NCBI RefSeq assembly: GCF_910592395.1
Contig: NC_088321.1
Span: 1,488,001-1,552,000, forward strand
Length of the DNA stretch: 64,000 nt
DNA from: Lineus longissimus
Taxonomy: Eukaryota > Nemertea > Pilidiophora > Heteronemertea > Lineidae
Direction of reading: 5' to 3'
Both the position numbers and the translations under genes were made by a program. Under the pieces are notes generated by a model. It saw only the letters and a list, made by a program, of their open reading frames with translations. It was not told the DNA's origin and ran no database searches. Shown one piece after another: positions 1 to 64,000 of the stretch (positions within the stretch are counted from its first letter, which is position 1; each line of letters opens with the position of its first letter).

Positions 1-3000
1 TTTGCTCTTGTCTTTAGATTTGATTACGTTGTTTTCGCGCTCGTAAGAATTCTGATGCATTTGGTTCGTTGTCTTCACTACGTATCCGTCTTGACTCTTA
101 CCGATGTACGACAATGGCTTTTCAAAAGAAGAAGAATCAATATGCTGTTTTGAAATCTGGTTTTTCTCATGTTGGTCTGCCTTTTGAGCCCCCTGCTCAT
201 CAGAATGAGCTCGTCGGCGCCTTCGGCCTCGTACCTCATCTCCCTCACCGCCGTTGCCGAGTTGCGTCTTCAGATCCGGTCGAAGCAGAGTCCCCGCTGA
301 TTGAGATTGGATAAGACGCTTGCTCCGCGAGCGAAACCTCGTAGCTTTTTTGTAGGCCTTCTTACATCGTGCTTTTTCGGTTTTTTCTCTACGTTGCATT
401 CTTCTCATGTTGTTGGTCTTCCACGTCCGAGCTCTGCCTACTAACATGTTTGCATGCTGCTTTAACTGTGCGTATCTTCTGCTCCAACGTACAGTTTTTC
501 GCCACCTCTTGTTCACGTCTGTTTGCCATCGCCGGAACCTGCTGGTCATCGCGTTTAGGAGAGCTACGCATTCTGATATGTGCTGGCGCCCTTTTGCTAG
601 TGCAGGGTCGCTTTGTATCGGAAAGTTTCTTGCAGAACTTGTTATTTCACTATTGGCATCGTTAGTCTGGCCTGTCTTTTTAACAACAACAACAACGTCA
701 GCTGCAGGTCCGCCACTTTTGATCACTGGATCCGCGCTATATCCCAATTTTACTGGTTGGATCTCCCCAGGAAGAGAAAGCAATCGTCTTCTCGTCAGAT
801 TACCAACAACATGCTCTGTAGCAATCGGGGGATTTGCCGGCACCGGTTGTTTTACCATATTCCCCTTGCTCTTATCGCCCGATCCCGATTCCTGTGACTT
901 TAGTGTGTTTATTCTCTTCCCCAAAACGTTCTTACGATGATGGAATTTCGTCCGTAAACGACTTTTGTAAGCCAACCACTTCCGATAAGCATTCTTTCTC
1001 GCCAGGTTGTACCTTTCTTGTATTCTTTTTAATCCTTCCCTTCTCCGCTGATGCGTTCGATCCATCATTTGTTTTAAAATGACATTACCAGTATCTACCG
1101 TGTCTGGTAATGCGGTCCCGACTTTCGAGGGGGTGAGGTCGGTTGACAACAGGCGTCTTCTGGTTGGGATATCAGCAACATCAATAGGCACTTGGCCTTC
1201 AAATCCAGTTGAACCTTTGGCCAACTCCCTTGCTTTTTGCAATTTCACGTATCGTTCCATCAATTTGTCATATTCTTGTCGTCTTTTTCTCTGTAACGCA
1301 ATTAGTTGCCTCTTCCATTTATTGTGCATATTCGTTTTCCATTCACGGTATTTGTCCTGTATCTTTTTAATATTATCCTTCCATTGCGGTCCAATTGTTT
1401 TTTTCCTCCACTTTTCGAATGTTTTCATGGTGTCAGAAGTCTTTCGCTTCTTGACCGCCTGTGTATCAGCTGCGCTTCCCGGTACACTTTTGGTCACTGG
1501 ATCTGAACTATTTCCCGATCTTACTGGTTGGACCTCCCAAGGAAGAGAAAGCAATCGTCTTGTCGGCGGGTTACCAACAACATACTCTGTAGCCACCGGG
1601 GGATTTGCCGATACTGATTTTCTTACCATTTTCCCCTTGCCCTTATTGCCCGACTGTGAGGCCTTAGACTTTAGCGTGTTGAACCTCTTCATCAAAAGGT
1701 TCTTACGATGATGGAATTTCGTCCGTAAATGACTTTTGTAAGCCAACCATTTCCGATAAGCATTCTTTCTCGCCAGGTTGTACCTTTCTTGTATTCTTTT
1801 TAATCCTTCCCTTCTCCGCTGATGCATTCGATCCATCAGTTGTTTTAAAATGACATTACCAGTATCTGCCGTGTCTGGTAATGCGGTCCCGTCTTTCGAG
1901 GGGGTGAGGTCGGTTGACAACAGGCGTCTTCTGGTTTGGATATCAGCAACATCAAAAGGCACTTGGCCTTCAAATCCAGTTGAACCTTTGGCCAACTCCC
2001 TTGCTTTTTGCAATTTCACGTATCGTTTCATCAATTTGTCATATTCTTGTCGTCTTTTTCTCTGTAACGCAATTAGTTGCCTCTTCCATTCATTGTGTAT
2101 TTTCGTTTTCCATTCACGGTATTTGTCCTGTATCTTTTTAATATTATCCTTCCATTGCGGTCCAATTGTTTTTTTCCTCCACTTTTCGAATGTTTTCATA
2201 GTGTCAGAAGTCTTTCCCTTCTTGACCGCCTGTGCATCAGCTGCGCTCGCCGGTACACTTTTGGTCACTGGATCTGAACTATTTCCCGATCTTACTGGTT
2301 GGACCTCCCAAGGAAGAGAAAGCAATCGTCTTGTCGGCGGGTTACCAACAACGTACTCTGTAGCCACCGGGGGATTTGCCGATACTGATTTTCTTACCAT
2401 TTTCCCCTTGCCCTTATTGCCCGACTGTGAGGCCTTAGACTTTAGCGTGTTGAACCTCTTCCTCAAAAGGTTTTTACGATGATGGAATTTCGTCCGTAAA
2501 TGACTTTTGTAAGCCAACCACTTCCGATAAGCATTCTTTCTCGCCAGGTTGTACCTTTCTTGTATTCTTTTTAATCCTTCCCTTCTCCGCTGATGCGTTC
2601 GATCCATCATTTGTTTTAAAATGACATTACCAGTATCTGTCGTGTCTGGTAATGCGGTCCCGACTTTCGAGGGAGTAAGGCTGGCGGACAGCAGGCGTCT
2701 TCTGGTAGGAATATCTGCAACATCAAGAGGCACTTGGCCTTCAAATCCAGTTGAACCAGTCATGACTGGTGGCGCTGCAACAGCGGAAGCCTCAGAAATT
2801 CTTGGTTTCAGTAAGTCATTTTTACCTTGGCTCTGTAATTCGCCGCTGGGGTCAATCACCACTCGTTGCAAGACTTGGGGCTCTGGTACTCTAGACTTGA
2901 GAATAACTGGATGTTCCTGTCCATCCTCTTGATAAACGTAAGAATTCGGAAGGCTTGGCTTGACAAAACTCGTTTGACTTTGTAAACCGGCACTGGGAGC

Positions 3001-6000
3001 CCTGCCGATCACCAAATTAGAACCCAGTGTCTTCGGTAGCTCTGCCTTCTCTACAGACTGACCTAATATATTGACAGTGCCACTTGGCTCATTCCCTGAC
3101 ACTGACAAAGTGGGTGTGTTCGGAATGCCCGGATTTATCAGTTTCACCTGAGGTTGTTGCTGCTGGACAACGCGGCGCAAATCCACAGCGCCAGCTGAAT
3201 CGGACTCCGAGTGTTTTTGTCGGACATGTTTTAGTTTCTTTTCCATTTTTTTTTCTTTTACCAACTCCCTTGCTCTTTGCAATTTCACGTATCGTTCCCT
3301 TAAATTGTCATATTCTTGTCGTCTTTTTTCCTGTAACGCAATTAGTTCCCTCTTCCATTTATTGTACTTTTTCGTTTTCCATTCATGGAATACGTCCTTT
3401 ATCTTTTTAATTTGATCATACCACTGCGGTCCAATTGTTTTTTTCCTCCACTTTTCGAACGTTTTTTTGGGGTCAGAAGTATTGACCTTCTTGACCGCCT
3501 GTGTTACAACTGCACCTGCCGGTATACTTTTAACTTTGACTTCGCTGCCAGTGCCAGTATGTGGTGCAATCCTGTCCACCGAAGTCGCACCTGCGCCACT
3601 GTTAACAGCAACCATGTTAGTGGCAGGAACCATTTGGACAATTCCGTTTTGACCTGTTTTTGTTATAATTGAACTCTGTGGCATACTCGCTCCGATGACT
3701 TCACTGCCAGTGCCAGTGTCCATCGCAACCAGGTTGCCAGTGCGACTCACATGACCTCCGCCATGATCTATCGGCGAAACAAGTGCCTTTGCCGGAATTT
3801 CATTTGCCGCCTTGACAACAACTGCGCCAGCAACTTGACTTTCCGGAAATCGTATGTCAGGATGAACAGTTTTGGTAACGACTGCGTTAGCCACTGATTT
3901 TTCAGGAAGGACTCCGTTAGCGTTTCCCGACTTGGTAACAACTGTGTCGATGATTGGACTTCCCGGGAGGAGTCCGTTCGCACTAGCGGTTTTGGCAACG
4001 ATCGTGTCAGCAACTTGACTTTCAGGAAGGATGATGTTTTTATCACCTGGCTTGGCAATTACCGCTACAGGACTTTCAGGAAATACTCTGTTTGCCGTTT
4101 TGGGCACAACGGCATCTACCACTTGGCTCTCCGGAAGGGATAAGGGTAGATTAGGAGTTTTTGTATTGACTGCAGCAACCACCGGACTCTTCAGAATGAC
4201 TCTGTGAGGATCAGCAGATTTAGTAACGACTGAGTTAGCCACCGGAGTTTCAGGAATGACTATGTTTGTGTTAGCATGTGCCGTCTTCGTAACAACAGTG
4301 TCAGCCACTGGACTCACTGCAAGGATCATGTTGCTATTAGACATCTTTGTGGCAACTGCACCGGCCGCTGGACTTTCAAGAACGACCGTCTTCTCATTAG
4401 CAAAGTTGGAAAGAACAGGGTTCGCTGCTGGACTTTCTGGAAGGACTCGGTATGCACTGCCTGCACCTGCCACAACTGTGTTCGCGGCAGTACTTTCGGG
4501 AACGACACCGGGTGCAATTTGTGTTTTGTAGACAACCGTTCGAGCAGCGGGACTCTGACCTTTGACCTCTTGGTGTAGGCCGGTGTTTGCAAACTTTCCG
4601 ACTGTTGCACCGCTGTTGTTGTCAATTTGTTTTAGAATAGCTGCAGCTTCAGGCGGGGAAAGTTCCTTGTCACCTATCGAGCTTTCGACATTTACTTTCC
4701 CAACATCATCGTCGTCAAGATAATCAGCATCATCGTCATCATCATTCTCAGCATCCCGTTTCCTTCTCCCGTCTTCAGAATCCCAAGGTCCATGCAGGTC
4801 CGAATCATCATCCGACCAAGAATCCCCCAGAGGCTGCAGTTCCGCAAGAGAGTCAAATGCAACATTATCTTCACCTTCCACATTCTCAGCATCCCGTCTC
4901 CTTCTCCCGTCTTCAGAATCCCAAGGTCCGTGCAGGTCCGAATCATCATCCGACCAGGAATCTCCCAGAAACTGCATATCCGCAAGAGAGTCAACTGTGA
5001 CATCATCATCTTCCTCGGTCGGACTCCGTTTTCTTCTATCATAAACCCCGGGGTCGCTTGGTTCATTGGGGTCTGAAGGGTCTATGGGGTCTTCTGCGGG
5101 TACTTTGTTTTGTACACGTTCTACACTGATAGCATCACCATAGTCAGTTTTTGTCCAGCCCTGGGCTTCACTGGGGTCAAGAGGGTTCGAATCAGACAAC
5201 TTCGTCACCACGTCATGGTCATCATAATCATCATCATTATCGGGACTTCGTTTTTCTCTTTCATCATCCCACGGGTCAGAAGGTTTGGACGGAAGTTCTA
5301 ACTGATTCAGCCACTCCATTACGCCATCACGACCACTATCCTTACCGATAAAGTCGTCATCATTATCATCATCTGGACTACGTTTCTCTCTGTCATCCAC
5401 CCATGGATCAACAGGTTCGGAAGGGTCTGGCATATTTTTAGCAAACCAATGACTTCCCATATACTTTTGACCCTTTTCAGCTTCATCGACATCATCATCA
5501 TCGTCGTCGTCGCCTTTATCATCATCTGCATCCCGTCTCCATCTACCAATTTCACCCGGATCGCTGGGTTCGCCCGGCTCCAGCTCATCCAAATCGTTAT
5601 CATTCTCAAACCCAATGTGACCGTCTCCACCGTCACTTAACCCGTTGTCCTTTGAATCATCCGGTGTGTCTACGTCATCACCTTCCGCGCCGCCGTCTAA
5701 TCCTTTTCTCTTGAAATCAGCTAACTCCCATGAGTCATCTCGACTTCCTACGTGAACGTCATCATCTCCAGCGACACCATCTGGTTTATTTCCTTTGTAA
5801 TCTGCCTGATTCCGCGAGCCTATGTCATCATCTGCCATGTCACCATCTGCTCCGGGGTCAGATTCCGTTCCGGGGTCCATCACACTCACTTGAACCTCCT
5901 CAGTTTTTTTCTCATCAACATCCGTGTCGCCATTTTGTCCAGATGGATTCACCGTTCTCGGTGGGGTGTCCGGGTCAATCACGCCTACATGTACGGCCAT

Positions 6001-7731
6001 TGGTGCTTCATTTAAAACAATGCTAGGGGGAACCACATGGCTTGTTGCTGTCCGTGGTAGAGTGACGTCAACTTGTCTAGCGGAAGTTTCCGTCATCGGC
6101 GGGGTTTCCGCGTCCATCACGACCACGTTCACAGGTTTTTCTTTTGATATACTGCTCAGGGGAACCACAGGTGTTGTTTCTATCTGAGGTAGAGTCTTTC
6201 GAACGATCGTGCCCGGGGGCACCACAGGTGTTGTTTCTATCTGAGGTAGAGTCTTTCGAACGATCTTGCCCGGGGGCACCACAGGTGTGGTTTCTATCTG
6301 AGGTAGAGTCTTTCGAACGGTCGTGCTCGGTTTTGTCACATTCGGTGTACCCGGATAATATTTCTGAAAGATTAATAAGTATCGTTTTAGTTTTAGTAAA
6401 ATATCTGTTTCCTGTACAATGAGCGACGGAGGCAGGAAACAGCACGGTTTTTACCCGCGTGAGGTTAATTTCGACGTAACCTATTTCCAATTATTCGAGG
6501 GATTATTTTAGGGGTGCGGAATAGTTTCAAAGATCTCGATGTAACTCATCTCGCAGCAAATCTGCAATATACATGTAATTGTACTGTTGCGCGAGACAAA
6601 GGGTGTTACAGTTAGTTCTGAACAATTCGGCGCACTGCATACAAGCGTACAGTGCTATACATGCCGGAAGAAGAGGAAATTGGGCGTATTCATTTGTTAT
6701 GCAGGATACGTCAACACCACCGGGCAGGTTTTTGTATCGGCTACACCACGGTAGCATTAAATAGTGCACTAGTTCACCCCAAATGACAAAGAATGAGGCC
6801 TCTGGACTGTTGCTCCAGTCTGTATAGCATTGTATGCTTGTGACGCGCTTCTCCTTAGTGCTGTTTTACCTCTGGGATGCATAATCCATAGTCTGTTCTC
6901 AGTCCTGGTTCATGGTAACAGATATGGTCCTTTAGCTTGCAATCAGAGTGTTGGAAACAGAGGTGAATGGCAAGCGATTGCTGAAAGACCAACGGAATTA
7001 TTATAGTTGGCTTCGGAAGTAATGTGACCTGCAAACGAGCGATCTTTATTGCAGCGACCTGCAATGATAACAGCTCGGGACAAAAATCTCTCGTTTGCGA
7101 GATCATCGCAAGATTCTGCAACAAGAATGCGACCTACAATAAATATTTTAAAACACACGAATTGCCGTTATGCCTTACGGGCTCACTAAGTCCTCTTCCC
7201 CCCAAGAGGGCACATAAGGCTTCCATCTTCAGTCTCCACCCTGTACGGCCCTTGCAGTTATAGCAATCTAAGTTAAATCCCCCCCCCCAAAAAAGGGGTT
7301 TTTGTCCCTATATATATACATGTATATGCTACTGTGTAGTGGCTGATTAAGGTACTAGTAAAGGGCGCTATAGAGACCATGATCAATATCTCAGAGAGCA
7401 CATGATATAATTTCATTATATTGGTCCCGAACGCACTCCTCTTTTACCCGCAGACAAAAAAAATCATCAGTCATCGCGCAGCGATTTTTTGCAGGTCGCA
7501 GCGATAAAAAATTTCATTGCGGCACCCAAACGCGGGCGTTTTTTTTAAATTTTAATGTGAATAATAACTGAAACATACCTCAGCAATCGGCTTATTACTC
7601 GCAATGCTGTCGTCGTCATCATCATTGATATGGCCATCATTTCCTCCAGGATACCCGCGAGGAACCGCTCCAGGCAAAGTTACAAACAAAAAACATGTCA
7701 ACCTGGCCAGTATCTTTAAAGATAAGACCAT
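1..7731 (-). CDS. Giant secreted acidic/basic repeat polyprotein (partial, novel family)
   Basis: Exon 1 (7579-7731) encodes 51 residues: a signal peptide starting MVLSLKILARL, then a short acidic stretch. It ends GAG|GTATGT. Exon 2 (1-6363) follows an acceptor ending ATCTTTCAG, joins in phase 0 and has no stop down to base 1, giving 2172 visible residues with the C-terminus off the window. Order: three 19-aa repeats (VRKTLPQIETTPVVPPG, about 65-122); an Asp/Glu-rich block (about 212-609) with six R-x-K/R-R sites (RWRR, REKR twice, RRKR, RRRR, RRKR); about a dozen roughly 20-aa SPVADTVVTK-like repeats (about 625-912); a basic helical module; three copies (the last partial) of a 257-aa repeat carrying Trp/Lys/Arg-rich helices and TRRRLLS or TRRLLS motifs. 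It is almost free of Cys. I recognise no family. A furin-processed, charge-block matrix, adhesive or mineral-associated protein is an inference. Confidence 0.8.
640..2755 (-). repeat. 771-bp (257-codon) in-frame coding tandem repeat, three copies
   Basis: The block recurs with a 771-bp period; the same landmark begins at 1079, 1850 and 2621. Since 771 is divisible by 3 the reading frame is kept. Each unit encodes the TRRRLLS/TRRLLS motifs and two related basic helices, one centred on IQERYNLARKNAYRKW and one on IQDKYREWKTK. The copy nearest base 1 is the most diverged and loses its second helix. The first two full copies differ at few bases, so duplication or homogenisation is recent. Confidence 0.9.
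4690..5880 (-). other. Acidic block with six furin-type cleavage sites
   Basis: This Asp/Glu-rich segment is divided by basic tetrads at 5533-5544 (RWRR), 5380-5391 (REKR), 5248-5259 (REKR), 5026-5037 (RRKR), 4894-4905 (RRRR) and 4756-4767 (RRKR). Each fits the R-x-K/R-R furin consensus. Four of the sites follow a Ser-Asp-Pro or Asp-Pro-Trp motif. The last two units are near copies containing DSWSDDDSDLHGPWDSEDG. In a secreted protein this arrangement suggests cleavage into acidic peptides of roughly 40-70 residues. Confidence 0.75.
6150..6320 (-). repeat. 57-bp coding repeat (19 aa, three copies)
   Basis: Three tandem 57-bp units encode V-R-K-T-L-P-Q-I-E-T-T-P-V-V-P-P-G-x-I. They differ at only a few bases and sit close to the start of exon 2 of the giant polyprotein. 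Confidence 0.85.
6364..7578 (-). other. Intron 1 of the giant polyprotein gene
   Basis: The donor is GAG|GTATGT and the acceptor ATTAATCTTTCAG|AAA, with a plausible branch-point sequence TTACTAAAAC upstream. Inside I see only a short C run and a TA/CATG-rich stretch near 7270-7325. No other gene is evident. Confidence 0.7.
7579..7731 (-). CDS. Signal-peptide exon of the giant polyprotein
   Basis: The ATG lies at 7729-7731, in the context CAAAATGG. The 51 codons give a hydrophobic core (ARLTCFLFVTLPGAV), a likely cleavage after it, and then an Asp run. The exon closes with GAG|GTATGT in phase 0, matching the phase of the exon at 6363. A reading frame extends upstream of the ATG, but the hydrophobic leader fits this start best. 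No clear promoter was identified; an AT-rich TATATTTT lies just upstream on the minus strand. Confidence 0.75.
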
Positions 7732-10210
7732 TTTGGACACAGTTAAGTTTGTATCAAAATATATCTTGATTGAGTGGTAAAATGCGGATAAAACGGTCAA
7801 AATGTCGCCATTTTTTACTGCATTTCCATGTTGAATTTTACGTCAAGCATGTGGTGACGTCACACACGACGTCCAGACTCTGTTGCGACCAAGCACCTGC
7901 AAAAGGACGTTACGTCACGGCGGTTCGACTCGGAGTGACGTCATTGATGGTCAATGTTATATCCAATCCGTGTTAGCAGGTCATGTGGTCCCCATCCCCA
8001 GAGGTAGTATTTGATGCGTCGCGGTCAAACATTGACAATTTAACTGCTAAAAGGCTTAAAAAATTAATGGTGTTCTTGTCTCTTATAGGCCTAAGCCTTT
8101 TCCCAGTTAAATCGGTGCTACATCTACATTCTGATAAGCATGTGGTGACGTCACACACGACGTCCAGACTCTGTCATCAGTTTTAGGGTGTGTCTTCTCG
8201 AAGTAAAAGCGGATTTCTCAGCTAAAGTACATATAAAGTCTTTTGACAAGTCGAGACGCTGTATCGACTCGATTGTATCGAGGGGGGCATTTGTTACTGT
8301 TACACCGGTACTCGCTCTCTTTTCGAAAGGACAATAATGTCAACCCCTGTTCTTGACTAAAATCACGGGGCTTCTTGACAATCTGGGATCAAAGTTTTAA
8401 AGCATTTCATAAATCTCAAGTACAATGTACTTACTATTTTCCTAAAACACTTACAACTTTTAACTGAGAGCCATTATAATTATGATATAGCCTATGCGAA
8501 TATAGGCGAAATCTATTTTGCGGAATGTAGAAATTAAGGAATTCGCAGGCACAAGGAATCATTTTCCAATCATGACGTATTCAGCTACTTAAAGCGAACT
8601 AAGTACGGGTAATACATTGCTTTTCCCGCGCCTCCATCGTTTCATAGCAATTGATGCATCATCAAGTCCCACGTGAGTTTCTGAATGGAACCCGATTCGA
8701 GGCCCTATTGTTCACATCTCCATATTGGAGAGGGTGTACTCAAAGAGGTGTTCGCATTGGGAGGTACGTGATCTGCTCCACACAGATCCAAAATGGCGGC
8801 CTTGTAAACAGTCACGTGACGTCGTAGTTATACGACTGCGCGGGAGGTTGGGATCGCTGCTGAAAAGTAGGCCAAATAGCAGCGTGATTTCAATCAGATA
8901 AAGCCGGCTTCACGTTTCCTTTTCTAACGCACCAAAGCTCATAGGCCAGAGTCACTTATCGAACCCAAACTCTGACCCAATTAAATCATGTGCCACACTT
9001 GTCACTGTTCCATATATATCCTTAAAGGCCTACACCTTTCGCTTGAAAATTGTGAATTTAACTTGAATTTGAAAATGTCCAATTCTGTACGTACGTATAC
9101 ACTGAATATATTTCAACAACGGCGTTGTGTAGACGGTCATACAAAAACGTAAATGCCAATTTTCGACGCATTTGCTTGTATAATAGCTGCACTACGGCAT
9201 TACTTATTTCTGTTTACCTGTGACACTGGAAAATACAGTGAACACGAATGCCGAGTGCCTTTAATAGAAATTGCGTATAAAAGTTCCTCGTAAGTTTTGA
9301 TACCGGCATTTTCTTGTGAAGAGTGAAACAAGTTGGAAAGAGAAGGCCCACGAAGCGAGACCTGGTTCATCAGAGTTTGCATCCCTTTCCTCAAGTAGTT
9401 GTCGAAGGTAAGTCAAATAGTGAGGTTTAGCAGCGCGTATTATTACGTCAATTACGTCACTCAATTTCTCTGGTTTTTCTGTCTTGTCTCGATACACTGC
9501 ATTCCTATTCTATACATGTATTGTTGTAGTAGGCCGTTATAGTACTGTAGAACCTCTCTATTAATGACACCCTTGGTACTGACAAGTCCTTTATAGAGAG
9601 GTGTCCTGATTAGAGAGGTCAAATTGGATGGAAACAACCAATTTGGGACCAAACCTGGTGTCCTTAATAGAGAGGTTTTCCTTAATAGTGAGGTTGTCCT
9701 TAGTAGAGAGGTGTCCGCTAAGGGAGGTTCCACCGCACTCTGCGTCTTTAAAAAAACATTTATGAACTTTTTGCCAGGAATTGTAACGGATTTGTAAAGA
9801 TATATAGGGTAGGACTGCATTCATGCATATCATGAATATATACATGAACTATTCATTCATCTAATGACTGCTAGAGTGATTTACTTCATGAAGTTTCAAA
9901 GTTTTGTGCAAATAATTTATAAGTCAAGTCACTTTATGTTGATACTGGTACAATGTATTTTGAAGCACTCTCTCTAATGTTATTTGAGGCCAATATACAT
10001 GTACATGCGAGGTATAAACGCAATCAATTAATTGGCTATTGTTCTGAGGTTGAGGATGTCAGTCCTTCAGATGGGTCAATGTGTCACTCTTAAAGGCCTA
10101 TACTGCTTTCATGAGATGCCTCTGCCGACATTGAAAGTACATTAGGTGTTGTCGTCGTCGTCGTTGTTGTTATTCAGAGCAAAAGATTGAGACTATATTG
10201 TCTTTTCCAG
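7732..10210. other. Intergenic: duplicated CRE-like segment, promoter-like DNA, one MITE
   Basis: This lies between the divergent polyprotein and cathepsin genes. A 40-bp stretch containing GTGGTGACGTCACACACGAC occurs twice (about 7847-7887 and 8137-8175). AAAATGGCGGC and CACGTGACGTC near 8790-8820 look promoter-like. A minus-strand open stretch at 9261-9497 is protein-like but has no convincing splice sites or partners. A pogo-like MITE lies at 9545-9736, and a short GTCGTC/GTTGTT run precedes the cathepsin start. Confidence 0.4.
9545..9736. mobile_element. pogo-like MITE (TACAGTRGAACCTC family), copy 1
   Basis: Imperfect inverted ends (CTGTAGAACCTCTC and GGGAGGTTCCACCG) flank internal blocks typical of the family: ACACCCT...CTGACAAG, CCTGATTAGAGAGGTC, AACCAATTTGGGACCAAA, and short tandem repeats of TTAATAGAGAGGTTGTCC. 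It is non-autonomous and has no transposase. Confidence 0.8.
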
Positions 10211-10212
10211 CC

Positions 10213-14715
<4,503 letters not shown>

Positions 14716-14769
14716 TTATCACGCATTGCTGTAACTTTTTTGAAACATTTCAGAAATTTTGATTTGTAT

Positions 14770-14775
14770 AATAAA
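14770..14775 (+). terminator. Polyadenylation signal of cathepsin L
   Basis: AATAAA lies 55 bases after the TAA stop. This is the expected distance, and it marks the likely 3' end of the transcript. Confidence 0.75.
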
Positions 14776-17150
14776 AAAACCATGACAAGTGACAGATTGT
14801 ATAATGCCCCAAATCATGATATCTGAGTGGTAGTACGTATACTACGTCCAACCATATCCGGTTCCCGTCTCTTGAAATTTTTCTACAATCCACTATATTT
14901 TGACCCACCGAGACTTTGACCTCGCGGGACTACTCATCAAAGCTTGTACACTTGGATATTTAGCCTTACAAGCGACGGGGAGCCGGTGTAATGTTTTTGA
15001 GTACATTTGTATTTCTGTTTTGAGTGTTTCCCCTCATTGTTTGGGAACGCTCAAAAATAGATTGACGAGTTTTTCTGTGTATCCCCCCTATTGAAAAGTC
15101 ATGGTCTCTCTAGCTGCCTATTGTTTGGAAACACTGAAACATGGGGAACAACAACAGATGTTACACCGGGATGAACGGGAGACAACTAGCGTGAAAAGTT
15201 TTAGATGCTCTGTGAGATAGGAGAGACATCTATTGGCTATTTCATGGAGCTGTATCTAAGTGCCTACCTGGTTGCTGCATGTAGACTCTCTTTAAACGAA
15301 AGCCGAGGTGGACTGGGGCCATTTCAAAACATTCCACGAGGTATTAGTTTACCTTTGCAACACAATAGGCCCTCCCATTACAGTGTTGAAGGGGTACACT
15401 CAGAGAGAAATAATAAATGCGGGCGTTACGCCCATCAAAATGAACTTGTCTTTTGTGTGTTTCTCTGTGTCGTCATTTCCGCTCCAGGTGAGCACGTACT
15501 TTTCAAACTGATATCTTCAGCGGCATTAGCTTAAGTGGCCGATTGGCAAACGAGGGTGTCACTTTCGTCCGGATGGCTGTGCCAGACATTTGAATGTAGT
15601 GGTTGTTGTTAAAGACTTAAGTTGTTTTAGGAAAGTACTAAGTCAAGAAGCCAAGGGTCACTTTCGTGGAAAAATGCCCTGCGGCTGAGGCCGACATGAA
15701 ATTCATCGAAGTCTTTGAAGAGTTCTCAGAAATCGGGTTTGCCTGGTGTGGGACCGAATGACAGGCAGATCGGCCCTGAGCCGATCAGGCGTGAAGGGGC
15801 CTTGGCCTGTTTCGCAATGCTCATTGTGCTTGGGGCGGTCGTGCCCGGAGACAATGAACCGCGTTGGATCGTCAGTCGAGAGTAATTGAATCAATGGTCA
15901 AAGTCAATCTACAAATGGCGGGCCTGGTGACCACAATGAATTTTAAATCGCGCCGTATTTCGAAAGGAACGGCTAGTGACAACAGAAGCAACAAAATGTC
16001 GCTCCAGTCAAGACTATTTTTATTGTAAACGAAGATGAGGTTTTTGACATACAGTACATGGCCATAGTACATACAGAAGCACAACAGAGCTACATCACTA
16101 AGAACACTGGTGATTAGGTTTTGTAATGGTGTTAGGCTGACTGAACCTCGTTCCCCAGAGGTTAATTTATATTCTCGTTGGGATAGTGGTCACAGCAGAT
16201 ATTGGACCACTGGTGACTAGGTTTTGTAATGGTGTTAGGCTGACTGAACCTCGTTCCCCAGAGGTCAATTCATATTCTCGTTGGGATAGTGGTCACAGTA
16301 GATATTGGACCACTGGTGACGAGGTTGACAGAACCGTGGTCCGAAAATCTTTAGAAAATGGCAGAGGCCTTTAATATTGAGTGCATCCAAACAGAGGGCT
16401 TCTTGTCACTGAATTATGGTCTTTTTCAAAACGTCAGTAATTGTGTCAAATTGGTTCAGTGTGCTAAGTCAGCAGGGAACGAGGTAATCTATGAAGTCCT
16501 GAATAGGCCAACCTCACTTCCAGGGTCTTAAACACTTGCCCCGCGTGTTCAAAGTGACAGACAGCTGGAAATAACTTGAAAGGGTCTCAAAGGAAAGTTG
16601 GAACACAGCAGAACAAATTTGGCGGGAAATATTTTCAAAATCTCCGGAGTCATTTTTTATGCCATAAAAGTGACTATTTTGGTCATCAAAAGTGACTATT
16701 TTGGTCATCAAAAGTGACTATTTTGGTCATCAAAATGTCTTTTTTCTCATCAGCAAAACCCATCAAAGTGACCAACTTTCAGTTCATTTAATTTTTTTGT
16801 CTCATCAAAAGTTGCTATACCTCATCAATGAAAAGTGACTATTTTCACTTATCAACAGTGACTGATTCTTCTTGAGAAAATCAAGCAACTATGTGTTGGA
16901 CCAACTTTCCTGAAGCCGAGAAAACAACTCTATACATCGCATCAAACAACAATTCATCTCCATAGCAACTAAGAAAACCATTGCTAGGCATAAAATTTCC
17001 CTTTGAAACGATTTTATTTGCCAAAATTCCTAAAGCATGATTCGGTGTCGAATATCAAAGAATGACCAGGGACGCAAGATCTCGCGATCAGGCACTGGTG
17101 GGGTTTAATGCATTCTGGGCCTATTGCTCAAAACAATTTTGTCACCAATG
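14776..17150. other. Intergenic DNA with short tandem repeats
   Basis: No gene is supported. A 103-bp unit occurs about twice at 16107-16320 (GGTTTTGTAATGGTGTTAGG). A 22-bp unit (AGTGACTATTTTGGTCATCAAA) occurs about three times at 16668-16735, with looser copies to about 16860. A possible weak trace of a second cathepsin-like gene near 15300-15440 is treated in the findings. Confidence 0.5.
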
Positions 17151-17154
17151 CTGA

Positions 17155-17735
17155 CGTTAACTTAATATAGCGTTATCTTCTATAGTTAAGCCCTTAACAT
17201 AGCATTTTCTTCTATAGTTAAGCCCTTAACATAGCGTTATCTTCTATAGTTAAGCCCTTAACATAGCGTAATCTTCTATAGTTAAGCCCTTAACATAGCG
17301 TTATCTTCTATAGTTAAGCCCTTAACATAGCGTTATCTTCTATAGTTAAGCCCTTAACATAGCGTTATCTTCTATAGTTAAGCCCTTAACATAGCGTTAT
17401 CTTCTATAGTTAGGCCCTTAACATAGCGTTACCTTCTATAGTTAGGCCCTTAACATAGCGTTATCTTCTATAATTAAGCCCTTAACATAGCGTTATCTTC
17501 TATAGTTAAGCCCTTAACATAGCGTTATCTTCTATAGTTAAGCCCTTAACATGGCGTTATCTTCTATAGTTAAGCCCTTAACATAGCGTTATCTTCTATA
17601 GTTAAGCCCTTAACATAGCGTTATCTTCTATAGTTAAGCCCTTAACATAGCGTTATCTTCTATAGTTAAGCCCTTAACATAGCGTTATCTTCTATAGTTA
17701 AGCCCTTAACATTGGGTTATCTTCTTTAGTTAAAG
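17155..17735. repeat. 32-bp satellite array, about 17 copies
   Basis: The unit TTATCTTCTATAGTTAAG-CCC-TTAACATAGCG repeats without spacers, with few substitutions. Each unit contains short inverted words (GTTAAG and CTTAAC), so each monomer can fold around GGGCTTAACTATAG. It ends where the repeat at 17736 begins, at a TTAA. Confidence 0.95.
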
Positions 17736-18065
17736 TCATACTATGATGTGATTTACAACTTTGCGGAAATACGTCCGTTTTTAATTGTTGATCACAAATG
17801 CAAAGCTCAAATTTTCCATTTTTGATTAGATTTATTATAAAATCGCTGAATGTAAACCACCGCGACCGCGAAAATGTTCATGTTGTGACGTCATCAACGA
17901 AAACGGCATCAAAGCGAGCCGTCCGGGCGGGATTAAAACCATCAATTTCTAGAAAATGTGCATTTCGATTCAAAAACCTTACCGATTTATGAGAAAGTGA
18001 CGTAGTCATTTGTCAAAAACAGCTGAAACATTATATGGTTAAATTTGACACGAGTTACCCTTTAA
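17733..18065. mobile_element. TTAA-flanked interspersed repeat, copy 1
   Basis: About 330 bp bounded by TTAA (GTTAAAGTCATACTATG and GAGTTACCCTTTAA). The same sequence recurs inverted at 58729-59075. TTAA flanks suggest a piggyBac- or Kolobok-type non-autonomous element. No transposase is present. Confidence 0.7.
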
Positions 18066-18533
18066 GCCCTCTGACTTAACACCAGTGACAAAACTAGTTT
18101 TGAACAACCGAGCCCACAAGTAGCAAGTTAGGGAAATTGATCAGGACACAATTTTGTCACTTCAAATAATTCACACCATGCCAGCATTAGAGAAAATATC
18201 AATCTGAGTATTACCTTTATCTTTTCCTTTGAATTCCACTGAACCAGAAGATACCAAGGTAACAGGCAGTATAAAGAACAGCACCAGGCTCTTACATCTA
18301 GTGTGCACACCCCCACTTCAAATGAGAAGGGAGCACAGCCAAATTCAGAGACGCCTTTTGGCAGAAATAAATAAATCAGCATCGAAATATATACACAGCT
18401 TGAAAAGTAAGTCTATAGCGACTGAATCGAAAACCAGGCTTGCAAAATTAACACTTCAACTCAAAATCTTAACAGATGTCATTAGAGTTAGGCCACTGAA
18501 AGACGATTCCGTGGTTCTCGTTACCGCCCTGAA

Positions 18534-19100
18534 GAGCATCATAGCCTTGTGCTTAACACTGCTGGCTACCACGCAATAGGGCCGGGGTTCGATCCCTGGG
18601 AGGACCCAGGATTGTATTTCTAGATGAACCGGCATGACTTTCAAGGAACTAGAATTCCTGGCCCTTCACAACAAGTTTGAGGCTCTGAGTTGAGGAGCCT
18701 CATAGCCTGGTGGTTAACACCGCTGGCCACCACGCAATAGGGCCTGGTTTGATCTCGGGGAGAACCCAGGATTGCATTTCTGGATGAACCGGCGTGGCTT
18801 TCAAGGAAATGAAATTTGTGAGTTCAAAACAAACAAGTTTGAGGCTCTGAGTCGAGGAGCCTCATAGCCTAGTGGTTAACACCGCTGGCTACCACGCAAT
18901 AGGGCCCGGGTTCGGTCCCAGGGAGAACCCCGGATTGTATTTCTGGATGAACCAGCTCGGCTTTCAAGGAAATGAAATTTGTGAGTTCAAAATGAGGTTC
19001 CTTGTTTTGGTGTCCTTGCCAGGGCAAGTAGAGGACCTCCCCTTTGCCAGAGCGGGCCACACTCTTCAATCATCCAACAGGCCTGATGGTAAATTGTAAG
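18534..19100 (+). mobile_element. tRNA-derived SINE, three tandem copies
   Basis: Three units about 161 bp apart (CATAGCC at 18540, 18701 and 18863). Each begins with a tRNA-like head: box A-like TAGCCTAGTGGTTAA and box B-like GGGTTCGGTCCC, internal RNA polymerase III promoter elements. Each continues into a shared tail (TTTCTGGATGAACCGG, TTTCAAGGAAATGAAATT). Not a real tRNA, as no cloverleaf with acceptor stem is evident. Confidence 0.8.
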
Positions 19101-19200
19101 AGCAAAGTAAATAAATGCAGAAATATATAGTTTCCAGACTAGAGGAAGTAAACGACATTTTAATGCGCAAAATGAGATTCTTAATAAAAGAAATGAAATT

Positions 19201-19290
19201 ACAGTAGAACCTCTCTATTAAGGACACCCTCGGGTCAGACAAGTGCTGTCCTTAATAGAGAGGTGTCCTGATTAGAGAGGTCGAGTGTAA
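19201..19290. mobile_element. pogo-like MITE copy 2 (one-sided fragment)
   Basis: It keeps the left end ACAGTAGAACCTCTCTATTA and the block ending CCTGATTAGAGAGGTC, then stops without the right half. Confidence 0.75.
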
Positions 19291-19299
19291 TGAACAACC

Positions 19300-22090
19300 A
19301 AACAAGTACAAATCAACAAAAAATAAACAATACATTAATTTCTTGGTATCATCTGGTTCAATCATTCAAATGACCTCATTTGAATATTCAAATTCAAACC
19401 TAATTAACATATTTGAACAGCTCATTATCCTATGACCTTTGACTTTGTCAGACCTCTCTAGATAGAATTGTAAACATTCCGAAGTCGTCATCAATATTTG
19501 ATTTATCAAGACTAGACTAGACATAATGCATATTCATTAGCTCATGAATATTCAGTAGCACATGAATATTCATTACATAATGAAAATGCATGTATTAACC
19601 CTTCGAGGACTGTGGAACTCTGTTGTTAATTATGGAGTAGCAAGATATTAATCGAAAAGTAACAGCCTTTTTTAAATTCAATTTCTGGGTATGCATCAAC
19701 CCATTACAAATCTTATAATTTAATTTCCAGTTCAGGGTGAAATTTCCAACATTTCTCACCTACCTGGTAATCCGTCCTCAAAGGGTTAAGTTACCATGGT
19801 AACCAAACGAGTATTATCACAACTTCTTGTACTTTGGCACAAGTGACATGCAAGTGATATCTCACAAGAGATGAAGGAAAACAAGTCGTAATTCACGACC
19901 TCCTAGGTCGCGTTTGGATAGAGGTCATGTTTTCATATGTAACGTGTGGTAGGTACGTTACATAACGTTACACACGTTACATACGTTACTTCCTTGAAAC
20001 GCGCCCAGCACCCTGGTGGTACATGCAGAAACTAAATTTTGATTTGATGGCACCGGAGAACGCTGCACGTTTGAAAACATGACGGGATAAGACAAGAGGT
20101 TGAGAAGCGGCACGCGAACGCCCACTGATCGGAAATTCATCATAACATGAATGTGACAAGTTACACGTAAAAACCTGTCCTAAAGTAACATCCCAGGCGT
20201 GCTGAGATCAAAAAGGAAAATAACATAAATGCTTTCTTAACTTTTCACGTTGAGGATAAAACAACGAATTTTCGGTTGTCTCATTATTTTGAATAACTTA
20301 CCATAAATTATTATAAGTAGAACATATTTTGCATCTAATTATCATAAAAGAAAGCTCATTATTCACTGTGGTTTGATTTGAAGCTCAACTTCCAAAAAAT
20401 CAAATTTTCTAACGACTTTTTTGAAGATTTCGGCAGTATATCAACAGAAACATTTTTTTGAATAAATTATGTTAATCACCTTGAATAAATTTGAATAAAT
20501 TATGCAAATTACTCCAGGGTCATTTTGTGCACTAGCCTGCAGTGTAATACGTAATACATTTATAATAGAATAAATACACTGATTAGCATATCATAAGTAA
20601 TATATTGATTATATGCGAAAGACGCTCAGACTAGATTCAGTCAGGGGCCAAAGGTCAATGGGTGCAGGCGAAAGGTCATGTGTGGTGACCTCTGTGACCT
20701 TGAAAATCGTGTCTGGTGTCATGTCTGGCTGGACCAGACTGGTTTGCGCAGACTTTTGTTTATTCTGTCCAAGGATTTGACGACATTTACATGACGACAC
20801 ATAAAGTTTTTGAAGGTCCTAATGTTTATTTCCTATGAAATGACCTCCCTGGCCTTGAACTTTGACCTCTGACCTTTGACCCTCACAACTTTTGTAATCT
20901 ACCACAAATTCCTAACGTAAAATCACCATAGCGATACAATATTCAACCACGAGCGCCAAATTTAAAGTCTGTTTCAACGAACCTGGATGTTAATTGCTGT
21001 ACATGTGTACATGCTCTTGTATATGAATGTATAGGCCAGGTAAAGCCGAAACCGACCACAAAATGGCTTTTTTCAATCTCATGTACTACAACTCCCATCA
21101 CCCCTCTTCGGCCTAATGGACCCTTCCAGTATCGGAAGAGTCCAAGGCAATTTTATAGGGGTGATAGGAGGAAATGAACACAAGAATCCTGTAATTTTTT
21201 ACACAAAAAAATTCTCCCCAAAATAAGTTAGCCCTTCTATGCATAGAAGGATACATGTAATTTTGACGGGGATTTGACAAAACTCCAGACATCAATTTTT
21301 ATACGGGTGTATATATTCCAAATATGGACATCTATTCCAAATAAGGCATGCAACACTTGACTCTACCTCACATCAGACTCTAGACAAAAACTCCAAGTCT
21401 AGTTTGTACACATCTAAATACTGACAATTATTTTCACACAAATTTCGCTAGTTTTTCTAAAAATCTCCAAGTATTGTAATAGTCATGTGACCTAATTCTC
21501 CCAGTCTCCATTTCCTATTTTAACATTTACACTGGTTGCCATAGAAACCGTCATACACTTAGCAAAAACCTGCCAACACAATAACAGTGTTCTCCAAACG
21601 AAAATTGTTTCAGGGAGAAAATCAATAAAATTTAATTTTAATGGAAAATGCATTGGAAGTGTACCTTTTAGTACTGGTGCTGCCATCTGGATTTTTAGTT
21701 CTGCAGGTTCCTCATTGATTCGCCAAAAGATGGCACTGCCTGCGAAACAAGCTTAAAACGGCCCAGAAAAATTGGTCAGCATTTCGATATTATCGTGAGA
21801 TGGGTTCAATTTTGCCCTCCTTCCCTTCCAAAAAAACTGTATTAAAAAAAAAAAAAAAAAAAAAAAAAATTTTTTATTCTGACTGATTTTCTGTTTAAAC
21901 CCAGCGAAAAAGGAAATTGGAGAACACTGGGTTGAATAATGTAGAAAAGTCTGAATCCAAGGTATTTACACCAAAATCACACCCCCATCCCCTGAAGATA
22001 TTCACACCCAAGTCCATGCATTTCCTATACACGAGGCAAGTCCATTCTTTCTAAACAGGGGTGTAGAGTTATCTATCATAAGCCACATTT
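19300..22090. other. Intergenic, AT-rich; no gene seen
   Basis: Repeated CATGAATATTCA words (about 19530-19580), a cluster of TGACCT/AGGTCA words (20640-20885) and a long A/T homopolymer stretch at 21842-21876 are the visible features. The RUSC transcript probably ends here on the minus strand; TTTATT at about 21873 (AATAAA on the minus strand) is one possible polyadenylation signal. Confidence 0.4.
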
Positions 22091-22091
22091 C

Positions 22092-22302
22092 TCACTCGTC
22101 CATACTGTTGTTCAGTCGACGGAGCACCTCCGATTCGTCGATTTCCTTGACGCACGATTGGTTGACCACGCCGGTTTTGTTGCCATGGCAACAGAAGTAC
22201 CAATCGTCATCGAGTTCCTTCATAGTCATCATGACGTCACCTTTTTCGAAAGAGAGCTGCTCGCTATCAGTTGCTTTGTGGCCACAAAGTGCTTTCACGT
22301 AC
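22092..22302 (-). CDS. RUSC last exon: SH3 domain and stop
   Basis: The acceptor TCATATCTTCAG|GTACGTG completes the Arg codon begun in the previous exon. It encodes an SH3 fold with ALCGHKA (ALYDY-like), LSFEKGDVM, a DDDWYFC motif and the C-terminal GVVNQSCVKEI strand. It ends TGA at 22092-22094, soon after the domain, as in vertebrate RUSC proteins. Confidence 0.92.
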
Positions 22303-25300
22303 CTGAAGATATGAGACAATCACACTGAAACCTCTTTATCAGGGATGTCCTCGGGAGAAGCATTGTCCAGAATAGAGAGGTGTCCTGATAAGAGAGGTCA
22401 AAGTGAATCGAAGCTACTACTCTGGGAACAAAACTAGTGATCTTAATAGAGAGGGTGTCCATATTAGAAGGCGTCTATTAAGCGCTTTATAAGAACTCAT
22501 TATTATTATCATAACAGTAGAACCTCTCAATTAAGGACACCTTCGGGACTGACTGGTGCTGTCCTTAGTAGACAGGTGTCCTGATCAGAGAGGTCAAATG
22601 GACACAACCAATTTGGGACCAAAACTAGTGTCCTTTACAGAGAGGTTGTCCTTAATAGAGAGGTTGTCCTTAATAGAGAGGTTGTCCTTAATAGAGAGGT
22701 TGTCCTCAATAGAGAGGTGTCCGCTAAGGGAGGTTCCACTGTATTACCTTTTGAGTGCCTTGGTCTGGCTATCATCGGACCTCATGGAACTTGACATCGA
22801 TTTCGGCATCAGCATCGTGGATCGACGTAACGGCAGCTCCTTGGGACGAACGGCGACGGAGGCACTTTTCGGCACCACCTGGACCTTCCCGCTAGGCGGC
22901 GACACTGATATCGGCTTCAGCGGAGCAACGGGAACAGTCGGGAATCCAAAATCACCGCACGAAATCGCCGATCGGAAGCTCTCGCTCTCTGACGACGTCA
23001 CTTCGTTCATTAGGTTCGGACTGTCCAAAATATGGCCGCCGGGCGGCGTACAAAACGTCCCGGAACTCGCTGGCGAAACTTTCTGCGGACTGTCTAATAA
23101 AAGTTTATCGAACACGTTGATTAGGCTCGCACCAAGACTCCATCTTTTCGGATGCTGTTCGTCACGTCCAGACTCGTTCGTGAATCTTAGCAGCGGGCAC
23201 GACAACCTTTTGACCCCGTGATTCTCACGTCGGATTGGCTGATCACGTCGGATCCCCATATCCTGCAAATGTTGATCGAAACTTGCGTTGCTACCCTGCG
23301 ACATCTTCCCGTCCTCGCACATCGAATCCTCGCCGCCGATGGCCAAACTCAATTTCCCGTCGAACTCATATTCGGTACTTTTATAAGTGATGTCCTCCTC
23401 GCCCTTAAATTTGATCAGCCAATCAGGATTCACGTACTTCTTTTCAACTTCGTCGTCCAATTCTAATAATCGCGGCGAAACGATCTCGTTATCTTTGATT
23501 AGCTGCTCAACTTTGATCCCCTCGGAACTTAGGGATGCAACGTCAGAACCTGACGAAGCGACGTCACCTGACTTGTCCTTCAGCGTCCCCTTTGAGTCGT
23601 CCTCGAAACTAATCAAGTCGTCTTCCGCAGATTCATCTAATTCGGCTACGATCTCCTCACAAGGTGACATCTTCTCCGCGCTTCCTCGCGCAGGTGGCAT
23701 CCCAGCGACCGCTTTCATCTCCCCCTGGTTGTCGGCATCGGCACTAATCCGCGCGAGATACATCGCGAATCCTTCAATGCTCGGCGACTCGTTCTGCAGG
23801 GAAGACTTGGAGAAGAAATTAGCCAATGAAAACACGGTTTCGATCGGCGGCAGCGACCAACGATTATTCTCCGCCGGATGTTGGGAAAATTGTCCAAAGT
23901 CCCGATGAAAATGCTGACCTAGATAATCCATTGCCGAGTCGGATATCTTCGTGCCGTTCTCAATCCATTCCCGCGCCTGCTGTATATACTGTTTCACGTC
24001 CGTTTTCTGGAACAGCTCCGGTAGAACCGGTTCCTGACATTTCCCGCCGTAATCTTCACTGGACGTGATGTCGCGCGAACTCGTATCACTACTGGTTAAG
24101 GTGCTATTAGACGTCTGCACCAGCTGGAGACGGCCGTTCCATTTTTCAAACTTGCCATCTTTGTCGTCCAGTTCGTCAAGTGAACGCTGACGACGTAATC
24201 GGGAATTTTTACGAAAAGGCTCGGCCCCGAATGTAGCTTCCCTCCGCGGCGAAAGATGACGAAATTTGAATTCGAAACTGCATTCAACACGAAAGGGGAG
24301 GGAAGCAAGAGGCCTGCACAGATTGACGACGTCCTCGAAAAGGTACTGCCCCCTGGTGGCGAGGGCGAGTACCACGAAGGCGTCGTTGTTGTAGTGTTTT
24401 TTCAGGATCTTCTCCTGCGTGTGGAAGATCGTCAGCCAGTGGTCAAGCGCCTTGGCGCTGCAAAGAAACAACGAAGATTAGAAACGGACCAGTACAGCAA
24501 ACGACAGTGAGCTTTATGCAAGTATCAATTCGTTTCTTGTACCCCCCCTCCTCAAGGGTAGTTGAGCTATCACCACTAATCTTTGCCGATGCTTGAGTAG
24601 TGTTTATATTTCCTTCAGTGAAAATTTGGCGAAGCTGGAAAGAATAAGGATGCTAATGTGTCGATGTCTTGTCGAACATACAGCCTTACCCAGTAAAATT
24701 AGTCCGGTTACTTTATATGATGGTGACAACTGATATATTGTTGATGGTGATGTCTTGACGAAAGAAAAAGTAGCCTTGGTAAAAAAAGGGTGATGCTTGA
24801 GCCTTAAGATGTCGTTGTAGGGTGATAAGGTGTCGTACCCTTGAGGAGGGGGGGTACAAGACACGAATTGATACTTGCATTAGCAACATTCCGACGCTGA
24901 CTTGAACTAGGAGATTGATTTGCAGCCAGCTATGAACACCGTCAATATAAATAATGCGATCAACGTTTTCAGCACTCGAAATACCATGATTGTTGCAGGA
25001 AAGAAATTGACATTGTAACCTGGATGTGTGCATTTCATGGATGTTTGAATCATATTTGAAGTCGTTATGACAGATATCAACGATTTGGTTTTAAAGGTCA
25101 TATATCAAGGTTTTTTGCCATTTTCTGCTGTAAGACGATTTCAAAAGTGTACCTAACACTTTATACAATACAGAAAACCAAATGCAATTAGCTCCATCCA
25201 TTTTGAAGATATAGCCAATTATGTGTTTGACAACTTGATTGCCTGATCAGGCTAGTAACTGGCTTGTTAGAGCCAGGCGGCGGGTTCAGCAAAAGTTGTG

Positions 25301-28300
25301 ATGTAGATCATGTCATGCAATCATAAAAGCAGGAGGGCCTTAATTAGTTATGCACACCTGGAAGTAATGTGTTTCATTCACTATGGTGTATTGTGTGGCT
25401 CCGAATTGAGTCAAGGCTAGCACAAAGAACAATCGAATGACGGATGGGACCCATTTTCATGAATTTCCAAAGCCAGTTGAACGAGAGAGGAGGAAGCTGT
25501 GGATTCGGAAGTGCAAACGTTTGGAGTGTTGGAAGCCTGGGCCTTCGGCCAAACTTTGCAGTGATCACTTTATCGATACGGATTATCACATGAAGCCGGA
25601 TATCTGCATCCAACTGAATATTAAATGCCACTTGTTAAAAACAGCTGTTCCATCTGTATTCGATTTGACCAACCCCACTTACATGCGACAGCCTCCAAAG
25701 GAACGTTCGTTAGCCAAATGAAACGGCCAGGGGCCATTGTGCTCACCGTATACATCCTTTAGTAGGCAGGATCATGCTTAATTTAGAGGTGAATATGGTG
25801 AACACAATCAGGCATGAAGACTTTTTTAGATGTGTATTGATGTCAAGTAATAAGACAGGGCAGTATATATAAGTTTATGAGCCAACCAATAATTGTCTAT
25901 GACATCAACAAGATCAATATCGTGTGATTGCTATGAGTCCCTGCAATAAAAAATTCATCGAAAAAAAGTCATTAATAAGCGAGATATTGCACGTCCTACT
26001 TTTTCAGTTTTGACCCCCTGGTGGCCAAATCAAGAATCAGATCAGGCCAAAATTCGGTGTCAGAGATTATCTGATGTAGGGGGTTACATGTACCAACTTT
26101 CAAGTTCATAGCTTCAGCAGTTAAGAAACGTGCCATAGTTACACTCTAATGGCCAATTTATGCCATTTGACCTCTGTGACCTAGAAAAGGAGGTCAAATC
26201 CAAAAATCGTAGGACATGTGGTGTATCCTTGCTAGAAGTCCCTGCCATAAAAATTTTATCGAAAACAATTCACTCAAATGAGCAAGATATTGCACTTCTT
26301 CCTTTTTCCATTATGGCCCCCTGGTGGCCGAATAAAGAATCAGATCAGGCCAAAATTCGGCATCAAAGGTTATCTGATGTAGGGGGTTATATGCACCAAG
26401 TTTCAAGTTCATAGCTTTACTGGTTAAGAAACGTGCCATAGTTTACACTCTAACGGCCAATTTACGCCATCTGACGTCTGTGACCTTGAAAAGTAGGTCA
26501 AATTGAAAACTCGTAAGACATGTGATGTATTCTTCCTAAGAGTACCTACCATAAAAATGTTATCGAAAACAAGTCACTTATAAGCGAGATATCACACTTT
26601 TGGCCCCCTGGTGGCAAAGTTGAGAATCAGATCGAACTGAAATTCAGCACCAGAGGCTATGTGATATAGGGGGTTATATGTACCAAGTTTCAAGTTCATA
26701 GCTTTAGTGGATAAGAAACGTGCCATAGTTTACACTCTAACGGCCAATTTACACCATCTGACCTCTGTGACCTTGAAAAGTACGCCAAATTGAAAACTCG
26801 TAAGACATGTGATGTATTCTTCCTAAGAGTACCTACCATAAAAACTTTATCGAAAACAAGTCACTTATAAGCGAGATATCACACTTTTTAGATTTCCACT
26901 TTTGGCCCCCTGGTGGCAAAGTCGAGGATCAGATCAAACTGAAATTCAGCACCAGAGGCTATGTGATATAGGGGGTTATATGTACTAAGTTTCAAGTTCA
27001 TAGCTTTAGTGGTTAAGAAACGTGCCATAGTTACACTGAAACAGCCAATTTACGCCATTTGACCTCTGTGACCTTGAAAAGTAGGTCAAATTAAAAACCT
27101 GTATGATATATGATGTATCCTTGCTATGAGTACCTACCACAAAAATTTCATTCCAAACAAGTCATTAATAAGCGAGATATCACACTTTTTAGATATCTAC
27201 ATTCGGCCCCCTGGTGGCCAAATTAAGAATCAGATCGGACCGAAATTTAGTGTCACAGGTCATCTGACCAAGGGAGTCCTGTGTACAAAGTTACAAGTTC
27301 ATAGGCTTAGCGGTTAAGAAACGTGCCACTGTTTTTTAAACAGGATACGACGACGACGACGGACGACGACAGACGACGACGGACGACGGACACTGCGGTA
27401 TTGTATAGACTCCCCTACGGCGAGCCAAAAACGTAAACATCAAGAAGTGAGTTGAACACTATTTCATGATTTATACACTGCTGATGCACACAACACTCAT
27501 ACTACCCAAATGGCACATGTCATCCACTGTACAGTGGCTACACAACCATGTCAATTGCATCCTCCACTTCCTCATCACTTTCGTCCGAATGATCACTCTC
27601 ATTATGATCTAGTGATATCAATGGCTCGAACATGTATGGCTCAACGTTTAAATATCCTTCTGTATCGACCAAAACATCCTCAAATTCACTGCTCTCACTC
27701 TCTGAACTGTATACGGAAGCTATCTTGCTTTGTTCTGACTGACACGACCTACGTCATCAAAAAATCCCTAGCGGCCACATGTGGAACTAATCTAAAGTTG
27801 TGTGTGGTGGGAAATTCAAATAGTTTCAAATTGAAAATTGAAATAACTAAATAATGACTTTATTATTAGAATTTTTTTAATGTCTGGGATCTTGTTTTTT
27901 TAACCCTCAACATATTTCATGAGTATCAAGCATGTTTTCAAACCTTGATATATGACCTTTAAACGCTTTTTGATAGCTTCCACATTTTGCACCAACCCAG
28001 GCGGTTTCCTAACTCAAACCGCTGAATTTAAAATGAGGCTTTGTTTGCGCATAGTTTATTTACACTGTAAAGTGCGGTTCGTTATAAATCCAGGTATTTT
28101 AGATTTACAGTAGAACCTCTCTATTAAGGACACCCTTTGGACTGAAAAATACTGTCCTTAATTGAGAAGTGTCCTGATTACAGAGGTCAAACTCAAGGAA
28201 AATGGACCAATTTGGGACAATACGCATTGTCCTCAATAGAGAGGGTGTCCTTAGTAGAGAGGTGTCCGCTAAGAGAGGTTCAAAGTACTCACTTCAACAG

Positions 28301-31300
28301 TCCAAAGATGAAGGCATTGAATTTGGAGAGCGGACTCCCGAGACATATCTGTGATTTCACTTCCTTCACTATTTCAATCATAACCTGGAATTCAAAAGGA
28401 AAATAAAAATAATGAGCGAAACTTCATCACTTATTTGAAAGTTTTGCAATGTCACACATTTCTTGCGTGAAACTATACTGTTTATTGCAAGGTTATCAAA
28501 TGTTACAAATTTCTTAAAGGGACAATATAGGCAGCAGCTAGGCAGGCAAGATAAAGTTACACAAAGTCGCCAATAGGGGTCTCTCACATCTCAAAGAACA
28601 TGGAAATGATTCACGCTTGTACGGGGAATATATTTATTGCTGAGTCTGACATGACCAAGGGCCCTTACTGTGTATGAAGATGGCCAAATTAGCCCCTCTG
28701 CTCCTGCCTATAGTCCCCCTTTAAGACCACATCACAAAGACTAAACTTCTGACCCAGCCAGGATAATAAGCTACTGGTCAGGGTTTCCGCCAGGATCAAC
28801 TTTAAGGGGAGCAAAAAAAAAAAAAATTTCTAAAATTTTTTTTTTCTTCAAAAGGGTATATGACCCCTCCTGAGACGGTTTTTGGCCCTAAAACCGCTAC
28901 AATTGGCTCCCAAATGCTCTTATTTTACATATCAAATCATGAAAATTACTCATTTGACAGTAAAACAATATTTAGTGCTCAAAATTAAGGGGGGGAAATA
29001 TTTTAGGGGAGGATGAATACCCCCCCCCCCATCCCCCACTCTGGCGGAAACCCTGCTGGTGTATCTACAGGTGCTGCATAGCCCGATATCATAAGGCCCA
29101 ATAGGTGGCGCTAAATTAGCCAGTGCAAGGGCCTAATTTCAAACAAAGTCATTTCAATTATCTGGGACAGGATTCTGCTGTGGCATGTTCCTTCATCCTT
29201 CTTCAGAATGAACTGGGGACTTTCGTAAGTCGAATCCAGCTGGATGAAAACGAAACCCCAAACCATGCAGACAAAATATCTACAAATGGACTTAACTATC
29301 ATTCAACAGGACAAGAGCAATTTGACTTTGCCCCCAAAATGTTGTCACGAAAAACTTCTTTTTAATTCGACCCACGCCCTAGTTATTCTAATCTCACCTT
29401 TGAGACAGCGATGCACTGCTCAGCTGATTCCTCAACGACCTTCCACAGGTTGTTCTTAATTTGCCCGATGAAGCTGTGGGTACGAGGTTTGAGGCCATCG
29501 CCGAGGAGATTGTAGAGCGCCGGGCACACGTGCGACAGGAGTAGGGAGCCGACTTTCGGACAGTCTGAGGACGTGCCAAGGTGCACCCTCTCTTGACTAT
29601 TCATGGCCTGGCTATAATGACTCTGGACAACCTCCACAGCCCTTCCGACTTCAAGCACCAAATTCTTCTTCGCACCGTAATCTCCGTTCTGCCTTGTCTC
29701 GTCGTAATCGAATTTTTTCCGTCGGGTCGGGGAGATTTGGAATTCCCTGGGCGGGGACTCGGAACCGATGGCACTGTCAACGCTGGACTCGGAGGCGTGC
29801 GTTTCTGGGTAAAAGGCCCCTGAAACACAATTGTGCGTATGATGGACTCGGGAGAGTTTTTCGGGGAAACATTGATTTGAGCGTAGAGGAAAGGTTTATA
29901 TGAAACAACACAGCAAGTGGATTAGTAGGCAGATTTTGAATCATTTGAGTTGTGCCACTTATCAGGGAGTAGTTGTTGTGAATAAAAAGACAATTTCTGC
30001 TATGTGACATTAAGACTGAACCTCTCAAGGTGGGAATGGTTTTTGCTAGTACCCGACCATTCTGAGATCTTTCTTGGATTATATGCGGTATAAATGCCAA
30101 GAGTATTTCACGTGGCAATATTTCAGCACAGACATTTATTCAATTTTAATTCATCCTGCTAGCGTCTCACAGGTAAACTTTATTTCAGACAATTTTAAAT
30201 GTGATCAACTGATCATTTACCACCCTTACCCCCCTCCAAAATAAAAGTGAACCGACCTGTTTTCACTCTTTCAGTCCTGTTCCTCTCTTTCCTCTCATCA
30301 CACTGGACTCTCCCATTCTCCTGCAGGAGGGGTGGCCTCTGGACTCTACCATTCTCCTGGAGGGGTGGCTTCTGTTGCTTCTTGGGAGAGCAGTGAGGAC
30401 TACTATACGGTGAATGATACTTTATCTCCTCCGAGAAGCTCACCGACTTCTTACTTCGACGTAATCTCGCATTGTAACCGCCGCAACAGAAACTGTTACC
30501 ATGGCAACAGCACATCATGTGACCATAACCATGGAAACAACTCGGCGGCATACAACATTGGTAGTGTTGATAGGATAGAGGGCAGCACTGAGAATACGAA
30601 TGACGAAGGCGGCTCTCGTTCCGTAAATTCACGCTGTAATTACGGCGATAACTTTCGTCCTGAATCCGATTATCAGCTGACTCACTCCCCGACGTCTTTC
30701 TGGGACCTTGGTGATGCCCGTTGCCACGGGCAACAGTATGATTCTCGGCACTGAAAATCGTCGGCGCACCATCATCTGACAAGGCCTCACGATCGGAACC
30801 ACGCTCGCTGCTCTTTTCTGACGCAGTTGTCGTATCACTACTCCTGTCCAGACTCGAATCTTGTCGGTGCGTACTCGTACCACCAGGGGCGCTGACAGCG
30901 CGCCGTTTTCGTTGTTTTATAATCGGCTTCAGCTGACGTCCATCACTACTGCTTGTTTCTGATTCGTTGCAGGACGCCTGGTTTTCCAGCGACTGGTTGC
31001 TAGGCCTGTTGCCATCGTCACAAGCCAAGTGCGCGTCTGAATCTTGACTCGAGTTGTCCGTATCAGTTGAACTGCGTCTAATGCGGTCTGCTCGGTGCGT
31101 GTTATACCCTCGATTTGACCGGCGGGAGTGGTGGTCTTCATCGCTATAATAAACATAGCCGTCTGGTGACGTCATCGAGTGGTTGCTATAGCAACAGTTG
31201 TCAGGGTGCGGACTATGATGATGCCTGCCGCAGGGACTTCCAAGATGCAGCATAGCATGCTGTTGCACCATAAAGCAATTCTGGCAAAACCCAGGATTTT

Positions 31301-34300
31301 GATAAAAGCAATTGTTGCCATGGTGAGTGTCTGAGCGGTTGCTATGGTGGCTCTCAAACTGGTTGCTATGGACATTGTAATGGTTGCTATGGTGACCGTG
31401 ATGGTCATGCGACCTTGAAGAGCACCTAGCATGGTGATTTCCCTGCCCGTGCGCATCTCGTCGCGACATCCTCGGGGTATCCAACACGCCATTATTGTGG
31501 CTCGCCTGGGAGTCGGAACTGATATCCATAGACGACGCCGTCGAGCTCATGTTGCCATAGTAACGAGGCACCGCTTGGTGATGCTTTCCCTTTTCCAAAT
31601 TATCTTTTTCCAAATTCGTCATCTTATTGCCGAGTTTCCCTGCCTTTTTGCCGTTCCTGACGATTTCGATCTTCCTTCCCCCCAAACCAGATCCCTTGGC
31701 AACAGAATCCCCGCTTATACGGTTATCTAACAGTTCATTATTCATCAAAACCTCCGGCGGGTTCCGCGCCGCGCCCGCGACCGGTTTCTCCTGTTGCATT
31801 GCCGTCGCCAAGGCCTCCGCGTCCGTCAGCGATGCCGAGCTTGCACGCTCGTCCTCAATAACGACAATTTTCTTCTTCGGTTTGACGAGATACCGCGGTC
31901 TCACTTCCTCCCGTCTTCCCTGTGAATAGTCACATGACTGCGACCGCTGCGGGAAACGATTCTGCTCCCCCTGCACCGAACTCTTCGACATTCCGCGCGG
32001 ATTCAGAAAACTCAAATCCGGCAGGCGGGTATTCATAAACATCAAACTTCGACTCAGCTTATCTTTCGACGGACGGGCGTCATCCGAGAATATGTCGTCA
32101 GTGCAGCCAAGACGCTCTGTGCTCTTGGAGTGACGTCTCGGCGTCTGACTGCCCTGGCTGTTCTGCACCGACTGTCCTTGCGATGTTGGCGAGTTGCCAA
32201 CCTTTGGTATCGGTATGTGCTGGCCAGGGCTTGGCCTCTCGACTGACAAGAACTGTTCGTCGCACAGCGTCTTATCAAACGACGTCTGGCATTCCTGTTG
32301 CACCTTCCCCGCCTGAGTCAGCGAAATCGAGGTTTGCACCGCGCGGCAGAAAACATTCGGGGACGAGGTCGTATATACAGGTTTTGATATCGTATCACCG
32401 GAAAAACTCGTAATACTGTCAATGAATTTCCCACCACTTTCGACAAGGTTTTGATCAAGCAGACGATGTTTATACGCATTGTTTATACTCGGTTGTTCGT
32501 CACGCTGCATTGCTGTGAGGTCTCGTTTCAAACTCGCCGCCTTAGTACCCTGGTTTGCGAACGTCGTAAGGACGCTCTCCGTCGGTTGCGTCGCGGCGTC
32601 ACTGCGGTTAAAATTGGCCTGAATTATGGGTAGTAACGAGACGCGTTGCATCAAACCGCTGGTACGTGCGTTGTGTGCTTGTAAAGTTTCACCGTCCAAT
32701 ATAGTCCCTTGATGCAACCCGTCGATAGCATGATGCCCGTAAGGTGGGGGGACGAGGTTGGCATCCGATGACGGACTTGAACCGCAGCTGTTATCACTGC
32801 CACCAGGCGTCGCCGTGCAGCTATTAATTTTATTAATCGATGAAGACTGACTATGCTGAAGAGTACCATCCATGTCATTTTCCGTAGACCAACCATATGA
32901 CCTATTAATCCCTACAGATCGCTGCTCCGAATTAAAGGACTGCGAGTCGCCTAAATGATTCAGGAAATATCCATCATTGGCCATGAGAGACCCGTACAAC
33001 TTCTGATAAATCGGCGACGGTAATTTCCCGTATTCCTGATCCTCCGATTTCGATCGGCGGAAAATCTCAAACAACGTAAACGAGTGTCTTTTGTTTTCGG
33101 CGTCTTCTTGTTTCTCGCGTTTTTGTCGATAGCAAATCGACGGCAGGTCGTCGCCCTCCGACGCCGAGTCACACTCCTGCGCAAGATTCGGCGCGCTTTT
33201 GCACTTGCTTGAACTCGACGCCAGTAACTCCTCGTCGCGTAAAAACTGCTTCAGTTCCATGATTTCCTTCCAGGACGTATGAGGCGTGCGAGCCTTCTTC
33301 ACCTGTTGCCACGTGGTGAGACTTTTCGGCGCCGACGAAACAGACGGCGTCTCCAATTCCGAGCCGGAATTTTCCCGACTCGTCCACGAGATGTTTTCCA
33401 ACGTCGAGTCGCTACTGTGGAACTCCTTCTCTTTCCGCTCGGGCACGTCCAACGCCCCGCTAAACTTCTGACCCCAGCACGTCATGGGCTTACTGACGTC
33501 ATTAGCGGCGCCACCTTTGAGCGTAAATGTCCCAAGTGGTGTGAGAGCGGCGCGCGGCTCGATGCTATCAGTCGGATCTGTCATCGTGATTGGCTCACTC
33601 GACGACAAATCGTGTAAATTCTGTTGGATGTTCCGCCATCTTTTCAACAGTCGTCCTCCGTTCATCCTCCCAGCGAGAACTTCCGACAAGCCCTCCGGAT
33701 AACTGTACATCATCTCATAATCCGGTGAAATCAATCGTGCGCTATCCGAAGCCGCCATCTTCTTTAGATTAACTGTGTGCCAGAGCTCCAGTCCCGTACC
33801 CGTCGCACCACTAGCGCCACCTACATTTTCAACAGACGCATGAAGACTTGCGTCCTCCTCAAACGTGAGATTATCATACGCAAACGACTCCGAAACATCC
33901 GCGGAAATCTGCAACTCCTGCTCGATTTCATCCAGTAGTTGCGAGTCATAGTCATCCATGGTGTTGTCGGCGCTTGCGTCTAAAGTGTCCTGAAGTACGA
34001 CACTATCATCCTGAATGTCTGGTACATCTTGCACATTGATGGCACTGTCGTCCTGATCCGACGCGCTTCGGTATCCACAGTCCTCCGGAACCACTTGCGT
34101 ATCGTCAGAATGAAACTCCACCGATATCTCCTCCACACTTCCGATCCAATTCACCTCCGCGGCAGCCCCGGCGGCGCCCTCTGGCAGAATATTCTCGTGT
34201 TCGGCGCTCAGCAGCATGTGCTCCGCCAATAGCGGTTCATGCTCGTTCGAGTAATAGTCATCGAGACAGACCATCTCGCCGGCCGAGTGATCCATTTCCG

Positions 34301-36388
34301 AGCACATGTACTCCGAATCCGTGTGTTCTTCCTCTTCCGCGTTTTGAACACCTTCAAGACTTTCCGTTGCGTCGCTCAACCACGCGTCATGGTACTCCTG
34401 CTCGTCGTCAGAATATTTCGTCGGACTACGATCGAATGCTAAGAAGTAGTTTTTCTTATTCGCGTAGCACGCTTTAAGGTTAAAATCGTCCTCCGTCGCG
34501 ATGGAACAATCTAAATCAGTACGATCCAAGCTGTCCGTTGAGTATAAATTCTGTGGCACGACGCCATCTTGTGAGGATGAAAACAGAGGCCCGCTTTGTA
34601 GCGAGGAGTGCGTCATACCCGGTGAGTAGACCTGATCGGAACGGAACGACAGCTCTGCGGAACTCGCACAGTCGTACCCGCTCGATGATTGTCCGCGAGA
34701 ACTCGTACGCTCGCTCATCGATAGTTCCAAGTCGTAGTTATAGAGGGCGCTGTCCGAACGCGTGCGCACCAACATCATTTTATTTTCTGGCGCCTGATTA
34801 TTGTACACGGCAAAGAAACTAGAAATGTCCTCGTTTTCGAACGTATCCATGTCGATTGCGGCGTAGTCGCCGCCGAGTTGCGTAGAAAAATCATCATCGT
34901 AAAAATATCCCGAGCCAGTCGATGCTTCAAGTGACGAGGGCAGGCGTGGGTAGTTGCTGGTTTGCTCAATAGGTGTCTTCACAGGTGATCTTGAATTCTG
35001 TAATGATAATTCGTAGCGATGAGTAAGTACCAAATTACAATTTTTACGTTGATTCTATTTTGAAATTCATCAGTAAGTTTAGGTGAAACTAACACTGCCA
35101 AAACAATTCAGCAATTAACATGTTTGACCAAGAAGAGTCAATAGAGAGGTTTAGATTTTGATCCGAAAATGAGACCTGAGGTGATTTGTTCCAGATTTTT
35201 TTACATCGTCAAGTTGATAGTTCCTTTAAAAAGGCTTGCGTGTCCAAATGGGTTTATATAGTCTTGCCTAGTTACTTCATATCAATAAATTGGTTGAGGA
35301 AATATCTCAAGTTTCGGACTTATATAGGACTTTTGCGCAATATTCAAAGTCTCAATTCCGGTACATGTAACTTCAAGCATCACCTCCCTATTGACAAGAA
35401 TCGTCCATAGAACCGAGGTTCACCAATGCATCATCCAACTAAAACCCCGTCCCCACATCTCAAGTTTTGGACTATTTATATAGGACTTTTGAGCAATATT
35501 CAAAGTCTCAATTCCGGTACATGTAACTTCAAACATTACCTCCCTATTGACATGAATCGTCCATAGAACCGAGGTTCACTAATGCATTTTCCAACTAAAA
35601 CCCCGTCCCCACATCTCAAGTTTTGGACTATTTATATAGGACTTTTGAGCAATATTCAAAGTCTCAATTCCGGTACATGTAACTTCAAGCATTACCTCCC
35701 TATTGACAAGAATCGTCCATAGAACCAAGGTTCACCAATGCATCATCCAACTAAAACCCCGTCCCCACATCTCAAGTTTTGGACTATTTATATAGGACTT
35801 TTGAGCAATATTCAAAGTCTCAATTCCGGTGCATGTAACTTCAAGCATTACCTCCCTATTGACAAGAATCGTCCATGGAACCGAGGTTCACCAATGTATT
35901 ATCCAACTAAAACCCCGTCCCCACATCTCAAGTTTTGGACTATTTATATAAGACTTTTGAGCAATATTCAAAGTCTCAATTCCGGTACATGTAACTTCAA
36001 GCATCAGCTCCCTATTGACAAGAATCGTCCATAGAACCAAGGTTCACCAATGTATTATCCAACTAAAACCCCGTCCCCAGTCTCGCCAATTGCTCACCTC
36101 TGTAGTAGGTGTCATATCTGGTTCCTCCATGTTGTCATTTAAATCATGCAAATTGTCCGTCACGCCACCTTTGGCCTGCCCGTTCAACTCATCCTCGTAC
36201 TCCTCTGCATACGCACTTGACCCTCCCAGCGTTTCCGTCCGCGGTACGATGTTCACCGCCTCAGCGCTCGATTCTGATTGGCCGTTGACTGGGAGGGCGT
36301 GTTCGTTGAGCGATAGGTTGTGGCCGAACGCGTAGTCGACCATGGCATCCACTTTCTCCGGACCGATTCTCATACACTCCATAATCAT
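22092..36388 (-). CDS. RUSC1/2-type RUN and SH3 domain adaptor (iporin family)
   Basis: RUSC proteins are scaffolds in vesicle traffic (RUSC2/iporin binds Rab1) and signalling. Exons in transcript order: 36388-36098, 34997-30257, 29819-29398, 28384-28293, 24457-22748, 22302-22092. Every junction is GT-AG and in phase, giving 2488 residues, longer than vertebrate RUSC2. The N-terminal 1700 residues are disordered and Ser/Asp-rich, with a His-rich stretch (about 1283-1370), a Cys cluster (about 1577-1614) and KSVSF, a candidate PP1-docking motif (about 1613). RUN spans about 1720-1915 (CPALYNLLGDGLKP, FNAFIFGLLN, LASLPFRVE). SH3 is about 2419-2475 (ALCGHKATDSEQLSFEKGD). The ATG is preceded by an in-frame TGA; further 5' exons cannot be excluded. 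Confidence 0.92.
22303..22747 (-). other. RUSC terminal intron, built almost wholly of two MITEs
   Basis: 445 bp. After the donor GTAA, a pogo-like MITE starts at once (TACAGTGGAACCTCCC, 22743-22513). After a short AT-rich spacer comes a degraded second copy (about 22500-22321), then about 18 bases to the acceptor ATATCTTCAG. Confidence 0.85.
22513..22743. mobile_element. pogo-like MITE copy 3, touching a RUSC splice donor
   Basis: Ends are ACAGTAGAACCTCTC and GGGAGGTTCCACTGTA. It has internal 18-bp repeats of CTTAATAGAGAGGTTGTC. A second, degraded element of the same family lies at about 22321-22500. Confidence 0.9.
24518..24880. mobile_element. MITE with about 43-bp inverted ends, in RUSC intron
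   Basis: GCAAGTATCAATTCG...CTTGTACCCCCCCTCCTCAAGGGTA at the left is repeated inverted as TACCCTTGAGGAGGGGGGGTACAAG...CGAATTGATACTTGC at the right, with few mismatches. The 270-bp interior has no coding capacity. The left end lies 60 bp from the acceptor of the large RUN/linker exon. Confidence 0.85.
25383..25721 (+). pseudogene. THAP zinc-finger domain with in-frame UGA
   Basis: From ATG 25383 the reading is MVYCVAPN-stop, then continues in frame as a near-complete THAP domain: HFHEFPKP, the conserved Trp in KLWIRKC, CSDHF (C-x2-H zinc ligands) and the closing AVPSVF. THAP domains bind DNA through C-x2-4-C-x35-50-C-x2-H. The UGA at 25407-25409 sits where the second Cys belongs (C-x4-C). All other hallmark residues remain. 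It lies within the large RUSC intron on the opposite strand. Probably a relic of a THAP gene or P-element-like transposase; the TAA-free tail ends at 25721. Confidence 0.65.
25860..27420. repeat. About 300-bp tandem repeat, five copies
   Basis: CCCCCTGGTGGC recurs at about 26014, 26317, 26603, 26905 and 27207. Units share GACCTCTGTGACCTTGAAAA, GGGGGTTATATGTACCAAG and AAGAAACGTGCCATAG. The array ends in an ACGACGACGGACGACG microsatellite (27345-27395). Short open frames inside are not genes. Confidence 0.85.
27534..27740 (-). CDS. Possible exon of a P2X7-like/transposon-derived protein
   Basis: The minus strand is open for Ser/Glu-rich sequence around YLNVEPYMFEPLISLD followed by an acidic tail ending VV-stop. 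An E/R-P-Y-x-F/Y-E-P motif inside an acidic N-terminus is, to my knowledge, typical of invertebrate 'P2X7-like' and related transposon-derived proteins. No start codon or certain splice sites could be assigned, so this may be a relic. It lies near the THAP relic. Confidence 0.3.
28106..28287. mobile_element. pogo-like MITE copy 4, touching another RUSC splice donor
   Basis: The left end is TTACAGTAGAACCTCTC; the right end is decayed (AGAGAGGTTCAAAGTA). It stops within a few bases of the donor GTGAGT of the exon 28384-28293. Confidence 0.85.
28293..29819 (-). CDS. RUSC RUN-domain exons
   Basis: The exon 29819-29398 starts after GTGTTTCAG and carries the first RUN helices (LVLEVGRAVEVVQSHY, LLSHVCPALYNLLGDG, NNLWKVVEES). 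The exon 28384-28293 adds VMIEIVKEVKSQICL and FNAFIFGLL. The next exon completes LLN-AKALDHW. The pattern matches RUN blocks of RUSC proteins, including the highly conserved FNAFI-GLLN. Confidence 0.92.
28514..28734. mobile_element. TTAA-flanked MITE (AGGGACWATAGGCAG ends), copy 1
   Basis: TTAAAGGGACAATATAGGCAG at one end and CTGCCTATAGTCCCCCTTTAA at the other form inverted ends inside a TTAA duplication. Relatives lie at 56668-56889 and 52943-53132. Confidence 0.8.
28745..29390. other. RUSC intron sequence without recognised feature
   Basis: An A/T homopolymer (28815-28850) and a C run (29019-29035) are visible. Otherwise this is unremarkable intron sequence. Confidence 0.4.
35281..36080. 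repeat. 156-bp minisatellite in RUSC intron 1, about five copies
   Basis: AACTAAAACCCCGTCCCC recurs at 35437, 35593, 35749, 35905 and 36061. The period is exactly 156 (52 codons), so plus-strand frames stay open across units. The last unit ends 20 bp from the donor of the first RUSC coding exon. Confidence 0.92.
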
Positions 36389-36690
36389 TCAAACTACTGG
36401 AAAGAGACAGATGGAAATTTATTAAGCATGTGCAATGGGAGGAGCATCTGTATGGGTAGTCGACCATGGCATCCACTTTCTCCGGGCCGATTCTGATACA
36501 CTCCATAATCATTCAAACAACTGGAAAGAGAAAGATGGAAATTTATTAAGCATGTGCAATGGGAGGAGCATCTGTATGGGCAGTCGACCATGGCATCCAC
36601 TTTCTCCGGGCCGATTCTCAAACACTCCATAATCATTCAAACTGTTGGAAAGAGAGAGACAGACATTTTTATTGCCTGTGTGCAAGGGGA
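36335..36690. repeat. 124-bp tandem triplication of the RUSC start-exon border
   Basis: GTCGACCATGGCATCCAC begins at 36335, 36459 and 36583. Each unit carries, on the minus strand, CTCTTTCCAG then the ATG and the codons of MIMECxRIGPEKVDAMVD. The third copy decays after about 80 bp. Only the copy at 36388 leads into the long open exon. Since 124 is not a multiple of 3, reading across units shifts frame. Confidence 0.9.
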
Positions 36691-36699
36691 GGAGCACCA

Positions 36700-37470
36700 G
36701 CACTGGACAGCCACCCTTTAAATCACACGGTTCTCAGTTTAGAGATCTATATGGTCAAGAGCGGACACCCAGTCAATCGTTTTCTGTCAAACTCAAAAAT
36801 TTATCCTATAATGTTTCAATTCATAGTCAATTTCAATTAGGGGGGACCATTCAAATCAAGACTCCCCCCCCCCCCCCACCCCTCCCTTAGATCGAAATAT
36901 GCATGATGCACCTAATATCAGTTTTCATGAATGTACTTTGCCTTTAAACTTCACCTCATCTGACTAAGTCTAGAAATAATTCAGAATCCATCCACCGAAT
37001 GTAAACATGCTGTATCTCACTCAAGTACTGTGTTAGTCATCAGCGGCAGCCAAGAATAGTAAACGACCCGAGGTTGGTTCAATTATACACTAATAGTCTA
37101 GCGCACATTGCCTGGGGACGAGATTTGTTTTGATCAATAATTTCTAGAAGGCCATACATCCTGGTAGCTGCTGTATAGCGGTTTGAATGGCAGGTATAGC
37201 CAATGCTATGTTAGTGATGTAAGCTAGCTAGCGAGATGGTATGCTAAGGGCTATGCTATATAGTAACATGCCATGACGTGATACATGCTGCTTAGTGCTA
37301 GCGATGTCTTAATGTATACTGGAATACTGCATATGAAATGTTTTGATGACTTGTACATTTTGCTCAAGATGATAGCTCAATGGTTTACCCTAGCTAGCAA
37401 GCTAGCATACTGTGGGCGTTGGTATGACAGGCTACATTATGCTAGCAATGCCTTAGCGTAGAGTGGTCAA
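36700..37470. other. Upstream of RUSC: no gene seen
   Basis: A C run (36864-36876) and many GCTAGC/TAGCTAGC words at 37200-37450 are visible. No core promoter could be identified. Confidence 0.4.
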
Positions 37471-37475
37471 CTAAA

Positions 37476-37663
37476 TACAGTAGAACCTCTCCACTAAGGA
37501 CACCCTCGGGACTGACAAGTGCTGTCCTTAATAGAGAGGTGTCCTGATTAGAATTAGAGAGGTCAAATGGAATGGAAACAACCAATGTGGGACCAAAACT
37601 AGTGTCCTTAATAGAGAGGTTGTCCTTGATAGAGAGGTGTCCGCTAAGAGAGGTTCTACTGTA
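37476..37663. mobile_element. pogo-like MITE copy 5
   Basis: Bounded by TACAGTAGAACCTCTC and GAGAGGTTCTACTGTA. It is a nearly perfect inverted pair inside TA, 188 bp, with typical family interior. Confidence 0.92.
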
Positions 37664-37838
37664 TAAAGTATTGAGACTGAATTCAATGTTTTGCTCAAGA
37701 CATAGCTTATGGTCAAAAGCCAGCAATGGTATATTCATCTGGACTTGCGTTGAAAAGACTACGTCCATCAATTCTTGATGTATTTGACATGGTACAAAAA
37801 TTTATCAGTATATTTACATTCGTGGTGGATTTAAACCG

Positions 37839-38155
37839 TACCCCTATAGAGGGTTCGTCATGTGACGTCACGACGTGACATTTTGACGGCCACCTGCCAA
37901 TGCATTTCCTTTACGTCGTGACCACGCGTGACGGCCAATATGGCAGCGCAAAACAACTGGCAACGTCATCATGTGACGTCAGTGAAGAACATCTACCCCT
38001 ATCTATAGACGTTCGTCACGTGACGTCACGACGTAACGTTTTGATGGCCACCTGCCAATGCATTTCCTTTACGTCGTGACCACGCGTGACGGCCAATATG
38101 ACAGTGCAAAACAATTGGCAACGTCATCACGTGACATCAGTGAAGAACATCAATA
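37839..38155. repeat. Two tandem about 157-bp units rich in CRE-like TGACGTCA
   Basis: Each unit holds GTGACGTCACGACGT, CCTGCCAATGCATTTCCTTT, GTGACCACGCGTGACGGCC and CAACGTCATC. The copies differ by a few bases. Palindromic TGACGTCA-type sites occur repeatedly, so it could act as a CREB/ATF-responsive element; that is inference. Confidence 0.75.
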
Positions 38156-38594
38156 AACCTTTCCAGAAATGGGGCGCTGAGTGTCCGAAATATTGATGTC
38201 ATAAGGGGAAACTAGGCCTTATGGTGGAGGGACAAAGGAGATAGTCATGGTTGACCAACACACTTGAATGCCTTTAATGACGGACAAGGGGGAAAAAGTT
38301 AGTTCCAATGCAAGCCACCAATTTCGGGAAGCATGTATAGACATTTATTATAGGCAAGAAGTTTTCATTGATGAATAGATGGCACAAAAAATCCCTTTGC
38401 CTTCATTTATGAATGCTTTTGTAACACACTGTATCCCTTAGATCAATTTGATTGCTTGGTACATGTACTGTACCTTGTCTTGGGACAGAAATAAAACGAG
38501 TTACGACGTAACTTAGCCAACCATCGCCACGGAAGATAATTCTCTATTTTGCTAAGCTGTTAGCCCACGGATGCATGCTTCGCGCAGCTGGCCA

Positions 38595-38960
38595 ATAGCA
38601 TTCTGCGAAGTTACTATTTATAGCTCACAAGGTCATTTGCATAAGATATTGATGACGTTTTAGTCACGTGACAGTCGGACATCGACACTTATTTCTACGC
38701 ATTTGAGCTTATTTCAAAGTCAATTATCTTTGACCCTGCATTGTTTTTAGCATGAATGATACCATAGAGTCAGAGAGAGAAATATTCAGGACAATTATGT
38801 AGTATTTCCAACACTCGGACATGTGCCAGATTGAATCTAACTGCCCTAGTTAGAAAGCCTGAATCCATTACGAAACCGCATGTTTGTCCGACATTGCCTG
38901 TAATTCAGCGATGGGGAAATAGAGGGCAGCAGCTGTAGTGACGTCATCTTCGTGCAGCTA
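38595..38960. mobile_element. MITE with ATAGCATTYCGCGAAG ends, copy 2
   Basis: Inverted relative to the copy in cathepsin intron 1, with high identity over its length. The right end is eroded (TCTTCGTGCAGCTAGCC). Confidence 0.85.
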
Positions 38961-39329
38961 GCCAATTGGTTTGGACCAGTATGTTCTGCTAGCTGTGGCT
39001 AAGACATAGAGTTAATGAGAACGACAACAGCTCGGTGAAAAACTCGATATTGCGATGGTTTTGTGTCTTACTTCCATGAGTTTTTAGGGGAACCATGCAA
39101 ACATACCCTGCATGCGTCCCCCCTCGTTATAACGCACACCTCACTATAACGAACATTTTGCTTGGATCTCATGGTGTTTGATACAGCGAGAGACTACTGT
39201 TTTCTGTAAGTGTAAGCAGGGGCTTGTGTTTAGTTTGAGATAGAATTGGGCGTTGTGGACAGGCACTGTCAAACACAAATATGTGGTGGGCGTATCACTT
39301 TCACGAGTAACCTAGATTCACAAAAGAAA

Positions 39330-39694
39330 TACAGTGGAACCTCCCTTTAATGGACACCTCTCTATCAAAGATGCCTTCTCTAAAGAGGACACTAGTTTTG
39401 ATCCCAAATTGGATGTTTCCATTCAATTTGACCTCTCTAATCAGGACACCTCTCTATTAAGGACAACCTCTCTATTAAGGACACCCTATCTATTAAGGAC
39501 ACCCTATCTATTAAGGACACCCTATCTATTAAGGACACCCTCTCTATTAAGGACACCCTCTCTATTAAGGACACTAGTTTTAGTCCCAAATTGGTTGTTT
39601 CCATTCAATTCGACCTCTCTAATCAGGACACCTCTCTATTAGGGACAGCACTTGTCAGTCTCGAGGGCGTCCTTAATAGAGAGGTTCTACAGTA
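39330..39694. mobile_element. pogo-like MITE copy 6
   Basis: TACAGTGGAACCTCCC to GAGGTTCTACAGTA. It has an expanded run of 18-bp CTCTCTATTAAGGACACC repeats, which creates an apparent LLRTPS repeat frame that is not a gene. Confidence 0.9.
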
Positions 39695-39857
39695 TTTGGT
39701 TTCCAAGGCTACAGGCTCTGTCAGATGGAAATTAGTTGCTATGGAGGTTTGTTCAACGTCATGTTGTGGCTGAAGGGATCAATTATCTATAGCAAAACAT
39801 CTCCCTTGGTTAAATAGGGCATTATACGCAGACAGCAACGACTTGGGGGATGTTTCA

Positions 39858-40207
39858 TACAGTAGGACCTCTCTATTAAGGACACTCTTGGGACTGACAA
39901 GTGCTGTCCCTAATAGAGAGGTGTCCTGATTAGAGAGGTCACAGTGAATGGGACCCACCAATTCTGTAGCTAAACTAGTGTCCTTGATAGAGAGGCTGTT
40001 CCTAATAGAGAGGTGTCTTGATTAGAGAGGTCAAAGTGAATGGAAACAACCAATTTGGGACCAAAACAAATTGAAGGGAAACCTCCAATTTTGGATTGGA
40101 CCGAAAGTAGTGTCCTTAATAGAGAGGGTGTCCTTAATAGAGAGGGTGTCCTTAATAGAGAGGGTGTCCTTAATAGAGAGGTGTCTGCTAAGAGAGGTTC
40201 CACTGTA
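39858..40207. mobile_element. pogo-like MITE copy 7
   Basis: TACAGTAGGACCTCTC to GAGGTTCCACTGTA. The internal AGAGAGGTCA...AACCAATTTGGGACC segment is partly duplicated, making it one of the longer copies. Confidence 0.88.
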
Positions 40208-40479
40208 ATTGTTAAATGCTTGTCCTTCGGTTGGAACTTGAGGTTGAAAATTTCGAATTGTGTAAATGTTGCACTGAATATGCTGAATATAAATTTTTAA
40301 ACAATGCTGGGGCCGAGAGGGGATTTCACATAACCACCGATTCAGTCTTACCTCTGACATTTTTCAAAAGCCCCAAAAATCTTTATTTCAAAGAGTGAAG
40401 ACACTGAATATGTAATGGAGTGTTCTGTGAAACAGGGGCGGGGGGGTCGCTGACCATCCCTGTCTGTGGATTAGACCGT

Positions 40480-40635
40480 TGTGATTGAGCGTGACGTCAA
40501 TACTGTATCTTTACCGTTGCATTATCCTGACGTGACGCAACGTCACCAATGGATTCGGTGACGTAGGGTTAACATGTGACGTCACCCACGGTGGAGAGAC
40601 GCTACTTCAATGACGTCATGTGACGTCAGGAAAGT
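40480..40635. promoter_or_regulatory. Cluster of CRE-like TGACGTCA sites
   Basis: GTGACGTCA, CGTGACGCAACGTCACC, GGTGACGTAGG, GTGACGTCACCC and ATGACGTCATGTGACGTCAGG fall within about 150 bp. This density suggests a CREB/ATF-type control region or a repeat relic. No promoter-linked gene is clear nearby. Confidence 0.35.
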
Positions 40636-40784
40636 GGGCTGCGCATGTGCTGTAGTGATATCGCCTTCGAAACTGTGAGTATAGCTACTTTTCGGCATTT
40701 TCATTAGTTTACACATCAATACAATAGCTAATTTCGATTGGAAATGAGAAACAAAAAAATGCAAAAATGCAGCACTTTTATGTA

Positions 40785-41030
40785 CCACATTGTTCTCGTC
40801 CGTCGCCTCCGCTTTCGTTTTCTATTCTCCATCGGGAGCAGCATGGCTGCATCACTTCTTCTTCTGAGTCCATGTGCGTCGCCGAGAAAATCCAAGTGAC
40901 AAATGAACGAGCGAAAATGATCTGTATGTAAACCGCCGCGGTCACTCGTGACAAATGAGGAGTCACACGTGAAAATGAGCCGTGAGTTGATGAAAAATGT
41001 GGCGTGAGTAGCTCATTCCTATGTAACATC
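40785..41030 (-). pseudogene. Possible Harbinger/PIF nuclease N-terminus relic
   Basis: The minus strand reads HMDSEEEVMQPCCS; one frame away it reads ENRKRKRRRRTRTMWYI. An acidic start then a KRKRRRR-x-W motif is typical of Harbinger-type nucleases. The two parts are in different frames and no catalytic domain follows, so at most a fragment remains. Confidence 0.3.
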
Positions 41031-41033
41031 AGC

Positions 41034-41174
41034 CTTAAATGACACCTGGACATAATAGAAGAAATTGATACACTCAGATTTCACAAAAGGCAGACAATAG
41101 TGAAATGAACAACCAGTCCGTCTCAACATGTCAAGCTCGGAGCGACATGCGACTCATTTTGCCATGGCGGGTCA
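41034..41174. repeat. 140-bp dispersed repeat, copy 1 of 2
   Basis: AATGACACCTGGACATAATAG through GCCATGGCGGGTCACA recurs almost unchanged at 43092-43232, in the same orientation. Function unknown. Confidence 0.85.
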
Positions 41175-41630
41175 CATATGTGCAACAACAATTGGACAGA
41201 TTCATATCAAAACAAAAACGACCTCGCAAAAACGATATAGCGGTTAGCGTATAATGCAACATACACTGTGACGCCAGTTCGGTATTGATTAGCCTAGCGC
41301 TGTAGCTAACTATAGCTCTAACCAATGGAGCAAGTACGTACAATATTGTGGGATCGCGTCAACAGAAAATGGCGGTCGATGGCATAATTGACGAATCATA
41401 AACATGATTTTTAAAGGATGCTTATTTTGTGGTAATTTTGCCCAACGGCGTATTGATGTTGACGACAATGGACGCTATTTGTAGAGACTATAATGTACGC
41501 TGTAATGCTTACCAAGCATTTTTGTTATTGTCTTGCTGTGAACAAATTTGACCCATCAGACCAAAATGGGCTGTAATTAAGCAGTATTTGGTGGATGTGG
41601 AGTTATCCACATGACTGGTTAGAATACATA

Positions 41631-41904
41631 TACAGTAGAACCTCCCTTAGTGGACACCTCTCTATTAAGGACAACCTCGCTATTAAGGACACTAGTTTTG
41701 GTCCCAAATTGGTTGTATCCATTCAATTTGACCTCTCTAATCAGGACACCTCTCTATTAAGGACAACCTCTCTATTAAGGACTCTAATTTTGATCCCGAA
41801 TTGGTCATTTCCATCCAAATTGACCTTGCTAGTCAGGACACCTCTCTATTAAGGACAGCACTTATCAGTCCCGAGGGTGTCCTTAATAGAGAGGTTCTAC
41901 TGTA
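41631..41904. mobile_element. pogo-like MITE copy 8
   Basis: TACAGTAGAACCTCCC to GAGAGGTTCTACTGTA, flanked by TA. The CCAAATTGGTTGTATCC block occurs twice inside in diverged form. Confidence 0.92.
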
Positions 41905-42645
41905 CATTGTTCTGTTATATTATACATAACGTCCTCTGGGCACTCCAGGGTCAACCCGACTCGAAATGCTTCCCAAACGAGCCCCAGGAATCAATACCAT
42001 TCTTGGAATTCTCATTCTCGGAAGAGAACCAACGTTACCAGAATTGGAGATGACTACGACCAGGCTCACTCTGCTACTGAGTTAGCAGTGGCAAGAGACG
42101 GGCCAGGTTTCCTCAAGGGGGAGGAGGGGGGGTCTCCTGCTTCAAACCTGCAAACACTTGAATTCCAAGCTATTGCTATCACAGTACGGATCAGATCACA
42201 AAATGTAAGCAATTTCAAGCCATCAAAATGTGACTTTGATGCATAATTTTACCATTTTCTGTAGGTCAGCGAGGTGACCTCAGGAATAGGGATAGCAATA
42301 GACCCTTTGCAATGACGTCACGATGTCGGCCATGTTTGGGGCCAGATATAACGTGATGACGTCGGCTTTCTTCTTTTCAGGACTTCACGTCAGGACTTGT
42401 GCAAAGCATCACAACATAGTGTCGCGCTCGTGACCGCACTGTTCGCGGCCATCTTGGGGGGCATTGTGACGCATATTGCAAAGCGTCTATTCCAGGAAAA
42501 TCTACCACGAATCGAGCCGCACCGCAACAAGGCATACCCTCGGGAAATGTGGTGCTGTTCAAAAATATTGAGTGAGCGTCAACAAAGACATTATCATTAG
42601 CTCTTTTTAAAAACAATATCGGGGATTGTAATGTAAAAAGTAGGA
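41905..42645. other. Non-genic; GC-richer segment
   Basis: Contains GGGGGAGGAGGGGGGG near 42117 and a GACGTCACGATGTCGGCC segment near 42315. Open frames here are short and unconvincing. Confidence 0.35.
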
Positions 42646-42649
42646 GGAA

Positions 42650-42800
42650 ACCGGAGACCCCGGAGGAAACCTATGCTGTCGAAGAGAGTTGTTCTCTCTA
42701 TCACATGAAAGTTCCGTGACTGACCAGGAATCGAACTTGGTACCTCAGAGGTGACAGGCCCGGATATTACCACGACACCACCGACAGCCCGTTGGTGCTG
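42650..42800 (-). mobile_element. tRNA-derived SINE with Deu-like core, copy 1
   Basis: Read on the minus strand: a tRNA-like head (GTGGTGTCGTGGTAA, AGTTCGATTCCTGGTCA), then GACAGCATAGGTTTCCTCCG followed by GGGTCTCCGGTTTCCTCC. The latter resembles the Deu-domain core of deuterostome SINEs. The same family is at 52630-52800. Confidence 0.7.
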
Positions 42801-43091
42801 ATTCTCCTGTATGAGTCTGGCGAATCAAGTTAGCGCTCATCAGACAGCTGTTTGATAGAAGGCAGGTAAACCCAATCGCTTGTTTTATCTTCGGAATGTG
42901 ATTCACGGCTTTTCACCTGCCTGTGCCAATGCATTGAGGAAAGTAAATCTGCTCTGTGAGGAAGGTACTCAGCCAAAGCCATCTCGATCAACAGAACACT
43001 TAGGCAAGAACGAGGGAAGGGGGATATTTTTGGTTGGAAAATTGTGACACCCACCACGGCAAAATGAGTCGCGTGTCGCACAGAAGATGAC

Positions 43092-43232
43092 CTAAAATGA
43101 CACCAGGACATAATAGAAGAAATTGATACACTCAGATTTCACAAAAGGCAGACAATAGTGAAATGAACAACCAGTTTGTCTCAACCTGTCAAGCTCGGAG
43201 CGACATGCGACTCATTTTGCCATGGCGGGTCA
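43092..43232. repeat. 140-bp dispersed repeat, copy 2 of 2
   Basis: Near-identical to 41034-41174 (AATAGAAGAAATTGATACAC and CAAGCTCGGAGCGACATGCG are shared). The flanking sequence differs, which marks it as a unit. Confidence 0.85.
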
Positions 43233-43346
43233 CAATTGACATAGATCTACCTGTAGAAAGGCTAGTTCCGGTCAGAAACGTGACATAGATCTATAGAGGA
43301 GGTATTTTTGATCAGAAAAGTGACATAGTTCTATATAGATCTTTTG

Positions 43347-43513
43347 ATCCCTTAGTGGACACCGCTCTATTTAGGATGCCCTCTCTATTAAGGACACTAG
43401 TTTTGGGACCATATTTGGTTTCCATTCAGTTTGACCTCTCTAATCAGGACACCTCTCTATTAAGGACAGCACTTGTCAGTCCCAAGTGTCCTTAATAGAG
43501 AGGTTTTACTGTA
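43347..43513. mobile_element. pogo-like MITE copy 9 (left end missing)
   Basis: Begins inside the element (CTTAGTGGACACCGCTCTAT) and ends GAGAGGTTTTACTGTA. Confidence 0.85.
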
Positions 43514-44328
43514 CTTGAAGTCGTCCAGGACAAGTTTCTAATGTTCATGATGTTTTGAAAACTTTGGTGATCATTTATAAATAGATTAAATTTTTTATAT
43601 ATTATTCTTATAATCTTACGCCATGGTTAACTCCAGTCGCCTGTGGAAGGACATAACAAAATGGCTGAAAAGTCATTTCGCAAACCGTCTAAGACTAAGA
43701 GGGGAAACACTCATAAACAGTAAAAAACGTTAAGACCTGCATATGACAGCGTCATGTTTGGAATGTTATTGTTTTTTTAATTTGGCTGGTTTCATTTTGG
43801 GTCGTTTCAACCTTTACAGACCAACTAGCGAGATACAGTGTCTTAGTTCACCAAGAACATGAGGACCAGCGGTTGTCTTCCCATTTACTCATAAACTGCC
43901 GTGTAACAAAGGTAATAAAACGCTCAGAACATTGATGACATATTATAAACATGATGAATACAATGATACCTCGACCTCTGGACGGTTTCCAGAACACAGA
44001 CAGACAGAATACACAATGATGCTGACGTTGAAGGGAAAATCAGACATTTTTCACGCCTGAAAAACTGAAAAATGTCCGCGGAAAAACACTGCAGGCGGCA
44101 AAACTATTGGCGTGATCGGCAGAAAATTTGGCACACTAATTGATAAACATCTATTTTAATTGACTCACCAATCCAAATTAAGCGATCCCGCTTCACAGCC
44201 GAGATTTTTGGCTTTTTCCACCAGTGGATTTACGTTATTCCAATTTCGACTGCCATCTTGAATTATAATGTTATCATACTCTCGAAGCAGGTTGCAGTGA
44301 CATCATACTAGAGAGGTTTCGAAAATTG
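43514..44328. other. Non-genic, no feature recognised
   Basis: AT-rich sequence without repeats that recur in this window and without a plausible coding exon. Confidence 0.35.
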
Positions 44329-44329
44329 A

Positions 44330-46450
44330 TAAGACCCCCTTTAGGAGGGGCTCTTAAGATACACGTGTGTGCGGGAGTATATAAATGAAGTGAAATAAAG
44401 AGAGTAAATATTGTATATCCAACAAACAGTTTTTTTTGGTATTTTTCTGAATTAACTCCGTTGAGTTTACCGATTTCTCCGCGATCTTCCGGTGGTGGTT
44501 GCTATCCCATTGGTTGAAATTAATTTAAATCTTCATGGGAATTCGCTACATCATATGCCTAAGAAATTGGCCAATTATATTAATATTTTTATCAGAGAAA
44601 TATCCGTCCTAAATAATGACAGAAAAGGGTGGTTTATTTCAATTTTGTGTCGACATGATCGAGGTCACGTGACATAAAAACAAAACAATCGCACACACCC
44701 GTCCAAAAAAGGCACTTTAAGAAAAACAAATACGTTTTTCCAGCTTAAAACCACACTGACGACTAAGTTATATTGGTCTACTGCCCAAATCTGAAGTATC
44801 AAATTGAATCACAAACTAGAACTAGCTCTATTTAGCTATAGTTGCGTGAAAAATTCGGGTGAGCGACGTACATTCTGTACCCTAGCGGCCAATAATTAAA
44901 CTACTTTCAGCCGTCTGCTCCGGTCTCGTTAGGGAGTTTTTCCCAAATGTACGCGATGATGACGTGCCCCATTAACAGGACGTAACATCTATTTTAAAAT
45001 GCGTTTCGAAAGTGAATGCATGAGGACAACCCATTTGTGTCGTATATCACTGGAAACGCCCGATTCCCGTGAATAAGGTCAATCACAATGTATTACATTA
45101 CCAAAACAAAAATGTGTCGGAAGGAACTATATGGATGGTCCCATCGCACCCCCCCCCCCCTCCAGCAGTATGACACAGAAGGGCTAGTTGACTGTCCACC
45201 GGGGGGTTTGGGGGGAGCTTCCCCCCAACGCACTGGTAAAAACCTATGTCGACGGAGGGGGTTTGGGGGGTGTCCCCCCATTGTAACAGCTGTAGTTGTT
45301 AGAGCTTGCACTTAACATATGCTCGTAGGGGGGTTCGGGGGAGCTCCCCCGACCTAAAGGGGGGCTCACTAAGTTCTTGACTTTACATATTAAGACCCCC
45401 TTTAGGAGGGGCTCTTAAGATACACGTGTGTGCGGGAGTATATAAATGAAGTGAAATAAAGAGAGTAAATATTGTATATCCAACAAACAATTTTTTTTGG
45501 TATTTTTCTGAATTAACTCCGTTGAGTTTACCGATTTCTCCGCGATCTTCCGGTGGTGGTTGCTATCCCATTGGTTGAAATTAATTTAAATCTTCATGGG
45601 AATTCGCTACATCATATGCCTAAGAAATTGGCCAATTATATTAATATTTTTATCAGAGAAATATCCGTCCTAAATAATGACAGAAAAGGGTGGTTTATTT
45701 CAATTTTGTGTCGACATGATCGAGGTCACGTGACATAAAAACAAAACAATCGCACACACCCGTCCAAAAAAGGCACTTTAAGAAAAACAAATACGTTTTT
45801 CCAGCTTAAAACCACACTGACGACTAAGTTATATTGGTCTACTGCCCAAATCTGAAGTATCAAATTGAATCACAAACTAGAACTAGCTCTATTTAGCTAT
45901 AGTTGCGTGAAAAATTCGGGTGAGCGACGTACATTCTGTACCCTAGCGGCCAATAATTAAACTACTTTCAGCCGTCTGCTCCGGTCTCGTTAGGGAGTTT
46001 TTCCCAAATGTACGCGATGATGACGTGCCCCATTAACAGGACGTAACATCTATTTTAAAATGCGTTTCGAAAGTGAATGCATGAGGACAACCCATTTGTG
46101 TCGTATATCACTGGAAACGCCCGATTCCCGTGAATAAGGTCAATCACAATGTATTACATTACCAAAACAAAAATGTGTCGGAAGGAACTATATGGATGGT
46201 CCCATCGCACCCCCCCCCCCTCCAGCAGTATGACACAGAAGGGCTAGTTGACTGTCCACCGGGGGGTTTGGGGGGAGCTTCCCCCCAACGCACTGGTAAA
46301 AACCTATGTCGACGGAGGGGGTTTGGGGGGTGTCCCCCCATTGTAACAGCTGTAGTTGTTAGAGCTTGCACTTAACATATGCTCGTAGGGGGGTTCGGGG
46401 GAGCTCCCCCGACCTAAAGGGGGGCTCACTAAGTTCTTGACTTTACATAT
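44330..46450. repeat. Two tandem, near-identical copies of a 1.06-kb unit
   Basis: Copy 1 is 44330-45390 and copy 2 45391-46450 (offset 1061, one C fewer in the second C run). Each begins TAAGACCCCCTTTAGGAGGG, which folds on itself as TAAGA/TCTTA. Each contains TATAAAT and AATAAA words, a 61-codon frame, a C run, and G/C-rich palindromes including CGGGGGAGCTCCCCCG followed by ACCTAA. I see essentially no substitutions, so it is very recent or an assembly duplicate. Confidence 0.92.
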
Positions 46451-46469
46451 TATGTACGTATACGTTTAC

Positions 46470-46593
46470 CTTTACGCATGAGTGGTGTCGTTATTGAAGT
46501 GTAAGTTTTGAAAAATGACATTTCTTGGGCATTGGAGCGAAGAAATGTGGGTTTTAAAGTCGTCCCAATTAGTTCGGTCGTCAGCGCCGCCAT
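46470..46593 (-). CDS. Possible first coding exon, unknown gene
   Basis: CACGATGGCGGC gives a strong start context. 41 codons follow (MAALTTELIGTTLKPTFLRS onward), ending AAAG|GTAAAC, a good donor. The N-terminus is basic and hydroxylated, compatible with mitochondrial import. The predicted intron would begin 20 bp before the 1.06-kb tandem duplication, and I found no following exon. Confidence 0.3.
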
Positions 46594-46599
46594 CGTGCC

Positions 46600-48065
46600 G
46601 TATTCACACAAAAACACACAGAGGACCGATTCCACAGTTGCCGATCCTGAAAACGTCTCGGACAGTGTCACAACCTGTCTTCGAGGCCACCTTCATAACA
46701 ATAATTATACCCCCGCCTGCAGATTTTGACTATGACGTACATTGTATATATAGGAGTAAAAAAGCTTGATCTTAGGATGAGTGTTGGCCTGAAGTTCAGG
46801 ATGCCCCTTCCCCTCTGGAAAATGTGTCTGTCCCTCTTGTATTCTGACGGATTCTTCACTCCGGACGCAGTGGACCGGCCTTATCCCTCACCCTAAGGAG
46901 AGCCAATTAGGATGATGAAATGTATTGCCCCGGGAGTATAACGGATTATGGTACATTGTATATGGTAATAGTGACTGTCAATAGCTTACATTATTGAAAT
47001 GGCGCATTACAGAAAATCCTGTTTCCTCCGTACATCCTTAGACTCAGGATGCATTCCAGTTCGTCATGCTAATCGTCCTTGCACAGGGCGACAGGACGAG
47101 CCCGGTCCACCGCGTTTGTGACGACATCCTTTGACACGCGCAATCGCACATAAATGTTGCAACAAGTTACACATTCTACAGGTAGCAGGGATAGATCACT
47201 TTTCTAAACCTCTCTGTTGATGCTGGCCAAGCTCCAGGCAGCACTCACACGCCTCTTTCATGTCTCCCGCGCATGCCCAGTAGTGTTTTGTACTGCTGTG
47301 GAGTATGGATGATTCATTTGTGGTGGTTCCCTTTGATGTATGATGATAAAATAACTCAGTGACGACATAATCCAAATTAGGATTGCCATCCCTGGAAACA
47401 AGGTTATTCTTTAGTTTTATTATTCATACGTCAGAAAGAATTTCCCTGTATTATTGGTATACATCTTTTTAAAGGGGCAACTCGGGAGTTGTAAAGCATG
47501 CTGTTTATGGTCCCGATTGAGGAGGATTTGCGAGGAGGATTCGTCTAAAAATAGTTCTAGGCGGGAAACTCAAAAAATAGTTCTCAAGTGGATTAAAAAG
47601 GACGCTTTAATCAACGGGAAATTTGTTGAGAAATAGTTTTGAAATGGATAAAAGAAGACGCTTCAATCAGCGCAGCGGGAAATTTAAATTTTGAAGCGAC
47701 AACGGGCCATGTGATATGATATGATATTCCGGACAGTCGGGAAAGTAAATGGTGAAAAGTAAACTGGTAGTTGACCGCGGACATTTTGTGATAATCGACA
47801 AATTCGGCAGACGTTGATATTTCCACTCGTTTCAGCCAACTGTCAGAAAAATCTCAAAACACGCCCCCATTAAATTAGTGAAATTCAAAATTAATTTTTT
47901 CACCAAATAATTTCTTTATATCTGTAGACTTGCCACACCAAATATCTTTTTAATACCTCTCCAAATATGCATGTGACAGTTAAAAACATACTCGCGTCTA
48001 ATTGATAGGTCTGGAGCCTCCAACCTATGAATATTCAATGGTGGTCTTGTCTCGTGTGATGAGAA
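46600..48065. other. Non-genic, no feature recognised
   Basis: Short open frames only. GGGAAATTTGTTGAGAAATAG and GGGAAATTTAAATTTTGAAG near 47600-47700 form a loose local duplication. Confidence 0.35.
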
Positions 48066-48071
48066 GGTGTA

Positions 48072-48514
48072 AAGCCCGTAGCACACTAGCCGCCAACTTC
48101 GGCGTTCACAAGCGTTTTTTGCCGCAAGAGTCCTGAACGCCTGAAAAATCCCTAGTCTGCTACGAACGGCGTCGGCGAACGCCACTTGCCGCCACTTGCC
48201 GCAACTAAACGCCAAATATCTAACATGTTTGATTTTTGACGCGTGTCGCCGAGTTTGAACGCAAGAAGAAGCCAGGTGTGCTACGGATTGCCGCCTGAAT
48301 TGGCGTCGGCGGCGAGGCTATGGCCAATCAGTATGCGTCTTGATATCACGATTTCAAAATGGCAGCCTAAAGTGGCGGAAAAGACGCTACTGGACGCCGA
48401 TTCTGGGCAGGTGTGCTCTGACCGGGATCCACTGGCCGCCAACTTCGGCGTCGAGAGGCGTCAGCTTAACGCTTCTTGTCGCCAAAGTTGGCGGCTAGTG
48501 TGCTGCGGGCTTAA
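48072..48514. mobile_element. MITE with about 34-bp inverted ends (GCACACTAGCCGCCAACTT)
   Basis: AAGCCCGTAGCACACTAGCC-GCCAACTTCGGCG on the left mirrors CGCCAAAGTTGGCG-GCTAGTGTGCTGCGGGCTT on the right. The interior is rich in GGCG/CGCC and partly self-complementary. A related but more diverged segment is at about 53890-54150. It lies just downstream of the stop of the 48546 gene. Confidence 0.8.
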
Positions 48515-48545
48515 GGCTGTTCATGTCATTGAAAGGCCTGGTGTT

Positions 48546-49592
48546 TTATATGCTTCTGTATACTATCACTCTATCATAAATACGATTCCCTCGTTTATCC
48601 TTTCGATGGCGCATATGTATAATATTCAACTCGTCCAGAGTAACCTCGAAGCCCTTCGCCATCGTAAGATGCTTCCTATCAGCAATACTCGTCCCCAGTA
48701 GTTCAACAAACACTTTTTCCACCGCGTCATTCTGTACATCCGAATTCAACGGATTTTTTGAAAAGCATTTAAATGCCATGCCGGCCAGTCGCAGACGCGA
48801 CACATCAGCACACCCGATATATACCCCCGACGTTTGGTTCCTCAATGGAATGTTGCATTCACCTTCAAGGCGAAGTTGTCGCTGTTGTCGTATGACATGT
48901 TTATGACGATAGTTACGAAAGATGACCATCGCCTTTTGAGTTCGGCCTATGAAACTAAAATACACAGCATCCGTTTCAAAAATTAAATGGAAGGACCCCG
49001 GACTCCACGGCAAGATCATAACGAGGGTGTTATTCGGGACCATTCGCCATATCAATTCGTTGTTCCTGTCAGTGTCTCGCTTCGAATAGATGGTGTACAG
49101 ATTGATGGTGACTTTCAATTTTCCGCCAGACCCCGGCACGTGGTGAAAGAAAGCGAACACTCTTTGTTTCGAGTTTATCGTCAAGAACTCAGACGTCACC
49201 TTCCCGCGTGTCTTTTCCTTCTTGGGCAACCAGACCTGCCCTACGAACTTCCCTTTTGCAAAATCATAAAGCTTTGCATCACGAAAAACCATTTTCTTTC
49301 CGATCATACTCCAGGGAATAATGATTATGTGATTCGAAACCCAGAGCTGTACGAAATTGTCCCGCGACTCTGGCATAGATGAGTTATAAAGCAATTTGGC
49401 GATGAGGTCTTTGAAGTGTGAGCTATAGACGAGGACACGCTTCACTGCATAACGTTCATGAAACTCTCTGTAAGTCACTGCAACCAGAGGACACCAAGGG
49501 ATGTACTGAATTTTAAAGTTGACCTGACTTGCATTGACCGGGGGCAAAAAGGGTAGCGATCTACCCATGTGGAATTCGAGATGGTGTTTCGC
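48546..49592 (-). CDS. Hypothetical protein exon (348 codons), family not recognised
   Basis: An uninterrupted frame from ATG 49568 gives 340 residues ending YDRVIVYRSI-stop. Eight more codons upstream reach an acceptor (TTTACTTTTGATAG|GCG), so it may be a last exon. Composition is balanced, with no low complexity, no signal peptide at this ATG and no clear membrane segment. It looks like a globular protein rich in strands (KLKVTINLYTIYSK, SFHLIFETDAVYFSF) with late Cys (GCADVS, FKCFS). The length without stops argues for a real gene. The stop lies 30 bp from a MITE end, so the 3'UTR probably runs into it. Confidence 0.6.
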   Translation of the reverse strand, partial: AKHHLEFHMGRSLPFLPPVNASQVNFKIQYIPWCPLVAVTYREFHERYAVKRVLVYSSHFKDLIAKLLYNSSMPESRDNFVQLWVSNHIIIIPWSMIGKKMVFRDAKLYDFAKGKFVGQVWLPKKEKTRGKVTSEFLTINSKQRVFAFFHHVPGSGGKLKVTINLYTIYSKRDTDRNNELIWRMVPNNTLVMILPWSPGSFHLIFETDAVYFSFIGRTQKAMVIFRNYRHKHVIRQQRQLRLEGECNIPLRNQTSGVYIGCADVSRLRLAGMAFKCFSKNPLNSDVQNDAVEKVFVELLGTSIADRKHLTMAKGFEVTLDELNIIHMRHRKDKRGNRIYDRVIVYRSI

Positions 49593-50059
49593 CTATCAAA
49601 AGTAAAAATAAAAACCTGGCGAGAAAGCCTGGCGAGAAAAACTTTAATCAGACACAATAATCGTTATGTCCGGCGAAGCGTTCGAAGAGGTAAGAGCAAT
49701 CTCCAAATCAGACACAATATTCAAGATTAATCTCTCTGCCAGTATTAGCCTCCATATTGGAAAGTCACTGCACATCATACATTGCGATTGCGCAGTGTAA
49801 TTGAACTGAAAATGGCCGTAGCCACAGATTCGTACTCATTTCAGGGACAAAATCACAAAAGCTTACGCTGTCTAAAATAAAATAGCTTCCATTAAAAGGT
49901 TTGATTAGGCTATTCTGACCATGTCACACAAGGTTTCGCATCGAGGGAGGATGATTGCTCCTTACACGATCGCGTGAGAGTACGGAATACCGCACGTGCA
50001 TCCCATGCATTACAAATTTCAGTCTATGAGAGCGCGTTTAAATGCAGCGGTTGTTTTCA

Positions 50060-50428
50060 ATAGCATTCCGCGAAGTTACTATTTATAGCTCACAAGGTCA
50101 TTTGCATAAGATATGGATGACGTTTTAGTCACGTGACAGTCGGACATCGACACTTATTTCTACGCATTTGAGCTTATTTCAAAGTCAATTATCTTTGACC
50201 CTGCATTGTTTTTAGCATGAATGATACCATAGAGTCAGAGAGAGAGATATTCAGAACAATTATGTAGTATTTCCAACACTCGGACATGTGCCAGATTGAA
50301 TCTAACTGCCCTAGTTAGAAAGCCTGAATCCATTACGAAAACGCATGTTTGTCCGACCTTGCCTGTAATTCAGCGATGGGGAAATAGAGGGCAGCAGCTG
50401 CAGTGACCTCATTATCGCGGAATGCTAT
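50060..50428. mobile_element. MITE with ATAGCATTYCGCGAAG ends, copy 3
   Basis: Both ends are intact (ATAGCATTCCGCGAAG and ATCGCGGAATGCTAT). Nearly identical to the copy at 38595 in the same orientation, with the flanking DNA different. Confidence 0.88.
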
Positions 50429-51085
50429 AGTGAACGAGTTTCTAGGAAAGATGTAAGGGTGGAGTAGATTTGTCCGCCTCGTCCCGCCAATAACCATCAG
50501 TTTGAGAGTTTGTTCCACATGGTCAGTAACGCGTGCGGGGAGGAGGATAGGCCTACGACTGACTCTGGATTTTCGAGGATGATTCTGCGGTTACGGATCG
50601 GCGATACTTCAGATGCAAACGAGAGCTTCGGGGATCGAGAAGAAGAACTTCCACGCAGAGTAGTCGTTTACTTGAGCTTTATTTTTTTTCCTAGACGACG
50701 GGGTGAACTCCGATGCTCGACAACGCCTAGCCCATCCTGACAATATCAGGCCATTTCACTCGATATATACTTATTCCCTCGGAAGCATGCATAAGGAGAA
50801 GTCGTGTTGCGGGCTGCTCTGTTTGCAAGAGGATGGTCCTAGCCATGCGAGAGGCAGTCGATGTGCATTGTATCGCTACCACCAATCAGCTCGCCGAAAG
50901 ATCCTACTGCAATGCACCGAGAAATGCCGCGCTGCTGACCAAGCCGCGTCAGGTTTTCGGTCCCGCACCTAGCTTATCTGCCGTCTAACAAGTACGCTTT
51001 GGACAATACGATTACAATAAAGAAGCCATAACATCCCCATTATTCAAAAGAGGTCATTATTTCTTATATATACATAGGTGAAATT

Positions 51086-51353
51086 ATACCTTTTTTTCAT
51101 ACATCCTGTACCTCCAGAATCCTCTGCGAGCCTCCTCCTTCTCCATACATGTTCCCTTCCGCTTACTCATCTGACATAAAACACGCACATCTTCGATCAG
51201 AACATTTGCTGTGGAACAGTCCAGCTGGCAGCAGACGATCGCGCAGGCTAGGAGAGAAACAACGTCAATTGACCCCGCATCCGGTACCGATATTCGCCAG
51301 TAGGTGGCAATCTTTTCGAAATTTGCAGTGTTATCGATCGCCGCTACGTCCAT
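51086..51353 (-). CDS. Possible first exon upstream of the 48546 gene
   Basis: ATG at 51351-51353 in AAAAACATGG context, with a TGACGTCG motif upstream. It encodes 88-89 residues (MDVAAIDNTANFEKIATYWR, then DVVSLLACAIVCC), ending AAAAAAG|GTATAA in phase 0. That phase matches the acceptor at 49592. Without splicing it would stop right after the donor at 51084. Joining the two exons is inference based on phase only. Confidence 0.35.
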
Positions 51354-51389
51354 GTTTTTACAATAAAGTGAGTCTTCCACGACGTCACA

Positions 51390-52600
51390 TGATTATACCT
51401 GTTCGCGATTTTTGTCGCTGCGACTAAACAGTTATCACTTCGACTAGCAATAGATGAATCGCTTGCAGAAGGTAGCTGTCGCTGGTCCTTGTTGCAGGCA
51501 CAAATGACAATTTCTGAAGTGTTTATTATCGCAGGTCAAGCCACGAATATCGCTCGTCTGCGGAGCGGGTGACGTCATTCATAACTGTTGAAACAGCATG
51601 GTTTTTCTTTCTTGATAAAAAATCTTCTGTTTCCACGCAGAATTACCTTTGACTGTGTCATGTGCTACAACTTGGGAATAAAGATACACAGGATGTGATT
51701 TTCACAATAACAGCTTCCAGCAGGACCGCAACTTCTCCAAACTGGATCATTGAAAACAATTTTGACACTAGAGGCGCTGATTTCGTTAATTTAGGACCTG
51801 GGGCGAGTTTGCATTGAAAGATCATTTACTTACAATAAACAATGGACAAGGACGGGGTGTAACCATAGGCCTGCCTGAAATTCACAAGCCATGTCCAAAA
51901 CTGCCTCACAACACTCGCGAAAAGCGTTATCAGAGGTCAGCATTTCAGTTTGGTACTACCAGCGGCGCCGCATGGTGTCAAGCGCGGATATTATCCTCCT
52001 GGCTAGGAAATCCCACGCCCTAGTCATCCCAGTTCGAGGGCCGGCTCTATTTTTAAAGACGGTCTTTTAATTTAGAGACCGTCTTTAAAAATCGAGCCTG
52101 CCCGCAACCTGTTGAAGGACCTACCGACCTATCTGCATTCAACCATCTTTGAAAATGAAACTGAACTCGTATAGATCCGGAAATTATCGCGCACAAGTAT
52201 CACGAATTACGAATTACGAATTGCTATTTGTCCGAGAAAGAGACCAAAAAATCATTGTTTACTATAAGCTGATTACGGGCGGATCACCGATCCAAAGGTT
52301 GACCGCGCTCAACGTTGCTTAACTTCCACTCTATGGCCAACGCGCCAACCACTGGGCCATAAAGGAATTTCTTTATGGCCGGCGGGTTAAGCCGTGCCAT
52401 ATACCTGGGGGTACTATACACTGATCAACGTGTGCCTTGGAAGGATCACTCGGAATCCAAAGTCCTTCACTTATTCACCAGAAATCCTTAAACGCAGCGA
52501 GTTTTGAATACGTGGAGACGAACTGACCGCGCTGTTACGAATCAGTCTAAATTGTCGCAGCGTCCTCTTTTCAATAAGAACGGAACTGGACGAGAGCATT
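51390..52600. other. Non-genic; one dispersed repeat
   Basis: A segment at about 51860-52025 (GGCCTGCCTGAAATTCACAAG ... GGTGTCAAG ... ATCCTCCTGGC) is related to 62400-62580. TAGAGACCGTCTTTAAAAATCGAGCC mirrors the preceding GGCTCTATTTTTAAAGACGG, a 24-bp hairpin at 52042-52102. Confidence 0.5.
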
Positions 52601-52629
52601 GACTTCAAATACTTAACACCAGATACAAG

Positions 52630-52800
52630 TGACTGCAAAATGGAACGCGACACCCGGGCCTGTCACCCCCAAAAGGTCCTGGGTTCGATTCCTTGGCGCT
52701 TCTGGCACACTCACTTGATAGACAGGGCGACTCTCCTCGACAGCGTAGGTTTCCTCCAGGGTCTCCGGTTTCCCCCTACTTACAATACAATCGCCCAATA
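52630..52800 (+). mobile_element. tRNA-derived SINE with Deu-like core, copy 2
   Basis: The head carries GGGCCTGTCACCCCC and box-B-like GGGTTCGATTCC. The body has ACAGCGTAGGTTTCCTCCAG then GGTCTCCGGTTTCCCCC. It shares head and core with the inverted copy at 42650. Confidence 0.7.
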
Positions 52801-52942
52801 TTGTTAATAGAGCTAATAATATCCTTGCTGACGCTCGGCTCTCCGCTCGATATTTTTACAGAGGTTGTGGGTTATCGGATGTCCGCAACCTCGCTGCGAG
52901 ATTGATATTTATCCCTTTTCTCAGGAGGCCCTCCGACTGGTC

Positions 52943-53132
52943 TTAAAGGGGCCGATAGGCCGAACAGGGGGATTAAATTGGCCACCTTCGGGCGACTTAT
53001 ATGCACAGTAACTGCACTTGGTTATGCTTGGTGCCAAATCAAGCACACTCAGTGCTTGATTTACTCCTGGTGCAAGCAGTCTTTCAAATAAATATCTGAG
53101 AGAAAATCGACGGCGCAATGGTCCCCCTTTAA
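52943..53132. mobile_element. TTAA-flanked MITE, related copy 3
   Basis: TTAAAGGGGCCGATAGGCCG at the left and GGTCCCCCTTTAA at the right. It shares TTAAATTGGCCA with the family at 28514 and 56668, and has internal self-complementary CAAGCACACTCAGTGCTTG. Confidence 0.65.
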
Positions 53133-53139
53133 CGCTAAA

Positions 53140-55150
53140 GATAGATATAATGTATAGCCTACACCAGGCAACCTCGTCCTTCGGAGGCGGGGTCAAAGTT
53201 GCAGCCACAGACGGCCATTTGGCGAAAAACAATAAGACCCTAGACGCAACTTTTAAGCATCCCATCATCAAATGAGTGTGCACCTCCCCGAGAACATTTT
53301 CAAAATTTAGAAAGCCGTATAGATGAGATTTGCGTCAAACTGGAGTGGGTTGACGGTAGTAACTTATCTTCTCCGAACAAACGCGCGCCTTTTAGTGAAA
53401 TCTACACAAATCAGCAGGGCCTAATTCTGTGGAAACATACTAGCAGGGGCGTTGTCAGCGAGCGGGAAGTTGAGCACCGAAGTCGCGTGATTTTTTTAAT
53501 CCGTATAGGGCGAAGGCCCGGTGTGACAGCGGATATAGTCCCCCTGGAGTCATAGTCCGGTAGCATTGTATTTGACCAATTAAGCAGCTTGATCTATTGT
53601 ACCGCTAACCCTAACCAAAACATTTAGCAATGCGGGCTATTGTTACACGGACTATCAGCCCTAGGACTACTATCCCCGCCACACCGGCGTCCAATTCTCA
53701 GTCATGTCAGTTATTAATGTGGCGGATGCTTTTAAATTTCTGACCAGAATTGATGCATTTTCCAAGCATCTGATGGCCATACCGATACTGGGATCGAAAT
53801 TTTGCTCTACTACAAAATATCGTAAAAATGTTTTTCGGGAGCAGAGAGGACACCCCTTGTATCTATACTCGACAGCCTGTACGATTTATAGCTCTCAGCA
53901 CTCCGACATCTGACTCCCACTTCGGCGTCCAGTGGAGTTTTTTGGCCGCCAGTGTCAGGACGCCAGAAAACTTCCAGGTGTGCTACGACTTGACGCCGCT
54001 GGCTGCCGGCGAACTCCACTCGACGCCGGATACCAAATTGGTTTGATTTTGGACTCCGGTGAACGCCAGTGAACGCCTGAAGCAGCCAGGTGTGCTGCCG
54101 ATTCAGCGTCGAGTGCCGTTCAGTCGAAATCCTCTGGTCGCCAGAGTTGGAGGGTGGTGCCAGCTTGTGGGTGCGAAATCCCCTCCTCGTAAAATTGAAA
54201 GTTGAACTTCCATTTGTAAACGTAGCCACAATCCAACTTGCATCAGGAATTGGGGGTCGCAGCCCAAAGATGACAGCTCTTGATCACAGTTAATAACATA
54301 ACAAACAATGTTTGGCGGTAATGGTCGGCCAGAAAGACTTAATCAGCTCCTCTATCCGGTCGGTCTTTGGGTGATTGGCTGGGAGCTAGCTAGTTTCCAT
54401 CACACTAAGTCTATGTACTCAATGTCGTCGTTCCCTTTGTCAGAATCCTGGCAGACAAAATCAATGGCCATTTGCGATATATATTTTAACGAATTCTTTT
54501 TTGTGGAGGTGCACATTGAATATTTATCCATATCGATTGATTAATTCATAAATATGCCTCTGGCAAACTGTGGAAGTTCCTTTTTTCTTTTCACACCAAG
54601 CGCCCTGATGGCCTTGGCGTTAACCGTTATTAAACACGGTGTAGGGAGTTTTCGCAAATCTCCGAAACACCAATGCGAACGCCTGCCCAATTCTTTCACA
54701 TCATTATCAGGAGCCCAAACGATGGGATGGCATTGGCGTATCGGGGTTTGGTAGTTTCCGCAAAGCCCCCAAAACGTCAACATGAACGCCTATCGCATTG
54801 TTCAACTTCGTATCAGGTGGTCGAACAAGGAAATAGGCGTTCAGACGTTGGCGTTGCAGGGATTGGCGAAAACCTCAGCCTGTCCGTAGTTGTTTCCCCA
54901 TCAACACCAAGCTGCTTCATCGCCAACCGTACGGCGCCAGGTCTCTTTTTAGACGGCCTCAGATTTCCTTTCCCGTCGGCTGTCCATCTGAGTGCGGTCC
55001 TTGGGAGTGTGCCCGCCGGCATTCAGCACACGTACCCCAACCAACTCTTTGCAGAGTAAACTGGTCCACTGGAGCGAACTCTCTCCCTCGTCTGCTATAT
55101 CCACATATTGACAATGATGGATGCAGAACATTGCCTTGTACATGTAGCTT
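53140..55150. other. Non-genic; palindrome-rich segments
   Basis: 53890-54150 is a diverged relative of the 48072 MITE (GGCGTC/GACGCC-rich). 54560-54850 repeats a CAATGCGAACGCC / GGGGTTTGGTAGTTTCCGC-like word pair. No coding exon is convincing. Confidence 0.4.
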
Positions 55151-55475
55151 TTTCACTCAACAGATTCAATCACATTGACTTGCATCATTTTCACCCATTA
55201 GATTCAATCACATTGAGGTCTTGCTTTTTCACTCAACAGATTCAATCACATTGACCTGCATCCTTTTCACAAATTAGATTCAATCACATTGAGGTGTCGC
55301 TTTTTTACTCAACAGATTCAATCACATTGACTTGCATCATTTTCAACCATCAGATTCAATCACATTGAGGTGTTGCTTTTTCACTCAACAGATTCAATCA
55401 CATTGACTTGCATCCTTTTCGCCCATTAGATTCAATCACATCGAGGTCTTGCTTTTTCACTCATCAGATTTAACC
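55150..55475. repeat. About 77-bp minisatellite, four copies (dimeric)
   Basis: The units consist of two related halves built on AGATTCAATCACATTGA, alternately followed by CTTGCATC and GGTCTTGC or GGTGTTGC. The array ends at CATCAGATTTAACC. Confidence 0.9.
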
Positions 55476-56051
55476 TCTTGAATCCCGGTGACCGACCAGT
55501 CGGTCATTTTGAAATAACTTTTTTCCGAACGACCGACAGGTCGGTTTTAGTGATATTTTTTTATTCCCTTGAGCTGGGAAGCCAGTTTATTGCTTGTTTT
55601 AGCGTGTTTGATGTACAGTAGGGTCAGTTAGAGCATGCCTGGGTCGATGGCGCCTCGGTACCGGACTTTGGCGGCTGTATGCGGGCGCTTACATCGTGAA
55701 AGTCGGACCCAATTTCGCAACCACGTGACCACCCTGGGATCTCGGGATTTTCAAGTTTTGGGATTTAAACAAAAACAAAACAAAGTTTAAGTTAAATATA
55801 TTTATTGATCACAATTCTATAACACTTACAGTCATCAACTCTTGGATAACAAAAAACAGCTCATTTGGGCGAGAGACATTCACTACAGTTGTAAAGGCCT
55901 AGAGTTGACCTTGAAGTGCTTTATTCAAACACAAAATCACTGCAAACAACTTAATACAAACGAACGTCAACCCAGAAATATTGGTGGCCATTTAATTATT
56001 TCAAGGTTTTTCACTGCAATTTGTGCGAGATTACCCTTTTAGATGTCAAGC

Positions 56052-56327
56052 ACAGTGGAATTTCCCTTAGCGGACACCTCTCTATTAAGGACACCCTCTC
56101 TAATAAGGACAACCTCTCTATTAAGGACACCCTCTCTATTAAGGACACCCTCTCTATTAAGGACACCCTCTCTAATAAGGACAACCTCTCTATTACAGAT
56201 GCTAGTTTTGGTCCCAAATTCGTTTTTTTCCATTTCATGTGACCTCTCTAATCAGGACACCTCTCTATTAAGGACAGTACTTGTCTGTCCCGAGGGTGTC
56301 TGTACTTAATAGAGAGGTTCTATTGTA
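56052..56327. mobile_element. pogo-like MITE copy 10
   Basis: ACAGTGGAATTTCCCTTAGC to GAGAGGTTCTATTGTA, with an expanded 18-bp CTCTCTATTAAGGACACC run. Confidence 0.9.
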
Positions 56328-56667
56328 ATTTGTGTGAGATTTTCTTTTGAGCTGCCATATTTGAAAACAAGAAAATAAAAAGCATTGTATGTTTCCGGGA
56401 TTATAGTTAGTTCACCATGCGCACACCTCATAGCGTCCCCTTAAGTACACCAGAAAATAAATGCTTGCAAATGAGCGACTTTTATCGCGGTGACAAGTGA
56501 GAATCATCGCTGCAATGATGAGAATATTGCCCATCTGCGGTTAAACCGGTAATCACTGGGTCTGTTGTTGAATACATGCCGTAGAGATCAACGATTTAGA
56601 TGAACACACAAGCAAGTTTTTATCACATGCGATCATGGTCGCACAAAATTCACACGTGTGCAGGCAC

Positions 56668-56889
56668 TTAAAGGCACTCTATAGAAAGTAGCTAGGTAGG
56701 CAAGATAAAGTTACACGAAGTCGCCAATAGGGGTCTCTCACATCTCACAGTACGTCGAAACTATTTACTCTGGTACGAGGAATATATTTTGTGCTAAAAC
56801 TAATATGACCCTGTGCCCTTATCGTGTATATTATTCACCGGGAGATGGCCAATTTGACCCGCATGCTCCTGGCTGTAGTCTCCCTTTAA
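56668..56889. mobile_element. TTAA-flanked MITE, copy 2
   Basis: TTAAAGGCACTCTATAGAAAG to CTGTAGTCTCCCTTTAA. The interior AAGATAAAGTTACACGAAGTC and CCAATAGGGGTCTCTCACAT matches 28514-28734. Confidence 0.8.
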
Positions 56890-57256
56890 GAGACAATGAC
56901 ATAGTGTCATTAAGCTGCATCTGAATTGGGCAGGGAGATGAACAGTCAAAGCATTCTCCCTTCACATCACCGGAACTTAAATCATTGAAGACTTCATTCC
57001 GTCTCTGCGTGGCCTCCATGGCCAAAAATTAGGCAAGACTCTCAGGCCTATCACATAAATGAAAGTTATAGTCATGATTAGAACAGTGCATTTTAACATC
57101 TTAGGCAAAATTGATGTATTTAAAAAAGCATTTTAAAAACATTTCAAGCTTAGTGGGTACTACACTATGGCTGCTGTTAACTTCCATTTCAATTTCCACA
57201 AGTGTAATAAGCCGGATGTCACGACTTGGAAGCCAGTGACCGCGGAGAGAATATTT

Positions 57257-57760
57257 GCCTGAACATTATCTTGTCTGCTCAGAGAATGTCGTCAAAGAAA
57301 ACGTGTGCCCTCCACCAATGAAGAACTTAGCTACAAAAACATGCAAAAGGGGGCAGCAAAATTTCAGAATGAATATATGCCTGAACTGTCTGCTCAGAGA
57401 ATGTCGTCAAAGAAAACGAAACGAGTTTACAATCCCCGATCACACCCCAAAAAAAGGTCATCGGTTGACTAACGAAGCACCACTGTTCAATGGATTTATA
57501 GTTGAATGCGATCAAACTACGTCATTTCCGATCGGGGATTCTGAAGTTTAGCCAAGAAAACTTGTGCTCTTCACCAATGAAGAACTTAGCTACAAAAATA
57601 TCCAAAAGGGGGCAGCAAAAGTTCAGAATGAATATATGCCTGAACTGTCTGCTCAGAGAATGTCGTCAAAGAAAACTTGTGCCCTCCACCAATGAAGAAG
57701 TTAATTACAAAAAAAAAACAAAAGGTGGCAGCAGAAGTCAGAATACCAATACAGGGTGGC
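57257..57760. repeat. Interrupted about 120-bp repeat, three units
   Basis: Units share CACCAATGAAGAACTTAGC, AAAAGGGGGCAGCAAAA and GAATGAATATATGCCTGAAC. A 100-bp unrelated insert (57420-57545) with inverted GATCGGGGATT/AATCCCCGATC ends separates units one and two. The open frames across it are not supported as genes. Confidence 0.75.
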
Positions 57761-58085
57761 CGCAAAAAAACAGAAAACATGCTACCATCATCATAGACCA
57801 CTCTTACACCGAACGCCAAAGACTACTACAGTAGGAAATACATGTCACATCTTGAAAATAACATTATTTCTATATTCGAAATGATTAAGTTTCAAAAGAA
57901 AGGTGTATGAAGCGGAAAATAGTGGACCACTTTTGGTGTAACCGGACTGATCCGGGTTACTTTGTCAAAATAAATTCCATTATAAAGTTTGGTACATCAC
58001 TTGGTCCTCAGAAGATGAGCAAGTGACAGTTGAGCTTCTCGTTAAAAGGGGGCAGCACCAATTCAGAAAATTAATTTTTTAAAAA

Positions 58086-58386
58086 CTCTTTCAGCCCTGG
58101 GCGGTTTTTTCCCGCACAGTGCCAAACTCTTCGGTGATTTTTTCAGCAGTGAAAGTACACATGGGGAATCCCGCTTAACGCTCGCCACGCCATCTACGAA
58201 CACTCTATATATTGTCTGCTGATCTAGCTGATTCATGTAGAATGGCTGTAGGTGGCGTGGCAATTGCTTGGGATCGTCAAATGACGATATTTCTTTAACT
58301 ATCGAGCCTACCGAGATATCTCGTCTGTAGAAGATTTGGACATGAACACCGAGCCGAGATATCTCGGTGTGGGGCTGAAAGAGTTA
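58086..58386. mobile_element. MITE with ACTCTTTCAGCCC ends
   Basis: AAACTCTTTCAGCCCTGGGC on the left and GGGGCTGAAAGAGTTAA on the right are inverted. The right arm contains the palindrome CCGAGATATCTCGG. Confidence 0.7.
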
Positions 58387-58728
58387 AGCTAAGTACACTG
58401 TCAGACCATAACCATTTCAATTTGAGCATTTTGAACTGCAGATAATCGACAGACAAATACAAGTACATGTTTCCATCAGGTGTCGATTCTCGGCTATGTC
58501 TGGTATCGTCGCTTTTTTCCGTTCCCTGGTGCGCTACCTGGGAATCACAACACTCTTAAGTATGCTAAATATTACAAGACAAGACATCTGGGAAGACATA
58601 AGGAATCTTTTGCGTCAATATCAAATTGTGTGGATCACTTGTTCATCCATGAAAATCTCATGCCTCCATTGTGATATTCCAGGTAGCCTTGTTGATCGTT
58701 GCAAACAGAATAAAAAACTCGAGGGTTA

Positions 58729-59075
58729 AAGGGTAACTCGTGTCAAATTTCACCATGTAATGTTTTAGCTGTTTTTGACAAATGACTACGTCACTTTCTC
58801 ATAAATCAGTAAGGTTTTCGAATCGAAATGCACATTTTCTAGAAATTGATGGTTTAATCCCGCCCGGACGGCTCGCTTCGATGCCGTTTTCGTTGATGAC
58901 GTCACAACATGAACATTTTCGCGGTCGCGGTGGTTTACATTCAGCAATTTTATAATAAATCTAATCAAAAATGGAAAATTTGAGCTTTACATTTGTGATC
59001 AACAATTAAAAACGGACGTATTTCCGCAAAGTTGAAAATCACATCATAGTATGACTTAAACACCATCTTTTTGAT
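58729..59075. mobile_element. TTAA-flanked interspersed repeat, copy 2 (inverted)
   Basis: The reverse complement of 17733-18065 with few differences, from TTAAAGGGTAACTCGTG to CATAGTATGACTTAA. Open frames in either copy are carried by the repeat. Confidence 0.85.
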
Positions 59076-59155
59076 CAACTATTTCTACTATTAGTCATAC
59101 ATTCTTGTTCGTGTACTGTTTTAACCCCATCCTGTCGGCCAGTACTTTTAATATT

Positions 59156-59399
59156 GGCCGGGTCTATTTGGCAAGCCGCTCGTAGAACAGGCATCTTTTT
59201 TTTGTCCTGTTTGGAGAGCCGCTTGCCAAACAGCACTAAAAAGCCACCCTGTTCGGCCAGCCGGGCTTGCCAAACAGGTAAAAATCTACCCTGTTTGGCG
59301 AGCTGGAGACTTTACTTTAATATTAATGAGTTCGGCTCTCCATTCAGGACAAATAAAAGTCGCTGTTTGGTAAGCCGGGCTTGCCAAGTAGTCACTTCC
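59156..59399. mobile_element. Mutator-like MITE with 9-bp target duplication, copy 1
   Basis: Flanked on both sides by TTTAATATT (59147-59155 and 59400-59408). Ends GGCCGGGTCTATTTGGCAAG and, inverted, GGAAGTGACTACTTGGCAAG match at most positions. A 9-bp duplication fits Mutator-type transposition. The interior is a series of inverted TTGGCAAGCCG/CGGCTTGCCAA words. Confidence 0.85.
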
Positions 59400-59486
59400 T
59401 TTAATATTATTACCTCTTATTACGTAGTGAAGGCCTGTTATGGGCGGAACCCCGTCTCGAAAAATACCAATGAGTTGATCAAAAAG

Positions 59487-59693
59487 ATGGCGTTACCTCT
59501 CAAGATTTTTATCATCGTGTCTACATTGTATGTCTCCAGCAAAGGGAAGGGTCTAAAAGCACTGAAAGTGAAAAGGAAATTCTGTGTTCAAGGCGTACAG
59601 AGGCATTTTTACCATAAAGGAGTCCCAAAAACTGGCATGAAACAGCCACGGACACTTCCAGGGATCCATATCCAAAATAATTCAGAATTCTAA
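59487..59693 (+). CDS. Candidate small secreted protein (68 aa)
   Basis: AAAAAGATGG gives a good start context. A hydrophobic leader (MALPLKIFIIVSTLYVSSKG) is followed by a basic tail with KVKRK, a possible processing site, and one Cys. No relatives or regulatory signals were identified, and one frame of this size can occur by chance. Confidence 0.2.
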   Translation: MALPLKIFIIVSTLYVSSKGKGLKALKVKRKFCVQGVQRHFYHKGVPKTGMKQPRTLPGIHIQNNSEF

Positions 59694-59699
59694 CGGCCA

Positions 59700-60835
59700 C
59701 TACGTAACACATTCAGCAGTAAATGATGCATTTACCGATCCTTTCTACTGGCACCTCTGAATACAAAGCTCGTTCTGAATGTCTCCATCGAGAATAATAT
59801 GTAAAAACTGTTTTTTAGTGATTTTTCTTCTCACGAATTGAGGTTGTTCGGGAAAATATGTCGACAGGATTCGTTCATTGTGATGTAGTCAGTCAACAAA
59901 AGCGTGGATTCGTAGACAGTGGCGTATCACTGAAAATAAATATGGAAATAAATCAGTTATAAATCAGAAGTATTTTAAAGGGAACTGGAACCGCCGAGTG
60001 ATTTATTCAACTTTTTGACTTTCACCGCCCGAGAAAGTCAAACTTTCAACTTCCTATTCGAGTTAAGATTTGTAGCTCCGCCCCCAGTGCCCGAGCATGC
60101 GCAGTTCAATTTGTTATTATGGAGAATCATGTGAGAATCACGTGAGTCATGCGATCTTTCATTCATGAGTTTTCGTAGTAAATTCCATAGTAGTGACGTC
60201 ACTCAATGATTGACAGCTAGGCGCCATGTTTCATTCATGCCTCGTTCTGATCACCCGATACGCGGGAAATGAAAACGAGGTCATACGAACTGGCTTGGCG
60301 GTTTCAATTCCCTTTAAAAGATGTGTGTCACCCCAGAGAAACAAAATGCTTAAGTCAGAGCATTACCCTGCCGACTTATCGGCGGTGATTGTTAGTCCTA
60401 AAGTCTCTTCCTTTCACCACCGGCACAAGTGGCCAGGTAATCTGTCTGACCATCATAAGCGGGTGGCCAATCAAATTGCTCGACACAACGTAATTGAATG
60501 ACGGCCTGAATTGATAGTGCCAACCTCAGGATCAGGTTACCCTTCTTCTATACAGCATGCACTGTGCATTTGGGTCAGGTCAGCATCCCTGGAACCCGTT
60601 ACTCATTGAACACCTGGTCTTCAATTATGATGGCTTTCAGTGCGTGTCTCTTTGGACAACCACAAGTGAGTGTAATGTTAGTGTTGTCGCGACATGGACG
60701 CGTGGGAAAGGAAGGGAATGCAGGGAGACTACCGATAGAGGAACAGTCCTTCTGACAGCCGATCAGCGGGAGATATCGGCGTAAAATATCTATGCCAAAG
60801 TTGATCTTTTTATCCGATGTCAAGGAAAGTACTTC
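59700..60835. other. Non-genic, no feature recognised
   Basis: CACGTGAGTCATG and TGACGTCACTC near 60140-60200 are isolated regulatory-like words. Open frames are short and unconvincing. Confidence 0.35.
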
Positions 60836-60838
60836 AAC

Positions 60839-61000
60839 TACAGTGGAACCTCGCTTAGCGGACACCTCTCTATTAAGGACACTAGGTTTGGTTCCAAATT
60901 GGTTGTTTCCATTCAATTTAACCTCTCTAATCAGGACACCTCTATTGAGGACAGCACTTGTCAGTCCCGAGGTCGTCCTTAAAAGAGAGGTTCTACTGTA
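60839..61000. mobile_element. pogo-like MITE copy 11
   Basis: TACAGTGGAACCTCGC to GAGAGGTTCTACTGTA. Short copy with no 18-bp expansion. Confidence 0.92.
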
Positions 61001-61146
61001 GTTGCACCTTTGAAAGAAAATTTGAACGTGTTGAAAATTGGTACTGGTACCCAAATCCTGGCTGGGTGGAGGGGGAGGTGGTAGATTGAAAGATGTTAGG
61101 TGTAATAGGACATACTCACAAAAAGTGTCTCAAACTGTGATGTATT

Positions 61147-61320
61147 AGATGAGAGAAGGTTTGCGGCTAACGGAACTCTGAAGATAAGAGTACGAATAAA
61201 TGTTGATGTGACGATGTGTTAGATGAGAGAGGGTTTACGGCCAACGGGACCCTGAAGATAAGAGTACGAATAAATGTCGATGTGACGATGTGCTAGATTA
61301 GAGAAGGTTTACGGCCAAGA
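61147..61320. repeat. 74-bp tandem repeat, about 2.3 copies
   Basis: AGATGAGAGARGGTTTRCGG and GAAGATAAGAGTACGAATAA recur at a 74-bp spacing, with scattered substitutions. Confidence 0.8.
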
Positions 61321-61659
61321 GAAGGGAAGAAATGACTGTTGACTGGTGCGTGTAGGCCAAGGATTTGTCTACATTTAAGCTCCACCCTCGCGGTTTTTAT
61401 TTGTTGAGCAACCAACACAGACATTGAGGTATCAATTCCTTAACTCAATGAGCTAAACTTATCAGCCAAATAAGATTTTTGAGATATAGGCCAACTTCAC
61501 CCCCAGGGCCAACTTCTTCCCACTTTACAGTATTCTAGATGTTAAAAGATTATGGACTGAACTTTTTTTGGGAGTTGGGGCATCTTCACCCCAGGGCCAT
61601 GTTAGAGTATTCTAAACATTAAAAGATAATGGACTAAACCTATCATATTTCAGCCAAAT

Positions 61660-61806
61660 AAGATATTAAGAGGTGGGGGGCAACTTCACCCCCAGGGGGC
61701 CAACTTCACCCCAGGGTCAACTTCACCCCCAGGGCCCAACTTCACCCCCAGGGGGGTCAACTTCACCCCAGGGCCAACTTCACCCCAGGGGGGCCAACTT
61801 CACCCC
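61660..61806. repeat. CAACTTCACCCCCAGGG minisatellite
   Basis: About eight irregular copies of CCAACTTCACCCCCAGGG, with looser copies from about 61493. The array abuts the end of the CDO1 reading frame. Confidence 0.9.
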
Positions 61807-63957
61807 ACATTACAGTATTCGATTCTCACATTTGTCGTCGCTGGTCTGAACTGCGTCCGCTGGCCAAACTTGCTCCAGAAGGTCACTTTGCACTTCTGGC
61901 GTTTCCCGGTGCGTTCATCGAACGTGTCACACTCGTCGAAGGGCGGCGAATAGAGGTGGAGGCTGCAAGCTAAGTCGGTGTGGCTAGGGTTAGCCACTCT
62001 GTGTAGTCCAACTTCATCTGAAAACAGCAGTAATAAACATTGATAACTTCTTGACGTCAAGGTCAATGAACTTAGATTCTCAGTTCATTGACCTTAGATT
62101 CTAAGTTCATTGACCTTAGATTCTAAATTTATTGACCTTAGATTCTAAATTCATTGACCTAAGATTCTAAGTTCATTGACCTAAGATTCTAAGTTCATTG
62201 ACCTAAGATTCTAAGTTCATTGACCTAAGATTCTAAGTTTATTGACCTTAGATTCTAAATTCATTGACCTTGATGTTTTGATCGTGACACCATTTTCATT
62301 ATCACTTTCATGAGAATATCCTTTATGAAGTGGCCAGGGACCATGTGCTCACCTGTGGTCCATGATAGGATTTACCGTTATGGTTACCGAGTATTTGACC
62401 TCAGTGGCCTGCCTGAAATTCGTAAGCCAGGCCAAGAACTGCCTTCTATAAGTTCTAACACTGGTGAGAATCGTTATCAGAGAATGGCATCAGTGTAATA
62501 CTACCAGTGGTGCCTCCTAGTGTCAAGTTGGGACACTATCATCCTGGCCAGGTAAATCACATGCCCAGTTGTCCCTTTAACAAATGTACAGTGGAACTTC
62601 TGTAAGCGGACACCTCTCTATTAAGGACAACCTCTCTATTAAGGACAACCTCTCTATTAAGGACAACCTCTCTATTAAGGACAACCTCTCCATTAAGGAC
62701 AACCTCTCTATTAAGGACACTAGTTTTGGTCCCAAATTGGTTGTTTCCATTCAATTTGACCTCTCTAATCAGGACACCTCTCTATTAAGGACAGCACTTG
62801 TCAGTCCCGAGCGTGTCCTTAATAGAGAGGTTCTACTGTATCTTGAGAAAGATTTAGCACAGTGAGATAACGTTTGCACCTTACCGCATATATAGGTGAC
62901 TTCGTCCCTTCCGTACGTATTCGTCTGCAATTCCACCATCTGGTGTTCGTCTGTCGAGTCTGACTCTGTCGGCCAGGCGTACATGTGCTCAGTCAACGTA
63001 CCTGCAAGACCAGAGAAAGTCACTGGTCATATAATCATGGCCGGGTCTATTTGGCAAGCCGCTCGCCGAACAGGCATCTTTTTTTGTCCTGTTTGGAGAG
63101 CCGCTTGCCAAACAGCACTAAAAAGCCACCCTGTTCGACCAGCCGGGCTTGCCAAACAGGTAAAAAATCTACCGTTTGGCGAGCTGGAGACTTTACAACA
63201 AATATTAATGAGTTCGGCTCGCCATTCAGGACAAGAAAAAGTCGCTGTTCGGCCAGCCGGGCTTGCCAAACAGGTAAAAAATCTACCCTGTTTGGCGAGC
63301 TGGAGACTTTACAACACATTAGCCAGAGAGCTCGGCTCTCCATTCAGGACAAGAAAAAGTCGCTGTTTGGTAAGCCGGGCTTGCCAAGTAGTCACTTCCT
63401 ATAATCATACTAGTACTCCGAAGCACGCCTTCAAATAATTGATCAACTTGGGTCTTCATATTTTCCAATGTTTTTTTTAGACTCAACTGGCATGAATTGC
63501 AAAATGTTTATCTGCACAAGCGGTAACTTAGTCACCACTTTAGTTATTTTTGCTACGTTCAGCTAGTCTGAATAAAGACTTGAGTCACGACTGGATATTT
63601 TCAATTTTTTTTTTTTTTTTTTTTTTTTAATCAATCTCTTTTACCACTATCAAACTGTTTTAATTCAAAATATTTGCTTCTAACTCCATTGTAAAGTGCC
63701 TTGGAGCATGCTTAGCTTGTACAAGGCACTATAATATCCGGTATTTATTATTATTATTATTATTATATAATGTCGAGAAACGCTTCTCGTGAATGATCGA
63801 ACGCTAGGGAAGAGAATATGACAACGAACCCTCCAAAATCTTCATGAAGCAGTGTGCGTTGGCATGGGAATGGATACTGCTCATTTGCCCCTCGCCCCAG
63901 CATAGTAACATCAGGTTGAATTTCCCATTTCCTTCATCCACGAGGTTGCGTGTGTAT
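61800..63957 (-). CDS. CDO1: Cysteine dioxygenase type 1 (3' part)
   Basis: Converts cysteine to cysteine sulfinate with O2, the first step of cysteine catabolism and taurine synthesis; a cytosolic iron enzyme of the cupin fold. Three exons join in phase: 63957-63830, 63001-62885, 62017-61800. All hallmarks are present: [15 protein letters not shown] (substrate-binding Arg), iron ligands in [10 protein letters not shown] and GLHRVAN, the Cys (AHCF) that forms the Cys-Tyr cofactor with the Tyr of SLHLYSPPF, and the Ser-His-Tyr triad in that motif. SIHSH replaces the usual SIHDH. The end is uncertain: the frame runs to TGA at 61800, but AAT|GTGAGA 24 bases earlier could be a donor. The first exons lie beyond 64000. 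Confidence 0.93.
62050..62280. repeat. 22-bp minisatellite in a CDO1 intron
   Basis: About nine copies of TTCATTGACCTWAGATTCTAAG in the intron upstream of the last CDO1 exon, only 30 bp from its acceptor. Confidence 0.9.
62587..62840. mobile_element. pogo-like MITE copy 12, in a CDO1 intron
   Basis: TACAGTGGAACTTCTG to GAGAGGTTCTACTGTA, with six 18-bp CTCTCTATTAAGGACAAC repeats. The right end lies 45 bp from the donor of the middle CDO1 exon. Confidence 0.92.
63039..63399. mobile_element. Mutator-like MITE with 9-bp target duplication, copy 2, in a CDO1 intron
   Basis: Flanked by TATAATCAT on both sides (63030-63038 and 63400-63408). Same ends as the copy at 59156, but 117 bp longer through an internal tandem duplication of the GGCCAGCCGGGCTTGCCAAA unit. 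It lies 37 bp upstream of a CDO1 acceptor. Confidence 0.88.
63410..63829. other. CDO1 intron: T-run and TTA microsatellite
   Basis: A 25-base T run (63605-63629) and a (TTA)n run at 63747-63766. CTTGGAGCATGCTTAGC precedes the latter. Nothing coding is visible. Confidence 0.6.
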
Positions 63958-64000
63958 CTGAAAGTATTAACGCGTAGATCAGAAATGAGGATTTCAAAAG

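Follow-up and report, generated by a model that had tools for sequence, protein, structure and literature searches.

The first 7,731 nucleotides of a 64,000-nucleotide stretch of the Lineus longissimus genome (contig NC_088321.1, positions 1,488,001 to 1,552,000; hereafter the window) raise the question of whether one gene could supply both the acidic and the basic parts of a secreted material, and of how those parts would be separated. Secreted charge-driven materials are usually viewed as blends in which the acidic and the basic components are different proteins. All features below are read from the minus strand, with coordinates given in the window.

Gene model and coding status

As the original prediction had it, an exon with a signal-peptide-like start is joined in phase to a huge exon that is still open at the window edge. 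Exon 1 (7579..7731, -), which carries the start codon, a signal-peptide-like hydrophobic N-terminus and the first Asp run, ends at a phase-0 GT donor and meets exon 2 at a GT-AG junction, 7579/6363 (donor GTATGT, acceptor TTTCAG, phase 0), the two exons giving a 2,172-codon frame that is free of stops to window base 1. The start is the first ATG downstream of an in-frame stop, and a further non-coding exon may lie upstream of it; the hydrophobic character of the N-terminus was judged by eye, and an ideal signal-peptide cleavage site was not seen there. The window part of exon 2 (1..6363, -; AG acceptor, open frame, 0 stops) extends to position 1485714 of the contig (C14:1485714), for a total length of 8,650 bp and 2,883 codons without a stop. 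Reading the frame leftward to its stop codon, a check that the original prediction had proposed, carried the gene ~4.4 kb past the window edge and completed a model of five exons, with GT-AG introns throughout (phases 0, 1, 1 and 1) and an AATAAA 55 bases after the stop. The predicted protein of the complete gene has 3,204 residues, a mass of 358 kDa and a net charge of +18, close to overall balance.

Against the 0 stops of the exon 2 frame, the other two sense frames contain 130 and 250, and each of 200 base shuffles of the exon at least 134. A synonymous-codon test trained on one neighbouring long open reading frame did not favour the frame (-0.091 vs -0.023 and -0.131 in the others), and in a control with a second neighbouring open reading frame it weakly favoured the long frame (0.097 vs 0.062 and -0.098). 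Between repeat copies, dN/dS was 0.40-0.55 for helix B, 0.43 for the hydrophobic motif, 0.41-0.97 for the 19-residue repeats, 0.85 for the acidic pair and 1.02 and 1.04 for helix A (with dS 0 in the third pair); whole-length unit pairs gave 0.41, 0.89 and 0.79, the last two comparing ends partly out of register. The codon-usage result and the dN/dS values partly near 1 count towards a locus that is not expressed, a repeat region intact-looking yet decaying or mis-assembled, but the stop-free length of exon 2, four consistent introns and an intact last exon with its stop and AATAAA make this very improbable. We tentatively read the locus as a real gene whose giant product would enter the secretory pathway, a claim made jointly with the whole reading, set out below, of a cleaved slime, glue or extrusome matrix and at the same confidence, a little short of even.

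The gene appears to be alone in its own genome, no second copy being found among the best candidates scored in DNA and protein searches with the window part of exon 2 and with exon 4. The DNA search with window positions 1000-6450 gave at least 26 matches among the best candidates scored, of which 2 fall in the gene itself; the other 24, at different places, were all of ~40-60 bases at 80-90% identity and were set aside as simple sequence because the three query stretches on which they fall encode Asp runs. Searched as protein, the frame 6450-1 had at least four matches among the best candidates scored: the gene, its own repeat past the window and two on contig C13. The two on C13 (E 1.2e-4 and 7.0e-4) lie in the Val/Ala zone, are interrupted by 5 and 3 stop codons, respectively, and were set aside. 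Exon 4 had 1 match, itself, among the best candidates scored. Scans of the window for Rfam families (gathering scores) and tRNA gave 0 matches.

Charge blocks, repeats and cleavage-like motifs

The chain runs from the signal-peptide-like start through an acidic, a neutral Val/Pro/Ala and a basic, predicted helical zone to a third class of repeats and a thrombospondin type 1 (TSP1) domain. The succession of Asp-run, Val/Pro/Ala and basic Trp/Lys/Arg zones that had been predicted was recovered. Three 19-residue VRKTLPQIETTPVVP-type tandem repeats (residues 67-122; 6151..6318, -; period 57 bp) are followed by the acidic block with its Asp runs (residues 200-610, net -94; 4687..5919, -), the approximately neutral Val/Pro/Ala zone (residues 611-1005; 3502..4686, -), whose degenerate repeats are often spaced 60 bp apart, and the basic block (residues 1006-1975, net +119; 592..3501, -). 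Measured over 400 residues at a time, net charge ran to extremes of -95 and +69 in the complete protein and of only -43 and +49 across 2,000 residue shuffles, so that the real blocks are beyond chance. The predicted near-absence of Cys holds for the window part (3 in 2,172 residues), but the whole protein has 15 in 3,204, 6 of these in the C-terminal TSP1 domain. Tyr makes up 1.9% of the 3,204 residues, and S-x-[ED] motifs number 10 in the acidic block (shuffle mean 10.6; not enriched) and 46 in the whole protein (shuffle mean 36.5; 4.9% of shuffles reach 46); these hallmarks of known glues (Cys, Tyr, S-x-[ED]) are weak here.

The basic Trp/Lys/Arg repeats have a 771-bp period and about three copies. 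AlphaFold2 modelled one 257-residue unit (1513..2283, -) as helix A and helix B, at residues 41-100 and 139-210, the RRLL sites falling in low-confidence linkers (mean pLDDT 63.3, pTM 0.25 for the model). The next 257-residue unit (742..1512, -) is 86% identical to it, and the first copies of helix A (3238..3465, -) and helix B (2407..2628, -) are predicted to be helical by likeness to the modelled unit; a Foldseek search of the PDB with the helix A-B unit gave nothing at E 0.001 and one match at E 7.7. The third repeat class consists of a Cys-bearing helix, a polybasic site and a hydrophobic motif, and continues outside the window. Its first member, the basic helix C with two Cys (292..591, -), was predicted by AlphaFold2 from the single sequence 208-591 (-) as one helix at residues 2-100 (mean pLDDT 83.5, pTM 0.41), and its surrounding stretch recurs beyond the window at 37% identity.

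Two kinds of cleavage-like motif between the modules, newly found here, are candidate processing sites (a slash marks the putative cut). Furin-like motifs separate modules in the acidic zone and the third zone: six R-X-[KR]-R sites are spaced through the acidic block, at 5533..5544 (RWRR/DA), 5380..5391 and 5248..5259 (both REKR/SP), 5026..5037 (RRKR/SP), 4894..4905 (RRRR/DA) and 4756..4767 (RRKR/DA), and a polybasic site, RGRRRRR/AHSD, follows helix C at 211..231 (all -). The basic and later zones hold nine R-[RHK]-L-L/[SGA] sites in five contexts, three outside the tandem units; RRLL/S stands at 2689..2700, 2320..2331, 1918..1929, 1549..1560, 1147..1158 and 778..789 (all -), and both RRLL sites of the modelled unit (1918..1929 and 1549..1560) fall outside its two helices, with pLDDT under 50 around them. 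R.[KR]R followed by [DS][AP] was observed 6 times vs a shuffle mean of 0.05 (maximum 2), and R.LL[SGA] 9 times vs 0.16-0.21 (maximum 3), figures that overstate the independent evidence because many of the sites repeat one another. The broad site-1-protease pattern R.[LVI][LTFK] was not enriched (13 vs shuffle means of 8.9-9.2, maxima 19-21), the enrichment being limited to the form R.LL/small. Four furin-like matches sit within predicted helices or copies of these and may never be cut. R-X-L(-L) motifs stand at module borders, as in RXL-processed precursors (silaffin type; SKI-1/S1P substrates), and RRLL is among the self-processing sites described for pro-S1P (PMC8019017).

The TSP1 tail and domain searches

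The original prediction knew no family of this plan. About 98% of the chain has no Pfam match, but the last exon is a canonical TSP1 domain (Pfam TSP_1, E 1.3e-13, 51.3 bits, curated cut-off 21.6), and the protein is therefore not wholly outside known families. The match spans profile positions 1-49 of 49 and has six Cys; the domain is single and the protein ends there. This complete C-terminal domain is what is shared with the TSR superfamily, the remainder of the chain being what differs. A PDB search with the domain gave 30 sequences at E 0.001, with thrombospondin-1 as the best chain (1.7e-19). Thrombospondins proper carry EGF, TSP3 and C-terminal domains besides TSP1, and a Pfam scan of exons 1-4 matched none of these (0 families). 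PDB searches with the window part of exon 2 and with exon 4 gave 0 matches at E 1. Two PDB matches of the 762 exon-2 residues past the window (E 0.088 and 0.23) were taken as chance likeness of basic/helical stretches, and one NCBIfam match of the window part of exon 2 (E 0.023, 13.9 bits vs a cut-off of 362) as chance. Among the papers listed in literature searches, titles and abstract openings held nothing recognisable as this protein; the words "thrombospondin" and "mucin" do not occur in the main text of PMC11768458 or PMC12846013, nor "thrombospondin" in that of PMC9132205.

A TSP1 domain is a typical feature of matrix proteins, and one nearest to thrombospondin-1 in the PDB together with long predicted basic helices would suit a largely uncut protein of extracellular matrix or basement membrane, whose basic helices bind sulphated glycans, whose acidic block binds calcium and whose tail binds the cell surface or matrix. 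We consider this rather unlikely, as convertase-like motifs recur regularly between the modules and the five exons as scanned hold no other Pfam domain.

Likeness to known systems and proposed role

The closest plan that we have seen is that of the flatworm adhesive protein Mlig-ap2, compared by its described plan and with no claim of homology. This protein of temporary adhesion in Macrostomum lignano is described as carrying repeat units of 255 and 221 residues in its centre and TSP1 repeats at its C-terminus (PMC6410801, PMC8621496), and its knockdown abolished adhesion (PMC6410801). Both proteins are very large and secreted (by prediction in Lineus), with TSP1 towards the C-terminus and a tandem-repeat core of long units (221/255 vs 257 residues), the 771-bp units of Lineus agreeing with the ap2-type core of ~220-255-residue units. 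They differ in the copy number of these units (about three in Lineus vs 46 in Mlig-ap2; PMC6410801), in the number of TSP1 domains (one vs several) and in the vWD, TIL and LDL-receptor domains described for Mlig-ap2, none of which Pfam found in Lineus exons 1-4. A second flatworm protein, Mlig-ap1, is similar in its long Lys/Arg-rich regions, the positive charge of which its authors propose to matter for cohesion, and different in its EGF, lectin and vWD domains and richness in Cys; for release, the same authors invoke a small anionic molecule distinct from the protein, whereas in the Lineus protein an acidic block lies in the same chain (PMC6410801).

We suggest, with a confidence approaching but not reaching an even chance, that the gene encodes a precursor in which polyanion and polycation pieces are synthesised together, to be freed by convertases and to build slime, glue or an extrusome matrix. 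The chain would be cut in the Golgi or granule by furin-type convertases and by a second endoprotease, either similar to site-1 protease (SKI-1) or of another RXL type. The acidic products would be 44-74 residues long and the basic helical ones 123-134, in a fixed ratio. Their opposite charges would allow dense packing inside the gland granule, release in sea water would bring rearrangement to a cohesive material, be it slime, a glue or the matrix within an extrusome (the pseudocnida, for example), and the TSP1 tail would attach to glycans or the epithelial surface. The precursor interpretation in the original prediction is partly supported. Its secretory route, opposite charge blocks and motifs at which processing could part the polycation from the polyanions are all present in the sequence; its lack of any known family gives way to the TSP1 domain and the Mlig-ap2-like plan, and its coacervation and adhesive use stay conjectural. 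An extended version, in which one gene supplies everything for a complex coacervate in fixed ratio (a polyanion, a neutral spacer, helices as the polycation and a surface-binding TSP1 tail), releases it through two convertase codes, one of furin type within the acidic zone and one of SKI-1/S1P-like R-X-L-L type between the cationic helices, and makes the matrix of nemertean slime or pseudocnidae, is a good deal more speculative and, in our estimate, improbable.

Basic Trp-containing helices in repeated, bracketed units could also belong to a precursor from which several cationic, membrane-active (defence) peptides would be released, the acidic pieces acting as pro-segments that neutralise them, and most mucus sequences of one palaeonemertean are reported to lack significant similarity to known ones (PMC12846013). 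The best 18-residue amphipathic moment was reached by 5% of 300 shuffles for helix C copy 1 and by 0% for hydrophobic motif 3, but four segments of helices A and B (34-67%), helix C copy 2 (92%) and hydrophobic motifs 1 and 2 (25% and 26%) were no better than shuffles. The helices predicted by AlphaFold2 are, moreover, ~60-100 residues long, whereas usual membrane-active peptides are short, and we regard such a function as doubtful.

Diatom silaffin and silacidin precursors are likewise repetitive and thought to be cut at RXL (RRIL and RRNL in silaffin) into highly charged peptides, and in that system polyanions assist the phase separation of polycations (PMC4557024). The organisms are unrelated and the system silica-specific, silaffins obtain charges of both signs via residue modification, and silacidins stem from another precursor than silaffins (PMC4557024), unlike the single Lineus chain. 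Charged repeat peptides and RXL-type sites are also features of the precursors of silaffin, cingulin, frustulin and silacidin (PMC4557024), and would be in keeping with a mineral-directing matrix protein. This is nonetheless very unlikely, the acidic block not being enriched in S-x-[ED] kinase motifs. To our knowledge, the diatom silaffin and silacidin precursors are without TSP1; we also know of no mineralised structure in Lineus longissimus, and a mineral template is therefore the least likely of the options that the original prediction had named. A neuropeptide or peptide-hormone precursor, which the signal-peptide-like start and repeated multibasic sites might recall, is least credible given the long predicted pieces, the TSP1 tail and Gly-dibasic amidation motifs (G[KR][KR]) that are not enriched (4 vs shuffle means of 5.1-5.2).

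If the reading of a cleaved secreted material is true, placing both charges and two classes of cut site in a single precursor would let the genome fix the ratio of the two partners and the moment at which they meet. The structural compounds of pseudocnidae are described as uncharacterised in PMC7897414, and the Lineus gene is a concrete candidate for a pseudocnida structural compound or a mucus component. It also suggests that R-X-L-L processing may serve bulk secreted material in animals.

An intact, spliced gene model

The minus-strand frame at window positions 6450-1 is stop-free and continues past the window edge, with 0 stops in the real frame of exon 2 compared to at least 134 (mean 161) in 200 base shuffles. 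Exon 1 opens at the first ATG downstream of an in-frame stop, encodes a hydrophobic N-terminus and is joined to exon 2 in phase 0 (GT donor following 7579, AG acceptor preceding 6363), giving 2,172 codons inside the window. Because of this exon join, and of the stop-free frame relative to shuffles, the feature noted in the original prediction, a signal-peptide-like exon spliced in phase to a huge open exon, is therefore real. Leftward extension, reading the remainder from two 10-kb stretches left of the window on the same contig (NC_088321.1, C14), completed the gene: exon 2 ends at C14:1485714 and is followed on the minus strand by exon 3 (C14:1485428-1485318), exon 4 (C14:1484716-1484162) and exon 5 (C14:1483695 to a stop at approximately 1483551), with AATAAA 55 bases past the stop codon. 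All introns are GT-AG, with phases 0, 1, 1, 1. The complete protein has 3,204 residues (358 kDa, pI 8.6, net charge +18, 44 Trp); the near-absence of cysteine originally noted holds for the window part (3 Cys), and the whole protein has 15.

These data establish an intact, spliced gene model, whose predicted product is giant, modular and TSP1-tailed, with blocks of opposite charge. A codon-usage test did not favour the exon 2 frame, and third-position GC was 0.44, compared to 0.57 and 0.61 in two long ORFs nearby. GC of the window is 44.0%, higher than the 41.5% given for L. longissimus chromosome 14 (PMC8593623).

Charge blocks, repeats and cut-like motifs

Divided into zones with boundaries of our own choosing, the protein runs from an acidic zone (residues 200-610, net -94) through a near-neutral Val/Pro/Ala-rich zone (611-1005) to a basic zone (1006-1975, net +119), the order originally described. 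A mixed zone with Cys-bearing stretches (1976-2710, net +24), a zone with a charge of about -7 (2711-2935) and a second acidic zone (2936-3160, net -23) follow. Net charge in 400-residue windows reached -95 and +69, extremes never attained in 2,000 shuffles (not beyond -43 or +49).

In the basic zone two stretches, A and B, alternate in units of 257 residues. AlphaFold2 modelling of the unit from four aligned rows gave two long helices per unit with low-confidence linkers (mean pLDDT 63.3, pTM 0.25), and a Foldseek search of the PDB with this fold found no match, as expected for lone helices. A further basic stretch, C, was modelled from a single sequence as one helix of approximately 100 residues (mean pLDDT 83.5). 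The third repeat class, which combines a stretch bearing Cys, a run of basic residues and a hydrophobic motif with three copies, extends beyond the window. Between copies, dN/dS was 0.40-0.55 for helix B, 0.43 for the hydrophobic motif pair, 0.41-0.97 among 19-residue repeats, 0.85 for the acidic pair, and 1.02 and 1.04 for helix A (dS = 0 in the third pair); whole units gave 0.41, 0.79 and 0.89, the latter two pairs being partly out of register. These ratios speak weakly for constraint at the protein level, and the pattern fits both a composition-driven material protein and recent duplication.

The furin-like motif R-X-[KR]-R occurs 20 times, overlaps included. All six occurrences in the acidic zone, separated by segments of 51, 44, 74, 44 and 46 residues, have Asp-Ala or Ser-Pro directly after them, compared to a shuffle mean of 0.05 and a maximum of 2 for this combination. 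The RKRR match of the modelled unit sits within predicted helix A and may not be a cut site. A second cut-like motif, R-X-L-L with Ser, Gly or Ala as the next residue, has nine occurrences, compared to a shuffle mean of 0.16-0.21 and a maximum of 3 (2,000 shuffles per kind). Six lie within the tandem units, where they show two types of context, and the remaining three have different contexts; both sites in the modelled unit lie outside the helices (local pLDDT < 50). These motifs could be read simply as site-1 protease sites, RRLL being among the self-processing sites of that enzyme (PMC8019017), but no enrichment was seen for the wider pattern R.[LVI][LTFK] (13 observed, shuffle means 8.9-9.2), which counts against so simple a reading. 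For diatom silica proteins, RXL endoproteolysis has been proposed (PMC4557024). On sequence grounds, it is strongly suggested that the predicted precursor would enter the secretory pathway and undergo multiple cleavage.

The surrounding sequence

Adjoining the gene, three plus-strand ORFs at window 12102-14712 match papain-family cysteine protease (Pfam PF00112) and are exons of a cathepsin-like gene; one, at 12927-13547, extends into a Ser/Leu/Phe/Pro low-complexity stretch. In region 22095-35054, a minus-strand SH3 domain ORF (22095-22319) lies downstream of long minus-strand ORFs of 577 and 1,613 residues that matched no Pfam family, which together presumably resemble RUN/SH3 (RUSC-type) proteins. 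Between them, on the opposite strand, a THAP domain ORF (25410-25718, Pfam E 1.2e-11) is perhaps a transposon remnant. The duplication at 43800-47000 (spacing 1,060-1,061 bases; 300-base and 243-base stretches identical) either arose in tandem very recently or stems from the assembly. Copies of a dispersed element at 59055-59690, 62896-63435 (the right end) and C14:1485083-1484763, in the gene's intron 3, share, in translation and in differing frames, stretches such as SRSPNRHLF or one of 13 residues. A short tandem repeat, dispersed in arrays at 39316-40363, 56014-56306 and 62560-62862, translates as SIKDTLSIKD or another 10-residue sequence, and downstream of the gene a tandem array of 165-bp units (C14:1478290-1479060) has several frames open.

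Family searches and proposed use

The claim that the protein belongs to no known family stood for exons 1 to 4, which matched no Pfam family, and not for exon 5, a TSP1 domain (51.3 bits, cut-off 21.6) with thrombospondin-1 as its nearest PDB match. Exons 2 and 4 gave only chance-level E-values against PDB, and the titles and starts of abstracts searched held nothing recognisable as this protein. In its own genome (391,118,348 bases, 30 contigs) no second copy of exon 4 or the window part of exon 2 was found; the remaining DNA matches were brief runs of Asp codons, two weak matches at the protein level contained stops, and all were rejected as copies. Within exons 1-4 against Pfam, exons 2 and 4 against PDB, and the literature searched, the protein is new.

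The nearest working parallel is provided by the adhesive proteins of the flatworm Macrostomum lignano. Mlig-ap2 has repeats of 221 and 255 residues and a C-terminal TSP1 (PMC6410801), resembling the 257-residue units and TSP1 tail here; the long Lys/Arg-rich regions of Mlig-ap1, whose charge its authors consider important for cohesion (PMC6410801), resemble the basic zone. We do not claim membership, because the vWD, TIL and LDL-receptor domains of Mlig-ap2 were not found here by Pfam and only a single TSP1 is present. For nemertean pseudocnidae, an adhesive function has been proposed, with direct evidence lacking and structural compounds uncharacterised (PMC7897414). The same paper describes L. 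sanguineus immobilising prey without obvious adhesion, and a term count found no full name Lineus longissimus in it. Of the opposite-charge secreted material originally proposed, the charge blocks are present in the sequence; by compensating each other's charge, acidic and basic blocks might allow dense packing, and the pieces might then assemble outside the cell into a slime, glue or extrusome matrix.
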